From Phocaeicola paurosaccharolyticus JCM 15092 (GTDB lineage: Bacteria > Bacteroidota > Bacteroidia > Bacteroidales > Bacteroidaceae): a stretch of 64,000 nucleotides of DNA. Made by a program: the position numbers and the translations under genes. The notes beneath the pieces are model-generated. The model worked only from the letters and a program-made list of their open reading frames with translations. It was not told the DNA's origin and searched no databases. The DNA is taken from contig NZ_BAJR01000001.1 in NCBI RefSeq assembly GCF_000613805.1, positions 62,001-126,000 of the forward strand. The letters run 5' to 3'. This document shows positions 1 to 64,000 of this stretch, piece after piece. Within the stretch, counting starts at the first letter, position 1. Each line of letters begins with the position of its first letter.

Positions 1-1
1 T

Positions 2-1555
2 GCCTATATGTATGCTGAAACAGGCGATCCTGTAATTAAAAATAAAGCTGATCAGATTATTGATGAATTGGCTATTTGCCAGAAGAATAATGGAGGAGAG
101 TGGGTTGGTTCAATTCCTGAGAAATACCTTTATCTCATGGCTAAAGGAGAACAGATATGGTCACCTCAATATACTCTTCATAAAACATTGATGGGACTTT
201 ACGATATGTATGCTAAAGCAGGGTCAAAAAAGGCTCTTGAAATAGCAGACAAATTTGCAGATTGGTTTCATAAATGGACAGGTGAAATGATAGCCCAAAA
301 TAACATTAGTGCGATATATGGTGGTGAAACAAGTGGTATGTTGGAAATATGGGCTGACCTATATGAGGCAACCCATAAACAGAAATATATCGATCTTATG
401 GAGAGATATGGTAATCCACAACTGTTTCAATCACTGATGAACGGTGAAGATGCTTTGACATGTGAACATGCAAATGCAAGTATTCCTTGGTCTCATGGCG
501 CTGCAAAGACATATGAAGTTACCGGTAATAGCTATTGGAAAGAGCTAACATTGGCTTTTTGGAAAAATGCCGTTACTGATAGAGGTTACTATTGCACAGG
601 AGGACAAAATGCAGGAGAGTTTTGGATCCCAAAAAATAAGTTACCTCAGTTTATGGGAAAAAATAACCAGGAACATTGTACTGTATATAATATGATACGT
701 ACCGCAGATTACCTATACAGATGGACTGGAGATGTAAAGTATGCAGATTATATCGAAAGAAACATTTATAATGGCCTTTTAGCCCAACAACACCCTGCTA
801 CCGGAATGGTAGCATATTTCCTACCTATGGGTTCAGGATATCTAAAAGGAGGAGAAAAAGGATGGGGACATCCTACAATGGACTTTTATTGTTGCCATGG
901 GTCATTGGTCCAGGCACAAACCCGTTATCTGGAGTATATATATTATCAATCTAATAATGGTATCATTATTAGTCAGTATATACCTTCTGAACTTCAATGG
1001 GAAAAAGATGGAACTAAAGTATCATTAAAACAAGATTTTGCTGCCCACAAATTCAGCAGAGATTATTCTGTCAACAGATGGAAAATGGATATTGAAGTAA
1101 ACAGTGAAAAACCTGTTACTTTCGATCTCCAATTGCGCTTACCATGGTGGCTGAAAGAAAAAGCTATAATCTTTGTAAATGGCAAACAAGAAAATGTAAA
1201 TACTATAAATGGCTATTTTACTATAAAACGTGAATGGAATAATGATAAAATATCTGTTGAATTCCCATCCGAAATATACGCTGAGCCACTACCTGATTCC
1301 AAAAATGTAGTTGCATATATGGAAGGCCCTGTTGTACTTGCCGGGTTATGCGATAATGAAGTAGAATTACAATGTAATCCGAAAAAACCTGAATTGGTTT
1401 TATCACGTGAGTATAACCAAGAGTATAAGGAAATACGTTGGACACAAAGCCATTATAAAACTACAGGACAAAAGAATAATATACGTTTTGTTCCATTATA
1501 TGAAATAGGTGATGAACACTACAGCATATATTTCCCTCTGAAAAGTGAAAAGTGA
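2..1555 (+). CDS. GH127-type beta-L-arabinofuranosidase (DUF1680), 5' partial
   Basis: This is the C-terminal 517 residues of a glycoside hydrolase of the DUF1680/GH127 group, which releases beta-linked L-arabinofuranose from plant glycans. The reading frame is open to the left edge (codons for A and Y precede the first in-window ATG at base 8), so the true start and any signal peptide lie outside. Counting from that ATG, E222 and C224 in QEHCTVYNM and the pair C295-C296 in FYCCHG match the Glu/Cys/Cys/Cys zinc site of GH127, where one of the paired cysteines is the nucleophile. A beta-sandwich-like tail follows. The last codons lie in a threefold AAAAGTG repeat that contains the stop. A strong terminator follows, so it probably ends an upstream transcription unit. 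GH146 or another GH127 relative is possible. Confidence 0.85.
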   Translation, partial: AYMYAETGDPVIKNKADQIIDELAICQKNNGGEWVGSIPEKYLYLMAKGEQIWSPQYTLHKTLMGLYDMYAKAGSKKALEIADKFADWFHKWTGEMIAQNNISAIYGGETSGMLEIWADLYEATHKQKYIDLMERYGNPQLFQSLMNGEDALTCEHANASIPWSHGAAKTYEVTGNSYWKELTLAFWKNAVTDRGYYCTGGQNAGEFWIPKNKLPQFMGKNNQEHCTVYNMIRTADYLYRWTGDVKYADYIERNIYNGLLAQQHPATGMVAYFLPMGSGYLKGGEKGWGHPTMDFYCCHGSLVQAQTRYLEYIYYQSNNGIIISQYIPSELQWEKDGTKVSLKQDFAAHKFSRDYSVNRWKMDIEVNSEKPVTFDLQLRLPWWLKEKAIIFVNGKQENVNTINGYFTIKREWNNDKISVEFPSEIYAEPLPDSKNVVAYMEGPVVLAGLCDNEVELQCNPKKPELVLSREYNQEYKEIRWTQSHYKTTGQKNNIRFVPLYEIGDEHYSIYFPLKSEK

Positions 1556-1597
1556 AAAGTAATACCTAATACTATTTAGAAATATAATTCAATTTTA

Positions 1598-1632
1598 TGC
1601 CGATTAGCCACTGTAGGCTAATCGGCATTTTC
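1598..1632 (+). terminator. Intrinsic terminator after the GH127 gene
   Basis: A perfect 12-bp stem (1598-1609 with 1616-1627) has a 6-base loop and runs directly into TTTTCT. It ends the GH127 transcript and separates it from the convergent radical SAM gene. Confidence 0.85.
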
Positions 1633-1658
1633 TATTCTAAATATTCTCGCTGTATTAA

Positions 1659-2434
1659 TCAATAAGATATTGAACATTCAATTCCTGCAGCTTCAACTTT
1701 CTTACCTATTCTATCAAGCTCCTCTTTAGTGGCTTTAAGCAGATCCTTATTTGGAGTTTCCCTGTCAATGGTATATATCATAACTTGACTTGGAGAGATA
1801 TATTTTACCTTTTCCAACCATTTGTCAACAAACTCATCACCTGTGTTATCAACACTCTTTCCATTAACTGTGCCCTTCATAAACATGGTCTGAATGATAC
1901 ACTTACCATTAAAGTCCTTCATCTTTTCAATGATCTTATCAACATCAAAATTACATGATGGACGGTCCACTTCATTGATATAGTCTTTGTCAACAGTATC
2001 TAACTTAAGTATATTGTTGTCAACTTTACAAAGCGCCTCAAATACCTTTTGCTTATCTATGAAGGTAGAGTTAGAAAGGACACTAACCTTCGCATCTGGA
2101 AAATATTTATTACGCAAATCAATGACATCGTCTATAATCTCCGGAAATGAAGGATGAGAAGTTGGCTCACCATTCCCAGCAAAAGTAAGTACATCAGGAG
2201 AAGGACCATTATTTTTCATATCAATGAGTCTCTTTTCAAGAGCTTCCCTTACCTCTTTACGAGAAGGCAATTTTTTCTTTGGACGATTATCGCATTATAG
2301 CCACATTCACAATAAACACAATCGAAAGTACAGAACTTTCCATCTTCGGGAAGCAGGTTAATTCCAAGCGATACACCAAGTCTTCGGCTGTGAATAGGAC
2401 CGAAGATAGGAGAAGGATAAATTATTGTTGACAT
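1659..2434 (-). pseudogene. Radical SAM protein, frameshifted
   Basis: A radical SAM family protein (COG0731-like) is split into two frames. The first 43 or so residues carry the 4Fe-4S/SAM cluster motif CTFDCVYC (CX3CX2C), preceded by FGPIHSRRLG, which is typical of this group. The rest starts near PSRKEV in another frame and contains TFAGNGEPTSHP. In the first frame translation runs ...CECGYN and then leaves the family. Two bases later the other frame reads DNRPKKKLPSRKEV. The break is at about 2291-2294 and fits loss of one base. Corrected length is about 258 residues, which looks complete. A -7 box lies 25 bp upstream. Such proteins in Bacteroidales lack a firmly assigned substrate. As written the protein would be truncated after the cluster motif. 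Confidence 0.8.
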
Positions 2435-2458
2435 AAATACCTATTTATATAACTTATT

Positions 2459-2466
2459 CAAAGATA
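2459..2466 (-). promoter_or_regulatory. -7 promoter element of the radical SAM gene
   Basis: On the minus strand the sequence reads TATCTTTG, a perfect TAnnTTTG Bacteroidota -7 box, 25 bp before the ATG. No clear -33 TTTG was found. Confidence 0.55.
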
Positions 2467-2498
2467 TAACAATTATCTATTACTAATTATTGGCAAAA

Positions 2499-4535
2499 TT
2501 AAAATTTATAACATAGCATAACATTTATATCACTCTTAACATTACCTTCAATCAAATCGTTTCCGCTTCCAATATCATCTCGGTTGTTGTAACAGGTTGT
2601 GGAAAACTTTCCATAAACAGTTATATTCTTGGTGGGTGAATATTTTAGATTGACCGCCCCTCTAAATCCTTTGTAGTAGAATGAAGGAATAGAAAAAGCA
2701 TATTTCACACCTCTCTCATAAAGTGATATGCGTGATTCATAACTGTCGGTATTAAAGTATGCACAATGAAGGTACAACTCAATTGGTATTGTTGAAAACT
2801 TGAAATTGGCTGTTTGAGACAGCAAATATCCTTTAGAACTCGATTTACCTTTATAGTTCATCATTGATCCCTCTACAGTGGTTGTGGTAGTAATAACAGG
2901 GTTAATATCGTAGTTCATCTGCACTTTTGCCCTTCTCTGAGTATATGGCAACACTACCTTATCACCATTTTCTGACCAGTTCTTATCTTTTTCTTTCTGC
3001 CTGTATCTTATTAACAATTTCAGTTTATTTATCGGTGAATAAACTGTTTGCAAAGTAAAATCATATCCTTTTGTTCCATACTTCTCAACAAGATATCTTT
3101 TATTAGGAAAATAAAATAAATCACCATATCCACTGAATTGCAAATTATCTAATATACTGTATTCCATACCTATATAAACACCGCTTTCATTTTGTACTCT
3201 TCCACCCTCACTTACTGAATTAGCATAAATAGTCTGATATTTAGCATCATAAAATCTGTTCATAACTATGAATCTCTTTTTATGATCCGGTGAATAACTC
3301 AACATATTTATAGTAGCTATAGAGCCTTTGCCGTCAACTGCACACTCCCCTGAAAAAATAAACTTATTAATAAAAAACTTATAGTTTGCACCAACATTAT
3401 AAAACTGCTTACCACGTGGATAAAATCTATTATAGTATTTCATCTCAGGATTTAACATCTTGTTGAAAACATTATAAACTGCAGTTAATCCAAGTTCAAC
3501 ATATTTACCATTATACGATAAGTTACTTCCTATCAAGCTATTAGTAAATTTATTTTTCTTCTTAAACTCGCTGTTTTGTCTATGATATCCATCCTTTTTC
3601 AACGATGTTATAAACAAGCTATCAACAGTTCCATCCATATTTCTATAAGATCCAAAGAGATCAATGTTAATCCTATCAGATAGTTTATAGCTCAATGCGG
3701 CACCTTGTAAATAGTTATATTCATCTGTTGAAGAGTGCTTCTTTATACCTCCCTTTCGTCTTTCAATAGTGTATAATGAAGAACTCTTTCCAAAAAACAT
3801 ATCCATGTTTATAACCATTCCATATCCGTAGTTAACCCTATAGTTACCAATAGCTAAGCTCTTTAATCTCTTAATATTTCTAAGCATTAGATATACAGAA
3901 TAGTAATCATATCCTTTATTGTTTACATTAGAAAAGAACGGCTCTCCAAAATCTTTCTCTGCAGTAAATCCGAAATTGACTCTTTGCCCATACTTATATT
4001 GATATCTTATGTTATTATAATAATTACCCCCTTGGTATTTTCTGGTATCATCTTTTATATAATAACCTTTCCTTTTATATAGCGGAATATCAACCCTTGT
4101 TGATAATTCATTTTTTCCATACTTAATAAGATTCTTAACAGTTGGCATACCTCTCTCAGTTTCAACTCTTTGAACCTGTACATAAGGTAATAACATCTCT
4201 ATTGTACGCCTGTCAATATCTTCAATGAGGAACAGTTCTTTAGTACTAAGCATCGGTCCATATCGATATATGTAATATAGAATGTTTTCAATAACCTTGT
4301 CAGTTAAAAAAGGAAACATCTCTAGCTCTTCCTTTGTGGTATTATTTAAATTGATAGGATTGTCCTTAAAATCTTCCAGCTCTTCGAATGTGTTTTGAAG
4401 ATAATATAAATTATCCTCTTCATCATTTATCATCTGTTGTTGAACATCCTCATAACCACTTTGAGAAGCTACTTTATCAATAATCAAAAAATTTGATATC
4501 AAAATAATTAAAGTTGTTTTCAACAATCTGTTCAT
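2499..4535 (-). CDS. Helix-hairpin-helix outer-membrane beta-barrel protein
   Basis: The 678-residue protein starts with a signal peptide (hydrophobic stretch from residue 5 to about 24, ending ...KVASQ). Residues about 60-120 form a ComEA-like helix-hairpin-helix unit (LNNTTKEELEMFPFL, then a second repeat ending LLPYVQV). The remaining ~540 residues are rich in alternating aromatic and polar beta-strands and end in MLCYKF, the aromatic terminus expected of an outer-membrane barrel. Homologues with this architecture are widespread in Bacteroidota but uncharacterised. The periplasmic HhH need not bind DNA. It is transcribed divergently from the DUF4294 gene, with about 85 bp between them. Confidence 0.75.
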   Translation of the reverse strand: MNRLLKTTLIILISNFLIIDKVASQSGYEDVQQQMINDEEDNLYYLQNTFEELEDFKDNPINLNNTTKEELEMFPFLTDKVIENILYYIYRYGPMLSTKELFLIEDIDRRTIEMLLPYVQVQRVETERGMPTVKNLIKYGKNELSTRVDIPLYKRKGYYIKDDTRKYQGGNYYNNIRYQYKYGQRVNFGFTAEKDFGEPFFSNVNNKGYDYYSVYLMLRNIKRLKSLAIGNYRVNYGYGMVINMDMFFGKSSSLYTIERRKGGIKKHSSTDEYNYLQGAALSYKLSDRINIDLFGSYRNMDGTVDSLFITSLKKDGYHRQNSEFKKKNKFTNSLIGSNLSYNGKYVELGLTAVYNVFNKMLNPEMKYYNRFYPRGKQFYNVGANYKFFINKFIFSGECAVDGKGSIATINMLSYSPDHKKRFIVMNRFYDAKYQTIYANSVSEGGRVQNESGVYIGMEYSILDNLQFSGYGDLFYFPNKRYLVEKYGTKGYDFTLQTVYSPINKLKLLIRYRQKEKDKNWSENGDKVVLPYTQRRAKVQMNYDINPVITTTTTVEGSMMNYKGKSSSKGYLLSQTANFKFSTIPIELYLHCAYFNTDSYESRISLYERGVKYAFSIPSFYYKGFRGAVNLKYSPTKNITVYGKFSTTCYNNRDDIGSGNDLIEGNVKSDINVMLCYKF

Positions 4536-4605
4536 AGTTGTTTATAGTTGAATTCATTTTAACTTAATTAATAAAGTAAAAAGTATTATGAAACATTATT
4601 CTTAC

Positions 4606-4613
4606 TATTTTTG
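4606..4613 (+). promoter_or_regulatory. -7 element that sets the start of the DUF4294 gene
   Basis: TATTTTTG matches TAnnTTTG. Transcription would begin around 4620, at or just before the ATG at 4621. The mRNA would be leaderless or nearly so, and the in-frame ATG at 4588 would not be transcribed. Confidence 0.55.
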
Positions 4614-4620
4614 CAGCGAT

Positions 4621-5220
4621 ATGAAAAGGAAAATAATAATATTGTTATTTATCTTGTTTGCTAATATCATACATGTTTATTCGCAACAAATAATTCCTGC
4701 TGAAAATGGCTTTCTAGTGACAGCAGAGGTAATTGACGGGGATACTGTTCCATCTATTACGCTGCCTAATATATATGTATTTAAACCACTTGTATTTAAG
4801 AATAACCGTGAGCGTAAAGCATACTATAAATTAGTAAGGGATGTAAAGAAAACACTTCCAATAGCAATGGAAGTTAACCGTGCAATAATAGAAACATATG
4901 AATATCTACAGACTATACCTGATAAGAAGGATAGAGATAAACATCTGAAAAGAGTAGAAAAAGGTCTAAAAGAGCAATATACTCCAAGAATGAAAAAAAT
5001 GACTTTTGCTCAAGGCAAGTTGTTGATAAAACTGATAAACAGAGAAACTTCCTCATCATCTTATGAATTAGTAAAGGCATTTATCGGGCCATTTAAAGCT
5101 GGTTTATATCAGACATTTGCAGCTCTATTTGGTGCCAGTTTAAAAAAGGAATACCATCCTGAGGATGAAGATCAATTAACAGAAAGAGTGGTACTACTTG
5201 TTGAAAGTGGTCAATTATAA
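4621..5220 (+). CDS. DUF4294 family secreted protein
   Basis: A 199-residue protein of the DUF4294 family, which is conserved in Bacteroidota and has no known function. The start at 4621 gives a canonical signal peptide (MKRK then a hydrophobic core ending HVYSQQ). An ATG at 4588 in the same frame would add 11 residues before it and lies upstream of the likely transcription start. The mature part has a short beta-rich section (residues ~30-60: AEVIDGDTVPSITLPNIYVF) and then a mostly helical, highly charged body (ERKAYYKLVRDVKKTLPIA). The gene ends 3 bases before the convergent TrmH-like gene, with no terminator between them, so the transcripts probably overlap. Confidence 0.8.
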   Translation: MKRKIIILLFILFANIIHVYSQQIIPAENGFLVTAEVIDGDTVPSITLPNIYVFKPLVFKNNRERKAYYKLVRDVKKTLPIAMEVNRAIIETYEYLQTIPDKKDRDKHLKRVEKGLKEQYTPRMKKMTFAQGKLLIKLINRETSSSSYELVKAFIGPFKAGLYQTFAALFGASLKKEYHPEDEDQLTERVVLLVESGQL

Positions 5221-5223
5221 ATA

Positions 5224-5763
5224 TCAGACTCTGTTCTTCATCATCTTTGATGCCAATTCCCAAAGTATTATACCTGTTGTAACAGATACATTCAAAGAGT
5301 GTTTAGTTCCATATTGTGGAATTTCAATACATCCGTCGCAGATATTAACAACTTCTTGTTTAACACCTTTGACTTCATTACCCATAATTACAGCATATTT
5401 TTTATCTGAATCAAGTTTAACTTTATCAAGCATTGTACTACCCTCTACCTGTTCTATTGATATAACTGTAAATCCATCTTTATGTAACTCATTTACAGCA
5501 TCAATAGTACTTTCAAAATATTTCCATTCGACAGTATCTTCAGCGCCTAAAGCAGTCTTATGAATTTCAGCATTAGGAGGAGTAGCAGTTATACCACATA
5601 GATATATCTTATCAACAAGAAATGCATCAGAAGTACGAAATACTGAACCTATGTTGTGCATACTTCGTATATCATCTAATACGACAATTAGAGGAAGTTT
5701 CTTAACTTTATGAAATTCTTCAACAGTAAGTCTATGTAAATCAGTAATCTTTCGTTTTCTCAT
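5224..5763 (-). CDS. TrmH/SpoU-family RNA 2'-O-methyltransferase
   Basis: A 179-residue SPOUT methyltransferase predicted to transfer a methyl group from SAM to a ribose 2'-OH in tRNA or rRNA. All three SpoU motifs are present: motif 1 around residue 30 (DDIRSMHNIGSVFRTSDAF, with the conserved Asn and Arg), motif 2 around residue 127 (IMGNEVKGV) and motif 3 near residue 150 (IPQYGTKHSLNVSVTTG), which makes the trefoil-knot cofactor site. It lacks the N-terminal substrate-binding domain of RlmB, so it is a short single-domain member. The target nucleotide cannot be read from the sequence. It stands alone on the minus strand with its own -7 box. Confidence 0.88.
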   Translation of the reverse strand: MRKRKITDLHRLTVEEFHKVKKLPLIVVLDDIRSMHNIGSVFRTSDAFLVDKIYLCGITATPPNAEIHKTALGAEDTVEWKYFESTIDAVNELHKDGFTVISIEQVEGSTMLDKVKLDSDKKYAVIMGNEVKGVKQEVVNICDGCIEIPQYGTKHSLNVSVTTGIILWELASKMMKNRV

Positions 5764-5784
5764 TTTCTATGCAAAATCTTTATG

Positions 5785-5792
5785 CAAATATA
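5785..5792 (-). promoter_or_regulatory. -7 promoter element of the TrmH-like gene
   Basis: The minus strand reads TATATTTG, a perfect TAnnTTTG box, 21 bp before the ATG at 5763. Confidence 0.55.
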
Positions 5793-6209
5793 ATAAACTA
5801 ATTCACATTAGCATGTTGATATGTGTTGAAAACCTGTAAAAAGGATGGGCATATATTTTAATAAGTATTCCTTGCTTTTATCATTATAATATATATGACA
5901 GGATATGAATAAACATTACAAATAAAATATGAAGTATTTAATAATGTTGTATGAACACTTTTTTATCAGCTTTTTTCTATCAAAAAGAAGTAAAGTTCTT
6001 AACTTTGTTTCGTATTAACAAGATGTTGATATAATATAGAATCATATATAAATCAGCAAGTAAACTTGTTAGTAATATATTAATAAATGAGATTGAAAAG
6101 ATAATATCTTTAAAAGCAAGAAAAAGCTATTTTATTTAATAACACTATTAACAGGATATTATCATTAACATAAATATCTTCTATTTTAAAAGAATAAAAT
6201 ATATATATA
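5793..6209. other. Long AT-rich intergenic region before nadA
   Basis: About 420 bases without a credible gene between the divergent TrmH-like gene and nadA. The only recognisable element is a TAACTTTG -7 box at 6000-6007 on the plus strand, which would give nadA a leader of roughly 195 bases. The leader is almost entirely A and T. I saw no known riboswitch fold. Confidence 0.5.
6000..6007 (+). promoter_or_regulatory. Candidate -7 promoter element for nadA
   Basis: TAACTTTG matches TAnnTTTG. It lies about 200 bp upstream of nadA and no closer match was seen. The region is very AT-rich, so chance occurrence is possible. Confidence 0.4.
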
Positions 6210-7202
6210 ATGAAAAAGGAAGAGTGGTTGATAAAGGGATATGTTACTGAATCCATTGACAAGTCGGTTGACCTTAAGACAGAGATACGTAAACTTTGTA
6301 AAGAGAAGAATGCAGTTATATTAGCTCACTACTACCAAAAAGGTGAGATACAAGATATAGCTGACTGTGTGGGTGATTCTTTAGCTCTTGCTCAATGGGC
6401 AGCAAAAACTCAAGCAGATATAATTGTTTTATGTGGTGTTCATTTCATGGGTGAAACAGCTAAGATACTCTCTCCTGATAAAAAGGTTATTGTTCCTGAT
6501 CTCAATGCCGGATGTTCATTAGCTGACAGCTGTCCTGCAGATAAGTTTGCAGAATTTGTAAAGGAGCATCCTGATCATACTGTTATATCTTATGTAAATA
6601 CTACAGCAGCAGTTAAAGCAGTAACTGATGTTGTAGTAACATCTACTAATGCTAAGCAGATAGTTGACAGTTTTCCAAAAGATGAGAAGATAATATTTGG
6701 GCCAGATAGAAACTTAGGAAACTATATAAATTCAATTACTAATAGAAATATGCTATTGTGGGATGGTGCTTGTCACGTTCATGAACAGTTCTCTGTTGAA
6801 AAGATTGTAGAGCTGAAGAAAGAATATCCTGATGCTGAGATTCTGGTACATCCGGAATGTAAAGGTGCAATAGTTAAGCTGGCAGATTTGGTAGGCTCCA
6901 CAGCAGCCATTTTAAAGCATGCTGTTAAGAGCGAAAAGAAAAACTTTATAGTTGCTACTGAAAGCGGTATTCTTCACGAGATGCGCAAGCAATGCCCAAA
7001 TAAGAACTTTATTCCTGCCCCTCCTGAAGATTCAACATGTGCATGCAATGAATGCAATTTTATGCGTCTTAATACAATGGAGAAACTATATAACTCATTG
7101 AAATATGAATGGCCGGTGATAGAAGTTGATGAAGCTATATCTAAAGAGGCAGTAAAACCTATTAAGAAGATGCTTGATATCTCTGCTAAACTTGGATTGT
7201 AA
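6210..7202 (+). CDS. nadA: Quinolinate synthase A
   Basis: NadA condenses iminoaspartate with dihydroxyacetone phosphate to quinolinate in de novo NAD synthesis, in the cytosol, using an oxygen-sensitive 4Fe-4S cluster. The 330 residues include HYY at 40-42, GDSLALAQ near 55-62, FMGETAKIL near 79-87 and the cysteines C102, C188 and C282, spaced as the cluster ligands are in the family. The C-terminal cysteine-rich part CACNEC (277-282) is also typical. Length is normal. nadB and nadC are not adjacent, so the pathway is dispersed. A likely terminator follows, shared with the convergent rdgB. Confidence 0.95.
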   Translation: MKKEEWLIKGYVTESIDKSVDLKTEIRKLCKEKNAVILAHYYQKGEIQDIADCVGDSLALAQWAAKTQADIIVLCGVHFMGETAKILSPDKKVIVPDLNAGCSLADSCPADKFAEFVKEHPDHTVISYVNTTAAVKAVTDVVVTSTNAKQIVDSFPKDEKIIFGPDRNLGNYINSITNRNMLLWDGACHVHEQFSVEKIVELKKEYPDAEILVHPECKGAIVKLADLVGSTAAILKHAVKSEKKNFIVATESGILHEMRKQCPNKNFIPAPPEDSTCACNECNFMRLNTMEKLYNSLKYEWPVIEVDEAISKEAVKPIKKMLDISAKLGL

Positions 7203-7230
7203 TAATTATTAGTATTTATCTATAATTAAT

Positions 7231-7272
7231 AATCCCACTTCATATATAAATTTTGAAGTGGAATTATTTTAT
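7231..7272. terminator. Bidirectional terminator between nadA and rdgB
   Basis: A 12-bp stem with one mismatch (7231-7242 with 7254-7265, core CCACTTCA/TGAAGTGG) and an 11-base AT loop lies between two convergent genes. It is followed by ATTTTATTTA. Confidence 0.65.
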
Positions 7273-7290
7273 TTATAGGGACTGTTTTTA

Positions 7291-7878
7291 TTATTTATAA
7301 GTTTTAAGGAAGTGAATTAGTTTTTCAACAGCTTTTGCTCTGTGACTTATTTTGTTCTTAATATCTGTTCCAAGTTCAGCAAAACTCTTGTCATATCCTT
7401 CTGGGATAAATATAGGATCGTATCCGAATCCTCCTTCTCCTTTTTTCTCTTTACTTATAGAACCTTTCGCAATTCCCTCGAAGATATGTTCCTTTCCATT
7501 AATAATAAGACAAATTACTGTCCTGAATTGTGCTTTTCTATTCTCTTTTCCATAAAGGTTATGTAGAAGCTTCTGCATGTTTGCCAATGAATCATGTCCA
7601 TCTCCACCGGCATAACGTGCTGAGTATACCCCAGGAGCTCCATTTAATGCTTCCACTTCAAGGCCTGTATCGTCAGCAAAACAATCTATCGAGTAATTCT
7701 CATTAATGTATTCAGCTTTAAGAATAGCATTACCTTCAAGAGTTTCGGCCGTCTCAGGAATATCAACATCACAGTTAATATCTTTCAAACTTAACAGTTC
7801 AATTTTATCTCCCAATATGGATGAGATTTCATTAAGTTTATGTGCATTGTTAGTCGCGAAAACAAGTCTCTTTATCAT
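7291..7878 (-). CDS. rdgB: XTP/dITP (non-canonical purine NTP) pyrophosphatase, RdgB/HAM1 family
   Basis: A 195-residue HAM1-family enzyme that hydrolyses ITP, dITP and XTP to monophosphates and pyrophosphate, keeping deaminated purines out of nucleic acids. The N-terminal [12 protein letters not shown] is the substrate-binding SHR-like motif. [22 protein letters not shown] (split here: [12 protein letters not shown], then [10 protein letters not shown], residues ~67-88) holds the metal-binding and catalytic acidic residues, and [13 protein letters not shown] plus ISHRAKA at the C terminus are diagnostic. The start overlaps the end of the upstream yitT-like gene by 4 bases, so the two are probably translationally coupled in an operon with leuS further upstream. 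Confidence 0.93.
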
Positions 7879-8771
7879 TTTATTTTAAGTTTATCAAATC
7901 CTTCACCATAGACTCCCACAACATTACTTTGTGATATGAAAGCATTCTGGTCTATATCTTTTACAACTCTGAATATATCGAGTGACTGGCTCTTCTTAGC
8001 AAGTATTACTACAACCTTAATATCTTGTTTGCTATACCATCCTTTTCCGTCTAAGAGCGTAACTCCTCTGTCAACCTTGTTAGATATTGCTTCGGCTATT
8101 TCTTCGTGTTTGCGGCTAAAAATAAGGAATTGAACAGACTGGCGTGTACTGTTGATAAGCCAGTCTATAATATAGCTCATTATAAAAAGTGTCACAAAGC
8201 CAAATACTACTCTTCTCCAATCATGGAAAATAAAATAGCATGATGAAATAATGATTATATCACAATACATAATCATTCTTCCAAGAGTAACATCCTTGTA
8301 TTTATTAACAATAAGTGCAATTATATCAGTGCCTCCTGTACTTCCATTATTAGTAAATACTATGCCAACACCAAATCCCAAAAGGCTGGCTCCTATTACA
8401 CAAGCCATAAAATCTTGTCCTACTCCCAAAAATTGAGGGAGTTTTCCACTATCATCTTTCAGAATATTTTGGAAAAACCATAGAAAGAATGTTAGAACCA
8501 ATATCGCATAAATTGTTTTAATGCTGAATTTAGGACCTAATATTTTAAGCGCTACAGCTAGTAATATCGAATTTATGATAAGATAAGATATCTGTATCTC
8601 TATGCCTGTTGCATAATAGATTATAGCAGCAATACCAGTTACACCACCGGTGGTAACTTGATAAGGTAGCATAAAAGCAGCCCAACCAAATGCATAACAT
8701 AATAGTCCGAATGTTATTGCAATATAGTCTCTCAGCTCACGATTTGATATAGCTAAATAAAATTTATTCAT
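7875..8771 (-). CDS. YitT/DUF2179 family membrane protein
   Basis: A 298-residue inner-membrane protein of the YitT family. The N-terminal 200 residues contain five or six hydrophobic segments (first near residues 17-35, [19 protein letters not shown]-like) with the family signature TTGGVTGIA and the later [14 protein letters not shown]. The C-terminal ~90 residues form the soluble DUF2179 domain ([20 protein letters not shown]). The physiological role of the family is unsettled. It overlaps rdgB by 4 bases and lies about 120 bases downstream of leuS on the same strand. Confidence 0.88.
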
Positions 8772-8809
8772 AATTTATTATTAATGAGTATAAATCAATT
8801 TATGCATAT

Positions 8810-8864
8810 TGGGCGGAAACAATTAATCCATTATCATTAATAATGAAATAACAGTATCCGCCCA
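8810..8864. repeat. Inverted repeat between leuS and the yitT-like gene
   Basis: TGGGCGGA (8810-8817) pairs perfectly with TCCGCCCA (8857-8864), and the AT-rich interior can form a second short stem (CATTAT/ATAATG). It is GC-rich against a very AT-rich background. There is no convincing T-tract on either strand, so it could be a weak or Rho-linked terminator, an mRNA-stabilising hairpin or an attenuator within the leuS-yitT transcript. Confidence 0.5.
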
Positions 8865-8893
8865 TTTAGTTATATTTTATCCACTAATGGATA

Positions 8894-11728
8894 TTACAGT
8901 ACTATGTTTACAATCTTTTTAGGAACAATAATAACCTTTTTAGGAGTTTTTCCCTCTATCCATTTCTGTGCCTGTTCACAACTCATCACAGCTGCTTCAA
9001 TAGTAGCATTGTCAGCATCTGACGGGAATGACATATTGAATCTTGCTTTTCCGTTGAATGAGATAGTATAGTTTACTGAATCTTCTTTCAGATAATCTTC
9101 ATTATATGAAGGCCACTGTGCGTCACAGATTGATGTATTGTTTCCTAATGCTTCCCATAACTCTTCAGCAAGGTGAGGAGCAAAAGGAGTTATAAGAACA
9201 AGAAGATCGCTAAGAACTGACTTATTGTGGCATTTCAACTGAGTAAGTTCGTTTACACAAATCATAAATGCACTGATAGATGTATTGTATGAGAATAGTT
9301 CAATATCTGAACTGATCTTCTTAATAAGCTTGTGTATAGCTTTTAGTTCATCTTTTGTTGCCTCTTTATCTTCAATAAGGAAAGCACCATCTCTGTTATA
9401 GAATAGAGCCCATAGTTTCTTCAGGAAGCGGTGAACGCCGTCAATACCGTTAGTATCCCATGGCTTTGACTGTTCAACAGGACCAAGGAACATTTCGTAC
9501 ATACGAAGTGTGTCGGCACCATATCTCTCTACTATCATATCAGGATTTACAACATTGAACATAGACTTACTCATCTTTTCAACAGCCCATCCACAGATAT
9601 ATTTACCATCTTCAAGGATAAATTCAGCATCCTTATAGTCTGGACGCCAGTTACGGAATGCCTCAACATCAAGAATATCGTTTGATACAATGTTTACGTC
9701 AACATGAAGTGGAGTAACATCATACTGATCTTTCAGATTAAGAGAGACGAATGTATTTGTATCTTTAATACGGTATACAAAGTTACTTCTTCCCTGTATC
9801 ATACCTTGGTTGACAAGTTTTTTAAATGGCTCTTCCTTGATGCTTACTTTCATATCATAAAGGAACTTATTCCAGAAACGAGAGTAGATAAGGTGACCTG
9901 TAGCATGTTCAGTTCCACCTACGTATAGGTCTACACTCTGCCAATATTTATCTGCCTTTTCAGAAACAAGAGACTTGTTATTATGTGGATCCATATATCT
10001 CAAGTAGTAAGCGCTTGAACCTGCAAATCCAGGCATGGTATTTAGTTCCAGTGGAAAAACAGTCTTATTGTCAATTAGTGAGTTTTCTACAACTTCACCT
10101 TTCTCAACATTCCAAGCCCATCTCTTTGCGTGTCCCAATGGAGGTTCGCCAGTCTCAGTAGGAAGGAATTTCTCAACATCAGGAAGTTGAAGAGGAAGCT
10201 TGCTCTCTTCGATCATATATGGCATTCCATCTTTGTAATAAACAGGGAATGGTTCACCCCAATATCTCTGACGGCTGAATATAGCATCACGAAGACGGAA
10301 GTTAACTTTTACACGTCCAAGATTATTAGATTTCACATACTCTTTTGTAGCAGCTATAGCCTCTTTGATTGTCTTACCATTAAGATTCAGATTGCAGTAA
10401 GGTTTAACACCCTCTTTTGGAGAGTTGCATACTATACCCTCTTTAGCATCGAAACTCTCTTCACTTACATCACAACCCTCTACGAGTGGTATGATAGGTA
10501 AGTTGAAATGTTTAGCAAAAGCATAGTCACGACTATCGTGAGCAGGAACAGCCATGATGGCTCCGGTACCATATCCTGCAAGTACATAGTCGCTGATCCA
10601 TACAGGAACAGATTCTCCAGTGAATGGGTTGACAGCATATGAACCACTGAATACGCCTGTTACTTTTCTATCAGCTATACGCTCTCGCTCTGTACGTTTC
10701 TTTGTTCTGTCAAGATAAGCGTCAACTTCTGCCTTCTGTTCAGCAGTAGTAAGTTGTGCTACAAGTTCACTCTCAGGAGCAAGAACCATGAAGGTAACTC
10801 CGAACATAGTATCAGCACGAGTTGTGAATATTGTGAATTCAATATCACTATCTTTAACTTTGAACTGAACCTCTGTACCTTCAGAACGGCCAATCCAGTT
10901 ACGTTGTGTCTCTTTTAATGATTCTGTCCAATCGATAGTATCTAACCCGTCTAGTAATCTCTGTGCATAGGCAGATACTCTTAAACACCATTGACGCATC
11001 TTCTTCTGAATAACAGGATATCCACCTCTTTCGGATACACCGTCAACGACCTCATCGTTGGCAAGTACAGTACCAAGTTCAGGACACCAGTTAACCATAG
11101 TCTCACCAAGGTAAGCTATACGGTAGTTCATAAGTGTTTCCTGCTGTTGGTTAACACTCATTGCATTCCACTCTTCAGCAGTGAATGAGAGTTCCTCGCT
11201 GCAAGCAACATTAAGATCTTTAGAATCCTGTTGGCTGAAAGCTTCAATAAGTTCACTTATAGGACGAGCCTCTTTCTCATCATTGCAGTAGTAACTATTG
11301 AACATCTTTTGGAATGCCCATTGAGTCCAGTGGTAATAATCAGGTTCGCATGTTCTGATTTCGCGGTCCCAGTCAAAGCAAAAACCAATCTTATCTAACT
11401 GTTCACGATATCTGTTTATATTGTTTACAGTAGTGATAGCAGGATGTTGTCCTGTCTGAATAGCATATTGTTCGGCAGGAAGACCATAAGCATCGTACCC
11501 CATAGGATTAAGAACATTGAATCCTTGTAGGCGTTTGTATCGTGCATATATATCACTTGCTATATATCCCAGGGGATGACCAACATGAAGTCCTGCTCCA
11601 GAAGGATAAGGGAACATGTTTAGTACATAAAATTTTTTCTTTGACTCATCTTCACTAACATGATAGGTCTTGTTATCGACCCATTTCTGTTGCCATTTCT
11701 TTTCAATTTCCCTGAAATTATATTCCAT
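8894..11728 (-). CDS. leuS: Leucyl-tRNA synthetase
   Basis: A 944-residue class Ia aminoacyl-tRNA synthetase that charges tRNA-Leu. The HIGH-type motif is in [20 protein letters not shown] (residues ~38-57) and the KMSKS loop in [14 protein letters not shown] (around residue 715). Between them lies the large CP1 editing domain, with [12 protein letters not shown] near residue 305 and [15 protein letters not shown] near residue 390, the editing-site motifs. The C-terminal anticodon-binding domain is complete, ending PKKIVNIVL. Length is usual for Bacteroidota. A -7 box lies about 47 bp upstream, and no T-box or other leader structure was evident. Confidence 0.97.
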
Positions 11729-11774
11729 GATTATTATATCTTTTATTATTAAATACTTTATATGTAATGATTTG

Positions 11775-11782
11775 CAAAGATA
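11775..11782 (-). promoter_or_regulatory. -7 promoter element of leuS
   Basis: The minus strand reads TATCTTTG followed by C, a perfect TAnnTTTG box, 46 bp before the leuS ATG. Confidence 0.6.
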
Positions 11783-11931
11783 GTGAAACTACCTCTTAAT
11801 AGCCTTATATTGTTTGAAAAAATATCTTATTTAGGTTGTTTGCTGCTTAATATCATTCTTCGTTATTGTAACAACATCACTTGTTGACATTTTATTAATC
11901 AACAGATAATGGAACGTTAGTGCTATCTGCT

Positions 11932-12920
11932 CTATTTCATTTTCTTCCACTCGTCATTAATGAGAGAAAAAGAGTCTAAATCAAAAATTTTACCATCATA
12001 TCTCATCTCAGCGCCGCGAATTATACCTTCGTATTTGAATACGCATTTTTCAATTACTCTTCTTGAACGTTTATTGAATGAGTAACAACAACAAGAAATG
12101 ATGTCAAGACCTAATTCATTAAATCCATAATCTATTACAGTTTTAGACGCTTCACTCATTATTCCTTTTCCCCAGTATCTTTCGATAATGCATAGCCAAG
12201 CATGAGAGCTTTAGGGTTTTCTCTTTTTGGATCATTTATAAGTCCCACAGTACCTATGAGCTTATTATTATCCTTGAGTACAATACCGAAGACGCTATTC
12301 TGGCCCATGAATATTACTTTCATCAATTCTTTGCTCTCCTCTAAACTTTTATGAGGTTCCCATCCTGCATTTGGTCCTACATCAGGGTTTTTGGAGTATT
12401 CAAATATATCTTCAGCATCACTGCTTTTTATATGTCTTAATATCAATCTTTCAGTCTCTAAAGATTTCGGAACGATTTTTTTCTTCATGCAAATGGAATC
12501 TTTCATACATCTATACTCAGCATAATTTGGTATAACTTTGTATCCCATCTTTTTATACATGTTATGTGCTTCATAGAGTTTATCTCCTGTTTCAAGCAGA
12601 GTAAAATGATAGTTCTCACGTCTTGCTATTTTCTCCAAAATAGAGACAATAAGTTTGCCGTATCCTTTTTTTCGAAATTCACTTTTAACATAGACTCTCT
12701 TTATTTCTGCGCAGCGTTTGCTATATCTTCTTATAGCTCCGCACGCTATGGGCCTACCATCCTCAAGGAGTAAGGCAACGTTTGTTTTACCACAAATATT
12801 GTTTGAGCAGCCACATTTATTCTGCTTTTCCTCTCCCATCCTATCTTCTAATACTTGGTCAAGTTCCTTACAGAGATTATTAAATCTCTCGTCAGTTCCG
12901 TTAGTGTAGACAATTTCCAT
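11932..12920 (-). pseudogene. Tandem double GNAT acetyltransferase, frameshifted
   Basis: Two acetyltransferase domains are joined in one gene. Residues 1-150 are a GNAT N-acetyltransferase with the acetyl-CoA loop at VKSEFRKKGYGKLIV and the Y/MYKKMGY end motif. From residue ~155 a RimJ/RimL-type domain begins (PKSLETERLILRHI). Its frame breaks after GYALSKD: the given frame reads TGEKE-stop, while one base over it reads YWGKGIMSEASKTVIDYGF, the expected RimL acetyl-CoA motif. The break, at about 12176, fits loss of one T. With it restored the protein is about 329 residues and complete. The substrates of either domain are unknown. A -7 box lies 25 bp upstream of the ATG. Confidence 0.8.
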
Positions 12921-12944
12921 TTTTATAATAGTATTTTATCACTA

Positions 12945-12952
12945 CAAAAATA
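12945..12952 (-). promoter_or_regulatory. -7 promoter element of the GNAT gene
   Basis: The minus strand reads TATTTTTG, matching TAnnTTTG, 25 bp before the ATG at 12920. Confidence 0.5.
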
Positions 12953-13316
12953 TGAAATTGTTATGGTTTATATATTATTTGTCACAATTAACTTATAATA
13001 AAGAGTTTAGTATTTATAAAAAACTGTCAAGTTTACTGTATATCTTTAAGTAACTATTTATCGCTTCATGCCAGTAATTTATAACTCTATTTTGTATATT
13101 ATTAAGAGTACTTTCTTAGCTTTTTCACCATATATTATATTGATAATCAATAGCGTAATTGAAAGTTTTTTTGTATATTTAGTATGATATAGTACTCAAT
13201 ATATATAAAGTATCCGATTCACAGCTGTGAGTTATATAGACTTCACTGATGTCTATATAGACAACAGTTGTTGAGTTAGAAAGAGATGATAATTAACCTA
13301 ATAACATATTATAATT
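12953..13316. other. Intergenic region with three palindromes upstream of the HU-HIG gene
   Basis: About 360 AT-rich bases without a gene. Close to the HU-HIG gene there are three dyad elements in a row: CACAGCTGTG (13220-13229, perfect 10-bp palindrome), TATATAGAC/GTCTATATA (13233-13241 with 13251-13259, 9-bp perfect arms, 9-base spacer) and CAACAGTTGTTG (13262-13273, arms of 5). No TAnnTTTG box was found in the last 100 bases. The cluster could be operators for the downstream DNA-binding protein or for another regulator. Confidence 0.5.
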
Positions 13317-13913
13317 ATGGCAATAGAGTATGGATTCTGGCCACAACCTTCAGCATCTGTGAAGGATGGTGGAAAAAGACTTTTCCCCAGATTAATATCT
13401 AAGGGAACAGTTACAATTAATGATATTGTTGATGATATAGTAAGAGGCACCTCTTTCTCTCGTGCGGACATAGTAGGTGTCATTTCATCATTGGAAGAAA
13501 AGATGGCGCAATACATCTCTTATGGTTATCATTTTGAACTTGGCAATATAGGCTATTTCTCTGCCAAGCTATCTGCTGCTTCAGTAGAAGATGTTAAAGA
13601 TATCCATTCACAGAGCATAGAGATTTCTAATGTTAACTTCCGTGCTACTGCATCATTCAAGAGAGCCTGCAAGGGAAAGATTGAGAGAGCCAAGGAGGGC
13701 TTCAGGAATAGTAGGGAGATATCTGTAGATGAGTGTAAAGATAAGGTGATGGAATATTTAAATAATAACATTTATCTTACCATACCCGACTTCTGCTCTA
13801 TTACGGGATTATTACCTGGGAAAGGGAGAAGGATGATAAATTCTCTTGTTAATGAGGGATTCCTAACTTTCTCAGGAGTGTGCAACAGAAAGATATATCA
13901 TTTCAAAAAATAA
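13317..13913 (+). CDS. HU-family (HU-HIG) DNA-binding protein
   Basis: A 198-residue protein with the Bacteroidota-specific HU-HIG form of the HU/IHF fold in residues ~1-125: the N-terminal IEYGFWPQP, the helical pair (TINDIVDDIVRGTSFSRADI) and the beta-arm region (GYHFELGNIGYFSAKLS). The C-terminal ~65 residues look like a small winged-helix unit (ITGLLPGKGRRMINSLVNEG). The family is a nucleoid-associated DNA-binding group common in phage-like and PUL-rich regions of Bacteroidales, and its individual roles are unknown. It sits alone between two long intergenic regions. A GC-containing hairpin follows the stop, and a palindrome cluster precedes the start. Confidence 0.8.
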   Translation: MAIEYGFWPQPSASVKDGGKRLFPRLISKGTVTINDIVDDIVRGTSFSRADIVGVISSLEEKMAQYISYGYHFELGNIGYFSAKLSAASVEDVKDIHSQSIEISNVNFRATASFKRACKGKIERAKEGFRNSREISVDECKDKVMEYLNNNIYLTIPDFCSITGLLPGKGRRMINSLVNEGFLTFSGVCNRKIYHFKK

Positions 13914-13914
13914 T

Positions 13915-13946
13915 GATGAGGCTAATCCCAAAGGATTGACCTCATC
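13915..13946 (+). terminator. Hairpin after the HU-HIG gene
   Basis: GATGAGG pairs with CCTCATC (13915-13921, 13940-13946) and an inner AATCC/GGATT stem closes a CAAA loop. There is no T-tract, so intrinsic termination is uncertain. Confidence 0.5.
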
Positions 13947-14125
13947 ACATATTGGACAACTGATTATATATCAAGAATTGTTTTTTCTGCTGCCCTATGA
14001 TCCTATAATAAAGACTGCTTAGGTAATTAATTTTTAAATACTCAACTATTCATATTATTCTATAATTTCTTTGTTCAACCATAATATTTCATGTCTCTGC
14101 AAAACACGTTTGTAAGATAATATAA

Positions 14126-14158
14126 TTGTCTATTTTATATCTTAATTTGTCTATTTTA
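14126..14158 (+). promoter_or_regulatory. Paired 21-bp-spaced TTGTCT repeat upstream of the esterase gene
   Basis: TTGTCTATTTTA occurs at 14126-14137 and again at 14147-14158, an exact 12-base direct repeat with a 21-bp period (two helical turns). It ends 26 bp before a perfect -7 box at 14185. The same TTGTCT core with the same period occurs before susC (20526-20552). Direct repeats two turns apart are what AraC-type domains bind, so this is a likely operator of the PUL regulator (inference). Confidence 0.6.
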
Positions 14159-14184
14159 GTTATCATTCATTTATGTTGCAAGGT

Positions 14185-14192
14185 TAATTTTG
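14185..14192 (+). promoter_or_regulatory. -7 promoter element of the esterase gene
   Basis: TAATTTTG is a perfect TAnnTTTG box, 32 bp before the ATG at 14225 and just downstream of the paired TTGTCT repeats. Confidence 0.6.
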
Positions 14193-14224
14193 CAACTCAA
14201 ATTCATGTTTAAATTTCGAATAAA

Positions 14225-15112
14225 ATGATTAAAAGAGTTAGTGTATTATTACCATTTTTATTTTTCCTTATTTCAGTAGAGGGAAGCCAGAAAACAGAAG
14301 CTTTAAACAATAAATCTGAGTATGATAGCCAGAATAGTTCTTGTGAATTGATGATGAGATATAAGGAAGTTGGCTCAGTAGTAAAAGAGTTGACCATTAA
14401 AAATGGGAACCGGAATATTTATGGAGTGGTAAGTGAACCTATTCAAAAAGATAAAAAAAAAGTAGCTATAATAAGCCATGGGTTTAATGGGACTCATGAT
14501 TTCGCAACTGATTATTATGAAATGCTTCATTCATTAGGATATATTGTTTATGGATTTGATTTCCCATGTGGTTCCATAAATAGTCGTAGTGATGCAAATA
14601 CTATGAACATGTCTATTTTAGATGAAAAGAAAGATCTTGAGAGTATTGTAGAATATTTCGAGAAACGGTCTGATGTGGATACTAATAATATAATATTAAT
14701 AGGTGAAAGCCAAGGTGGACTTGTTTCTGCATTGGCTGCAGCAGATTTGAAAGAACGTATTTCAAAATTAATTCTTATCTATCCGGCATTATGCATACCA
14801 GACAATTGGAACAAACGTTATCCACAAACAAATGATATACTCGACACCACATTTGTATGGAAAGTGCCTATAGGGAAAAGGTTTTTCATGGAACTTAGAG
14901 ATATGAATGTATACGATATGATAACACGCTATAATGGACCCGTAAAAATCATTCATGGATCTAAGGATGTTGTAGTGCCACTAAGCTATTCTGAAAAAGT
15001 AACGAAGTTGTATGATAAAGCGCAACTAAATGTCATCACAGGAGCAGGGCATGGTTTTAAGCCTGATGAACGAATCATATCTAATAAATTCATATACGAG
15101 TTCTTAAAATAG
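14225..15112 (+). CDS. Secreted alpha/beta-hydrolase (esterase-like)
   Basis: A 295-residue alpha/beta-hydrolase with a signal peptide (MIKRVSVLLPFLFFLISVEG). The oxyanion-hole segment SHGFNGT is near residue 81, the nucleophile elbow GESQGG near residue 161, the acid in HGSKDVVVPLS near residue 248 and the catalytic histidine in GAGHGF near residue 279. This resembles the cinnamoyl/feruloyl esterase-like branch (BAAT/Hydrolase_4 type) used to remove acyl groups from plant glycans, but the substrate cannot be deduced. It is the first gene of the PUL region and has its own promoter and paired operator repeats. The next esterase gene follows after 106 bases on the same strand. Confidence 0.8.
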   Translation: MIKRVSVLLPFLFFLISVEGSQKTEALNNKSEYDSQNSSCELMMRYKEVGSVVKELTIKNGNRNIYGVVSEPIQKDKKKVAIISHGFNGTHDFATDYYEMLHSLGYIVYGFDFPCGSINSRSDANTMNMSILDEKKDLESIVEYFEKRSDVDTNNIILIGESQGGLVSALAAADLKERISKLILIYPALCIPDNWNKRYPQTNDILDTTFVWKVPIGKRFFMELRDMNVYDMITRYNGPVKIIHGSKDVVVPLSYSEKVTKLYDKAQLNVITGAGHGFKPDERIISNKFIYEFLK

Positions 15113-15218
15113 ACCACAAAAACGACATTTAGCCATTTTGTCAAATATGTGTCCGGCCTTTGGTAGATTTCTATTTACCTTAGTTTCAATGAAATATTTT
15201 TATTAATTAAAAAAGACA

Positions 15219-16827
15219 ATGAAACAATTAATTCTACTTTTATCCATTATGTTGTCAGCCGGGTGCGTATGGGCGCAGGATACTCCAGAGTCGAGTGTCA
15301 TTATCAATAGTACCACAAAGGCTTCAACTACACAAACAGAGTATGGTAAGGTATGTGGTTATATCTATAAAGGTATATATACATACAAAGGTATTCCTTA
15401 TGCACAGGCAAAGCGTTTTGAAACGCCAAAGGCGCTAGAACCATGGTCTGGCATACGATCATGCAGGACATATGGGCCATCTGCACCACAACCTACTTCA
15501 AATCGTTGGAACAATGATGCCGGTGCATTTTTCTATTTATGGTATGAGGGCCGTCAGAGTGAAGATTGTCTTTGTCTAAATGTATGGACTAAAGGAATTA
15601 ATGATGGTAAAAAACGTCCTGTATTAGTGTGGTTCCACGGAGGAGGCTTTGCTGAAGGCTGCGGGCAAGATCATCCAGGATATCATGGGCATAATCTTGC
15701 AGATAAGGGCGATGTGGTAGTAGTAACAGTAAACCACAGACTTAACACTTTAGGATACACAGACTTGTCGGAATATGGCGATAAGTACAAATATTCTGGG
15801 AATGTAGGTAATATAGATCTTGTAGAAGCACTAAAATGGGTACGTGATAATATTTCTAATTTTGGAGGCGATCCAAACTGCGTCACCATATTTGGTCAAA
15901 GTGGTGGAGGAGCTAAAGTATCAAGTATGCTCTGTATGCCTATGGCTAAGGATTATTCCATCGCGCAATGATTATGAGTGGATCTGGATTTATGTGTGGG
16001 CAGAATAAGGAAATAGCGCATAAGATAGGAAGACGTACAGTGGAGCTTCTTGGATTGAATAAAGATAATATTGATGATATACAAAAGGTAGATTATGAGA
16101 AACTATATGAGGCGAATACAAAAGCATGAGTGAAATGTCTCAGGAAATAAGACGTAGCCCATCAGGACGTTTTGTTTCATGGGAGCCTATTGTTGATGGA
16201 GATGCTTTACCGGATGCACTTTGGGAAAATGGGTCAGAGAAGATCAGCAGTAATGTTCCGCTCATCATAGGTTCTACATTGAATGAGTTTGTTGGTGGTA
16301 ATAAACCTAAAGCAGGAATTAATACTTGGGATGATGTAAAGGCAGATTTAGGTAAGACTATGGGTAAAGATGCCGGAGAATTTGTTGATGCATTCCGCGA
16401 AGCATATCCTGCTGCCGGCATTGATGAAATTTATCGTCTTGATACAATGGTACGTCCTGCTGCTTTACAGCAATTGCACAAAAGAGTAGCCGATAATGGT
16501 GCACCTGTGTGGAATTATCTTTTCACATATCAGTTGAAAGGTGAGGATGGAAATTTCCATGCCGGACACAACGGAGATATTCCTTTCTATTTCAATAACG
16601 TTGTTAGAAGTGCTAATATGACAGGAGCAACTCCGGATGGAATTGCACTTGGCGATACAATGAGCAGTGTATTGATAAATTTTGCACGTACCGGTAGACC
16701 TTATGCACCAGGAATGCCGGAGTGGAAACCTTCAACAGCAAAGGAAGTGAACACAATGATATGGAATACCCCTAAAGTAATGCAGGTATCTAATCATGAT
16801 AAGAGACTTGTTGAACATATGAAATAA
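15219..16827 (+). pseudogene. Type B carboxylesterase (CE10-like), frameshifted twice
   Basis: A secreted carboxylesterase/lipase-family hydrolase interrupted twice. The first part (from 15219, signal peptide ending AGCVWAQ) has YKGIPYAQAKRF, the EDCLCLNVW motif, the oxyanion hole HGGGFAEG and the nucleophile elbow FGQSGGG. It leaves frame at about 15955, where GATTATTCC gives a stop but one extra T gives DLFHRAMIMSG, the expected family continuation. A second one-base loss near 16125 ends the middle part at ANTKA, and the last part resumes with MSEMSQEI. The end portion carries the acid (FVGG region) and the histidine in FHAGHNGDIPFYF. Corrected length is 536 residues, normal for the family. 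It probably deacylates glycans in the PUL, as the esterase upstream may. Confidence 0.82.
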
Positions 16828-16911
16828 ATAGTATAGGTATGATTAAGATAAAAAATGTCTATTCCTAAATAAACATTACAAGTTTATTGGACAATAGTAC
16901 AAACATTAACT

Positions 16912-16944
16912 TATCCCTGCAAGTCAGCTTGCAGGGATATTTTG
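16912..16944 (+). terminator. Intrinsic terminator after the carboxylesterase gene
   Basis: A perfect 12-bp stem (16912-16923 with 16928-16939) with a TCAG tetraloop is followed by TTTTG. It lies between the esterase gene and the convergent HTCS-like gene. Confidence 0.85.
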
Positions 16945-17014
16945 TTTATGGTTATTGTTGAATGTTTTTGTTATTAGTAAGCATAAGCTATGCCTCTGTT
17001 AAAGGGCATACCAA

Positions 17015-20000
17015 TCAGTTATCATTATTATTGTAATTTGAGCGGATATACTGTGTAGGTGTTACACCAAATGCATTTGTGAAACACTTTGAGAAATACC
17101 CGGTATTTGAAAAACCTACCATGTACATGACTTCCGAAACCGAGAACTGTCCGCCACGAAGTAGTATAGATGCTCGTTTCATTCTGATATCTCGAATATA
17201 TTCAACAGGAGTGAGACCAGTCATATACTTAATCTTTCTATAAAGCATTTTATCACCTATACCCAAAGCCTGTTGTAACTTACTAACATTGAAATCGCTA
17301 TCACTTATATGTTCTCCAATAATAGAAATGGCTTCAAGTAGTAAACGTTCGTCACTTTTACTATTTATCGTACTCTTTTCAGTGCTTGTATGTATTTCAT
17401 TATCAGAATTTATATCGTCAACTTCTAATTTATTTGATTCCAGTATTTCTTCATTTATATCAATAGGAATTTGTATCACAAAAGCATCACCATCATTTGC
17501 CTGTACTACGCCGATACTTCCACTATATTTTTCCACATATTGGCTTATCATATAAAGCATAGGAGTATAATCATCTGGTGCGTCGGGCATCTGAAGAGCA
17601 TAACGCTGGAACAGAAATGGGCATATTTCACTTGGAATATGCATAGTATTACTCTTGGCTGTTATTATCAGTTTTTTATTAGATGATAAATAATTTATAG
17701 ATATATTCACAGATCCACCACTCTCTGAATGCTGTATTACATAGCCTAGCAGAATACAATATAAAGAGTTGACTTCAGTTATATCGGATTTTTCATAGAG
17801 ATGAGGAGTAAAAGAAGAAAATGTGAGTTTTATATCTTTCTTAGCCCCTTCTGATTTCATCTCATCTACCATTTGATGAGATAATTCAACGATATCCAAA
17901 AGAGTATCATTCGAGGTAAATTTGTTGGAAGTACTGGCTTCAGAGGCTTCTCTAATGAGAGAGTTTAGTCGTGTCGACTCATGACGTATTTCCTCAAGAT
18001 GATGCAACATCTCCTTTTTAGGATTAGAACCTAGCAACTGAATCATTGGGTTCATAATAGAGCCTAATGATACTCTTATCTCTGAATATATATACTGATA
18101 ATAGCTAATACGACTCTGCGATTCTTGCATAATTTTTACCTTAGCTTCATGTTCTTGCCTAAGTCGTCTTCTTACCATATAATAATGTATCACTAAATAT
18201 GCTAAACCTACAATAAGTATAAAATATAGCAGTTTCATCCACCACATTAGATACCATGGTGGAAATATGTCTATCTCTAAGCTATATACTTCATCTTTTA
18301 TATTACCAAATCCATCTATAGTGAATACTTGCAATGTATAGTTACCATATGGTAGTCCGTTATAGCTAACTTGGTATGTTTCAGAATTCAACCGTTGCCA
18401 GCTATTATCAACTCCTTCCAATTTATACGCATATAGATGTTGTACCTTATTTAAATAGGGTAAATCAGAAAACATAAACACAAGATTATTTTCATCAAAA
18501 GATAGTTTAATGTTTTTATTAAGAGTTCTATTAGGTTGATCAGACAGTTGTTGTTCATTGACCAATATTTCAGACAATACTAGTTGAGCACTATCATGCC
18601 TCTTATCAATAGATGTAGGATCGAGAATCATCAGTCCGTCTATGCTCCCTATGTAGAATCGTTTGGTATTAGGTGAATATAATCCTGATGTTGCAGCGTA
18701 AAAAGGTATTTTATATAGTTCTATTTCTTTTGAATTCTTTATTATTCGATATTCATTTTGGCTGATAGCCCACAATTGATTACCCACACTGTTTATGGTA
18801 AGTATCTTCTCTTTTGAAGTACCATACCTCAATTCATCAATCTTTTTCCCATCAGTCGCGAAATGTAGAAAGCGTCCGGATGAAGCAACCCATATTTCAT
18901 TTTGATTTACAATAGTCATAGCATCAATATTATCTTTCATTACATTATGCACTTTACAGTCTATTGTATTTATTCTCATCAGGCCTTGTGAGGAGGTTGC
19001 CCATATTTGTCCCTGTTTGTCGAGGGCTATATGACTAAAATGGGTTTCAGGCATAAGTACTATATCAGCTTCAATTTCTTTATCATTAGAACTAAGCAAA
19101 CGTTTTTTTGAGATAATATATAGTCCATTATATGATGCTATCCACAAGCGCCCATGCTCATCTTCTGTCATACCGTAAGCCCATCTCGCTGTGTAATGAT
19201 GATTACTGTCTGTTACAACTATGTTGCGTAGTTGCCTAGTAGAGGAAAGATAAAGATTGATTCCTAAATCAGTTGATATCCATATATTATGCTCTCTATC
19301 TTCGAAAAATGAACGTACTCTATTGTGAGTAATTGGATATTGAGGATTGCCATCACGATACCATGTCCAATTGCCGTCAATAGGGTAACGTATCAAACCG
19401 CTTGATCCTCCTATCCATAGTGTATGTTCGCTATCTTCGAAAACATTTTCAATATAATTGCCCGTAGTGTACCCGGTCATCTGAAAGATAGAATTATATT
19501 TAAAAAGGGGGTGATGTGCTGATGTTGAGAAACCATTATCAGTGCCCAACCATAAATTGTCGTTGCAATCTAGAAAAGTACGCCATATTATATTGTTGGG
19601 TATACTTCTTGAATCTTTAGAGTCATGGTATAGGTGTAAGATATCGGAGTCAGATTTTATATATAATCCATTGTCAGTTCCTATATATAAACGGCCTTTC
19701 TTATCTTGTGCTAATGTCTTAATAGATATATTACGCAATAGCAATTCTTCTGAGAACTCATTATTACTTGCATTATATGCAAAAAATCTTCCAAAAGCCC
19801 AAATCCAGTATTTATCTTTTACATTTCTGTCAGAGATTATGGCACTTATATACGATTTACGTTGACCGGCTACAGGTATTTCATGAAAAGATTTTCCATT
19901 AACGAAGTATAGGCCGTATAGTGTACCAACTAGAAGCCCTTTATGCGTAGACACTATAGAATATATGTCCGTTATTTTATTATTTATAATATCAACCTTA

Positions 20001-20440
20001 CCGCTATTTGGCGTGTAGCAATAAAGTCCTTGGTCTGCCCCGAAATATAAACGATTATCATGTTTTACAATTGTACGGGCATTTGTTATATGTGGCTGAA
20101 TCGGATAGTGATAGACAAGAGTTCGACGGTTGAATATGGCTATTCCTTTATCACATGCCATATAAATGGAATCACCAACGATTGATAGATCGAATACCGA
20201 ATGTGGTGAAGAGCTGGACATATGGGCACGAGGGAAGCTATTATATCCATTATAACAATAAAGCCCATTATCGAGAGTGCCAATCCATATTAAGCCTTCA
20301 TCATCTTGTGCAAAGCTAGATACTGTGTTGCAGCCAGGTATTTGATGATTCCTAAATGAAATCTCTTCAGCTGCTTTGGCATGTTGAATAGTATTATATA
20401 GTAATAGAATCAGAAAAAAAAGGGTTAACCTAAGTTTCAT
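17015..20440 (-). CDS. HTCS-like PUL regulator with degenerate kinase and no receiver domain
   Basis: The 1141-residue protein has the front and back of a hybrid two-component sensor. After a signal peptide (ending HAKAA) come about a dozen Reg_prop propeller repeats (IWIGTLDNGLY, LWLGTDNGF, IWISTDLGINLY), a Y_Y_Y domain (about 650-725), one membrane helix (about 734-757) and a C-terminal AraC-type HTH (about 1035-1135, ending FSKCFTNAFGVTPTQYIR). The middle has decayed. The phospho-acceptor region reads SEIRVSLGSI where HTCS proteins have SHELRTPL, the N box, G1 (AKSNTMHI) and G2 (YTPMLYMI) lack the Asn, Asp and Gly residues that bind ATP, and only about 40 acidic residues stand where the receiver should be. 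It is divergent from susC and is the expected activator of this PUL. Confidence 0.88.
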   Translation of the reverse strand: MKLRLTLFFLILLLYNTIQHAKAAEEISFRNHQIPGCNTVSSFAQDDEGLIWIGTLDNGLYCYNGYNSFPRAHMSSSSPHSVFDLSIVGDSIYMACDKGIAIFNRRTLVYHYPIQPHITNARTIVKHDNRLYFGADQGLYCYTPNSGKVDIINNKITDIYSIVSTHKGLLVGTLYGLYFVNGKSFHEIPVAGQRKSYISAIISDRNVKDKYWIWAFGRFFAYNASNNEFSEELLLRNISIKTLAQDKKGRLYIGTDNGLYIKSDSDILHLYHDSKDSRSIPNNIIWRTFLDCNDNLWLGTDNGFSTSAHHPLFKYNSIFQMTGYTTGNYIENVFEDSEHTLWIGGSSGLIRYPIDGNWTWYRDGNPQYPITHNRVRSFFEDREHNIWISTDLGINLYLSSTRQLRNIVVTDSNHHYTARWAYGMTEDEHGRLWIASYNGLYIISKKRLLSSNDKEIEADIVLMPETHFSHIALDKQGQIWATSSQGLMRINTIDCKVHNVMKDNIDAMTIVNQNEIWVASSGRFLHFATDGKKIDELRYGTSKEKILTINSVGNQLWAISQNEYRIIKNSKEIELYKIPFYAATSGLYSPNTKRFYIGSIDGLMILDPTSIDKRHDSAQLVLSEILVNEQQLSDQPNRTLNKNIKLSFDENNLVFMFSDLPYLNKVQHLYAYKLEGVDNSWQRLNSETYQVSYNGLPYGNYTLQVFTIDGFGNIKDEVYSLEIDIFPPWYLMWWMKLLYFILIVGLAYLVIHYYMVRRRLRQEHEAKVKIMQESQSRISYYQYIYSEIRVSLGSIMNPMIQLLGSNPKKEMLHHLEEIRHESTRLNSLIREASEASTSNKFTSNDTLLDIVELSHQMVDEMKSEGAKKDIKLTFSSFTPHLYEKSDITEVNSLYCILLGYVIQHSESGGSVNISINYLSSNKKLIITAKSNTMHIPSEICPFLFQRYALQMPDAPDDYTPMLYMISQYVEKYSGSIGVVQANDGDAFVIQIPIDINEEILESNKLEVDDINSDNEIHTSTEKSTINSKSDERLLLEAISIIGEHISDSDFNVSKLQQALGIGDKMLYRKIKYMTGLTPVEYIRDIRMKRASILLRGGQFSVSEVMYMVGFSNTGYFSKCFTNAFGVTPTQYIRSNYNNNDN

Positions 20441-20525
20441 ATCTTAAAGGAATTATGATTTGTATGACTACAAAGTTGATAAAATTAATAAATATCGGAA
20501 ATTATAGATCGCGCTTTTTTCCCAT

Positions 20526-20552
20526 TTGTCTTTTTTCTAACCCTATTTGTCT
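20526..20552 (+). promoter_or_regulatory. Paired 21-bp-spaced TTGTCT repeat upstream of susC
   Basis: TTGTCT occurs at 20526-20531 and 20547-20552, each preceded by CCC and AT bases (CCCATTTGTCT, CCCTATTTGTCT). The 21-bp period equals that of the repeats before the esterase gene at 14126. It lies in the divergent region shared with the HTCS-like gene, 32 bp upstream of a weak -7 box for susC, and is probably the binding site of that regulator's AraC domain (inference). Confidence 0.6.
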
Positions 20553-20584
20553 AAAATAAGCCCTACAGTAGATATTCTAATTGA

Positions 20585-20592
20585 TACTATTG
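20585..20592 (+). promoter_or_regulatory. Candidate -7 promoter element of the susC operon
   Basis: TACTATTG matches TAnnTTTG with one mismatch, as expected for an activator-dependent promoter. It lies 62 bp before the susC start and downstream of the paired repeats. Confidence 0.4.
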
Positions 20593-20654
20593 CAGAATAA
20601 AGTATCAGTTTATTGGTAAACTTTAATAATCTAATAAAAACTCAAATTAAAATT

Positions 20655-23600
20655 ATGGAAAAGAGACTATTTTCTCTAGTACTTTGTTGCTTATGTTGGT
20701 CTATGACAATATGGGCTCAAAAACAAAATGTAAAGGGAACAATTTTTGACGGTCAAAAAGAACCGTTAATTGGAGTTTCCGTAAAAGTGCAAGGTACTAC
20801 ACTTGGCACATTATCGGATTTGGATGGCAATTATGCTATCAACGTAAACAAAGGTGATAAACTTGAATTCAGCTATATTGGGTTCAAGACTCAGGTTGTT
20901 GTTGTAAATAAGGATAAGATTGACATAATAATGCTTGAAGACGCAACCGTTCTTGATGAAGTTATAGTAACAGGATATGGCACAGTAAGTCGTAAAAACT
21001 TAACAACATCTATTGCAAAAGTCAAAGCCGATGAAGTTTCAAAAACTGGAACAACAAACATGGGACAGATGCTTATGGGACGTGCAGCAGGATTGCAGGC
21101 ATCTCTATCAAGTTCTCAGCCTGGTGGTGGTGTAAATATGACCATTCGTGGTGGTGGACAGCCTCTTTATGTTGTAGATGGCATAGTAATGCCAACAAAT
21201 GAGTTTATTGAATCGGCAGGTGGTACAACAACAGTAATGCCAAACAGTATAAATCGTTCAGGATTAGCAGGCATAAACCCTTCTGATATTGAATCAATAG
21301 AAGTCCTTAAAGATGCAAGTGCTGCTATATACGGTGTCAATGCCGCTAATGGCGTCATTCTTGTTACCACAAAACGTGGCAAACAAGGTAAGATGAAGAT
21401 TAGCTATGAAGGATCTGTTGCTTCAGTAAAGAACTACAAATACATAGAGCAACTTAATGCTCAGGATTATATGACTTATGCAAACATCTTTAAAAAAGAA
21501 CAATATCTGTACAATAATGGCATGGTTCCTTATGGAACAAAAGAATATGATAATGGTAATTCTGATGTATTTACCGCTGAGCAGATAGCTAATGCCGAGA
21601 ACACAGATTGGGCAAGTTATATACTTAAAGATGGAAGCATTTCAAGCCATAACGTAACAATTCAGGGTGGCGCAGAACGAATAAATTACTATGTGTCTGG
21701 GAACTATTATAAGCAAAATGGTTCTGTTGCTAGTTCAAGTTACGAGCGTTTTGTACTTAGAGCCAATGTTGGGGCACAACTATTTAAATGGTTAAAACTT
21801 ACAACTTCAATAAACTATAATAATAATAATAATAATAATGGTTCTGTAGGTGGTACTACAAGTGGAAGAGGTGCACAAGCGAGCGGTGCACTTACAGCAG
21901 CACTTTCATATCCATCAAATCTACCTGTTTTTGATGCTGATGGGAAATATACGTCTTATCTTACTATACCAAATTCAGTAGGTATGCTTGATATGACCAA
22001 CAGATCTTATCTTTCTGGTTTCAATGCAAACTTTACTTTTGATTTTACCATTATCCCAGAGATGTTGACAGCAAAAGTACTATATGGTTACAATTCTGAA
22101 AATACAAAACGTAATGTATATATACCTAAAAATGTATATTTTGACCAGATGTACAAATCACGTGGTAGCTTAGCACGTGGTGACCGCGATAATAGTACAA
22201 TGGAAGCTACATTCTCTTTTAACCATGACTTTTTCAATAAAGCACTATCTGTAAATGCAATGGTTGGTATGGGACGTTACTTTACTAATTCAAATGGCCT
22301 TGGTGTTTCATATAATGAAATAAACGATGTTATTGGGAATGATAATATTTCAGCTGCAACAGGCGATTTTAAACCAACATCATATCGAAGAGCTGATGAG
22401 AAACGTTCACAATTCGGAAGCTTGGCACTTGACATTCTTGATCGCTATGTAATAAATGCATCAGTACGTCGCGATGGTACTGACAAATTCTTCAAGAACA
22501 AAAAATATGCTTGGTTCCCTTCTGTATCAGTAGCATGGAAAATATTCAATGAGAACTTCATGGAAGATGTAGATTGGGTAAATCTGCTCAAATTACGTGC
22601 TTCATATGGTGAAACAGGTAATGATAATCTTGGCTCAAGTCTTTATGGTGCTTACGGAGCTTTTGGTAACAAAATCGGATTTGATAATAATGGAACTACA
22701 TATGTACCATACTATCTTATTAGCCAGGATTATCCAAACGTTTCATGGGAAAAGACAATTATGAAGAATATTGGTCTTGATTTTTCTATATTTAAAGACC
22801 GTATCAGTGGTAGCTTTGACTATTTTGTGAATGATGTAACAGATATGCTTGGTTATGCCAATACAGCTGGTTTGTCTATGTTTGCTACATATCCTATTAA
22901 TGGTGGACATATCCGCCGTTATGGTTGGGATGCAACTATCAATACAAATAATATTCAGACACCAGATTTCAAATGGAGTTCAGCAATAACACTTTCTCAT
23001 TATAACTCTACATGGAAAGAACGTTTCCCAAATTATGATTATAACGAATATCAAATTCGTAAAGATGAACCTGTAAATGCTCTATATTTCTATCGTACTG
23101 AAGGCATAATAAATACTGAAAAGTCAAATTGCCCAACAACTCAACCGGAAAAATATAGTTATCCAGGATGTCCTATTTTAAAGGATCTTAATGGAGATGG
23201 TGAAATAACAACAGGTGATATAGATATGGTAAATGTTATTCCTGCACTATATTGGGGATTTGGAAATACATTTAACTACAAGAACTGGGATTTGGACATC
23301 TTTGTATATTCACAGTTAGGACTAAAGAAATATAACTACTCATACGATTGGAGTGACGGACGTGAACTTGCTAATCAAACTACTAATCAAAGTACAATAA
23401 TAAACCAGGTATACAATTCGCAGACAAACCCTGATGGTAATCTTCCAGGTATAGCATCACGCTTGTCTAATGTATCGTTACCAGGTGGTTGTGGAACCGA
23501 TGTATATTATCAGGATGCAAGTTTTCTTCGTGTTCGTAATATAACACTTGGATACACATTTAATGCAAAGAATCTTGGAGCTCTTCGTAACTACTTTACA

Positions 23601-23756
23601 AGCGTCCGTATTTATGCTGATGCATTGAATCCATTTACATTCACAAGCTTTGATAATTTCGACCCTGAGGTTACAACAGGTGGTTCGTATAAAGGTGGTA
23701 AAGCTGAATACCCAATGACACGTACCTTCTCTTTAGGAGTACAGGTAGAATTCTAA
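20655..23756 (+). CDS. SusC-like TonB-dependent outer-membrane glycan transporter
   Basis: A 1033-residue SusC/RagA-family transporter that imports oligosaccharides in complex with SusD, energised by TonB. The start at 20655 puts the signal peptide first (MEKRLFSLVLCCLCW...IWAQ); an in-frame ATG at 20613 would bury it behind 14 residues. Residues ~24-105 are the carboxypeptidase-D-like regulatory domain (GTIFDGQKEPLIGVSVKVQG). The TonB box region is DEVIVTGYGT, the plug holds TIRGGGQPLYVVDGI and IEVLKDASAAIYG, and the barrel ends with an aromatic residue (VQVEF). A run of seven AAT codons encodes seven asparagines near residue 389. SusD follows after 33 bases. Confidence 0.95.
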   Translation: MEKRLFSLVLCCLCWSMTIWAQKQNVKGTIFDGQKEPLIGVSVKVQGTTLGTLSDLDGNYAINVNKGDKLEFSYIGFKTQVVVVNKDKIDIIMLEDATVLDEVIVTGYGTVSRKNLTTSIAKVKADEVSKTGTTNMGQMLMGRAAGLQASLSSSQPGGGVNMTIRGGGQPLYVVDGIVMPTNEFIESAGGTTTVMPNSINRSGLAGINPSDIESIEVLKDASAAIYGVNAANGVILVTTKRGKQGKMKISYEGSVASVKNYKYIEQLNAQDYMTYANIFKKEQYLYNNGMVPYGTKEYDNGNSDVFTAEQIANAENTDWASYILKDGSISSHNVTIQGGAERINYYVSGNYYKQNGSVASSSYERFVLRANVGAQLFKWLKLTTSINYNNNNNNNGSVGGTTSGRGAQASGALTAALSYPSNLPVFDADGKYTSYLTIPNSVGMLDMTNRSYLSGFNANFTFDFTIIPEMLTAKVLYGYNSENTKRNVYIPKNVYFDQMYKSRGSLARGDRDNSTMEATFSFNHDFFNKALSVNAMVGMGRYFTNSNGLGVSYNEINDVIGNDNISAATGDFKPTSYRRADEKRSQFGSLALDILDRYVINASVRRDGTDKFFKNKKYAWFPSVSVAWKIFNENFMEDVDWVNLLKLRASYGETGNDNLGSSLYGAYGAFGNKIGFDNNGTTYVPYYLISQDYPNVSWEKTIMKNIGLDFSIFKDRISGSFDYFVNDVTDMLGYANTAGLSMFATYPINGGHIRRYGWDATINTNNIQTPDFKWSSAITLSHYNSTWKERFPNYDYNEYQIRKDEPVNALYFYRTEGIINTEKSNCPTTQPEKYSYPGCPILKDLNGDGEITTGDIDMVNVIPALYWGFGNTFNYKNWDLDIFVYSQLGLKKYNYSYDWSDGRELANQTTNQSTIINQVYNSQTNPDGNLPGIASRLSNVSLPGGCGTDVYYQDASFLRVRNITLGYTFNAKNLGALRNYFTSVRIYADALNPFTFTSFDNFDPEVTTGGSYKGGKAEYPMTRTFSLGVQVEF
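21819..21839 (+). repeat. (AAT)7 trinucleotide repeat inside susC
   Basis: Seven consecutive AAT codons encode polyasparagine in the early barrel region of the transporter. Slippage here would change the length of a probable extracellular or periplasmic loop in steps of one residue without shifting frame. Confidence 0.85.
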
Positions 23757-23789
23757 CTATATCATGTCTAATAATAAAAAAAGAAAAAA

Positions 23790-25412
23790 ATGAAACGCAA
23801 TAATATTATTCACACAATGCTATACATCTTACTGATGGGCATTACGATTACAGGTTGTGAAAATGACTTTGATGCAAAAATATATGGACAGTTGTCTACA
23901 AATAACTTCCCGGCTACAGCAAGTGACTATGAAGATTATATGATGGAATGTTATGTGCCATTCTCGGTTAACTGGAGTTATGCATTATCTGCACAACAAC
24001 ATAATTTCTATGTATCCGAAGGAGGTTTACACCGCTGCTTTGATTCTACAACTGATGAAAGCTCGGCATGGGTAATAGGTTCATGGGGTTGGTTGTGGTC
24101 AACGATAGGTGCTGCTCAGTTTGATGACATGAAACTACTAGGACGTGCTTCAGTTGGTGCTCCAAGCCATTTTGAAAAAGTACGCGACATAAGCCGCTTT
24201 ACAAAGATTATTGACCAATTGGAAAAAGCTGATTCAAAAATACTTTCTGAGGAAAAGAAGAATGAGTTTGTTGGTGAAGCCCGTCTTTGCCGCGGTATGA
24301 TGATGTACTACCTTTTAAACATGTACGGACCGGTTCCTGTCATAGTCGATGCTAAGCTTCTAGGTGATACAATTAATGAATCACATCTTGTACGTCCGGA
24401 GTTGGATGTTATGACTCAATATATAACAGATGACTTAGAATATGCCAGTCAGCATGTAGCTGAAAAACAATCACAGAAAGGACGTTATACAGCCGATTAT
24501 GCTCGTTTCTGCCTTATGCGTCACTATCTAAATGAAGGTTATCATATGTCAGGTTATTACCAGAAAGCTTATGACATATTTGGGCAGTTCAAAGGTAACT
24601 ACGATCTATATAAAGGAGGTGAAAATCCATATGCAGATCAATTCAAGATTGGTCATGAATTTAATTGCGAGACAATTATGGCTGTAAGTTGTCATAGTAA
24701 TGCTACAGGCGAGAGTAAAGAGGGTAACTTCAATCCTTTCTCTTGGTATTCATTGCCTTGGGATGTATCAAAAGTAGATGACAAGGGCAACCCTACACCT
24801 TTTGCAAATCAAGGTGGTGGATGGGGTATGGTATTCAATATCTCAAAACATTTTTATGACACATTTGAACCAGGTGATAAACGTGCTGAAACAATTATTA
24901 CACAATACTATAGTTTTATGAATGGATGGGTTACAGAGAAGGAACTTGGCAATCGTTGGGATGGATTCATCATTAATAAATATCCTATCGAATCAGCTAC
25001 TTCCTTCCAAGGTACAGATATTCCATTGGCACGTTGGGCAGATGCCTTAATGCTATATGCTGAAGCAGATGTAAGAGCTCATAATGCTGTCTCACAAAGT
25101 GCAATAGACTGTGTTAATAAAGTTCGTAACCGTGCCGGTTTACCTAATCTTTCTGCTGATAAGACTGCTACAGCCAATGACTTCCTTGATGCATTACTTA
25201 CCGAACGTGGACATGAACTATATTATGAAGGATGCCGCAAGGTTGACCTTATCCGATTCAACAAGTATTATACTATAATGAATAAGATAGGACGCACACC
25301 ATCTAGTCAGTATTTCCCATTGCCAAACTTTGCAGTAGAGCAAGCTGCTTCAAGCGGATATGAACTGACTCAATATTATACTCGTGAAAATTATGATGGA
25401 CCAAAGAAATAA
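23790..25412 (+). CDS. SusD-like glycan-binding surface lipoprotein
   Basis: A 540-residue RagB/SusD-family lipoprotein forming the lid on the SusC pore. The N terminus is a lipobox signal (hydrophobic stretch ending GITITGCEN, lipidated Cys about residue 23). The family's helical TPR-like scaffold is visible in EARLCRGMMMYYLLNMYGPVPV and the C-terminal signature motifs in IPLARWADALMLYAEADV, VNKVRNRAGLP and LLTERGHELYYEGCRKVDLIRF. It is translated from the susC transcript. No surface glycan-binding protein gene follows, which is unusual for galactan loci, and the GH53 gene overlaps its last codons. Confidence 0.95.
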   Translation: MKRNNIIHTMLYILLMGITITGCENDFDAKIYGQLSTNNFPATASDYEDYMMECYVPFSVNWSYALSAQQHNFYVSEGGLHRCFDSTTDESSAWVIGSWGWLWSTIGAAQFDDMKLLGRASVGAPSHFEKVRDISRFTKIIDQLEKADSKILSEEKKNEFVGEARLCRGMMMYYLLNMYGPVPVIVDAKLLGDTINESHLVRPELDVMTQYITDDLEYASQHVAEKQSQKGRYTADYARFCLMRHYLNEGYHMSGYYQKAYDIFGQFKGNYDLYKGGENPYADQFKIGHEFNCETIMAVSCHSNATGESKEGNFNPFSWYSLPWDVSKVDDKGNPTPFANQGGGWGMVFNISKHFYDTFEPGDKRAETIITQYYSFMNGWVTEKELGNRWDGFIINKYPIESATSFQGTDIPLARWADALMLYAEADVRAHNAVSQSAIDCVNKVRNRAGLPNLSADKTATANDFLDALLTERGHELYYEGCRKVDLIRFNKYYTIMNKIGRTPSSQYFPLPNFAVEQAASSGYELTQYYTRENYDGPKK

Positions 25413-26442
25413 TATAAAAGTGAATTTAAAAAAGTTATTATTAGGACCTCTCTGTCTCATGTTTGCACTGCAAACATGGGGCGGAGAGCCTTTTTGGCTC
25501 GGTGCCGATGTTGCAGGAGCCAACATGATGGAGAAAAGAGGAGGCTTTATTTTTAATAAGGCAGGTAATAAACAAGAGTTAGTTGCAATGATGCATGACA
25601 TGGGTCTAAATGCTATAAGACTGCGTGTATGGGTTAATCCAAAAGGAGAATGGTGCAATATGGAAGACCAACTCGTTATAGCAAAACGTGCAGAAGCACT
25701 AGGTATGCCAGTTATGATAACCATACATTATAGTGATACATGGGCCGACCCCGGGCATCAGACAATCCCGGAGGCATGGAAAGAATATGACTACACAAAG
25801 ATGAAAGAGGCTGTAGCCAACCATACTATTGAAATATTGAAGCTATTCAAGAAAAACAATATTGATGTAAAATGGGTACAGGTCGGTAATGAAACAACTC
25901 ACGGTATGTTGTGGCCTATGGGTAAGGCAGAGGATAACATGGAGCAGTATGCAGGTCTTACGGAGGCAGGCTGTAGTGTTATAAAGGGTATTTATCCAGA
26001 TGCTAAAATAGTTATTCATATTGACGGGGGCGTAGACCCTATTCGTTATAACAAGATATTCAATGCATTCGAGAAATATCATGTAAATTATGATATGATA
26101 GGGATGAGTTGTTATCCTTACTGGGATCAGGATCAAGGGCTTGAAGCAAAGGATGAGCATACTATTATTGATTGTATAAACAATATTAATGGTCTATACA
26201 AGAAGTTTGGTAAAGAGCTTATGATTGTCGAAACAGGATATGATGCTGACTATCCAGAGGCAGGTTATAAATTCATTACGGACCTTATTAAAGCAGCACG
26301 TACTCAAACAGGAGGGCACTGTCACGGAGTATTTTACTGGGCGCCGGAAATAGATGGTGGCTATAAACTTGGAGCTTTCAGAAATAAGCGCCCTACGAAA
26401 ATTATGGATGCCTTTATTGAGGCTTCAAAAAAAATAGAGTAA
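25393..26442 (+). CDS. GH53 endo-beta-1,4-galactanase
   Basis: A secreted endo-galactanase that cuts beta-1,4-galactan, the side chain of pectic rhamnogalacturonan I. The GH53 motifs are clear: FWLGADVAGANMMEKRGG, GLNAIRLRVWVNPKG, HYSDTWADPG, the acid/base Glu in WVQVGNETTHGML (codon at 25891) and the nucleophile Glu in MIVETGY (codon at 26230). The start is ATG 25393 or 25396, overlapping susD by up to 20 bases, and is followed by a signal-like segment (LKKLLLGPLCLMFALQTWGG). A GTG at 25384 is also possible. At 349 residues it is a normal single-domain enzyme. Its place right after susD defines the locus as a galactan PUL. Confidence 0.93.
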   Translation: MMDQRNNIKVNLKKLLLGPLCLMFALQTWGGEPFWLGADVAGANMMEKRGGFIFNKAGNKQELVAMMHDMGLNAIRLRVWVNPKGEWCNMEDQLVIAKRAEALGMPVMITIHYSDTWADPGHQTIPEAWKEYDYTKMKEAVANHTIEILKLFKKNNIDVKWVQVGNETTHGMLWPMGKAEDNMEQYAGLTEAGCSVIKGIYPDAKIVIHIDGGVDPIRYNKIFNAFEKYHVNYDMIGMSCYPYWDQDQGLEAKDEHTIIDCINNINGLYKKFGKELMIVETGYDADYPEAGYKFITDLIKAARTQTGGHCHGVFYWAPEIDGGYKLGAFRNKRPTKIMDAFIEASKKIE

Positions 26443-26516
26443 AACTGAAGCAGGTTGGTATATGCAATATCGCGCCTTGAAGAGAGCACAATTATCATTA
26501 CTGCTGCTTCAGTTTT
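26443..26516 (+). terminator. Long-loop hairpin after the GH53 gene
   Basis: A perfect 11-bp stem (26443-26453 with 26504-26514) begins at the base after the GH53 stop, encloses a 50-base loop and is followed by a short T run. It could partly terminate the susC-susD-GH53 transcript or stabilise its 3' end, giving unequal expression of the genes beyond. Confidence 0.55.
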
Positions 26517-26550
26517 TGCCAAATCTGTTTAGATAATAAATATCACATTA
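26511..26550 (+). repeat. Remnant of a CE1 gene tail (duplication footprint, copy 1)
   Basis: These 40 bases match 30200-30239 at 38 positions. There, the sequence is the last codons and stop of the CE1 esterase (LPNLFR-stop) plus its downstream spacer. Here it lies in a non-coding gap before the first GH35-like gene, so it marks one end of a tandem duplication. Confidence 0.75.
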
Positions 26551-26593
26551 AAACGGACATATAGTCCACTATTACCGAAAAAAATAAAATATT

Positions 26594-28960
26594 ATGAAGA
26601 GACCCGTAGCATTTTTCATCATTTTTGCATTGATTTGTTATTCTTCATATGCCCAAAACAGATGGAAAATTGATGTGACAAATGTAGACACTACTGTAGT
26701 CAGAGGGCATTTAAAACTTGGAGGAATAAACCCTGATGGAGATAAGATTGTAGTAAATAGTCACTATCTTGAGCGTAATGGAGAACCTATCATTCCGATT
26801 TTTGGTGAGTTCCACTTCAGCCGTTATCCTGCAGATCAATGGGATCAGGAAATCAAGAAAATGAAAGCTGGTGGCATCACTCTTATAGCTACATATGTTT
26901 TTTGGAGTCTTCACGAACCATCCGAAGGACACTTTTATTGGGATGGGGACCTCGACTTGAGACGATTTGTTGAGTTGTGCGGAAAGAATGATATGGATGT
27001 TATTGTGCGTGTTGGACCATTTGACCATGGTGAGTGGAGGAATGGCGGTATTCCAGACTGGCTATATGGCCGTCCTATTGAGATTCGCAGCAATGATCCA
27101 GAATACCTAAAATACGTAGAGAGATTATATGGACAGATAGGTCAGCAGCTTAAAGGCCAGTTTCATAAAGATGGAGGACCTATAATAGGTGTACAGATTG
27201 AAAATGAGTACCAGCACTCTGCAGCACCTTGGGGATTCACATATGACGGAGCTCCTAGAGAACTTACGGTTGCACGCAGGGACGTGGGAGTTACACAGAT
27301 TCAGGTAGGTATCAACAAGAGTGGTAATGAGAATTCTGCTATAGGTGCAGTGCATATGAAGACACTTAAGAAGCTTGCAGTTGACGCAGGTCTAATTGCT
27401 CCACTATACACAGCTACCGGATGGGGATATGCCACAATCATTGAAAAAGAAAGTCTTCCTGTAATGTCAGCTTATGCTTATCCTTATTGGGTAGATGAGC
27501 CAACCCCTAGCCCATTCTATCTATATAAGGATATTCACGCTAAGCCTGATTATGAACCAGTAAGCTATAACCCTGCTCTATATCCATCATTAGGAGCTGA
27601 GCTAGGAACAGGAATGGCTGTAGTATACAAGAAGAGACCACGCGTTCCACAAGAGAGTCTTCTTCCTATGATGGTTCGAGAAATCGGTAGCGGTAGCAAC
27701 GGACTAGGTTTCTATATGTACCATGGCGGTACTACCCCATCTATAGGTAATCATTTTTACACTGAGGCTTTCGGATTGAATCTCAAATCATATGATTACC
27801 AGTCACCACTTGGAGAGTTCGGATTCCCTGAAGGTAGTTTCTATTCTCTGAAGGTATTCAATTACTTCCTTAGAGACTTTGGAGCAACATTGGCCCCATG
27901 TATGACTATACTTCCAAAAACTAATCCGACTACCCCTGCAAATCTAAACACATTGAGATATGCTGTGAGGAGTAACGGAGAGAGCGGATATGTATTCATG
28001 CACAATTTCCAAGATCATCTTAAAACCAGTAATATAGCTGATAATAGGATTGAAGTAAAGGCTACTAAAGGAACATACTCTTTTCCTAATAGCGGGACAT
28101 TCGATCTGAATGTAGGATCAGTTGCAGTGCTTCCTTTCAACATCGATTTCGGTGGTGTAAAATTCAAGACAGCAATGATTCAACCATTCTGTAAGGTAGG
28201 AAACGGATACGTTTTTGTTTCAATGAAAGGTTTGAAGCCGGAAATTGTTTTGGAAGGGCGCCATAAGGTCAAAGGAGCAAAAGCGACAGTGAAAGGCGGT
28301 GATACAGTTGTATCCCTACCATCTGGTAAAGCTGTAGAATTCAGTATCGATGGTGTTGAGTTCTTGTTAATCCCATTTGAAGATGCATTGAATGCGTACA
28401 CAGTCAATAACAGGCTATTTATTTCTAATGGTATTGTATGTGGACATGACACGCATGAACTTATCACTACAAGCCCAGAGACCGAGATTACTGTATGGCC
28501 AGCTGCTAACATTTCTGTGAACAATGGTTCTATTACTAAAATTAGTTCTGCGTTCGGTTCAAAGTGGAAAGTCTTTCTCCAGGAAGTAAAACCTGCTCTT
28601 GAAATAAAGAAGACTGATGACAGACACATAGTTCTTGATGCATCTGGCATGAAATGGGACGGAGTGAATGAGGTATATCTAAGCTTTGATTATGTTGGAG
28701 ACCGTGGTATATGTATGATGGACGGAGTGCTTCAGACAGATAACTTCTACACCAGCAGACCTTGGCTTATGGGCCTTAAAAAGTATACCGACACTTTGAA
28801 GGATAAAGAGATGTATTTCTATTTTGTTCCTATGCAGAAAGATGCACCATACTTAAGCTACCTTGATAGTATCCCGGATTTTGGTGGAAAGAAAGAGTAT
28901 CTTAGCCTACCTATGCCAAAAGTCATAACAGAATACAAAGTGACTCTTGTAGTTAAATAA
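26594..28960 (+). CDS. GH35-like beta-galactosidase, paralogue 1
   Basis: A 788-residue secreted enzyme (signal peptide ending SSYAQ) with a GH35-type TIM barrel: GEFHFSRYPADQWDQEIKKM, YVFWSLHEPSEGHFYWDG, VRVGPFDHGEWRNGGIPDWL and GGPIIGVQIENEYQ. The acid/base is probably E205 in IENEY. The nucleophile is less certain, with E336 in GAELGTGM, conserved in the paralogue, the best candidate. The C-terminal half is beta-sandwich-like. It should remove terminal galactose from the oligosaccharides made by GH53. A near copy lies at 30267-32636, and the two genes begin with almost identical DNA. It is preceded by a footprint of the CE1 gene tail and followed by a strong terminator. Confidence 0.8.
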   Translation: MKRPVAFFIIFALICYSSYAQNRWKIDVTNVDTTVVRGHLKLGGINPDGDKIVVNSHYLERNGEPIIPIFGEFHFSRYPADQWDQEIKKMKAGGITLIATYVFWSLHEPSEGHFYWDGDLDLRRFVELCGKNDMDVIVRVGPFDHGEWRNGGIPDWLYGRPIEIRSNDPEYLKYVERLYGQIGQQLKGQFHKDGGPIIGVQIENEYQHSAAPWGFTYDGAPRELTVARRDVGVTQIQVGINKSGNENSAIGAVHMKTLKKLAVDAGLIAPLYTATGWGYATIIEKESLPVMSAYAYPYWVDEPTPSPFYLYKDIHAKPDYEPVSYNPALYPSLGAELGTGMAVVYKKRPRVPQESLLPMMVREIGSGSNGLGFYMYHGGTTPSIGNHFYTEAFGLNLKSYDYQSPLGEFGFPEGSFYSLKVFNYFLRDFGATLAPCMTILPKTNPTTPANLNTLRYAVRSNGESGYVFMHNFQDHLKTSNIADNRIEVKATKGTYSFPNSGTFDLNVGSVAVLPFNIDFGGVKFKTAMIQPFCKVGNGYVFVSMKGLKPEIVLEGRHKVKGAKATVKGGDTVVSLPSGKAVEFSIDGVEFLLIPFEDALNAYTVNNRLFISNGIVCGHDTHELITTSPETEITVWPAANISVNNGSITKISSAFGSKWKVFLQEVKPALEIKKTDDRHIVLDASGMKWDGVNEVYLSFDYVGDRGICMMDGVLQTDNFYTSRPWLMGLKKYTDTLKDKEMYFYFVPMQKDAPYLSYLDSIPDFGGKKEYLSLPMPKVITEYKVTLVVK

Positions 28961-29006
28961 TATTTGAACTAACAATAATTTAAGGTTCAATATTATCTAA
29001 TAGTTG

Positions 29007-29036
29007 AAAAGAAGTGGATCAAACCCACTTCTTTTT
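29007..29036 (+). terminator. Intrinsic terminator after GH35-like paralogue 1
   Basis: A perfect 11-bp stem (29007-29017 with 29025-29035), a 7-base loop and a T-tract partly within the right arm. It lies 36 bases before the CE1 gene. Confidence 0.8.
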
Positions 29037-29038
29037 AA

Positions 29039-30239
<1,201 letters not shown>

Positions 30240-30266
30240 ATGATACCTCAATAAAAAAATAATATT

Positions 30267-32636
30267 ATGAAAAGACTCATAGCATTTTTCATCATTCTTG
30301 CATTGGTTTGTTTCTCAGCTTCTGCCCAGAAGATATGGAAAACAGATGTGACAAATGTAGACACTACTGTAGTCAGAGGCCATCTGCAACTTGGAGGAGT
30401 AAGCCCTTCCGGGGGAACAATATCTGTGAACAGCAATTATATTGAGAGGAATGGGAAACCATATATCCCAGTAATGGGAGAGTTTCACTATAGTAGATGT
30501 GCAAAAGAGAATTGGGATAAGGAACTCAAGAAGATGAAAGCTGGTGGTATATCAGTGGTGGCCACCTATCTTTTTTGGAACTATCATGAGCCGGAAGAGG
30601 GTAAGTTTAGATGGGATGGTAATGCTGATTTAAGGGCTTTTGTGAAGCTATGTGATGAGAATAATCTTGATGTAATTGTACGCATAGGCCCCTATTCTCA
30701 TGGTGAGTGGCGTAATGGAGGCCTTCCCGACTGGCTTTATGGTCGTCCTATAGAGGTAAGGAGCAATGATCCGGAGTATATGAGATATGTTGAACGCTAT
30801 TTCAAACAGGTTGGTGAACAACTTACCGGTCTTATGTATAAGGATGGAGGACCTATCATTGGTGTCCAACTAGAGAATGAATATCAGCATGCAGCTTCCG
30901 GATGGGCTTTGGGATATGGCCGTTTCAGCGAACTTACAGCAGCAAGAATGGATGTAGGAATTACACAGGTTCAGGCGGGTATAAATAGTGAAGGTAATGC
31001 CAACTCAGCAATAGGAGCTTCTCATATGAAAGAACTTAAGCGTCTTGCTAAGGCTGCCGGTATTGATACTCCTCTATATACTGCAACAGGTTGGGGCTTT
31101 GCTACTATTGTGGAAGATGGCAGCATCCCTGTGATGGCAGGGTATGCATATGCTGCATGGACTCCTGGTAATGTAGCAAGTGATTTTTATCTTTTCAAAG
31201 ATATACGCAAGCATCCTGATTATGCTCCGGTTAGCTTTGATACGTCTAAATATCCTGCAATGGCTGCAGAGATAGGAACAGGAATGATGACAAGTCATGA
31301 AAGAAGATCTATTGTTCCTCATGAAAGCTTTCTTCCATTTATGGTAAGAAATGTAGGAAGTGGAAATAACGGACTTGGGTACTACATGTATCATGGTGGT
31401 AACAATCCTTTGTTTGAGGGCAGCAACTTGTCTTATACGGATGGTTCAGTCAGTATGCGTTCCTATGATTATCAATCTCCTTTGGGAGAGGATGGTTATC
31501 CTCGATTAGGATATAAGTCACTAAAGTTGATAAATTATTTCTTGCAAGATTTTGGTGAGTCTCTGGCTCCTATGGTAACTGTTATCCCAGACTCAAATAC
31601 ATCAGATTCGAAAGATGTTACTACATTGAGATATGCAATTCGTAGTAATGGATATGGGGGATATGTATTCATGCATAACTTTCAGGATAGATGTCAGACT
31701 CAAAACCTGGGAAATAACAGGATTGAGGTTCAGACAAAGTCGGGAAAAGTATGTATCCCTGCCAATAATACGTTTACTTTGAAATCAAAGATGTCAGCAA
31801 TTTTCCCATTTGGAGTTGAATTTGGAGGTATCCCTTTCAACTATGCAACTGTTCAGCCTTACTGCAAGGTGGGTAATGGTTTTGTATTTATTTCACTTGA
31901 TGGAATTGCTCCTGAAATCGTACTTGATGGAAAGCACTTTGTTAAGGGAGTGAAATCATCTTTCTCTCAGGGACGTACCTACATAAAATTAGTTGCTGGA
32001 CAAGCTTGTGATTTCAAAATTGATGGAGTAGATTTTCTTGTAGTACCATTTGATATGGCTCTTAATTCATACAAGTATGGCGATAGACTTCTATTTTCAG
32101 AAGGTATTGTAGTCGGATCTGAAAAAGCTGAGATTATCACAACATCATCATCAGTAAATATTGTAGTTTGGCCCGAGGCTAAACTCTCTTCAGAGAAGGG
32201 AACAATTACCAAGAGCAATTCATCTATCGGGTCATCGTGGACTCTTAACATGCCTGAGGTTAATCCTAACATCTCAGTTAAAAAGAGCGGCGACAGATAC
32301 TTAATAGTAGATGCTTCGAATGTGAATTGGGATGAACTTAGTGAGTTATATATCAAATTCAATTATGTTGGTGACAGAGGTGTATGCCTTATGAATGGAT
32401 ATGTAAAGACAGATAATTTCTATGTTGATGCTCCATGGATAGTTGCTTTGAAGAAGCATAGTGAAGGGCTCCGTGAACATAATATGTATTTCTATTTCCT
32501 TCCTATGGACAAAAACGGACAATATCTAAAGGACCTTTCCAAACTGCCGGATTTTGGGAAATCCAAGGAATATCTTGATTTAGGTACTCCTGAAGTAATA
32601 CCAGAATACAGAACAACATTATTTATAACTAAATAG
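30267..32636 (+). CDS. GH35-like beta-galactosidase, paralogue 2
   Basis: A 789-residue secreted enzyme, the close paralogue of the gene at 26594, colinear along its whole length. The signal peptide ends FSASAQ. Barrel motifs correspond one to one: GEFHYSRCAKENWDKELKKM, YLFWNYHEPEEGKFRWDG, VRIGPYSHGEWRNGGLPDWL and GGPIIGVQLENEYQ, with E205 the probable acid/base and E335 in AAEIGTGM aligned with E336 of paralogue 1. Substrate-side loops differ, for example PWGFTYDG versus GWALGYGR after the acid/base, so the pair may differ in linkage or branch preference (inference). Only 41 bases separate it from the CE1 gene and one base from the ORF of the next gene, so these three are probably cotranscribed. 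Confidence 0.8.
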   Translation: MKRLIAFFIILALVCFSASAQKIWKTDVTNVDTTVVRGHLQLGGVSPSGGTISVNSNYIERNGKPYIPVMGEFHYSRCAKENWDKELKKMKAGGISVVATYLFWNYHEPEEGKFRWDGNADLRAFVKLCDENNLDVIVRIGPYSHGEWRNGGLPDWLYGRPIEVRSNDPEYMRYVERYFKQVGEQLTGLMYKDGGPIIGVQLENEYQHAASGWALGYGRFSELTAARMDVGITQVQAGINSEGNANSAIGASHMKELKRLAKAAGIDTPLYTATGWGFATIVEDGSIPVMAGYAYAAWTPGNVASDFYLFKDIRKHPDYAPVSFDTSKYPAMAAEIGTGMMTSHERRSIVPHESFLPFMVRNVGSGNNGLGYYMYHGGNNPLFEGSNLSYTDGSVSMRSYDYQSPLGEDGYPRLGYKSLKLINYFLQDFGESLAPMVTVIPDSNTSDSKDVTTLRYAIRSNGYGGYVFMHNFQDRCQTQNLGNNRIEVQTKSGKVCIPANNTFTLKSKMSAIFPFGVEFGGIPFNYATVQPYCKVGNGFVFISLDGIAPEIVLDGKHFVKGVKSSFSQGRTYIKLVAGQACDFKIDGVDFLVVPFDMALNSYKYGDRLLFSEGIVVGSEKAEIITTSSSVNIVVWPEAKLSSEKGTITKSNSSIGSSWTLNMPEVNPNISVKKSGDRYLIVDASNVNWDELSELYIKFNYVGDRGVCLMNGYVKTDNFYVDAPWIVALKKHSEGLREHNMYFYFLPMDKNGQYLKDLSKLPDFGKSKEYLDLGTPEVIPEYRTTLFITK

Positions 32637-32646
32637 AATGACCATT

Positions 32647-35238
32647 ATGAAAAAGATAATTGAAACTTTATTGATAGCCTCTTTTACAGTATTATCAATA
32701 TCTGATATCTCTGCAAAATCGGGCGAGTTGGTCTATCAGGATTCTAAAGGAATAATACGTTGGAAATCAGACAAAACACCTATGGGGATATTTGGTGCCA
32801 ACTATTGTATTACTTCTTCTTGTGACTTCCGCTCTGTTGGTTATGTAGGCAGAGATTATAAGAGTATGATAGATGAGGACCTAATTCATTTCTCAAGGAT
32901 GGGATGGCAGGCCCTCCGTCTCTGTCTATGGGGTGATTGGGAATGTTGCGACAAAAATGGCAATCTTATTGAAAACGAGCATCTAGATGCTTTGGACTAT
33001 CTGATTGCAAAGTCTTCTGAGAGAGAAATAGCTATGCTTCTCAGCCCTATTGTGACTTATAGCGCCGGCTTTCATGAGGCATACGACATGAAGTTCCCTG
33101 GACTTTCAGCCCACTATACTAAGGAAGAACTGATTACGAATCCTAATGCTCTTGCAGCGCAGTGCAACTATATGACTCAACTTCTCAATCATGTTAATCC
33201 GTATACTGGCAGGCAGCTTAAGTATGAGCCCTGGATTACATTCATAGAGTTGATCAACGAACCTGCAATGCTAATTGACAAGCCGTCTGAAACAATTCAT
33301 TACATCAATAAAATGGTTGATGCAATTCGTAAGACCGGATGTCAAAAGATTACTTATTACAATGTAAGTCAGGATTTTCGTGTTATTCCTATACTTAAAC
33401 AGACTAAAATCCAGGGAGGATCATATGCATGGTATCCTACTGGTTTGAACCATGGTTATACATTAAAGGGTAATATACTTCCATTTGTAGCATCGTATCC
33501 ACAGATTAAGGAGGATATAGGCAGGCGCTCAAGGTTGGTATACGAATTTGATACTCCAGACGTTACTGAAGGATATCTTTATCCTGCAATGGTAAGAGAG
33601 TATCGAGAGGGAGGAATCCAGTTTACAACAATGTTTACCTATGATTTCCTTGCTACAGGTAGAATGAATCTAAGTTGGCAGACACATCATCTCAACATGG
33701 TATATACTCCCGAAAAGGCTGTCAGCTCTATTATTTCTGCAGAGGCAATGAATAAACTTCCTATTGGAAAGGATTATGGTGAATATCCTGAAAATAGTCA
33801 ATTTGATGATTTCCTTGTAGATTATGATAGGAGGTTGAGCCTATACAATACAGATAAAGCTTTGATGTATAGTGCAGATATACTGGATATATCACCAAAG
33901 AATCCTACTGCGTTAAAGAGAATTGTAGGTTCTGGAAGTTCAACATTAGTTAAGACTGTTGGTAATGGTATCTATTTCCTTGACAGAATAAGTAATGGCA
34001 TGTGGAGAATGGAGGTTCATCCGAATATCTTTGAGGTCAGTGATCCTTATATGAATCCAAGTATTACACGCCCCTCTTATCTTGTAGATAATCAGCCTCG
34101 TCAGTTTAAATTATCACTTCCCGGTATCAATGGTAATACTGTAGTTAAGAGACTTGATGGAAAGGTGGTTGATTCTCGTGATAATAAAATTATTGTTTAT
34201 CCTGGAGTATATATAGTATCCGATAAAGACTTCGCTATGGTTGATCTTCCTAAAAAAGTTGGTGGAATCAAAATGGATGAATTTGTTACAGCAAAGCCTT
34301 CAATGCCTGAGAAACCAGTTCTTATATTTAAACAACCTCAGGAATTTATAGCGGGCAAGCCATCCACTGTGACTTGTAAAATTTACTCTGCTGAGCAGCC
34401 TGAGTCTGTTACTATGTTTACAGGAGTAGGCCTTTGGGGAAGTAGACGTATTACAATGAAGCAGACAGGATATCATATGTATTCAGCAGAGTTTCCAGTG
34501 TCTGAGAATCCATCGGTTCAGGAATATCGTATCGGCATAACTGTTGCTGGAAAGAAGTACCTTTTCCCTGATGAAATTTCACTTTATCCTGATGATATAG
34601 GATTTGACTCAGCAACGTCAGGATATAAGGTGAAGATTGTTGATACTAAGTATAGTCCACTAAATGTATTTAGTGCTGAAAATGATAAGCAGCTTGATTT
34701 CTCAAGATATTATAACAGTGTGGTTTCAATAATGAATACTCCTAAGTTTGAAAGACATACTATTTACGATAGAAAAAGTGAGGCTGCTGTAGAGATAGCT
34801 TATGATTCTTTTGTTGGAAGTTTGTATCCCGGACCTGCTGATATATCATTCTCGAAATACATTGTATCTGAACTTAAAGCTAGAACAAATGCCAAGGTTC
34901 TTCCTATTGGTCTTAATATGGAAGCCTCAGGCAAATGTAAAGTGAAAGTGATATTTACACAATCAGACTGTAGATCATGGTCAGTAGAGGTTCCATTAAC
35001 TGAGAAGATGGCTGAGCATAGCGTGTCTTTGGAAAGCCTTGTGCCGGATGACGCAGCAATGCTTCCTCGAGATTTCCCTGGAGTATCTTCTTATTTCTAT
35101 CCAAGACTTAATAAGCTAGGTGAAACAATAGATTGGTCGAAGGTTGAGAAATGTACAGTTTCTCTTCGTACAGAAGGCCTTGACAATCCAAAGGAAAATG
35201 GCGTTTTGAGAGTAAAGAGTATTGAGCTGACTTATTAA
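32647..35238 (+). CDS. Secreted clan GH-A-like glycosidase, possibly GH147-like
   Basis: An 863-residue protein with a signal peptide (MKKIIETLLIASFTVLSISDISA); ATG 32647 is preferred over 32638 because the signal starts there. Residues ~25-400 look like a clan GH-A TIM barrel: GIFGANYCITSSCDF, GWQALRLCLWGDWECCD, the acid/base-type motif FIELINEPAM, and LVYEFDTPDVTEGY at the position of a strand-7 nucleophile Glu. After it come beta domains (IYSAEQPESVTMFTGVG) and a C-terminal beta-sandwich that may bind glycan. I do not recognise the family with certainty. GH147 beta-galactosidases occur in galactan PULs and have a similar layout, so that is the first comparison to make. It ends the operon at a strong terminator. 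Confidence 0.65.
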   Translation: MKKIIETLLIASFTVLSISDISAKSGELVYQDSKGIIRWKSDKTPMGIFGANYCITSSCDFRSVGYVGRDYKSMIDEDLIHFSRMGWQALRLCLWGDWECCDKNGNLIENEHLDALDYLIAKSSEREIAMLLSPIVTYSAGFHEAYDMKFPGLSAHYTKEELITNPNALAAQCNYMTQLLNHVNPYTGRQLKYEPWITFIELINEPAMLIDKPSETIHYINKMVDAIRKTGCQKITYYNVSQDFRVIPILKQTKIQGGSYAWYPTGLNHGYTLKGNILPFVASYPQIKEDIGRRSRLVYEFDTPDVTEGYLYPAMVREYREGGIQFTTMFTYDFLATGRMNLSWQTHHLNMVYTPEKAVSSIISAEAMNKLPIGKDYGEYPENSQFDDFLVDYDRRLSLYNTDKALMYSADILDISPKNPTALKRIVGSGSSTLVKTVGNGIYFLDRISNGMWRMEVHPNIFEVSDPYMNPSITRPSYLVDNQPRQFKLSLPGINGNTVVKRLDGKVVDSRDNKIIVYPGVYIVSDKDFAMVDLPKKVGGIKMDEFVTAKPSMPEKPVLIFKQPQEFIAGKPSTVTCKIYSAEQPESVTMFTGVGLWGSRRITMKQTGYHMYSAEFPVSENPSVQEYRIGITVAGKKYLFPDEISLYPDDIGFDSATSGYKVKIVDTKYSPLNVFSAENDKQLDFSRYYNSVVSIMNTPKFERHTIYDRKSEAAVEIAYDSFVGSLYPGPADISFSKYIVSELKARTNAKVLPIGLNMEASGKCKVKVIFTQSDCRSWSVEVPLTEKMAEHSVSLESLVPDDAAMLPRDFPGVSSYFYPRLNKLGETIDWSKVEKCTVSLRTEGLDNPKENGVLRVKSIELTY

Positions 35239-35254
35239 CTTTGTGTAAAATACA

Positions 35255-35290
35255 AAAGGAGGAATTTCCAACAGGAAATTCCTCCTTTAT
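35255..35290. terminator. Bidirectional terminator at the end of the PUL
   Basis: A perfect 15-bp stem (35255-35269 with 35274-35288) with an AACA loop separates the last PUL gene from the convergent tricorn-like protease gene. Confidence 0.85.
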
Positions 35291-35364
35291 ATTAAAGTAA
35301 GCCTTAAGCATAAATTATCTTAGGTGGTTTAGTTCACTTTATATTTACGCATTAAGTATATCAT

Positions 35365-38300
35365 TTATTCTACTCCAAGATCCTTATATGTTCTTGGTGC
35401 CGGAACTCCAGGAAGAGGTTTTCTATCCTTCAACTCATCAAGTATTACCTCGATGGCTTTATTAAGTTGTTCATCCTCTCCCATCTCCTCTTTGATAGGG
35501 TTGTTATCAATTAATATGTCTGGGTCTACGCCGTGGTTCTCAACAATCCATTTCCCACTCTTGGCATCATAGTTTGTGAAGAAAGGAACGCGTATATCAG
35601 TGCCATCCATATATGGTAATGAGCCACTTATACCAACTATACCTCCCCAAGAACGGGTACCAATGACTTTGCCTATCTTTGTAGCCTTGAAACTCCATGG
35701 GAAGAGATCACCATCTGAGGCGGAATACTTGTTTATAAGTAGGACCTTTGGTCCATATAGTGTAGCATCAGGTATAGTTCCTGTTTTGGTCGTGGTACGG
35801 TACATAGTCATACGATACGGATCTCTGAGCAGTCTCTCAATAATCATTGGCGATACATTACCTCCTCCATTAGCGCGGTCATCTATTATAAGTGCCTCCT
35901 TATCAAGCTGTGGGTAGAAATACCTGGTAAACTCATTAAGTCCATCAGACCCCATATCAGGTATATAGACATATCCTACTCTTCCGTTTGTTGCTTTCTC
36001 TACCTTCTTAATATTATCCTGCACCCAATTATAGTGATAAAGAGGATATTCATTATTGATAGGCTTCACGACAACTTTTCTTGCTCCTGAGAGAGATGGC
36101 GTACTATTAACTGAAAGCTCTGTTAATACATCTGCTTTTCCTATAAGAAGTGAATAGATGTTTGACACACTGTTTGTTGGGACTCCATTAATTGCAACAA
36201 TGTATTCTCCTTCCTTTATGTTCATTCCAGTTTCGGTGAGTGGCGAGCGTAGTGAGGTGCTGTATGGTGCTCCAGGGATTATCTTCTCTATTTTGAAGAA
36301 ACCGCTATTATCTGCTTTAAGCTCGGCTCCAAGAAGTCCCATATCTATTTTATCAGGTTTGTTGTATTCACCCGGGCTAACATAAGCATGTCCACAGGCT
36401 AGCTCTCCTATTAGTTCTCCAATTAGGTAATTAAGGTCCAATCTGCATTTTACGTATGGAAGCATTACAGCATATTTATCTTTTAATGCTTTCCAATCGG
36501 CTCCATGCATATTTTCTAGGTAAAATCCATCTCTATAAGCTCTCCAAGCTTCGTTGAATATCTGCTCCCACTCTTTTTTGTAATTAATAGGTGCAACCAA
36601 GTCTTTTAGGTCTACTGCCTCATCCAAAGAAACTTTTCCATGAGGTGCGTTTAATACATAGATAGACCCTCTCTTGAACAGCATTATCTTCTTTCCATCA
36701 GGAGTGAATTTAAATGAGGTATTATCAGCGATGAATTCATCTTTGCCACTCTCGAAATAAAATACTTTTGTCTGTCCATCTACATTGTACCAAAGGTCTT
36801 TTCCATCGGAATATAGGTTATAGTAGTTTCCTGTAGGAAGAGGAAGCTTAACAATTCTTTGCAGCATATTTTCTGGATCAATCTGTGTAGTGACAGACTC
36901 CTTACTATCCTTTGATTTGCCCTTGCTATCTTTAGAAGCAATATTAACACTCTGTTGCACATCTCCATCTTTTGGAAGGAAAGGTGATGGAGTGGTTGAT
37001 GCTAAAGGTACTAAGTAGAGGCCTTTCATTGTGGTATAAGCATGGTTCCATTCTGTACGGCTATATATTGGGCTCAGATCACGTTCGGAGCTGAATATTA
37101 TATATTTGCCATCTGTACTGAAGGTCGCATTTCCGGAGTTGTACCACTTCTCTGTAACAGGAAATTCCTTGCCGCTCGTCAGATCTGTTACATAGACAAT
37201 ATCCATGTTGTTCTTGCCCGATTTGGTATATGTTATCCAACGGCTGTCAGGTGAAAAACTGAATTCATAAAACTCTCCTTCTGGATTTTCTATAATAGTC
37301 TTTTTGCTCTTTGAAGCTACGTCGACCATAAGTATACGGTTCTTCATGTCAGAATATGCAATGCTCTTGCTGTCAGGAGACCAAAGAATTTGACGTATAT
37401 ATGTATTGTTGTCTTTTGTGAGTTGTATAGCCTCCCCACCTTCGGCAGGCTGTATATATACCTCATTTTCCCCAGTAGCATCAGAGATATAAGCTATATA
37501 CTTACCATCAGGCTCCATTCCGCTTCACGTTCATGAACACCGGTTGAACGGGTTAAATCTTTAGTGACACCTTTAGAAACAGGCACATTGAACACTTCGC
37601 CACGGGCAGTCACTGCAATTCTTTTGGCATCAGGAGAGATGCTTGCTTCTGTGATATTGTTCTTTACATTTTTCAGGATATCTCTGGCATCGTTTCCCTC
37701 AGCGTTAACTGTAATGCTGATCTTCTCAGCTTTTCTTGTTGTAGGATCGAATTTGTAGATATATCCTCCATTTTCGAAGACAATAATCTTTCCGTTACTA
37801 CTTGGGAACTTTATATCATACTCCTTAAAGTCAGTAACCTTCTGTGTAGTCTTGCTTACTGTATTGTATGAGAAGAGGTTCATTGTCCTGTTGCGGTCGG
37901 AAATAAAAAATATCTCATCCCCTATCCACATTGGGATTATATCCTGAGCGATATTGTTTGTTACATTCTCAACACTCTTATTCTCAGGATTGTATACCCA
38001 TATGTCATCGGCCATTCCTCCTTTATAGTATTTCCATGTACGGAACTCTCGGAATACGCGGTTGTATGCCAACTTCTTTCCATCTGGCGAGTAAGAGCAG
38101 AATCCTCCTTCCGGAAGTGGTAGCTTATCAGACATACCTCCTGAAGGTGATATACTCCATAACTTACCTGCGAATCCGTCACTTATTCTATTTCTGTAGA
38201 GAATTTTCTTTCCATCCGGCGACCATGTCATAACAACATTATTTGGTCCCATTCTGTCTCCTAAATCATCTCTGCTGTTTGTTGATGTGTATGTAAGACG

Positions 38301-38600
38301 TACAGGTTCTCCTCCTTTAGCAGGAATTATATATACCTCTCTATTACCATCATATTCACCTGTGAATGCGATAGACTTACCATCCGGCGAGAAACGTGCG
38401 AACATCTCGTATCCAGGATGAGATGTTATTCTTTGCGACTCACCTCCGTTAATAGAGACTTTATATAAGTCGCCAGCATAAGAAAAGACTACGTCCGAGC
38501 CATTTGTAGCGGGAAAACGTAAAAGTCTTCCTTCATCAGCAGCTTGAGCCAACGATGTGGTTCCAACCAATAAAAAAGATAAAAACAAGTTTCTTTTCAT
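35365..38600 (-). pseudogene. Tricorn-like S41 protease, frameshifted
   Basis: A periplasmic tricorn protease homologue (signal peptide ending LAQAAD). The first two thirds hold PD40/WD40-like propeller repeats (RFSPDGKSIAFTG, WSPDGKKILY, FSPDSRWITY). A tricorn C1-type helical region follows (WRAYRDGFYLENMHGADW), then a PDZ domain (GEYIVAINGVPTNSVSN) and the S41 peptidase core with DDRANGGGNVSP and the probable nucleophile Ser in YSASDGDLFPW. The frame breaks at about 37514: EAEWS is followed by LMVSI-stop, while one added C gives EAEWSPDGKYIAYI. Corrected length is 1078 residues, normal for the family, which degrades peptides. It has its own -7 box and is downstream of the GH3 gene on the same strand. 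Confidence 0.85.
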
Positions 38601-38633
38601 AAGAAGATTCTTTTTTGGTCAATTTATTTGATA

Positions 38634-38641
38634 CAAATTTA
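38634..38641 (-). promoter_or_regulatory. -7 promoter element of the tricorn-like gene
   Basis: The minus strand reads TAAATTTG, matching TAnnTTTG, 33 bp before the ATG at 38600. Confidence 0.5.
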
Positions 38642-38725
38642 AAAATAAATCCGAATGATTAACATTTAACTCATTTATTTAGAGATAAATGCTAATATCC
38701 GGATTTACGAATTATGTAATAAGAA

Positions 38726-41319
38726 TTATTTTATTTCGACATTGATACTCTTCATGTTGGCATCATCCGAACTGTTCCCAATTAATATCTGGAAGTTACC
38801 CTCTCTTGTAGACATCACATTGTTCTTCTCATCCCACCATTCAAACTGCTTAGGAGCCAATGTAAGCTCAACCTCAGTAGTAGCTCCTGCAGGAATGTTT
38901 ATTCTCTTGAATGCTCTAAGCTCTTTTATAGGTCCTTGAGCATCGTCTGTTCTCTTGAGATATAGTTGTACAACTTCATCTCCTGATAACTTACTGTTGT
39001 TTGTTACAGGTATAGTAACCTTAAGAGCCTCATTTCTGCTTATAGTGCCTGATGATAACTTAGGCTGACCATAAACGAATTCAGAATAGCTTAATCCATG
39101 GCCGAATGCAAATAGTGGTGAGCCTTTGAAGTATCGATAAGTACGGTTGTTCATGTTATAATCTTCAAAATCAGGTAGCTGCTGAGTATTTCTGTACATT
39201 GTTACAGGAAGGCGTCCTGCAGGATTGTAATCTCCGAAAAGAACCTCTGCCACAGCCTTGCCACCCTCTTGTCCAGGATACCATGCCTGAAGGATAGCCT
39301 GACAGTTTTCAGTCTCTTTCTCTATTGCTATAGGAGAGCCTGAGCAGCATACAAATATAACTTCTTTCCTGCATTTTGGAGGCTCTCAATCACTCTTCTT
39401 TGTATCATAGGAAGTTCTATATCAGTTCTGTCACCTCCACGGAATCCAGGAAGGTTAACGCCCATCTCCTCTCCTTCTAATGATGGAGAGATGCCTCCTA
39501 CAAATATTACGGTATCAATGCCCTTTAGTCTTTCAATAGTCTGTGGAATATCAACTTCACGTTTGAAGCCAAGGTCGAAATCTAGCTGTGCATCGCCTGA
39601 ACTATATTTGAAGTTTAGGACAATATTATATTTCTTGCCTTTTTCAACTGTAAGAACTTTAGAGAATTTTCTTCCTCCATGATCTTCTCTGTATTTACCA
39701 ATAATTCTTCCATTTACCTCAATTTCAAGATTTCCGCGAAGATATGTCTCGAATACAATATCTCCATTACTATCTGCTGTATATTGAGATTTGTATCGTG
39801 CTGAGAAATCAGTCAGATTTACACCAGGAGCAAATACAGTTGCTCCGGAAGTACAGAAACGGAAAGGAATAACTACATGAGCAGCTACATCAGGTTTACC
39901 TGATTGTGTTGTGTTATTCCAATATTCAGCGCTGAATCCGGTCTTTCCGTTTGATGAGCACATGTTGAATACACTTTGTATAATTCTGTCCTCTACCCAG
40001 CTGCAAACTTGGTCGTATACAATCTTTCTGCTATTGCCGGCAATGCTCTTTATTCCATCTAATATGGTAACTGTTGACCTAGGAGTTCCGTTATAGTTTC
40101 CCCATTGCATAACCGAGTCGTTAGCATTTGGGCCAATGACAGCAATAGTTCCACCCTCTTTTGATAGAGGAAGAATGTTGTTTTTATTCATAAGAAGAGT
40201 CATAGACTCCCTGGCAGCTTTCAGTGCTATAGAGTCATGTTCAGCAGAACATACTACTGAATAAGGTATCTTAGTCCATGGAACAAGAGCAGGGTCATCC
40301 ATCTCACCAAGTTCAAAGCGAGCTTCTAACAATCTCTTAACAGATCTGTCTATATCGCTCTCCTTAATCATTCCTTTTTTAACTCCTTCTGTAAGTGAAG
40401 CATAATTTGGTCCACATTCAAGGTCTGTTCCACTAAGCACAGCAGCAGAAGATGCTGATGGACGGTCTTTATGTGTTTCGTGAGCTCCTTTAGTGTAGAA
40501 ATCGGATATAGCCCAACAGTCGGATACAATAATTCCTTTATATCCCCACTCCTCTCTAAGGATATTTGTAAGCAGTCTGTTATTGCCACAGCAAGGTTCT
40601 CCTTCGAAGCGGTTGTATGCACACATCACCTCTTTTACATTGGCCTCTTGTACAAGAGCCTTGAATGCAGGAAGATATGTCTCATAAAGATCTCTTGGAG
40701 ATATATTTTCGGCATTGAATGAATGTCTATTCCATTCTGGGCCGGAATGAACAGCAAAGTGTTTAGCACAAGCATGCAATTTGTCATATTTGCTATTGCT
40801 TCCATTGCCTTGCAAAGCGTTTACAACATTTACGCCCATAACAGATGTAAGATATGGATCCTCTCCATAAGTCTCAATACCTCTACCCCATCTTGGGTCT
40901 CTGTATATGTTTACATTAGGAGTCCAGAAAGTTAGTCCTTGATATCTTTCGTACTCTCCTTTTGAAGCAAAATAGGTGTTCTTTGCTCTTGCTTCGTCAG
41001 ATGCTGCAGTGAAAACATCGTATATAGATTTATCATCGAATGTTGCTGCTAGACCTATTGGCTGAGGAAATACTGTAGCGAAGCCACTTCTTGCAACTCC
41101 ATGTAGAGCCTCGTTCCACCAGTTGTACTTCTTTATACCTAAATGTTCAATAGGCTTTGATGAATCCATCATCATTGACACTTTCTCTTCCAAAGTCATT
41201 CTCTTTAACAGGTCATCAGCTCTATCTGATGGAGAAAGGGTATTATCCTTGTACGATTGTGCAAAAATATTACTGGCCATAAAGAGGGCAAGTGATATTG
41301 ATATTAGTCTGTTCTTCAT
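38726..41319 (-). pseudogene. GH3 beta-glycosidase with PA14 insert, frameshifted
   Basis: A secreted family 3 glycoside hydrolase (signal peptide ending SNIFAQ), probably a beta-glucosidase or beta-xylosidase. The N-terminal barrel has EEKVSMMMD, NWWNEALHGVARSG, FWTPNVNIYRDPRWGRG, ACAKHFAVHSGPE and the nucleophile Asp in GIIVSDCWAI. A PA14-like domain (about residues 455-590) is inserted in the second alpha/beta domain, and an Fn3-like domain ends the protein. The frame breaks at about 39364: QNAGKK continues as LYLYAA-stop, while one added base gives VIFVCCSGSPIAIEKE and then joins the downstream fragment (AEVLFGDYNPAGRLPVT). Corrected length is 864 residues, complete. It is not obviously part of the galactan PUL. 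Confidence 0.87.
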
Positions 41320-41343
41320 AGAAATATAAATATGTTTTAATTA

Positions 41344-41351
41344 CAAAAATA
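41344..41351 (-). promoter_or_regulatory. -7 promoter element of the GH3 gene
   Basis: The minus strand reads TATTTTTG, matching TAnnTTTG, 24 bp before the ATG at 41319. Confidence 0.5.
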
Positions 41352-41472
41352 TTAATGTAATTGTAGTAAAACAAAAAACGACACTATTTTAAAGATATTT
41401 AGTAAAGGGGTTCTTTACATAAGTTTTTCATTTTCACTCTTTTGATAGATGCATTATTACAATTGAGTAATA

Positions 41473-41505
41473 TAAAAAATGAGTCCGGAATAAATCCGGA
41501 CTCAT
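41473..41505 (-). terminator. Intrinsic terminator of the CoA-transferase gene
   Basis: A perfect 11-bp stem (41479-41489 with 41495-41505), loop of 5, followed on the minus strand by a run of six T. It lies downstream of the gene ending at 41585. Confidence 0.88.
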
Positions 41506-41584
41506 GAAGTATGAAGATAATTGTTATACAACTTTTGAGTATAGCTCCATTAGAAGTTAAAAAATAGTTTGAGTTGGTATACTA

Positions 41585-43078
41585 TTATTTATAATCTTCC
41601 CAATTTGTTAAGCGCATATCTCCTTTCTTAAGGAATGTGTCGTGCATTGCAAGAGAAGCCGACATAGTATGAGGAGTCTGTCCTTTTGATGCGAATTTAA
41701 CATAATCCCAAAGAAGATTCTTGTAATCCGGGTGTGCACAGTTCTCTATAATTGCTCTTGATCTCTCAATAGGGCTCTTTCCACGTAAATCGGCAACACC
41801 CTGTTCGGTAATTACTATATTTACTGAGTGCTCGCTATGATCAAGGTGAGACACCATAGGTACTATAGAGCTTATCATACCATCTTTTGCAACTGATGGG
41901 CAAGTAAATATAGAGATATATGCATTTCTAGTAAAATCTCCTGAACCTCCAATTCCATTCATCATCTTTGAACCACAAATCTGAGTAGAGTTTATATTTC
42001 CATAGATATCTGCCTCTATAGCAGTATTTATAGATATGATACCAAGACGACGAATAATTTCAGGATTATTTGAGATTTCTGATTGACGAAGAACAAGTTT
42101 GTCATGGAAGAAGTCCATGTCATTGTATATTCCTTGTAGGCAATTATTTGTTACGGTAAGAGAACATGTACTTCCGAATTTAATTCTTCCCTGACGGATA
42201 AGGTCAATTACAGAATCCTGAATAACTTCAGTGTACATCTCAAATGCAGGAATAGTATGGTTACGTCCCAGTGCTCCAAGAACAGCATTTGCAATGTTCC
42301 CTACTCCACTCTGAAGAGGAAGGAATGTTGAAGGGATAATTCCTCTCTTCATGTCTGCAGCGAGGAAGTCGGCAACATTCTGACCGATCATATCAGTAAT
42401 AGGATCCGGTTTTGTAAATGAACGTGCTTCATCAGGCTTATTTACCTCTACAACACCAATAATCTTCTTTGGATCTACCTGTACATAAGGTAATCCTATT
42501 CTATCACTTGGCTTATATATAGGAATCTCTCTTCTGTAAGGAGGATCTAAAGGCTCATAGACATCATGAAGCCCCATCATATTCTTGCTATGAGCTGAAT
42601 TTAATTCAATGATTACCTTGTCGGCCAATTTTGCAATTGTTGGAGCAATACCTCCGGCTGCTGTAAGGTAAACTTTACCATCAGGCGTAATTTCGCATGC
42701 TTCAAGTATGGCAACGTCTACTTTACCCATGAAACCGTATCTTAGCTCTTGCGCCATTTGAGAGAGATGTATATCATTGTATGCAATCTCACCATTGTTA
42801 ACTGCTTTTCGGAAATCGCTATTTGTAGTGTATGGAGCTCTGTATCTTATTGCTTTTGTTCTAGATAAGATACCATCGGTAGCATCACCAGTAGATGCAC
42901 CTGTAAAAATTCCGACTTGAAAAGGATTACCTTTTGAATGTTCTTCTTCTGCAATCTTGGCTATCTCAGGAGTCACAGCTTTTGGTGTTCCAGCGGGAGT
43001 AAAGCCGCTAAGACCAATATTAAAGCCGTGTTTTACATAACTTGCAGCTTCTGCTGCACTAATAACTTTAAATACCAT
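41585..43078 (-). CDS. Succinyl-CoA:acetate CoA-transferase / acetyl-CoA hydrolase family
   Basis: A 497-residue cytosolic class I CoA-transferase of the acetyl-CoA hydrolase/transferase family. It moves CoA between acyl groups, most likely acetate and succinate or propionate, as fits the succinate-propionate fermentation of Bacteroidales. The N-terminal half has GFNIGLSGFTPAGTPKAV and the C-terminal half the signature NTAIEADIYGNINSTQICG, where the Glu forms the covalent CoA thioester, followed by GIGGSGDFTRNA and VNIVITEQGVADLRG. Length is typical. It is a single-gene unit ended by a strong terminator. Exact acyl preference cannot be read from sequence. Confidence 0.92.
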   Translation of the reverse strand: MVFKVISAAEAASYVKHGFNIGLSGFTPAGTPKAVTPEIAKIAEEEHSKGNPFQVGIFTGASTGDATDGILSRTKAIRYRAPYTTNSDFRKAVNNGEIAYNDIHLSQMAQELRYGFMGKVDVAILEACEITPDGKVYLTAAGGIAPTIAKLADKVIIELNSAHSKNMMGLHDVYEPLDPPYRREIPIYKPSDRIGLPYVQVDPKKIIGVVEVNKPDEARSFTKPDPITDMIGQNVADFLAADMKRGIIPSTFLPLQSGVGNIANAVLGALGRNHTIPAFEMYTEVIQDSVIDLIRQGRIKFGSTCSLTVTNNCLQGIYNDMDFFHDKLVLRQSEISNNPEIIRRLGIISINTAIEADIYGNINSTQICGSKMMNGIGGSGDFTRNAYISIFTCPSVAKDGMISSIVPMVSHLDHSEHSVNIVITEQGVADLRGKSPIERSRAIIENCAHPDYKNLLWDYVKFASKGQTPHTMSASLAMHDTFLKKGDMRLTNWEDYK

Positions 43079-43168
43079 GATATTGATGCTGTTTTGAAAT
43101 AGGGAATAACTTAATATTTGCGATTAAATATTTCAGAATAGATAAAAGCTCTTTTCGCTTCGCTTAGA

Positions 43169-43453
43169 CTATTTAATGAAATAACTTTTTTTTGTCGTTG
43201 TTTTTTCACTCACTTTTGTATCTATCTTTGGAGTGGTAGTAGTAAAAGACTTTTCTTTTGCTTGATGGATATCAATATACGCTTTTTGATTTTTTAACGT
43301 AGTGTTTGTTGCAGTATCTTGTGTATCATAAGATATGACACTTCTATATTTCTTTTGTTCTGGTCTCTCAGCCTTCGTTGGAGATTTAAATGATTTATTT
43401 ACATACTGGAGGATTATAAGAGTTACTATCCCTATAATAAATATAAGTTCCAT
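43169..43453 (-). CDS. Small single-pass membrane protein of unknown function
   Basis: A 94-residue protein I do not recognise. An N-terminal membrane helix (LIFIIGIVTLIILQYV) is followed by a hydrophilic, Lys- and Thr-rich tail with no cysteine (TTTTPKIDTKVSEKTTTKK), so it is probably anchored with a flexible tail. The gene is supported by a perfect -7 box 32 bp upstream of the ATG. It is unrelated in frame to the CoA-transferase gene that follows 90 bases downstream on the same strand. Confidence 0.6.
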   Translation of the reverse strand: MELIFIIGIVTLIILQYVNKSFKSPTKAERPEQKKYRSVISYDTQDTATNTTLKNQKAYIDIHQAKEKSFTTTTPKIDTKVSEKTTTKKSYFIK

Positions 43454-43484
43454 ATATATATTCTTAATTTTTTAAATTGATATC

Positions 43485-43492
43485 CAAAGATA
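43485..43492 (-). promoter_or_regulatory. -7 promoter element of the small membrane protein gene
   Basis: The minus strand reads TATCTTTG, a perfect TAnnTTTG box, 32 bp before the ATG at 43453. Confidence 0.55.
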
Positions 43493-43684
43493 GAGAATTA
43501 TTATAAAAAAAGGTATGAGGTTGAAATTATTTTATTGATTTATAAATAATATTGTTTTAATTATCTTTTATTTTTAATAAATATATAATTTCTTGACAGG
43601 CTTTCTTTGATTACTACTGTCAGTAAAAAGAGATTATTTTTATCATTTTGATTGAGATTCAATCCAAAAAATAACAAAAGAAAA

Positions 43685-43721
43685 AGGAAGAGAACTTCAC
43701 AGTTGTCTTCCTCTATTTTTT
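43685..43721 (+). terminator. Terminator-like hairpin without an annotated upstream gene
   Basis: AGGAAGAGAAC pairs with GTTGTCTTCCT with one mismatch around a TTCACA loop, followed by CTATTTTTTAACC. It has all parts of an intrinsic terminator, but no plus-strand gene precedes it. It may end a small RNA or act as an attenuator for the mini-ORF starting at 43738. Confidence 0.6.
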
Positions 43722-43737
43722 AACCTAAACCTTAACT

Positions 43738-43782
43738 ATGAAAAAATCTAATGTTTTTCGGAGGCAAATATATGTTTTATAA
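43738..43782 (+). other. Possible 14-codon leader peptide
   Basis: ATG followed by AAAAAA begins a 14-codon ORF (MKKSNVFRRQIYVL) 17 bases after the T-run of the hairpin at 43685. No Shine-Dalgarno is apparent. It is offered only because of the hairpin, T-run and MKK-start arrangement; there is no evidence of translation. Confidence 0.2.
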
Positions 43783-43984
43783 ATTATCAAAAGAAATCTC
43801 AATGACAATAATTACTGGTATTATGATATTTTAACACAAATACTCCTTTTTTTCTATTGAATATGTAAGAATATGTATAAAAATCAATGAATCTAATTAA
43901 TAATATGATATTTATCACTTGAAATATTGGAACAAATTTTTTCATAAAATTGGAAAGCTGATGCAAAATAGAATTGCTTTACAT

Positions 43985-43992
43985 TATCTTTG
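43985..43992 (+). promoter_or_regulatory. -7 element that sets the start of miaB
   Basis: TATCTTTG matches TAnnTTTG perfectly. Transcription would start near 44000, so in-frame ATGs at 43919 and 43961 lie upstream of the mRNA and the start must be 44018. Confidence 0.6.
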
Positions 43993-44017
43993 CACAAATT
44001 TTAATATTGATAAATAT

Positions 44018-45379
44018 ATGACAGGAGTAGACTTAAAATCTGCAACTGAACAAGAAAACAAAAAATTGTTCATTGAAACTTATGGATGCCAGATGAATGT
44101 GGCTGACAGTGAAGTAATTGCTTCAATTATGCAAATGGCAGGTTACACAATGTGTGATTCTATTGAAGATGCTGATGCTGTGTTTATGAATACTTGTTCT
44201 ATACGCGACAATGCGGAGCAGAAGATTCTTAACAGACTTGAGTTCTTTTATTCACTTAAGAAGAATAAAAAGAGAGATCTTATAGTTGGTGTTCTCGGGT
44301 GTATGGCCGAGAGAGTGAAAGATGATCTTATTGAAAATCATCATGTGGACCTTGTTGTAGGTCCGGATGCATATCTTACTCTTCCTGAACTGGTAGCAGC
44401 TGTAGAGGCTGGTGAGAATGCTATCAATGTTGAGTTGTCAACAACAGAAACATACAAGGATGTTATACCATCAAGGATATGTGGAAACCATATATCAGGT
44501 TTTGTATCAATAATGAGAGGTTGTAATAACTTCTGTCATTATTGTATTGTGCCATATACTCGTGGCCGCGAAAGAAGCCGTGATGTGAGAAGTATTCTTG
44601 GAGAGGTTAGTGATTTAGTTGCTAAGGGATATAAGGAAATTACTCTACTTGGGCAGAATGTAAATTCATATCGTTTTGAAAATGAGGGTGAGGTTATTAC
44701 TTTCCCGATGTTGCTTAAAATTGTTGCTCAGGCAGCTCCAAAGACAAGAATACGCTTTACAACTTCACATCCAAAGGATATGAGTGATGAAACTCTAAAT
44801 GTGATTGCAGAGATGCCTAATGTATGTAAGCATATTCATCTTCCGGTTCAGAGCGGTAGTTCGAGAATTCTTAAGCTTATGAATAGAAAATATACACGCG
44901 AGTGGTATTTGGAGAGGGTAGAGGCTATTCGTAAAATAATTCCGGGTTGTGGTTTAAGTACAGATATCTTTTCCGGATATCATTCTGAAACAGAAGAAGA
45001 TCATCAAGAGTCTCTATCACTTATGGAAATCTGTGGATACGATTCGGCTTTCATGTTTAAATACTCTGAACGTCCTGGTACTTATGCATCAAAGAATCTT
45101 CCTGATGATGTCCCTGAGGATATTAAAATAAGAAGACTAAATGAGATTATAGAGCTACAGAACAGACTCTCGGCTGAAAGTAATAAAAAAGATATCGGCA
45201 AGACTTTCGAAGTCTTGGTTGAAGGAGTATCTAAAAGATCAAAAGATCAGCTCTTTGGAAGGACTCAGCAGAATAAAGTAGTGGTATTCGATAGAGGAAA
45301 TCACAGGATAGGTGATTTCGTAAATGTACGAGTCACAGAGTCAAGTTCTGCAACGCTAAAGGGAGAAGCTATTAATTAA
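44018..45379 (+). CDS. miaB: tRNA-2-methylthio-N6-dimethylallyladenosine synthase
   Basis: A 453-residue radical SAM methylthiotransferase that adds the 2-methylthio group to i6A at position 37 of tRNAs reading UNN codons. The N-terminal MTTase domain starts at FIETYGCQMNVADSE with its three cluster cysteines (the others in NTCSIRDNAEQK and LGCMAER). The radical SAM motif is CNNFCHYC (CX3CX2C). The C-terminal TRAM domain binds tRNA (VLVEGVSKRSKDQLFGRT). ATG 44018 is chosen because the promoter -7 box lies at 43985 and the family begins close to this point; the frame is open for another 33 codons upstream. A terminator follows. Confidence 0.95.
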   Translation: MTGVDLKSATEQENKKLFIETYGCQMNVADSEVIASIMQMAGYTMCDSIEDADAVFMNTCSIRDNAEQKILNRLEFFYSLKKNKKRDLIVGVLGCMAERVKDDLIENHHVDLVVGPDAYLTLPELVAAVEAGENAINVELSTTETYKDVIPSRICGNHISGFVSIMRGCNNFCHYCIVPYTRGRERSRDVRSILGEVSDLVAKGYKEITLLGQNVNSYRFENEGEVITFPMLLKIVAQAAPKTRIRFTTSHPKDMSDETLNVIAEMPNVCKHIHLPVQSGSSRILKLMNRKYTREWYLERVEAIRKIIPGCGLSTDIFSGYHSETEEDHQESLSLMEICGYDSAFMFKYSERPGTYASKNLPDDVPEDIKIRRLNEIIELQNRLSAESNKKDIGKTFEVLVEGVSKRSKDQLFGRTQQNKVVVFDRGNHRIGDFVNVRVTESSSATLKGEAIN

Positions 45380-45428
45380 TTTAACAATCCTATTCGATAA
45401 TAAATTTGAATAGGTTCAAATAATATAA

Positions 45429-45472
45429 GGTCATACCAATACTATTAAAAGTTAATTGGTATGATCTTTTTT
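45429..45472. terminator. Bidirectional terminator between miaB and the pspC-like gene
   Basis: A 12-bp stem (45429-45440 with 45455-45466, one G-U or G-C variant pair) with a 14-base loop is followed by TTTTTT on the plus strand. The T-tract touches the stop codon of the convergent pspC-like gene. Confidence 0.75.
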
Positions 45473-45660
45473 ATCTCTTATGTGGAATAACAGCCCAAAG
45501 AATAAGATAGATTATTACTCCTGAAAATATAGTGAATATAGTTAATAGTGCGTATATAACCCTTATAACAGTAGGATCGCAATTTAAATATTCAGCAATT
45601 CCGCCGCATACACCTGCAATTTTTTTTATCTTCTGAAAGATACAATTTTTTATTTTCCAT
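45471..45660 (-). pseudogene. PspC-domain small membrane protein, broken at an A8 tract
   Basis: A short gene that encodes a 62-residue PspC-domain protein if one base is removed. It starts MENKKLYLSEDKK. With seven A in the tract the next residues are IAGVCGGIAEYLNCDP, the PspC signature, followed by a membrane helix (IIYLILWAVIP) and the basic end HKR. The sequence has eight A (plus-strand T8 at 45620-45627), so the frame instead reads NCRCMRRNC-stop. PspC-domain proteins are inner-membrane proteins linked to envelope stress. The homopolymer makes either a sequencing error or strand-slippage variation plausible. Confidence 0.75.
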
Positions 45661-45794
45661 AATTAAATTATATAATATTTACACAAATATATCGTTTTAC
45701 AATAAAATGTTAATTCTTTTACTCTTAAAAGTACTTAAAAGAAGGCGGTTATAATTTAATTTATTTGTTAATTTGCAGGAAATTAGGGAAAATA

Positions 45795-46691
45795 GTGGAT
45801 ACTCTTAATATAAATATTTGTCCTATATGCGGCAATAACCATTTCTTACATGAATTAAATTGTGTAGATCATTATGCTACGGGCGAAAAGTTTGAGTTAC
45901 TCAAATGTTCAGAATGTGGATTTGTCTTTACCCAGGATGCTCCTGATGAGAGTAAGATAGGTAGGTATTATGAAACTCCTGATTACATATCTCATAGTGA
46001 CACTACTAAAGGATTGATGAACCGTGTATATCATTGGGTAAGAGAATATATGTTGCGTCGCAAATCCTCTCTTGTTGTAAATGAATCGAAGAAAGCCAAT
46101 GGCTTGATTCTGGATATTGGTACCGGAACAGGTTATTTCAGTAACAAGATGAAGAGTATTGGATGGGATGTCAAAGCAATAGAGAAGAATCCTCAAGCCA
46201 GAGACTTTGCCAAACAGCATTTCAATTTGGATGTTGATGATGAGAACTCTTTGGGCTATTATGAGAGTGGGTCCTTTGATGTTATCACGCTTTGGCATGT
46301 AATGGAACACTTGCAAAACCTTAATGTGACATGGGAGACGTTGGGCAGGCTCTTGAAAGATGATGGAGTCTTGGTAGTTGCTGTCCCAAATCCAACTTCC
46401 TATGATGCCAACTATTATAAAGAGTGGTGGGCAGCATATGATGTACCACGTCATTTATGGCATTTCTCTCCTGATGTTATGAAAAAGTTGGGAGAGAAGC
46501 ATGGTTTTACTCTTAAGAAGAGCTATTCTATGCCTTTTGATGCCTTTTATGTATCAATGTTGACAGAGAAATATAAGAAAAATCCACTCTCCTTTTTGAA
46601 AGGTCTTTGGGTTGGTTTTTGTGCGTTGATTTCAACATTTGGCTGCAAAGAGAAGAGCAGTTCAATGATTTATATATTTATAAAGAGTTAA
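45795..46691 (+). CDS. Class I SAM-dependent methyltransferase with N-terminal zinc-ribbon-like motif
   Basis: A 298-residue protein. The N-terminal CPICGN and CSECGF pairs form a zinc-ribbon-like unit, as in the Methyltransf_23-type proteins that often modify sugars or lipids. The SAM-binding motif LILDIGTGTGYFSNKM is at about residues 100-115, motif II is AIEKNPQARDFA and the post-motif region has ITLWHVMEHLQN. The substrate is unknown. I start it at GTG 45795. The longer frame opens at TTG 45765 but overlaps a promoter-like TTAATTTG just upstream. ftsX begins 2 bases after the stop, so the two are probably cotranscribed. Confidence 0.8.
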   Translation: MDTLNINICPICGNNHFLHELNCVDHYATGEKFELLKCSECGFVFTQDAPDESKIGRYYETPDYISHSDTTKGLMNRVYHWVREYMLRRKSSLVVNESKKANGLILDIGTGTGYFSNKMKSIGWDVKAIEKNPQARDFAKQHFNLDVDDENSLGYYESGSFDVITLWHVMEHLQNLNVTWETLGRLLKDDGVLVVAVPNPTSYDANYYKEWWAAYDVPRHLWHFSPDVMKKLGEKHGFTLKKSYSMPFDAFYVSMLTEKYKKNPLSFLKGLWVGFCALISTFGCKEKSSSMIYIFIKS

Positions 46692-46693
46692 TT

Positions 46694-47563
46694 ATGAAGC
46701 GGAAATCGGTTTCTTTTTTTGATATGCAATTTATTATATCAAGCATAAGTACAATGTTGGTACTTCTGTTGCTTGGAATTGTTCTCTTTTTTGTTTTATC
46801 AGCAAACTCATTGTCAACATATGTACGTGAAAATATAAGTTTCTCTGTGCTGCTGAGTGATGAAATGAGCAGATCGCAGGCATTAGATTTTCAAAAAGAG
46901 CTAAATAAAAACTCTTTTGTAAAAGAGACAAAATATATTTCAAAAGAAGATGCACTTAAAGAGCAGACAAAGGCGATGGGAACAGATCCTGCTGAGTTTC
47001 TGGGATACAACCCTTTTACCTCATCTATAGAGATTAACCTCAATGCAGATTATGCCAACTCCGATAGTTTGAAATGGATTGAAAAGTCAATCAAGATGAA
47101 TAAGAAAGTTCTTGAGATAGATTATCCTGATGATCTTTTGGAACTCGTTAATGATAATATAAGGAAGATAAGCCTTGTGCTGCTTGGTTTGGCTGGATTA
47201 CTTACATTAATATCTTTTGCTCTTATAAACAATACAATACGTCTGACTGTATATTCTAAAAGGTTTATAATTAATACAATGAAACTGGTGGGAGCGAAGT
47301 GGAGTTTCATTAGAAAGCCTATCTTATTAAAGCATGTATGGATTGGCATAACGGCAGCTATATTGGCTGATGCCATATTGTGCGGAATGGTATACTTCCT
47401 TATAGGATATGAGCCTGATATTGTTGAGATAATTACTACTCTGAACGTTGTCATTGTTATGGCATCTGTTTTTGTGTTCGGAGTACTTATAACTTCTGTA
47501 TGTGCTTATTTCTCTATAAATAAGTATCTTAAGATGAGCGCAAACAACCTTTATTACATCTAA
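46694..47563 (+). CDS. ftsX: Cell division protein FtsX
   Basis: A 289-residue inner-membrane subunit of the FtsEX ABC complex, which couples septum formation to peptidoglycan hydrolase activation. There is an N-terminal helix (MLVLLLLGIVLFFVL), a periplasmic domain of about 120 residues (with YISKEDALKEQ) and three more membrane helices in the FtsX/permease domain (LVLLGLAGLLTLISFALINNT onward). The ATG at 46694 follows directly after the methyltransferase stop. The frame is open 29 codons further upstream, but that would be inside the previous gene. ftsE is not in the window. It heads the conserved block ftsX-DUF3098-uppP-truB-queA-folK. Confidence 0.92.
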   Translation: MKRKSVSFFDMQFIISSISTMLVLLLLGIVLFFVLSANSLSTYVRENISFSVLLSDEMSRSQALDFQKELNKNSFVKETKYISKEDALKEQTKAMGTDPAEFLGYNPFTSSIEINLNADYANSDSLKWIEKSIKMNKKVLEIDYPDDLLELVNDNIRKISLVLLGLAGLLTLISFALINNTIRLTVYSKRFIINTMKLVGAKWSFIRKPILLKHVWIGITAAILADAILCGMVYFLIGYEPDIVEIITTLNVVIVMASVFVFGVLITSVCAYFSINKYLKMSANNLYYI

Positions 47564-47584
47564 GCAAATAATTATTTAATAAAT

Positions 47585-47839
47585 ATGGATAGAAATAAAT
47601 TGGCATTTGACAGAATAAATTATATTCTGATTGCTATAGGAATGGTTATCATAATAGTCGGCTTCTTTCTGATGTCCGGACCCTCTTCTACAGAGACACA
47701 TTTTGAGCCTGATATATTCAGTGCCCGTCGTATAAAAGTAGCACCTGCTGTCTGCTTTTTCGGATTCATATTTATGATATATGGTATACTTCATAAAGCA
47801 AAGAAAAGACATGAAATAGAAGATAATCAGGATAAATAA
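47585..47839 (+). CDS. DUF3098 family membrane protein
   Basis: An 84-residue protein with two membrane helices (NYILIAIGMVIIIVGFFLM, then AVCFFGFIFMIYGILH) separated by a short loop containing the family motif FEPDIFSARRIKVAP, and a charged C-terminal tail. DUF3098 proteins are restricted to Bacteroidota and lie between ftsX and uppP in many genomes, so a role in envelope biogenesis or division is plausible but unproven. It sits 21 bases after ftsX and 7 before uppP. Confidence 0.88.
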   Translation: MDRNKLAFDRINYILIAIGMVIIIVGFFLMSGPSSTETHFEPDIFSARRIKVAPAVCFFGFIFMIYGILHKAKKRHEIEDNQDK

Positions 47840-47846
47840 GTAATAT

Positions 47847-48644
47847 ATGAATTGGTTTGAAGCTTTAATCCTTGGCTTGCTTCAGGGATTTACAGAATAT
47901 TTACCGGTGAGTAGCAGTGGTCACCTTGCTATTGCATCGTCACTTTTTGGAGTTAACGCAGATGATAATCTCACCTTTACTATTGTTGTCCATGTGGCAA
48001 CTGTTTTAAGTACTCTTGTTATTCTTTGGAAGGAGATAAATTGGATATTCAAGGGACTTTTTAAGTTTGAGATGAATGATGAGACAAAATATTTTATCAA
48101 TATAGTAATCTCTATGATTCCAATAGGAATTGTCGGAGTATTATTTAAAGATTATGTTGAGGAGGTTTTTGGATCGGGACTTCTAATTGTAGGCTGTATG
48201 CTTATTGCTACTGCACTATTGCTTACTTTTTCTTACTATGCAAAACCTAGAATGAAAGAGAATATAGGAATGAAAGATGCTTTCATCATTGGACTTTCAC
48301 AGGCATTAGCGGTATTACCGGGTCTTTCTCGTTCTGGAACAACAATAGCTACCGGACTTATGTTGGGAGACAATAAAGCTAAGTTAGCGCAATTCTCATT
48401 CTTGATGGTTATACCCCCAATTTTGGGAGAGGCCTTGCTTGATGGTATGAAAATTATGAAAGGAGCAGCTACTGATGAGGCTCAGATGTCACTTTTTGCT
48501 CTGCTTATCGGTTTTATTGCTGCTTTTGTAGCAGGATGTTTAGCATGTAAATGGATGATTGACATCGTAAAAAAAGGGAAATTAGTATATTTCGCAATAT
48601 ATTGTGCTATAATTGGTACTATCACAGTAATTTGCTCTATATAA
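47847..48644 (+). CDS. uppP: Undecaprenyl-diphosphatase
   Basis: A 265-residue integral membrane phosphatase of the BacA/UppP family. It dephosphorylates undecaprenyl pyrophosphate to recycle the lipid carrier for peptidoglycan and O-antigen synthesis, and raises bacitracin tolerance. Seven or eight hydrophobic segments are present. The catalytic motifs are [20 protein letters not shown] near the N terminus (with the conserved Glu and Ser residues) and [14 protein letters not shown] near residue 153. Length is typical. It is embedded in a tight operon with DUF3098 upstream and truB 9 bases downstream. Confidence 0.95.
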
Positions 48645-48653
48645 AATTATTTG

Positions 48654-49358
48654 ATGAATTTTAAGGAAGGAGAAATTTTATATTTCAATAAGCCACTAAA
48701 ATGGACATCGTTTGCTGTTGTCAATAAGGTAAGATACTCTATCTGCAAAAAGATTGGTGTAAAAAAGCTTAAGGTAGGACATGCAGGAACTCTTGATCCA
48801 TTGGCTACAGGAGTGATGATATTATGTACTGGTAAGGCTACAAAACGTATTGAGGAGTTACAATATCATACTAAGGAGTACGTTGCAACCATCATGTTGG
48901 GAGCAACAACACCATCTTATGATTTGGAAAAAGAGATCGATGCTACATTTCCGGTTGAACATATTACTAAGGAATTGGTTGAAGAGGTATTGAAGAGATT
49001 TATCGGAAGCATTGAGCAGGTTCCACCTGAGTTCTCTGCTTGCAAGATTGATGGTGCACGTGCATATGAGCTTGCAAGAAAAGGAAAGGAGGTAAACCTT
49101 AAACCTAAGACTCTTGTTATAGATGAGATAGAGCTTTTAGAATGCAATTTACCAGTGATAAAGATCAGGGTAGTATGTAGTAAGGGAACTTATATAAGAG
49201 CTTTGGCTAGAGATATTGGTGAAGCTTTGGATAGTGGAGCACATCTTATCGGTCTGATGAGGACAAGAGTTGGAGATGTCACACTAGATAAATGTTTGGA
49301 AGTTGATGAATTTCCTGAGTGGCTTGATAGCCAAGAAATTGAAATAACAAATGATTAA
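48654..49358 (+). CDS. truB: tRNA pseudouridine(55) synthase
   Basis: A 234-residue TruB that converts U55 in the T-loop of tRNAs to pseudouridine. The catalytic Asp is in VGHAGTLDPLATGV at about residue 48. Other family motifs are FNKPLKWTSFAVVNKVR at the start, ACKIDGARAYELARKGKEV and CSKGTYIRALARDIG. It is shorter than E. coli TruB because the C-terminal PUA-like extension is reduced, as is usual in Bacteroidota. ATG 48654 is preferred over the in-frame TTG at 48651. queA starts 9 bases after the stop. Confidence 0.94.
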   Translation: MNFKEGEILYFNKPLKWTSFAVVNKVRYSICKKIGVKKLKVGHAGTLDPLATGVMILCTGKATKRIEELQYHTKEYVATIMLGATTPSYDLEKEIDATFPVEHITKELVEEVLKRFIGSIEQVPPEFSACKIDGARAYELARKGKEVNLKPKTLVIDEIELLECNLPVIKIRVVCSKGTYIRALARDIGEALDSGAHLIGLMRTRVGDVTLDKCLEVDEFPEWLDSQEIEITND

Positions 49359-49367
49359 TATATAAAG

Positions 49368-50423
49368 ATGAAACTGTCGCAATTCAAATTTAAACTGCCG
49401 GAAGAAAAGATTGCTTTGTATCCGACAACTTACAGAGATGAATCTCGCTTAATGGTGATACATAAATCAACAGGTGAGATTGAGCACAAATTGTTTAAGG
49501 ACATTTTGGACTATTTTGATGATAAAGATGTGTTTATCTTTAATGATACAAAAGTATTTCCTGCTCGCCTGTATGGAAATAAAGAGAAGACAGGAGCTAG
49601 GATTGAGGTATTCTTACTTCGCGAACTCAACGAGGAACTTCGCCTGTGGGATGTACTTGTAGATCCAGCAAGGAAGATCAGAATCGGAAATAAACTATAT
49701 TTTGGCGAAGATGATTCAATGGTAGCCGAGGTTATAGATAATACCACATCAAGAGGACGTACGCTTCGTTTCCTCTATGACGGCCCTCATGAAGAGTTCA
49801 AGAAGGCACTATATGCTCTTGGAGAACCACCATTGCCAAGTTTCATAAGCCGTGAGGTGGAGAAGGATGATGCAGAACGCTTCCAAACTATTTATGCTAA
49901 GAATGAAGGTGCTGTAACTGCTCCAACTGCCGGTATGCACTTTAGTCGTGAGCTAATGAAGAGAATGGAGATTAAAGGTATCGATTTCGCTTACATAACT
50001 CTTCATGCAGGTTTAGGTAACTTCCGTGATATTGATGTAGAGGATCTTACAAAACATAAGACAGACTCAGAACAGATGGTTATCAACTCTGAGGCATGCA
50101 AGATTGTAAATAATGCTAAGGAAAAGAACCGCAATGTCTGCGCTGTAGGTACTACTGTAATGAGAGCTGTTGAAACTGCTGTAGGTACAGACGGTCATCT
50201 TAAAGAGTTCGAAGGATGGACTAATAAATTCATATTCCCTCCTTATGATTTCAGCGTAGCCAACAGTATGATAAGTAATTTCCAGATGCCACTTTCAACA
50301 CTGCTTATGTTAGTATGTGCTTATGGAGGTTACGACCTTATAATGCATGCTTATGATATTGCATTGAAAGAGGACTACCGATTTGGTACATATGGTGATG
50401 CAATGCTTATCCTTGACAAATAA
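49368..50423 (+). CDS. queA: S-adenosylmethionine:tRNA ribosyltransferase-isomerase
   Basis: A 351-residue QueA that transfers and isomerises the ribosyl part of SAM onto 7-aminomethyl-7-deazaguanine in tRNA, giving epoxyqueuosine at the wobble position. Family motifs are [51 protein letters not shown] and the C-terminal [11 protein letters not shown]. It is complete and of normal length. The last base of its stop codon is the first base of folK, so the two genes are translationally coupled. Confidence 0.95.
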
Positions 50424-50878
50424 TGGCTATTGCATATCTTGGTCTTGGAACAAACTTAGGTAACAAAGATGAAAATCTGAATGGTGCCGTAGAATATATT
50501 AGAGAGCGGGTAGGGAGAATAAACTCCCTCTCCGCTTTTTATGTTACTGAGCCATGGGGATTTAAATCGGAAAATTCATTCCTTAATGCTGTATGCTCTG
50601 TGGCTACAGATATCTCTCCTATAGAACTTCTTTATATCACAAAGGAGATAGAGAAGGAGATGGGTCGTAACAAAAAGAGTGTAGATAAGATTTATAGTGA
50701 CCGCATAATAGATATAGATATCTTGCTATATGATGATTTGATAATGCAGAGCGAGGAGCTTACTATACCACATCCAATAATGACAGAAAGAGATTTTGTT
50801 ATGATACCATTAGCCGAGATTGCTCCGGAACTTGTACATCCTGTTCTAAAAAAGAAGATGAAGGAGTTTTTAAAATAG
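50423..50878 (+). CDS. folK: 2-amino-4-hydroxy-6-hydroxymethyldihydropteridine pyrophosphokinase
   Basis: A 151-residue HPPK that pyrophosphorylates hydroxymethyl-dihydropterin with ATP, a step of folate synthesis. Motifs are YLGLGTNLGNKDENLN at the start, FYVTEPWGFKSENSFLNAV, and IIDIDILLYDD with the metal-binding Asp pair, then IPHPIMTERDFVMIPLAEI, which is the classic HPPK signature end. It overlaps queA by one base and ends the ftsX-to-folK block. A hairpin overlaps its stop codon. Confidence 0.95.
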   Translation: MAIAYLGLGTNLGNKDENLNGAVEYIRERVGRINSLSAFYVTEPWGFKSENSFLNAVCSVATDISPIELLYITKEIEKEMGRNKKSVDKIYSDRIIDIDILLYDDLIMQSEELTIPHPIMTERDFVMIPLAEIAPELVHPVLKKKMKEFLK

Positions 50879-50897
50879 CGATTTTAAAGCCTCCTTC
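50860..50897. terminator. Hairpin overlapping the folK stop codon
   Basis: Two stacked stems, GAAGGAG/CTCCTTC (50860-50866, 50891-50897) and TTTAAAAT/ATTTTAAA (50869-50876, 50881-50888), enclose an AGCG loop that contains the end of the folK stop. It may end folK and, on the minus strand where a T-rich stretch follows, the convergent MFS gene. Confidence 0.55.
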
Positions 50898-51017
50898 ACA
50901 TATATCCATCTGTAGATATTGCCGTCATTTATCAGGCAATATTGAAATTGTAGCAAATATTTCTTCTTCACCTATATTTTCTATTGATGTGGTCTAAAAC
51001 TTTTTAGCAGTCACATA

Positions 51018-52397
51018 TCAATTAACTCTTCTCCTTACAGGAGATTTCTGGGTAACTCTTACTAAACTTATTACAGCAGCAACCAGTGCAAATGTCATTG
51101 CTAGAAGTATGCATGCTGCTGATTTTTTTCCTAAAGGCAACAAACTGAATATGAATGCAACAAGCGAAGTACCAAGTGTCTGACCGATTAATCTTGCCAC
51201 TCCAAGCATTCCGCTAGCTCCTCCACTTCTGCTCGGAGGTGTAGACGAAACAATAGTTACATTGTTTGGTGTCTGGAACAGACCGAATCCGAACCCACAA
51301 AATGCGATTCTCCAAATTATATTTAATGCTGAAGGGTCATCAGGCAACATATAAAGCATAAATAGTCCGAAGGCAAATATGCCCATTCCACTTGCTCCTA
51401 ATATACCTGGATGAATCTTATCAATAAGCTTGCCGCCTAAAGGAGCGGAAATCATGTTTGCTATAGGCCATGGTGTGAGCATAGCACCAATCTCTACCGG
51501 ATTGAAATGCAGTACATTCTGTAAGAAAAAAGGCAGTGATATCATAGCAAGCATTTGTGCCGAAAATGAGACGACAGATGAGCTTATAGAGAGTGAAAAT
51601 ATTGGAATCTTAAGAAGATCTACAGGAAGGATGGGGTTACTCTGTTTCAACTCTCTTTTTACAAGCATATATCCTATTGATAGGAAAAGGATAAACTCGA
51701 TTATAATAATGCTTATATCTTTTCTGTGAGCTATATCCTCAAGGGCTAAAATAAATAGTCCGAAAGTCAGCGCAGTCTGTAAAGCTCCAATTTTATCAAA
51801 CTTATGTGTTCCCTTCTCTATATTTTCAGGAAGAAGTTTTCTACCTAAAACAAAAGCTAATATGCCTATTGGGATATTTATCAAGAATAGCCAATGCCAA
51901 CTAGCTATGGAGAGGATGGAACCGGCTATTGAGGGTCCTGCTGCTGCAGATACTGCTATAACCATGGCGTTAATTCCCATTCCTCTTCCAAGAAATTCCG
52001 GAGGATATATGAGTCTTATTAATGCAGGATTTACACTCATGATGCATGCAGCTCCCATACCTTGTATGATACGCGCTATGGTAAGAGTGACGAAATCGTT
52101 GCAGAGTGCACAGGAGAATGAGGCGACTGTGAATAGAGAGACACCCATGAGGAATATTCTCCTATATCCATAAATCTCTCCAAGTGATGACATAGGTAGC
52201 AATAATATTGCAATCACTAGCTGATAAGCATTAATTAACCATATTGATGTTGACGCTGAAATATGAAAGCTCTCTGTAAGTGTTGGTAGGGCAATATTCA
52301 TTATAGTGCCGTCTAGGACAGACATCACAATGGCAAGTAACACAGCGATTATGGCTGAATATTCCTTGGGAATAAATAGTATTCTTCTATCTGACAT
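51018..52397 (-). CDS. MFS drug-efflux transporter, DHA2/EmrB-QacA type
   Basis: A 459-residue proton-driven multidrug exporter of the major facilitator superfamily. The DHA2 signature VLDGTIMNIALPTL follows the first helix, with NAYQLVIAILLLPMSSLGEIYGYRRIFL as the helix 2 and loop 2-3 motif (kept here as two parts: NAYQLVIAILLLP and GEIYGYRRIF) and AAGPSIAGSILSIASWHWLF around helix 5. There are 12 to 14 predicted helices. Substrates cannot be inferred. It is a single-gene unit convergent with folK, and its 5' end faces the metK promoter region. No local repressor gene is present. Confidence 0.87.
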   Translation of the reverse strand: MSDRRILFIPKEYSAIIAVLLAIVMSVLDGTIMNIALPTLTESFHISASTSIWLINAYQLVIAILLLPMSSLGEIYGYRRIFLMGVSLFTVASFSCALCNDFVTLTIARIIQGMGAACIMSVNPALIRLIYPPEFLGRGMGINAMVIAVSAAAGPSIAGSILSIASWHWLFLINIPIGILAFVLGRKLLPENIEKGTHKFDKIGALQTALTFGLFILALEDIAHRKDISIIIIEFILFLSIGYMLVKRELKQSNPILPVDLLKIPIFSLSISSSVVSFSAQMLAMISLPFFLQNVLHFNPVEIGAMLTPWPIANMISAPLGGKLIDKIHPGILGASGMGIFAFGLFMLYMLPDDPSALNIIWRIAFCGFGFGLFQTPNNVTIVSSTPPSRSGGASGMLGVARLIGQTLGTSLVAFIFSLLPLGKKSAACILLAMTFALVAAVISLVRVTQKSPVRRRVN

Positions 52398-52494
52398 AAC
52401 CTATTAATAACATGGCTATAGCATAATAATCATGTCTAAGTTTTAATTATTATAAATAATTTTGTGCGAAGATAACTAATAAAAGAATTATAGT

Positions 52495-52502
52495 TATCTT
52501 TG
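52495..52502 (+). promoter_or_regulatory. -7 promoter element of metK
   Basis: TATCTTTG followed by C is a perfect TAnnTTTG box. Transcription would begin near 52509, immediately before the riboswitch. Confidence 0.65.
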
Positions 52503-52513
52503 CAGCCATAAAA

Positions 52514-52563
52514 CAGTGGAGAGATTTGAGTAGCTTGCAACCACGGAAAAAAATGCTAAAACA
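52514..52563 (+). ncRNA. SAM-II type riboswitch upstream of metK
   Basis: The leader has the layout of the SAM-II (metA-type) aptamer, known from Alphaproteobacteria and Bacteroidota: P1 stem GUGG (52516-52519) with CCAC (52541-52544); loop sequence GAUUUGA then CUUGCAACC; an A-rich joining segment; and GCUAAAA at 52555-52561. UAGC (52531-52534) can pair with GCUA (52555-52558) as the pseudoknot. It starts a few bases after the inferred transcription start and about 95 bases before metK, so it should reduce SAM synthetase production when SAM is plentiful. The match is by eye against the remembered consensus. Confidence 0.78.
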
Positions 52564-52656
52564 TAATAGAAAATTTCTGTATTTTATTCCTACTCTTACT
52601 ACCTCCCATAATTTTTTACAATAGAAATTAGTTATTAATTTTTAATCAATCAGAAA

Positions 52657-53949
52657 ATGGGATATTTATTCACATCCGAATCTGTGTCTGAAGGACACCC
52701 CGATAAAGTGGCCGATCAAATATCGGACGCTGTGCTTGATAAACTGTTGGCTTACGACCCCAGTTCAAAAGTAGCTTGCGAAACTATGGTTACTACTGGA
52801 CAGGTAGTATTAGCTGGAGAAGTGAAAACAAATGCTTATATTGACCTTCAACGTGTAGCTCGTGAGGTTATTAACCGCATCGGTTATACAAAGAGCGAAT
52901 ATATGTTTGACGGAAACTCTTGTGGAGTACTTTCTGCTATTCATGAGCAGAGTGCTGACATTAATCGTGGAGTTGAACGTGAGAACCCTATGGACCAAGG
53001 AGCCGGCGATCAGGGAATGATGTTCGGTTATGCTACTAATGAGACTGAAAATTATATGCCTCTTTCACTTGACCTTGCTCACAAGTTACTTATGGTACTT
53101 GCTGATATACGTCGTGAGGGAAAAGAGATGACATATCTTCGCCCAGACTCAAAAAGCCAGGTAACAATAGAATATGATGATAACGGTAAACCTGTACGTA
53201 TAGATACTATCGTTGTATCTACACAGCATGATGAATTCGTCACTCCTTCTGATGGCTCTAATGAGGCTCAGTTGAAGGCTGATGAAGAGATGCTTGCTAA
53301 AATTCGTAAGGATGTTATCGAGATATTGGTTCCAAGAGTTATATCTGAGATATCTAACGAAGATATTATCGCTCTTTTCGATGAGAATATCAAATATCAT
53401 GTAAATCCTACCGGTAAGTTCGTTATTGGTGGTCCTCATGGTGACACAGGTCTTACAGGACGTAAGATTATTGTTGACACTTATGGTGGTAAGGGTGCTC
53501 ATGGTGGTGGAGCTTTCTCAGGAAAAGACCCAAGTAAGGTGGACAGAAGTGCAGCTTATGCAGCACGTCATATTGCTAAGAACATGGTGGCAGCAGGTGT
53601 AGCCGATGAGATGCTTGTACAGATATCATATGCTATCGGTGTGGCACGTCCTATCAACATCTACGTAAATACTTATGGACGTAGCAATGTTAATATGGGT
53701 GACGGCGAAATAGCTAAGAAGGTAGACGAACTGTTCGACTTGCGTCCAAAAGCAATTGAAGAGAGACTTAAATTACGTAATCCTATATATGAGGAGAGTG
53801 CTTCATATGGTCATATGGGACGTGAACCGAAGATTGTCAAGAAGACATACACTTCTCAGTATCACGAAAAAAAGACTGTTGAAGTTGAACTTTTCACATG
53901 GGAGAAACTTGACTATGTAGATAAGATCAAGAAAGCGTTTAATCTATAA
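52657..53949 (+). CDS. metK: S-adenosylmethionine synthetase
   Basis: A 430-residue MetK that forms SAM from methionine and ATP. Family motifs are [20 protein letters not shown] at the N terminus, [12 protein letters not shown] (about 119), the phosphate-binding [20 protein letters not shown] and the P-loop-like [22 protein letters not shown]. It is longer than the E. coli enzyme through an insert near residues 195-220 ([18 protein letters not shown]), as in other Bacteroidota. It is controlled by its own -7 box and a SAM-II-like leader and is followed by a terminator. Confidence 0.97.
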
Positions 53950-53968
53950 TAAAACATGGTTTTACGAG

Positions 53969-54006
53969 CGGGCAGTCATTATCAGCAGGCTGCCCGTATT
54001 TTTTAT
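53969..54006 (+). terminator. Intrinsic terminator after metK
   Basis: CGGGCAG (53969-53975) pairs with CTGCCCG (53990-53996) around a 14-base loop, followed by TATTTTTTA. The next gene begins 8 bases after the T-tract. Confidence 0.8.
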
Positions 54007-54013
54007 TTTCGAT

Positions 54014-54601
54014 ATGAATGATATAAAGAATGTATGCGTTTATAGCGCTTCCAGCACAAAGATTGATAAGAAATATTTTGATGCAGCGGAAGATTTAGGC
54101 AGACTTCTTGCCAAGAACGAAATTAATCTTATTAATGGAGCTGGTTGTCTTGGACTTATGAAGGCTGTAGCTGATGCTACGTTGGAAGACGGAGGAACTG
54201 TAACAGGAGTAATACCTCATTTTATGGTGGAACAAGGGTGGCATCATAAAGGGCTTACCAAGCTTATCGAGACAGAGAATATGCATGAGAGAAAGCAGCT
54301 GATGGCTGACCTTTCGGATGGTGTGATAGCTTTGCCTGGTGGCTGTGGAACATTAGAGGAGCTTCTCGAAATTATTACATGGAAACAACTTGCTCTATAT
54401 CTAAAACCTATAGTCATACTTAACATTGATGGTTTTTTCGATCCATTGTTAGAGATGCTTGATAGGGCCATTGACGAGAATTTCATGCGTATAGAGCATG
54501 GAAATATATGGCAAGTTGCCACAACTCCTGAGGAGGCAATAAATTTTCTTTTCACTACGCCTAAATGGAGTAAAGAAATACGTAAATTTGCAGCGATATG
54601 A
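54014..54601 (+). CDS. LOG family nucleotide phosphoribohydrolase (TIGR00730)
   Basis: A 195-residue Rossmann-fold protein of the LOG (Lonely Guy) family. Members cleave nucleoside 5'-monophosphates to base and ribose 5-phosphate; in bacteria the natural substrate is often AMP or is unknown, despite the cytokinin name. The diagnostic motif PGGCGTLEELLEI is at residues ~117-129, and GAGCLGLMKAVADA provides the nucleotide-binding loop. It begins just after the metK terminator and overlaps the DUF4271 gene by 4 bases, starting the block LOG-DUF4271-hemD. Confidence 0.9.
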   Translation: MNDIKNVCVYSASSTKIDKKYFDAAEDLGRLLAKNEINLINGAGCLGLMKAVADATLEDGGTVTGVIPHFMVEQGWHHKGLTKLIETENMHERKQLMADLSDGVIALPGGCGTLEELLEIITWKQLALYLKPIVILNIDGFFDPLLEMLDRAIDENFMRIEHGNIWQVATTPEEAINFLFTTPKWSKEIRKFAAI

Positions 54602-55410
54602 GTGATAGCTGTACAACTGGTCTGACATATCTATTTCATTGTTATGAGGAGACTCATACCGAGATATACAATGCAATAGCCGAAGATGCTTATCGTTCTA
54701 CCTCTAAGGATGGGATGGTAGGAGAGCCTCTTCCATATCAGTTGCGCTCTGACTGGATGGTCACTTCACTAATGTTTATCTGCTTTGTTCTTGTCTCTTA
54801 CGTGCTCATGCGTTCAAGCAAGTATATTCAAAGCCAGTTTTCATTCTTCTTCTCTAACAAGGATAGATATGGGCTTTTTGATAATAATACCTCTTCGGAT
54901 GTAAGATATGCATTGATACTTTTAAGTCAGACTGTACTCTTTTCCGGTTTCTGCCTATACGATTTCTTCTCTACTTATGACAAGTTTCTATTCGCATCGG
55001 TACCCCATGTCTATTTGCTTTTGTTGTTTATAATAGTTATAGCACTTTTTATACTTATTAAGTGGGCAGTTTATATGTTTATAAATTGGATTTTCTTTTA
55101 TAAAACTAAACAAAAGCTATGGATAAGTTCCTTTTCCAGCGTTATAATTTGGAGCGGATTTTTACTTTTCCCCATTGTCTTACTTATTGTTTATTTTGAT
55201 TTAAATGCGCAGATTTCTGTTATTTTATTTGTAATTGTCATCCTAATTGGTAAAATATTATTATTTTATAAGTGTTTTAGTAACTTTTTTAATAAGTTTT
55301 ATGGTATTCTCCATTTAATTCTCTACTTTTGCGCCTTAGAAGTTATCCCTGACCTAATTTTATGGAAAAGTATACTTCTAGCTAACAACAGTTTGGTTTT
55401 AAATTTTTAG
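54598..55410 (+). CDS. DUF4271 family membrane protein
   Basis: A 270-residue inner-membrane protein with a short N-terminal hydrophilic part and about seven hydrophobic segments from residue 55 on (SLMFICFVLVSYVLM, ALILLSQTVLFSGFCLY, HVYLLLLFIIVIALFILI and others). DUF4271 proteins are found in Bacteroidota, usually directly upstream of hemD as here, and have no assigned function. The start overlaps the LOG gene by 4 bases and hemD starts 4 bases after the stop, so all three are coupled. Confidence 0.88.
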   Translation: MSDSCTTGLTYLFHCYEETHTEIYNAIAEDAYRSTSKDGMVGEPLPYQLRSDWMVTSLMFICFVLVSYVLMRSSKYIQSQFSFFFSNKDRYGLFDNNTSSDVRYALILLSQTVLFSGFCLYDFFSTYDKFLFASVPHVYLLLLFIIVIALFILIKWAVYMFINWIFFYKTKQKLWISSFSSVIIWSGFLLFPIVLLIVYFDLNAQISVILFVIVILIGKILLFYKCFSNFFNKFYGILHLILYFCALEVIPDLILWKSILLANNSLVLNF

Positions 55411-55414
55411 TACA

Positions 55415-56164
55415 TTGAAAATAAAAAAAGTCCTTGTTTCTCAGCCAAAGCCGACTTCTGAGAAGTCTCCTTATTATGACATAGCTGATAAGTACGGCGT
55501 AAAGATTGTATTTCGTCCGTTCATAAAAGTTGAGAGTCTATCGGCAAAAGAATTCAGACAAGAAAAGGTTTCTATTCTTGATCATACTGCAGTTATTTTT
55601 ACTTCACGTCACGCTATTGATCATTTCTTCAATTTGTGTAGTGAGTTGAGAATCACTATACCTGAGACAATGAAATATTTCTGTAATTCAGAAACAATAG
55701 CATTATATATCCAAAAATATATTCAGTATCGTAAGAGAAAAGTGTTCTTCGGAGCTACTGGTAAATTCGCTGATTTGGTGCCTACAATAATGAAGCACAA
55801 CACAGAGAAATATTTCGTTCCTATGTCTGATGTGCATACTGATGAGATAAAAGATATTCTTGACTCAAAAGGTATTGAGCATACTGAAGCTGTTATGTAT
55901 CGTACAGTTAGTAATGACTTTACTCCGGAAGAGGAATTTGATTACGATATGCTCCTATTCTTCAGTCCTGCAGGGATTAATTCTCTATTGAAGAATTTCC
56001 CAGATTTTGAACAGAAAGATATCTCTATAGGTTGTTTTGGACCTGCTACAGCTAAGGCTGTAAAAGATGCAGGATTACGTCTCGATCTTGAGGCCCCTAC
56101 AGTAGAGTCTCCTTCTATGACAGCTGCATTGGATAAATTTATTAAAGAGAGCAATAAGAATTAA
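55415..56164 (+). CDS. hemD: Uroporphyrinogen-III synthase family protein
   Basis: A 249-residue HemD-family protein that would cyclise hydroxymethylbilane to uroporphyrinogen III. It shows the two-lobed pattern: KKVLVSQPKPTSEKSPYYDIA at the start (first 20 residues of it conserved in the phylum), AVIFTSRHAIDHFFNLC, and in the second lobe LLFFSPAGINSLLKNF and IGCFGPATAKAVKDAGL. The likely start is a TTG codon at 55415; no ATG or GTG fits the conserved N terminus. Sequence conservation in this family is low, and no other heme-synthesis gene is in the window. A terminator follows. Confidence 0.85.
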   Translation: MKIKKVLVSQPKPTSEKSPYYDIADKYGVKIVFRPFIKVESLSAKEFRQEKVSILDHTAVIFTSRHAIDHFFNLCSELRITIPETMKYFCNSETIALYIQKYIQYRKRKVFFGATGKFADLVPTIMKHNTEKYFVPMSDVHTDEIKDILDSKGIEHTEAVMYRTVSNDFTPEEEFDYDMLLFFSPAGINSLLKNFPDFEQKDISIGCFGPATAKAVKDAGLRLDLEAPTVESPSMTAALDKFIKESNKN

Positions 56165-56180
56165 TATATTGTTATATTAA

Positions 56181-56238
56181 ACCAGGGGTATTGAATCAAT
56201 AAATTTGTAATTTTGTGATTCATTACTCCTGGTTTTTG
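56181..56238 (+). terminator. Terminator after hemD, with the rnpA promoter in its loop
   Basis: Arms 56181-56198 and 56216-56233 pair at 16 of 18 positions and run into TTTTTG. The loop contains TAATTTTG, a perfect -7 box for rnpA. Confidence 0.75.
56208..56215 (+). promoter_or_regulatory. -7 promoter element of rnpA inside a terminator loop
   Basis: TAATTTTG matches TAnnTTTG and lies 33 bp before the rnpA ATG, at the end of the loop of the hemD terminator. Transcripts from here would start inside the right arm and so lack the hairpin. Confidence 0.5.
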
Positions 56239-56248
56239 TTGTATATAT

Positions 56249-56641
56249 ATGGAAGAAAAAAGAGAGAAATTACTCAAATCTGAACGACTTGATAGCAAGA
56301 AGGCAATAGAGATGCTTTTTGGCAGTAGGAACAGCTCTTTCCCGGCTTATCCTATCAGAGTTGTCTATATGCAGGTTGATAGTTCGCTGAGTAAGGACTA
56401 TGCTTCTATATTGATAAGTGTACCTAAGAAGAAATTTAAGAGAGCTGTAAAGAGAAACCTTATAAAAAGACAGATCAGAGAGTCATACAGAAAGAATAAG
56501 CATATTCTTATAGACAAGTTGGTTGAAAAGGATAAAAAGCTTGTTTTGGCTTTTATTTGGCTTGATGTTTCAATTTATGCCACATCTGTAGTAGAGGAAA
56601 GAGTAAAAAAGATACTTCTTCATATTGTAGATACATTATGA
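56249..56641 (+). CDS. rnpA: Ribonuclease P protein component
   Basis: A 130-residue basic protein subunit of RNase P, which helps the catalytic RNA bind pre-tRNA 5' leaders. The start [13 protein letters not shown] and the RNR motif region [20 protein letters not shown] (residues ~69-88) are diagnostic. It overlaps yidD by 4 bases, the widespread rnpA-yidD order. It is not next to rpmH, as is normal for Bacteroidota. Confidence 0.94.
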
Positions 56642-56862
56642 TTAAAAAAGCGATTGTTTTTATATTCCTATTGCCGATATATTTCTACAGAAAATTTATA
56701 TCGCCTATGACTCCTCCTTCTTGTAGGTTTGTACCAACATGTTCAGAATATGCTGTTGAGGCGCTGAAGAAATATGGTCCAATAAAGGGTTTATACCTTG
56801 CAATTAGAAGATTGCTACGTTGCCATCCATGGGGCGGTAGTGGATACGATCCTGTTCCATAA
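56638..56862 (+). CDS. yidD: Membrane protein insertion efficiency factor
   Basis: A 74-residue YidD-family protein that assists YidC-dependent insertion of inner-membrane proteins. An N-terminal amphipathic or hydrophobic segment ([17 protein letters not shown]) is followed by the signature [19 protein letters not shown] and [16 protein letters not shown], with the conserved cysteines. It is complete, overlaps rnpA by 4 bases and is followed after 9 bases by the TatD-family gene. Confidence 0.95.
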
Positions 56863-56871
56863 TCAATAGAT

Positions 56872-57522
56872 ATGATTCAGCTGATAGACATACATACTCA
56901 CTGCTACCACGAAGAGCGATTGAATTCAATCCTTAGTCATTCAGCGCTTGATACAGAGATTCCTGATGATGTCAGGTACATTTCTTTATCTATTCATCCA
57001 TGGTATCTTACTCAAGATAATATATCACTGCAACTGCAATACATAAAAAATGCTATCTCAATCGACAAGAGAGTTGTGGCAATAGGTGAGTGTGGCATTG
57101 ATAAAGTATGTGACACTCCTTTAGGACTTCAGATGGAGGCTTTTGAAGAGGCTGCAATGCTTGCTCGTGACAATAATCTCCCTCTAATAATTCATTCAGT
57201 AAAGTCATCAAATGAAATAATTCAGCTAAGGAAAAAGATCGGTGAGGATAGCATATGGATTATGCATGGCTTTAGAGGTAAGAAAGAGTTGGCTTTAGAA
57301 TATATCAGACATAATATAAATCTCTCTTTTTGCGAGAAATATAATACAGAAGCACTTGTGGCATTGCCACTAAATAAAATTTTTCTGGAAACTGATGAAA
57401 GTAAGCTATCTATTGATGAGATTGCTGCAAAGATTGCATCTGACTATGGAGTCAGTGTAGAAAAACTAAAAAAGGAAGTAGCAGGAAATATATCCAGATG
57501 CTTCCCTTTCATAGGTTTATGA
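56872..57522 (+). CDS. TatD-family metal-dependent hydrolase
   Basis: A 216-residue TIM-barrel hydrolase of the TatD family. Members are metal-dependent nucleases or D-aminoacyl-tRNA deacylase-like enzymes; the role of this short form is unknown. Metal-ligand motifs are DIHTHCYHEE at the N terminus, AIGECGIDKV near residue 80, PLIIHSVK near residue 104, IMHGFRGKKE near residue 127 and FLETDESK near residue 165. It is shorter than E. coli TatD (about 260), mainly in the first barrel loops. It closes the rnpA-yidD block and is convergent with the small secreted protein gene 10 bases downstream. Confidence 0.88.
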   Translation: MIQLIDIHTHCYHEERLNSILSHSALDTEIPDDVRYISLSIHPWYLTQDNISLQLQYIKNAISIDKRVVAIGECGIDKVCDTPLGLQMEAFEEAAMLARDNNLPLIIHSVKSSNEIIQLRKKIGEDSIWIMHGFRGKKELALEYIRHNINLSFCEKYNTEALVALPLNKIFLETDESKLSIDEIAAKIASDYGVSVEKLKKEVAGNISRCFPFIGL

Positions 57523-57532
57523 GACTCTCTTC

Positions 57533-57847
57533 TTAGTTTTCTCTATTAGGGATCATCTCATGGTATTTCTTATATTGCTCTTCTGTAAGAATCTCTTTTA
57601 ATTTCTTGTCGAAATTCTCAAATTTTTTCTGCATCTCTTCCATTGAAGGCATTTCAGCTTGTCCGTCCATTTTTGGGAATAGAGCTTTCCACTCTTTCAT
57701 GAAGTCAGCAGTTTGCTTCTCGTTAAGACTAAGATCTTTTGTTATTTTCTCTCCAACCTTGTTCATGTCCATTTGAGGTTCTTGAGCAGAAATAGTTGCT
57801 GTACCGAGTAAAAGCACTGCAGCTACAAGTAATAATTTTCTTTTCAT
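57533..57847 (-). CDS. Small secreted helical protein
   Basis: A 104-residue exported protein with a clear signal peptide (MKRKLLLVAAVLLLGTATISAQ). The mature part is charged and helical (LSLNEKQTADFMKEWKALF, then ILTEEQYKKYHEM) and Met-rich (MDGQAEMPSMEEMQ). The pattern LTxEQxxKY resembles the Spy/CpxP-like and DUF4890-type periplasmic proteins of Bacteroidota, some of which are stress-induced chaperones, but I cannot assign a function. It is a single gene convergent with the TatD-family gene and divergent from tyrS. Confidence 0.75.
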   Translation of the reverse strand: MKRKLLLVAAVLLLGTATISAQEPQMDMNKVGEKITKDLSLNEKQTADFMKEWKALFPKMDGQAEMPSMEEMQKKFENFDKKLKEILTEEQYKKYHEMIPNREN

Positions 57848-58007
57848 AATATTAATTTTAAAGTTACAGTATGTTAGATAGTTATTATATAAAAAAGTTT
57901 AATCGGGTATTTCAATTTTTTCCCCAAATATATTGATTTAATGATAATGCATATCATAATTTGGATTATCTTTTTATCTTAATTCTGCAGCATTAATATT
58001 TTATCTT

Positions 58008-58015
58008 TATCTTTG
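58008..58015 (+). promoter_or_regulatory. -7 promoter element of tyrS
   Basis: TATCTTTG is a perfect TAnnTTTG box, 43 bp before the tyrS ATG. Confidence 0.6.
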
Positions 58016-58058
58016 TACTTACAAATTAAAAATCAAACAATTAATATTTAATCATTCG

Positions 58059-59351
58059 ATGAATTTTGTAGAAGAATTAACTTGGCGTGGAATGGTGCAC
58101 ACAATGATGCCTGGCACCGAAGAGATACTTAGCAAAGAACAGGTTACAGCATATGTCGGAATCGACCCTACAGCAGATTCTCTCCATATAGGTCACCTTT
58201 GCGGTATAATGATGCTACGTCATTTCCAACGTTGTGGCCACAAACCAATGGCTTTGATTGGAGGAGCTACAGGTATGATTGGTGACCCTTCAGGAAAATC
58301 AGCAGAACGTAACCTTCTTGATGAGGCTACGCTTCGTCATAATCAGGAATGCATAAAGAAGCAATTGGCAAAATTTCTTGACTTTGAATCTGATATTCCA
58401 AACAAAGCAGAATTAGTAAACAACTACGATTGGATGAAGGACTTTACTTTCCTTGATTTCGCTCGTGAAGTTGGAAAACATATCACCGTTAATTATATGA
58501 TGGCTAAGGACTCTGTTCAGAAACGTCTTAATGGTGAGGCAAGAGATGGTCTTTCTTTTACAGAATTTACTTATCAGCTACTACAAGGTTACGACTTCTT
58601 ACATCTATACGAGACAAAGGGATGTAAGCTTCAGATGGGTGGCTCTGACCAATGGGGTAACATAACTACCGGAACTGAACTTATCCGTCGTACAGTAGGT
58701 GGCGAGGCTTTTGCACTTACTTGCCCTCTGATTACTAAAGCTGATGGTGGTAAATTTGGCAAAACTGAGTCTGGTAATATATGGCTTGACCCCAAATATA
58801 CATCTCCATACAAGTTCTACCAGTTCTGGTTGAATGTAAGTGATGAGGATGCAGCAAAATATATCAAGATATTCACTTCTATAGGAAAAGAGGAGATTGA
58901 TGCTCTTGTTGAAGAACATTCACAGGCTCCACATCTTCGTATTCTCCAAAAACGTCTTGCTAAAGAGGTGACTATAATGGTTCACTCTGAAGAAGATTAC
59001 AATGCAGCTGTTGAAGCTTCTGGCATATTGTTCGGAAATTCTACTTCAGATGCATTGAAGAAACTTGATGAAGATACTCTTCTTGCAGTTTTCGAAGGTG
59101 TACCTCAATTTGAGATATCACGCGAACTCTTGTCTCAGGGAGTTAAGGCTGTAGATCTTTTCGTTGATAATGCCCCTATTTTCGGTTCAAAAGGTGAGAT
59201 GCGTAAACTTGTACAGGGTGGAGGTATTTCGTTGAATAAAGAGAAGCTAACGGCCTTTGACAAGGAGATTACTGCAGTCAATCTATTGGATAATAAGTTC
59301 CTTCTTGTGCAGAAGGGTAAGAAAAACTACTATTTGGTTATTGCGAAATAG
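58059..59351 (+). CDS. tyrS: Tyrosyl-tRNA synthetase
   Basis: A 430-residue class Ic synthetase that charges tRNA-Tyr. The HIGH motif is in [13 protein letters not shown] (residues ~38-50), the tyrosine-binding region includes [12 protein letters not shown] and [11 protein letters not shown], and the KMSKS loop is the KFGKT form ([16 protein letters not shown], around 225-240). The C-terminal S4 RNA-binding domain ends the protein ([29 protein letters not shown]). Length is normal. A strong terminator follows. Confidence 0.97.
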
Positions 59352-59392
59352 TAGTTTATACATAAGAGTAACGGTTTATTCCGATATTTATG

Positions 59393-59428
59393 ATCCCATA
59401 ACCTATCAAAAAGGTTATGGGATTTTTT
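59393..59428 (+). terminator. Intrinsic terminator after tyrS
   Basis: A perfect 12-bp stem (59393-59404 with 59412-59423), 7-base A-rich loop, followed by TTTTTAT. Confidence 0.9.
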
Positions 59429-59679
59429 ATCTATAGGGTTTGTTAAGTAATCTTTGTAACTCGTTTCCTAACTTTATAACTGTCCATAAATGAACATTTT
59501 AAACTTAAAACGTAGTTGATTAGGTAATTTTATAAATGCTCAGCCATTTTATATAGCTTTTCTGTTAAAAAATAATTAACATTGCTAAAATCGATGTTTG
59601 CTTTTGAAAAGAGAAGCAGTGTCTCTATTTGAAAGAGTGCGATGTTGATAATAATTGTACAACCTTAAATTAATAAAAT
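59429..59679. other. Intergenic region before the DUF4836 gene
   Basis: Together with the tyrS terminator this makes a 328-base gap. I see no tRNA, ORF or strong dyad in it. A TAATAATTG sequence about 20 bases before the gene is only a poor match to the -7 consensus. Confidence 0.4.
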
Positions 59680-61269
59680 ATGGCTTTCCTTAAATCAACG
59701 ACTTCCAAGGTGGCAGGCGTATTAGCATTAGTGGCTATTATATCTATTACTGCCGTTGCAACATCTTTTCTAAGTGGTTCATCAAAACATGCATCAGCTC
59801 TGCCGTATGATGTGGCTGCTGTAGTAAAAATAGACTTGAAGAGTTCTGTTTCTGACATGGGTTTCAACTTCTTAGATCTTTTAGATATTATATCTAAATA
59901 TATAGAGAAGAGTGGAGATAAAAAAATTGATCTCAGTAAGAGTGGAATAGATTTCTTCTCTCCAATTTATTTCTTCTCGGGAAAATCATATTCAAATAAA
60001 ATGCCTGAATTGGGCGTTGTAATTCCACTCTCTGATTCACAGCTTTTTAAAGGTTTTATAAAAGATATAACATCAAGTAATCCCGTTGTCTTTGAGGAGA
60101 AAGATGGAATAAGGTTTTATACCCAAAATCAGAATTTCATTGGTTTTGATGATAATAAGTGTCTTATAATCTCTAGTGATAAATGGTCAAATGGTGATAA
60201 CACTGATAAGATAAGACTTCGTGGATTAAAGCTAATGAAGCAGGAGGTCAGTAAAAGTGGCCGTGAGAGTGAACTTTTCTCAAAATTAACTAGTTCACCT
60301 ATATCTGCTTCTATATCCGGAGAGCTAATCGGGAAGTATATTAGTAATAATAATAGTTTCAATATATCACAAATGCCTTTTCCTTATGACTTCTCTGATA
60401 CATACTATACTGCAAATATTGATTTTATGTACAAAGGTTTCTCTGCGAACGCTTCTTTTGAATCTGATAATGATGAGTTTAATAAGATTATGAAAGAGTC
60501 TTTGAAAACTTTTGATGAAATAGAGGGTGACCAGCTTGATAAATTCTCATTAAATGATGACATATTTCTTGCTTTTAATATTAATGGGGAAGAGTACTAT
60601 AAGTATATTTTATCATTTATACCTAAGGATTTCAGACCATTCTTTGATCAGGCTATATCTAATCTGAAAGATATGTCTGTTGATGTCGAAAAGATGTTCT
60701 CAGCTATTGATGGAGATATTTATTACTCTTACCCGAATATTGACCTGAAATCTGCAGATATTCAACCTATGACTCTTCTGGCTAAGGAAGAAGATAATAG
60801 TAGCTTTGGAATTTATAGCTCAGCTTTGGAAGGGTCACTCAAGGGTTCTGATATCTTTTCTATAAAGAAAGATGGCAATAACTATGTAATAAGTGCAGGG
60901 GAAATAGATTGGGATGCTAGCAAGAATAATAACTTCTCCCCATACGTCTATAAGGATTCGTCTCCTATAGCTTATTTCGGAGAGCATGATAACTATATCT
61001 ATGTCAGTTCAGTAGAATATAAGGGTGATAAGGTAAGAGGAGAGTCTATGAAGGAGATGAAGAGTAAAATCTGCGGAAATAACTTCTTCTTTACAGTGAA
61101 CTTTGATAAACTAGTGCCCGTTATCGCTAAAGAGTATAAGACAATTGATTTTGCAGAACTTGTAAAGACTCTTGATAGATTAAATCTCTATACAAAAGGG
61201 TTTGAAGCTACAGGAGAGTTACTTCTGAATAAGAGTTGGAAGGATATATACAATGAGTACATGAAATAG
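59680..61269 (+). CDS. DUF4836 family envelope protein
   Basis: A 529-residue protein with an N-terminal hydrophobic segment (VAGVLALVAIISITAVATSFL) that may be an uncleaved anchor or signal; there is no lipobox cysteine. The mature part begins PYDVAAVVKIDLKS, the family's usual opening, and consists of repeated alpha/beta units (FKGFIKDITSSNPVVFEEKDG, FSLNDDIFLAFNINGEEYY). DUF4836 proteins are confined to Bacteroidota and have no known function. It is a monocistronic unit, with a bidirectional hairpin terminator separating it from the convergent tricorn-like gene. Confidence 0.82.
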   Translation: MAFLKSTTSKVAGVLALVAIISITAVATSFLSGSSKHASALPYDVAAVVKIDLKSSVSDMGFNFLDLLDIISKYIEKSGDKKIDLSKSGIDFFSPIYFFSGKSYSNKMPELGVVIPLSDSQLFKGFIKDITSSNPVVFEEKDGIRFYTQNQNFIGFDDNKCLIISSDKWSNGDNTDKIRLRGLKLMKQEVSKSGRESELFSKLTSSPISASISGELIGKYISNNNSFNISQMPFPYDFSDTYYTANIDFMYKGFSANASFESDNDEFNKIMKESLKTFDEIEGDQLDKFSLNDDIFLAFNINGEEYYKYILSFIPKDFRPFFDQAISNLKDMSVDVEKMFSAIDGDIYYSYPNIDLKSADIQPMTLLAKEEDNSSFGIYSSALEGSLKGSDIFSIKKDGNNYVISAGEIDWDASKNNNFSPYVYKDSSPIAYFGEHDNYIYVSSVEYKGDKVRGESMKEMKSKICGNNFFFTVNFDKLVPVIAKEYKTIDFAELVKTLDRLNLYTKGFEATGELLLNKSWKDIYNEYMK

Positions 61270-61319
61270 AATTGTTATAAAAGCACTGGTGATTGTGCTT
61301 ATTACTTAATAACTAAAAA

Positions 61320-61361
61320 ATAAAATCAGCCATATCACGACTATGATATGACTGATTTTAT
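61320..61361. terminator. Bidirectional terminator between the DUF4836 and tricorn-like genes
   Basis: Arms ATAAAATCAG/CTGATTTTAT (61320-61329, 61352-61361) and CATATCA/TGATATG with one mismatch between them and a 6-base loop. A and T tracts flank it for both strands. Confidence 0.8.
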
Positions 61362-61376
61362 GTGATGTAAATGCTA

Positions 61377-64000
61377 TTATTTCTTACTATCTATTTCTTT
61401 CAGGAGTTCATCAACGGCTGCTTTCAGCTGTTCATCTTCACCATTTACAATCTTTTCGGGCCTGTTTAAAACCTTAACATTAGGTTCAAGCTGTTTGTTC
61501 TCAAGGTAGGAACCATCGGCAAGGCGATATCCGGTTACAGGTATACCGAAATATAATGTTGGGTCTTGCAATGTTTCCCAGTTAACACTGGTCATTGTTC
61601 CAGGTACAGGCATACCAACCAGTTTCCCTATTCCCTGATTTTTGTAAACCCATGGAGTGCCGTGAGCATTACTGTAGTTCGCCTCACATTGAAGCATAAT
61701 AGATGGTTTGTTCCATCTTCTGCTTGGCATATCGCAAGCCTCATTACCACGTACCACCTGAGTGAAATATTTTTTACCGCTGAATAGTATCTCAATATCT
61801 TCGTGTAGGCGTCCTCCTCCATTAAATCGTGTATCGATTACTATTCCTTCACGGTCATTGTACTTTCCGAGTATATCTGAATATACAGAACGGAAGCTGT
61901 CATCACCCATAGACTCAATGTGTACATAACCTAATCTTCCATTAGATAGTCTGTCGACGTCGGCTGCTCTATGCTTTACCCATCTCTTATAAAGAAGATC
62001 ACTGAAAGCACCACTGCTTATAGGTAATATCACCTCTTCCCAGCGCTTGTTAGTTGATGGATTGTATAGAGAAACCAATGTCTTCTTTCTAGCCTTGTCG
62101 GTAAGAAATGATGATATATCGCTGTTCTCATCAATCTCCATGCCATCAATTTTCTCAATGATATCACCGGCTTTAACTTTTGAAACAGAGGTGTCGAATG
62201 GGCCTTTCTCTATTACCTCTTCAATTTTCATACCTTTCCCGTTATAAGATTGGTCGTATAGTACTCCTAGGTTAGCTGTAATATTTGAACTATTTGATTT
62301 TCTGTATCCTGATCCGGTATGAGATACATTTAGCTCTCCCAAAAGTTCACTGAGCATTTCTGAGAAGTCGTAGTTGTTGTTTATATGAGGAAGGAACTTT
62401 CTGTATGTATCAGTGACAGCATTCCAGTCCACTCCATGCATATTTACATTATAGAAACGCTTATTTTCCTCTTTATATATATGGTTGAACATATACTCAC
62501 GCTCTTTCACCAAATCCATCTTCAGTTTAGCACTTGCTGTGATAGACTTTAATGTCTCTGAAGATAGGTCCATTTTCTGCATATTCCCTTTTCCTAAAAG
62601 GAATAGATTTTTGCCATCTTTGTCCATCTCTATGGATGCCCATCCGCTGTTCATCTTGTGAAGAAGTTTAGTATCCTTCTTTCTGAGATCTATTTTCCAC
62701 ATGTCATAGCCTTTCTCGAATGAAGACAGATAGTATAGTTTTTCTCCATCTTTCGAGATTGCAGCATCGCATAGGTCAGAAGAGTTTGGTGTGAGACGTA
62801 CAATTCTATCTTCAATGTTATCAAGTTCAATTATAATACTCTTTGTACTATCCTTATCTGATTTCTCATCACTCTTTTTCTTTTTGTTCTTGTTGCTCTT
62901 TTTTTTGTCGTCACCGCTCGCTTTTGAAGGAGTCTTGACCTTCTCAACCTCTTTTAAGAGTTCATAGTCCTCCTTACTCATAGAGAACTTACGGTAGGCG
63001 TCCTTGTTAAGGAAAACCAACATAACATCACTCAATGAGCCCCAAGAGGCATGGTTACGCATACCATAGCGCTCTGTAAGGAATAGGATTGCGTTTCCGT
63101 CAAGCACCCATCTTGGTGACTCGCTTGTATATCCACTATTTGTCAGGTTAGTTATAGAGCCACCTTGGGCACTCACGAGACCTATATCTGAATATGGATC
63201 ATGTTTGTTGCCAATAAATTCCAGAGTAAACCATTTCCCATCAGGTGACCATGAGTAGTCGAAACCTCCTGAAGTACTATACCATGTCAATCCATCGGTA
63301 ACTTGGCGTACCTTTTTTGTAGCAAAATTGTAGACCATGAGTTTCTTCCTGTCCTGGATAAACGCAAGCTCCTTACCATCAGGAGAAAATTTAGGGTAGG
63401 CTCTTTCAATATCCTTTGAGGGTAGTAAGATCTCTTCGTTTATAATTGTTGCATTTGGGAAATTTGGGTCATCTTTTCGCTCTATCTTTGCAATTACTAT
63501 CTGCCAGTTGCCATCTCTCTCAGTAGCGTATGCCAATATCCTGTTGTCTGTTCCGAAAGAGAGTCCTTCCTCAGCTTGAGGAGTGTGAGTAATCTGCTTT
63601 GTTGTAGTGTAGTCGGCTGATGTGACAAATACCTCACCACGCTCTATAAAAGCTACTTGTTTGCCGTCAGGAGATACTGTAGCGGATGTAGAATTGCCAC
63701 CGATATTAATCTCTGCTATATCATCTTTGTCATCGTTTATCAGATCAATATTTAATTTCTGTGCTTTACCATTTGTTCCCTGTGTATATATTTCGCCGTC
63801 GTATGTGTAGCATAATGTGCCATTAGAAGCGACAGAGAGAAATCTGACAGGGTTCTTTTGGAATGATGTAACAGGCTTAACCTCATTAGTATTATCTAAA
63901 GCTAGATAGTATACATTCATACTGCCATTGTTTCTCTCACTTAAGAAATATATGCCTTTATTATCAGGGGAGAAAGAAGGGTTTCTGTCTTCACCCGCAT
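61377..64000 (-). CDS. Tricorn-like S41 protease, 5' partial
   Basis: The C-terminal ~874 residues of a second tricorn protease homologue. The frame continues past the in-window ATG at 63920 to the edge, reading NPSFSPDNKGIYFLSERN, a PD40 propeller repeat, so the start lies outside. More propeller repeats follow (VSPDGKQVAFIERGE, FSPDGKELAFIQDRKK, WSPDGKWFTLEF), then a Lys-rich low-complexity linker (around KKKSNKNKKKKSDEK), the helical C1-like part (MFNHIYKEENKRFYNVNMHG), a PDZ domain (GDIIEKIDGMEIDEN) and the S41 core with DTRFNGGGRLHED and the nucleophile region EANYSNAHGTPW. It is intact in the window, unlike the paralogue at 35365-38600, from which it differs in the linker and in the serine motif (NAHG versus ASDG). 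Confidence 0.85.
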   Translation of the reverse strand, partial: AGEDRNPSFSPDNKGIYFLSERNNGSMNVYYLALDNTNEVKPVTSFQKNPVRFLSVASNGTLCYTYDGEIYTQGTNGKAQKLNIDLINDDKDDIAEINIGGNSTSATVSPDGKQVAFIERGEVFVTSADYTTTKQITHTPQAEEGLSFGTDNRILAYATERDGNWQIVIAKIERKDDPNFPNATIINEEILLPSKDIERAYPKFSPDGKELAFIQDRKKLMVYNFATKKVRQVTDGLTWYSTSGGFDYSWSPDGKWFTLEFIGNKHDPYSDIGLVSAQGGSITNLTNSGYTSESPRWVLDGNAILFLTERYGMRNHASWGSLSDVMLVFLNKDAYRKFSMSKEDYELLKEVEKVKTPSKASGDDKKKSNKNKKKKSDEKSDKDSTKSIIIELDNIEDRIVRLTPNSSDLCDAAISKDGEKLYYLSSFEKGYDMWKIDLRKKDTKLLHKMNSGWASIEMDKDGKNLFLLGKGNMQKMDLSSETLKSITASAKLKMDLVKEREYMFNHIYKEENKRFYNVNMHGVDWNAVTDTYRKFLPHINNNYDFSEMLSELLGELNVSHTGSGYRKSNSSNITANLGVLYDQSYNGKGMKIEEVIEKGPFDTSVSKVKAGDIIEKIDGMEIDENSDISSFLTDKARKKTLVSLYNPSTNKRWEEVILPISSGAFSDLLYKRWVKHRAADVDRLSNGRLGYVHIESMGDDSFRSVYSDILGKYNDREGIVIDTRFNGGGRLHEDIEILFSGKKYFTQVVRGNEACDMPSRRWNKPSIMLQCEANYSNAHGTPWVYKNQGIGKLVGMPVPGTMTSVNWETLQDPTLYFGIPVTGYRLADGSYLENKQLEPNVKVLNRPEKIVNGEDEQLKAAVDELLKEIDSKK

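Follow-up and report, generated by a model that had tools for sequence, protein, structure and literature searches.

How a periplasmic sugar signal could reach DNA without a phosphorelay is the question raised by a regulator gene at positions 17015 to 20440 (minus strand) of the 64,000-nucleotide stretch of Phocaeicola paurosaccharolyticus DNA analysed here, which we call the window. Hybrid two-component systems (HTCS) are described as phosphorelays carried on a single polypeptide, and the lineage of this regulator appears to have discarded the relay repeatedly and in stages while keeping the sensor and the DNA-binding part. The need for phosphate between the periplasmic signal and the DNA thereby becomes directly testable. 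An earlier note, made from the letters alone, had read the gene product as an HTCS-like regulator with a decayed kinase and no receiver domain that acts as a one-component sensor.

An HTCS descendant without relay residues

The gene is an uninterrupted open reading frame with no internal stop codons that encodes 1141 amino acids, and it lies beside a divergent susC gene, exactly as had been claimed for it. A Pfam scan (E<=10) finds seven stretches of Reg_prop, a Y_Y_Y match at residues 668-725 and HTH_18 at residues 1057-1133. The periplasmic sensor of propellers and Y_Y_Y, delimited by phmmer and Pfam, spans residues 37-730 (18251-20332; this and all other parts of the gene are on the minus strand), and its closest match among solved structures is 3ott/3va6 (E about 4e-102, phmmer), both of which we take to be BT4673 of B. 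thetaiotaomicron. It is followed by a single membrane helix (residues 738-756; 18173-18229), which is the highest hydropathy window of the protein and a helix in the predicted structure. The AraC-type HTH occupies residues 1057-1133 (17042-17272; HTH_18 E 5.4e-18). Pfam, phmmer, hydropathy and the model thus agree with the earlier proposal that sensor and output have both been kept.

The predicted model of residues 733-1141 (mean pLDDT 74.9, pTM 0.57) shows what fills the 280 amino acids between membrane helix and HTH. A long helix leads from the membrane into a DHp-like helical hairpin (residues ~757-833; 17942-18172), which is also recognizable in alignments. Next comes a CA-like alpha/beta, or pseudo-kinase, domain (residues ~846-992; 17465-17905) identified by the model, by Foldseek and by residue columns, and without N, G1 and G2 boxes. 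A low-confidence linker (residues ~1000-1023; 17372-17443; pLDDT <50), which coincides with an alignment gap, occupies the position of the HTCS receiver and precedes the HTH.

The residues needed for phosphate chemistry are missing from this region. Alignments place Ser786 in the column of the phospho-acceptor His, Tyr900 in that of the N-box Asn, and Ser930 and Thr932 in those of the G1 Asp and Gly, the exact columns being alignment-dependent in sequences this diverged. The window protein has no Pfam match to HisKA, HATPase_c or Response_reg, even at E<=10, and the model shows no receiver fold in the stretch from the CA-like domain to the HTH. A hidden receiver is ruled out by these profile searches together with the model, including the linker receiver with a conserved Asp that the earlier note had said would refute it. 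Its descriptions of a replaced His, lost ATP-binding residues and a missing receiver were accurate.

Kinase ancestry is nevertheless real, because three kinds of evidence converge on it. There is a weak NCBIfam match to the CreC kinase at residues 780-984 (E 8.9e-5; 21.5 bits against a cut-off of 356). Among 18 chosen rows of aligned cytoplasmic regions (alignment A1; a second structure-related alignment, A3, has six rows), 13 match HATPase_c and eight match HisKA at E<=0.01, the window's own region matching neither. Finally, Foldseek relates the DHp-CA part of the model to histidine kinases, with a high rmsd for the whole (about 10 Å in most top rows) and TMt values of 0.84-0.86 for ThkA CA structures. 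The predicted structure is therefore that of a histidine kinase fold whose active-site residues are gone. Periplasmic Reg_prop propellers with Y_Y_Y and a C-terminal AraC-type HTH are present, whereas the DHp His, a HATPase_c domain with N, G1 and G2 residues, and a CheY-like receiver with its Asp are absent. By these defining features the protein is not an HTCS, though it is descended from one.

This deficiency is unique among the Y_Y_Y matches of the genome. For 17 of the 18, the same strand of the same contig bears a Response_reg match 0.3-1.3 kb further downstream (a pairing that includes one Y_Y_Y match below the cut-off and several genes split over frames), and the regulator studied here is the sole exception. 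Its contig (C89) carries no Response_reg match, which rules out a receiver encoded by a separate nearby gene.

The neighbouring genes form what looks like a galactan locus. The susC-like TonB-dependent transporter gene (20655-23756, plus strand; Plug and CarbopepD_reg_2) is given here from its first ATG, the listed reading frame opening with TTG at 20613. On the same strand follow a susD-like gene (23790-25412; SusD_RagB), a GH53 gene for a probable endo-beta-1,4-galactanase (25384-26442; Glyco_hydro_53 E 2.6e-73; listed with a GTG start, so that the true start may be later), and two GH35 genes for probable beta-galactosidases (26594-28960 and 30267-32636; Glyco_hydro_35). A carboxylesterase gene nearby is broken. 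With a sensor nearest to 3ott/3va6 and with GH53 and SusC/D genes adjoining the regulator, the window protein belongs, on sequence grounds, to the galactan-PUL regulator group, of which receiver-less Bacteroides orthologues of BT4673 are also members.

Published passages give this group a function. BT4673 regulates the pectic-galactan PUL BT4667-4673 and binds galacto-oligosaccharide, according to parts of the review PMC8002723; the PUL and an HTCS are given in a figure legend of PMC5238430. According to a passage of PMC3243724, growth on pectic galactan falls to 21.6% of the wild-type level when BT4673 is disrupted, and thus one group member is a working positive regulator. The gene adjacent to a galactan PUL of Segatella copri is called an HTCS, itself unregulated, in a portion of PMC11784079. 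Among the relatives, GH53 was counted in 13 of 20 receiver-less loci from a contig search, several of these loci being short, and it was matched in all eight further loci, five of which are kinase-less loci of the window clade. The L039, L041 and L042 loci have SusC and SusD proteins 69-74% like those of the window and no counted GH53, and no GH53 match lies within 20 kb of the reduced relative L208/L212.

A graded series of receiver-less relatives

The search for other regulators with the same loss, which the earlier note had recommended, was productive. Our comparison alignment holds 110 rows, eight of which are pieces of paralogues from the window's own genome (some of one gene) and some of which are near copies. 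All 84 receiver-bearing rows retain the N-box Asn, the G1 Asp and Gly, and the receiver Asp and Lys, and the phospho-acceptor His is retained in each of the 82 that cover its column. Among the 26 receiver-less rows, only L119 and L134 (the latter ending at a contig end) keep this His. Every CA-bearing member of the window clade (16/16) is without the His and without a receiver. The His is replaced by Gln in eight, Arg in three, Ser in two, and Asn, Val and Glu in one each; the single ATP-site letters left in these 16 proteins are Asn in three, Asp in one and Gly in two. Since other genomes share the architecture, a local defect or artefact of the window DNA is ruled out. The nearest relative found is 39% identical, in searches of which one may omit very near genomes. 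Five broken, cut or short sequences (L076, L079, L109, L110 and L111) were absent from the first alignments, and L079 was restored later.

Wider searches recovered the same forms. A family search of 399 genomes (E<=1e-70) gave 27 matches: 20 receiver-bearing, one cut (G059) and six receiver-less (G000, G028, G150, G219, G384 and G393). In the 158 genomes of genus g3, a BT4673-type query (E<=1e-250; partial matches G561 and G623 left out) gave 33 matches; L119 is one of these, and eight others belong to the BT4673 type. Simple receiver patterns miss some long g3 proteins expected by their length to carry a receiver, and no receiver count was taken for these.

Sequence comparison arranges the receiver-less forms as a graded series in which the receiver is lost, then the His, then the ATP site, and then the whole kinase domain. 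L119, encoded by a g3 genome that is a single contig, represents the first stage: it has no receiver and retains both His and ATP motifs. In the BT4673 type the receiver is absent, the His is replaced by Asn and the ATP motifs are retained (6/6 in the 110-row alignment). A member of this type, L047 of B. faecis, matches 3ott with 1638 bits over 750 amino acids and is identical to one of the eight BT4673-type g3 proteins; from L047 and seven further genomes of the genus Bacteroides we infer that BT4673 itself has no receiver. The window clade forms the third stage, with His and ATP residues gone and the CA-like region retained.

The fourth stage dispenses with the kinase domain. In genus g6 (100 genomes, E<=1e-140), five of ten matches have no CA domain (L131, L163, L164, L165 and L166), and these lie inside the window clade; L079, identical to L135 over the tree columns, also lacks the domain and lies outside this clade. 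These proteins are 953-971 amino acids long, with 70-112 amino acids between membrane helix and HTH compared with 280 in the window protein. Whole-length scans of L131, L163 and L079 (E<=0.01) detect Reg_prop, Y_Y_Y and HTH but neither kinase nor receiver families. For L163, whose genome is a single contig, the modelled cytoplasmic part (pLDDT 76.0) runs from one long helix through a short one and a low-confidence linker to the HTH. L165 still has a His in a normal-looking DHp motif.

To count the losses we used trees of 60, 43, 35 and 36 chosen rows, from which eight fragments were omitted; two of three trees also omit L131. The 35-row tree, which gives the window clade 100/100 support, needs four changes of receiver state and four of the kinase-less state, three of each being forced by well-supported branches. 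The 60-row tree needs three receiver-state changes and forces three, while the 43-row tree needs four and forces two; a tree of the HTH only shows little resolution. Placement of all receiver-less forms in a single clade is rejected (AU p 1.5e-6), as is a clade of the BT4673 type with L119 (AU p 4.9e-11), but a clade joining the window clade and the BT4673 type is not (AU p 0.074). By these tests, the receiver has been lost at least twice; the kinase domain has probably been deleted three or four times.

The term 'decayed kinase' in the earlier note describes the residues well, but not the fold, which the model and Foldseek indicate is retained, nor the selection acting on it in relatives. For the CA region of degenerate relatives, dN/dS is 0.08, 0.08 and 0.09 in three pairs that share L048 and 0.23 in another; two very close pairs (dS <0.08) give 0 and 0.32, and one further pair is saturated. 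Four pairs of BT4673-type CA domains give 0.01-0.08. These comparisons, all made between relatives of the window protein, indicate that the kinase part is under purifying selection in those relatives.

Signalling without phosphate transfer

The window protein lacks an acceptor His, an ATP site and a receiver, and it has kinase-less relatives in the same type of locus; a His-Asp relay inside it is therefore very unlikely. The same missing residues and kinase-less relatives suggest that the signal passes to DNA by a change of shape alone. We judge it probable that the window protein activates the pectic-galactan locus as a membrane-anchored one-component regulator, the descendant of a hybrid two-component system that lost its phosphorelay. 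The one-component reading in the earlier note is thus supported, and it is strengthened by the patterns of loss among relatives, including the kinase-deleted forms.

The simplest route that remains would be a dimer rearrangement that passes along the membrane helix and the coiled coil and so reaches the pair of HTH domains. SusC/D would deliver a galacto-oligosaccharide, the ligand suggested by BT4673 orthology and the GH53 locus, to be bound by the periplasmic propeller/Y_Y_Y sensor. Binding would alter the packing of the dimeric sensor, the membrane helix and the DHp-like coiled coil, and the dimer would reposition its two tethered AraC-type HTH domains onto a head-to-tail pair of sites, perhaps at 20521-20552, where the positioned pair would activate susC. 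The pseudo-kinase domain would serve as a structural spacer or dimer element that passes no phosphate.

In a rival reading, the degenerate protein would receive the phosphate signal by forming a heterodimer with an intact HTCS or kinase of the cell, or through modification by one. In favour of this, the genome has 17 other Y_Y_Y matches with a nearby receiver match, and the DHp-like hairpin is retained. However, the window protein has neither an acceptor His nor a receiver, no kinase or receiver protein was detected among the ten neighbouring reading frames scanned (E<=1e-5) or, for Response_reg, on the contig, and relatives without any CA domain still have the GH53 locus, so we regard this arrangement as unlikely. 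Alternatively, the CA domain might gate the HTH by binding or hydrolysing nucleotide, with no phosphotransfer. This is plausible for the BT4673 type, where the N-box Asn and the G1 and G2 motifs persist in a CA domain with the low dN/dS given above, and where ATP binding may still be important because these motifs are retained. Such gating cannot be general, because most window-clade members have lost the ATP-site residues and the domain is absent in L131, L163-L166 and L079; for the window protein we consider it improbable.

Even less probable, in our estimation, is that the gene is a decaying pseudogene or an assembly artefact whose receiver is missing by accident. The window branch is among the longest in its clade (1.28, compared with 1.44 for L055), the nearest relative is distant, and there is the broken carboxylesterase gene. 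Set against this are the uninterrupted 1141-codon frame with its conserved HTH, an architecture common to many other genomes and, in those pairs of relatives that are informative, dN/dS values far under 1.

Known systems and a candidate operator

The regulator shares with HTCS of Bacteroidota the Reg_prop/Y_Y_Y sensor, one membrane helix, the DHp-CA fold, a C-terminal AraC HTH, susC/D neighbours and, tentatively, an operator-like direct repeat, and differs from them in having no phospho-acceptor His, ATP-binding residues or receiver. With BT4673 (HTCS_Pga), seen here through L047, it has in common the 3ott/3va6-type sensor and AraC HTH, a galactan PUL with GH53 and SusC/D, the lack of a receiver and a replaced His. 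L047 differs in having ATP-binding motifs and an Asn at the His position, where the window protein has no ATP boxes and a Ser. The earlier contrast with known HTCS phosphorelays therefore stands as regards the absent relay parts, but not as a distinction from every protein called an HTCS, given that the Bacteroides orthologues of BT4673 also have neither receiver nor His. Membrane-bound one-component regulators, SusR and the CadC/ToxR type among them, likewise combine a sensor and a DNA-binding domain in one membrane protein that works without phosphotransfer, as proposed for the window protein, although their sensors and HTH types are different and the topology of CadC/ToxR is reversed.

In the PDB, 3ott goes under the molecule name 'Two-component system sensor histidine kinase', in which 'response regulator' does not figure, and so its depositors may have noticed the missing domain. 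A passage of PMC3878776 attributes a kinase and a receiver to every HTCS protein identified and includes BT4673 in its list; a passage of PMC3243724 states that only most HTCS have all these domains. Our literature search, with partial coverage of openly licensed papers, found no published description of a receiver-less HTCS, and the word 'receiver' is absent from PMC10766802, PMC3404733 and PMC11784079; PMC5061871 contained none of the terms sought.

With somewhat less assurance than we have in the window protein itself, we favor the broader view that the galactan-PUL branch of HTCS has been converted more than once from phosphorelay to phosphate-free one-component signalling, in stages still seen in living species. 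On this view, a propeller/Y_Y_Y sensor could act directly across the membrane on an AraC HTH, and the HTCS phosphorelay may be a layer that an underlying conformational switch can do without. Receiver-less, His-less, ATP-less and kinase-less forms make up a natural series of ready deletion variants for dissecting the transmembrane sugar sensors of gut bacteria.

A candidate site of action lies between the regulator and susC. This intergenic region contains CCCATTTGTCT (20521-20531, plus strand) and CCTATTTGTCT (20542-20552, plus strand), putative operator half-sites arranged as a direct repeat and spaced by 21 bp. This agrees with a passage of PMC3878776, in which the operators predicted for HTCS are direct repeats whose sites are on average 21 bp apart. 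A repeat of this quality is reached at 21-bp spacing in 21 of 2000 shuffles, and at some spacing from 12 to 44 in 363 of 2000, and its assignment as an operator is suggestive only. Excluding the window, from which the pattern was taken, a TTTGTC pair at spacing 21 (11/12 letters) is present in 4/10 window-clade loci, in one of the two loci L047 and L079, and in 4/28 receiver-bearing loci. At any other spacing between 14 and 29, the pair turns up in no more than 2, 0 and 2 loci of the same three sets, except that spacings 14 and 28 also reach 4/28 in the receiver-bearing loci.

Reduced relatives of the regulator

An 845-aa relative of the regulator, found at L208 and L212 of one searched genome (G522), is composed of propellers, a membrane helix, a short linker and an HTH, and carries no Y_Y_Y, DHp, CA or receiver domain. 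The 20 kb examined at this locus contain neither a GH53 nor a SusC match, so the protein is possibly an orphan, or else a remnant. Among the kinase-less forms, which are relatives without a CA domain, L165 (G475) has a normal-looking DHp motif in which the His is still present.

Split and interrupted genes

Several other HTCS-like genes in the regulator's own genome are split over short open frames (L149, L154-L156, L158 and L159, on contigs C50, C82, C85 and C87), and therefore either many such genes are decaying or the draft contains frame errors. The frame of the orthologous regulator in Bacteroides reticulotermitis (L111) is interrupted after 639 aa. Beside the regulator, a carboxylesterase-family gene (15219-16827) is broken into two open frames of 250 and 233 aa.

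Other features of the window

Between the putative operator and susC lies an imperfect inverted repeat (20579-20610) with 10-nt arms separated by a 12-nt gap. An 866-aa protein (32638-35238) has no Pfam match at E<=1e-5, and genes resembling it are present in many related loci.
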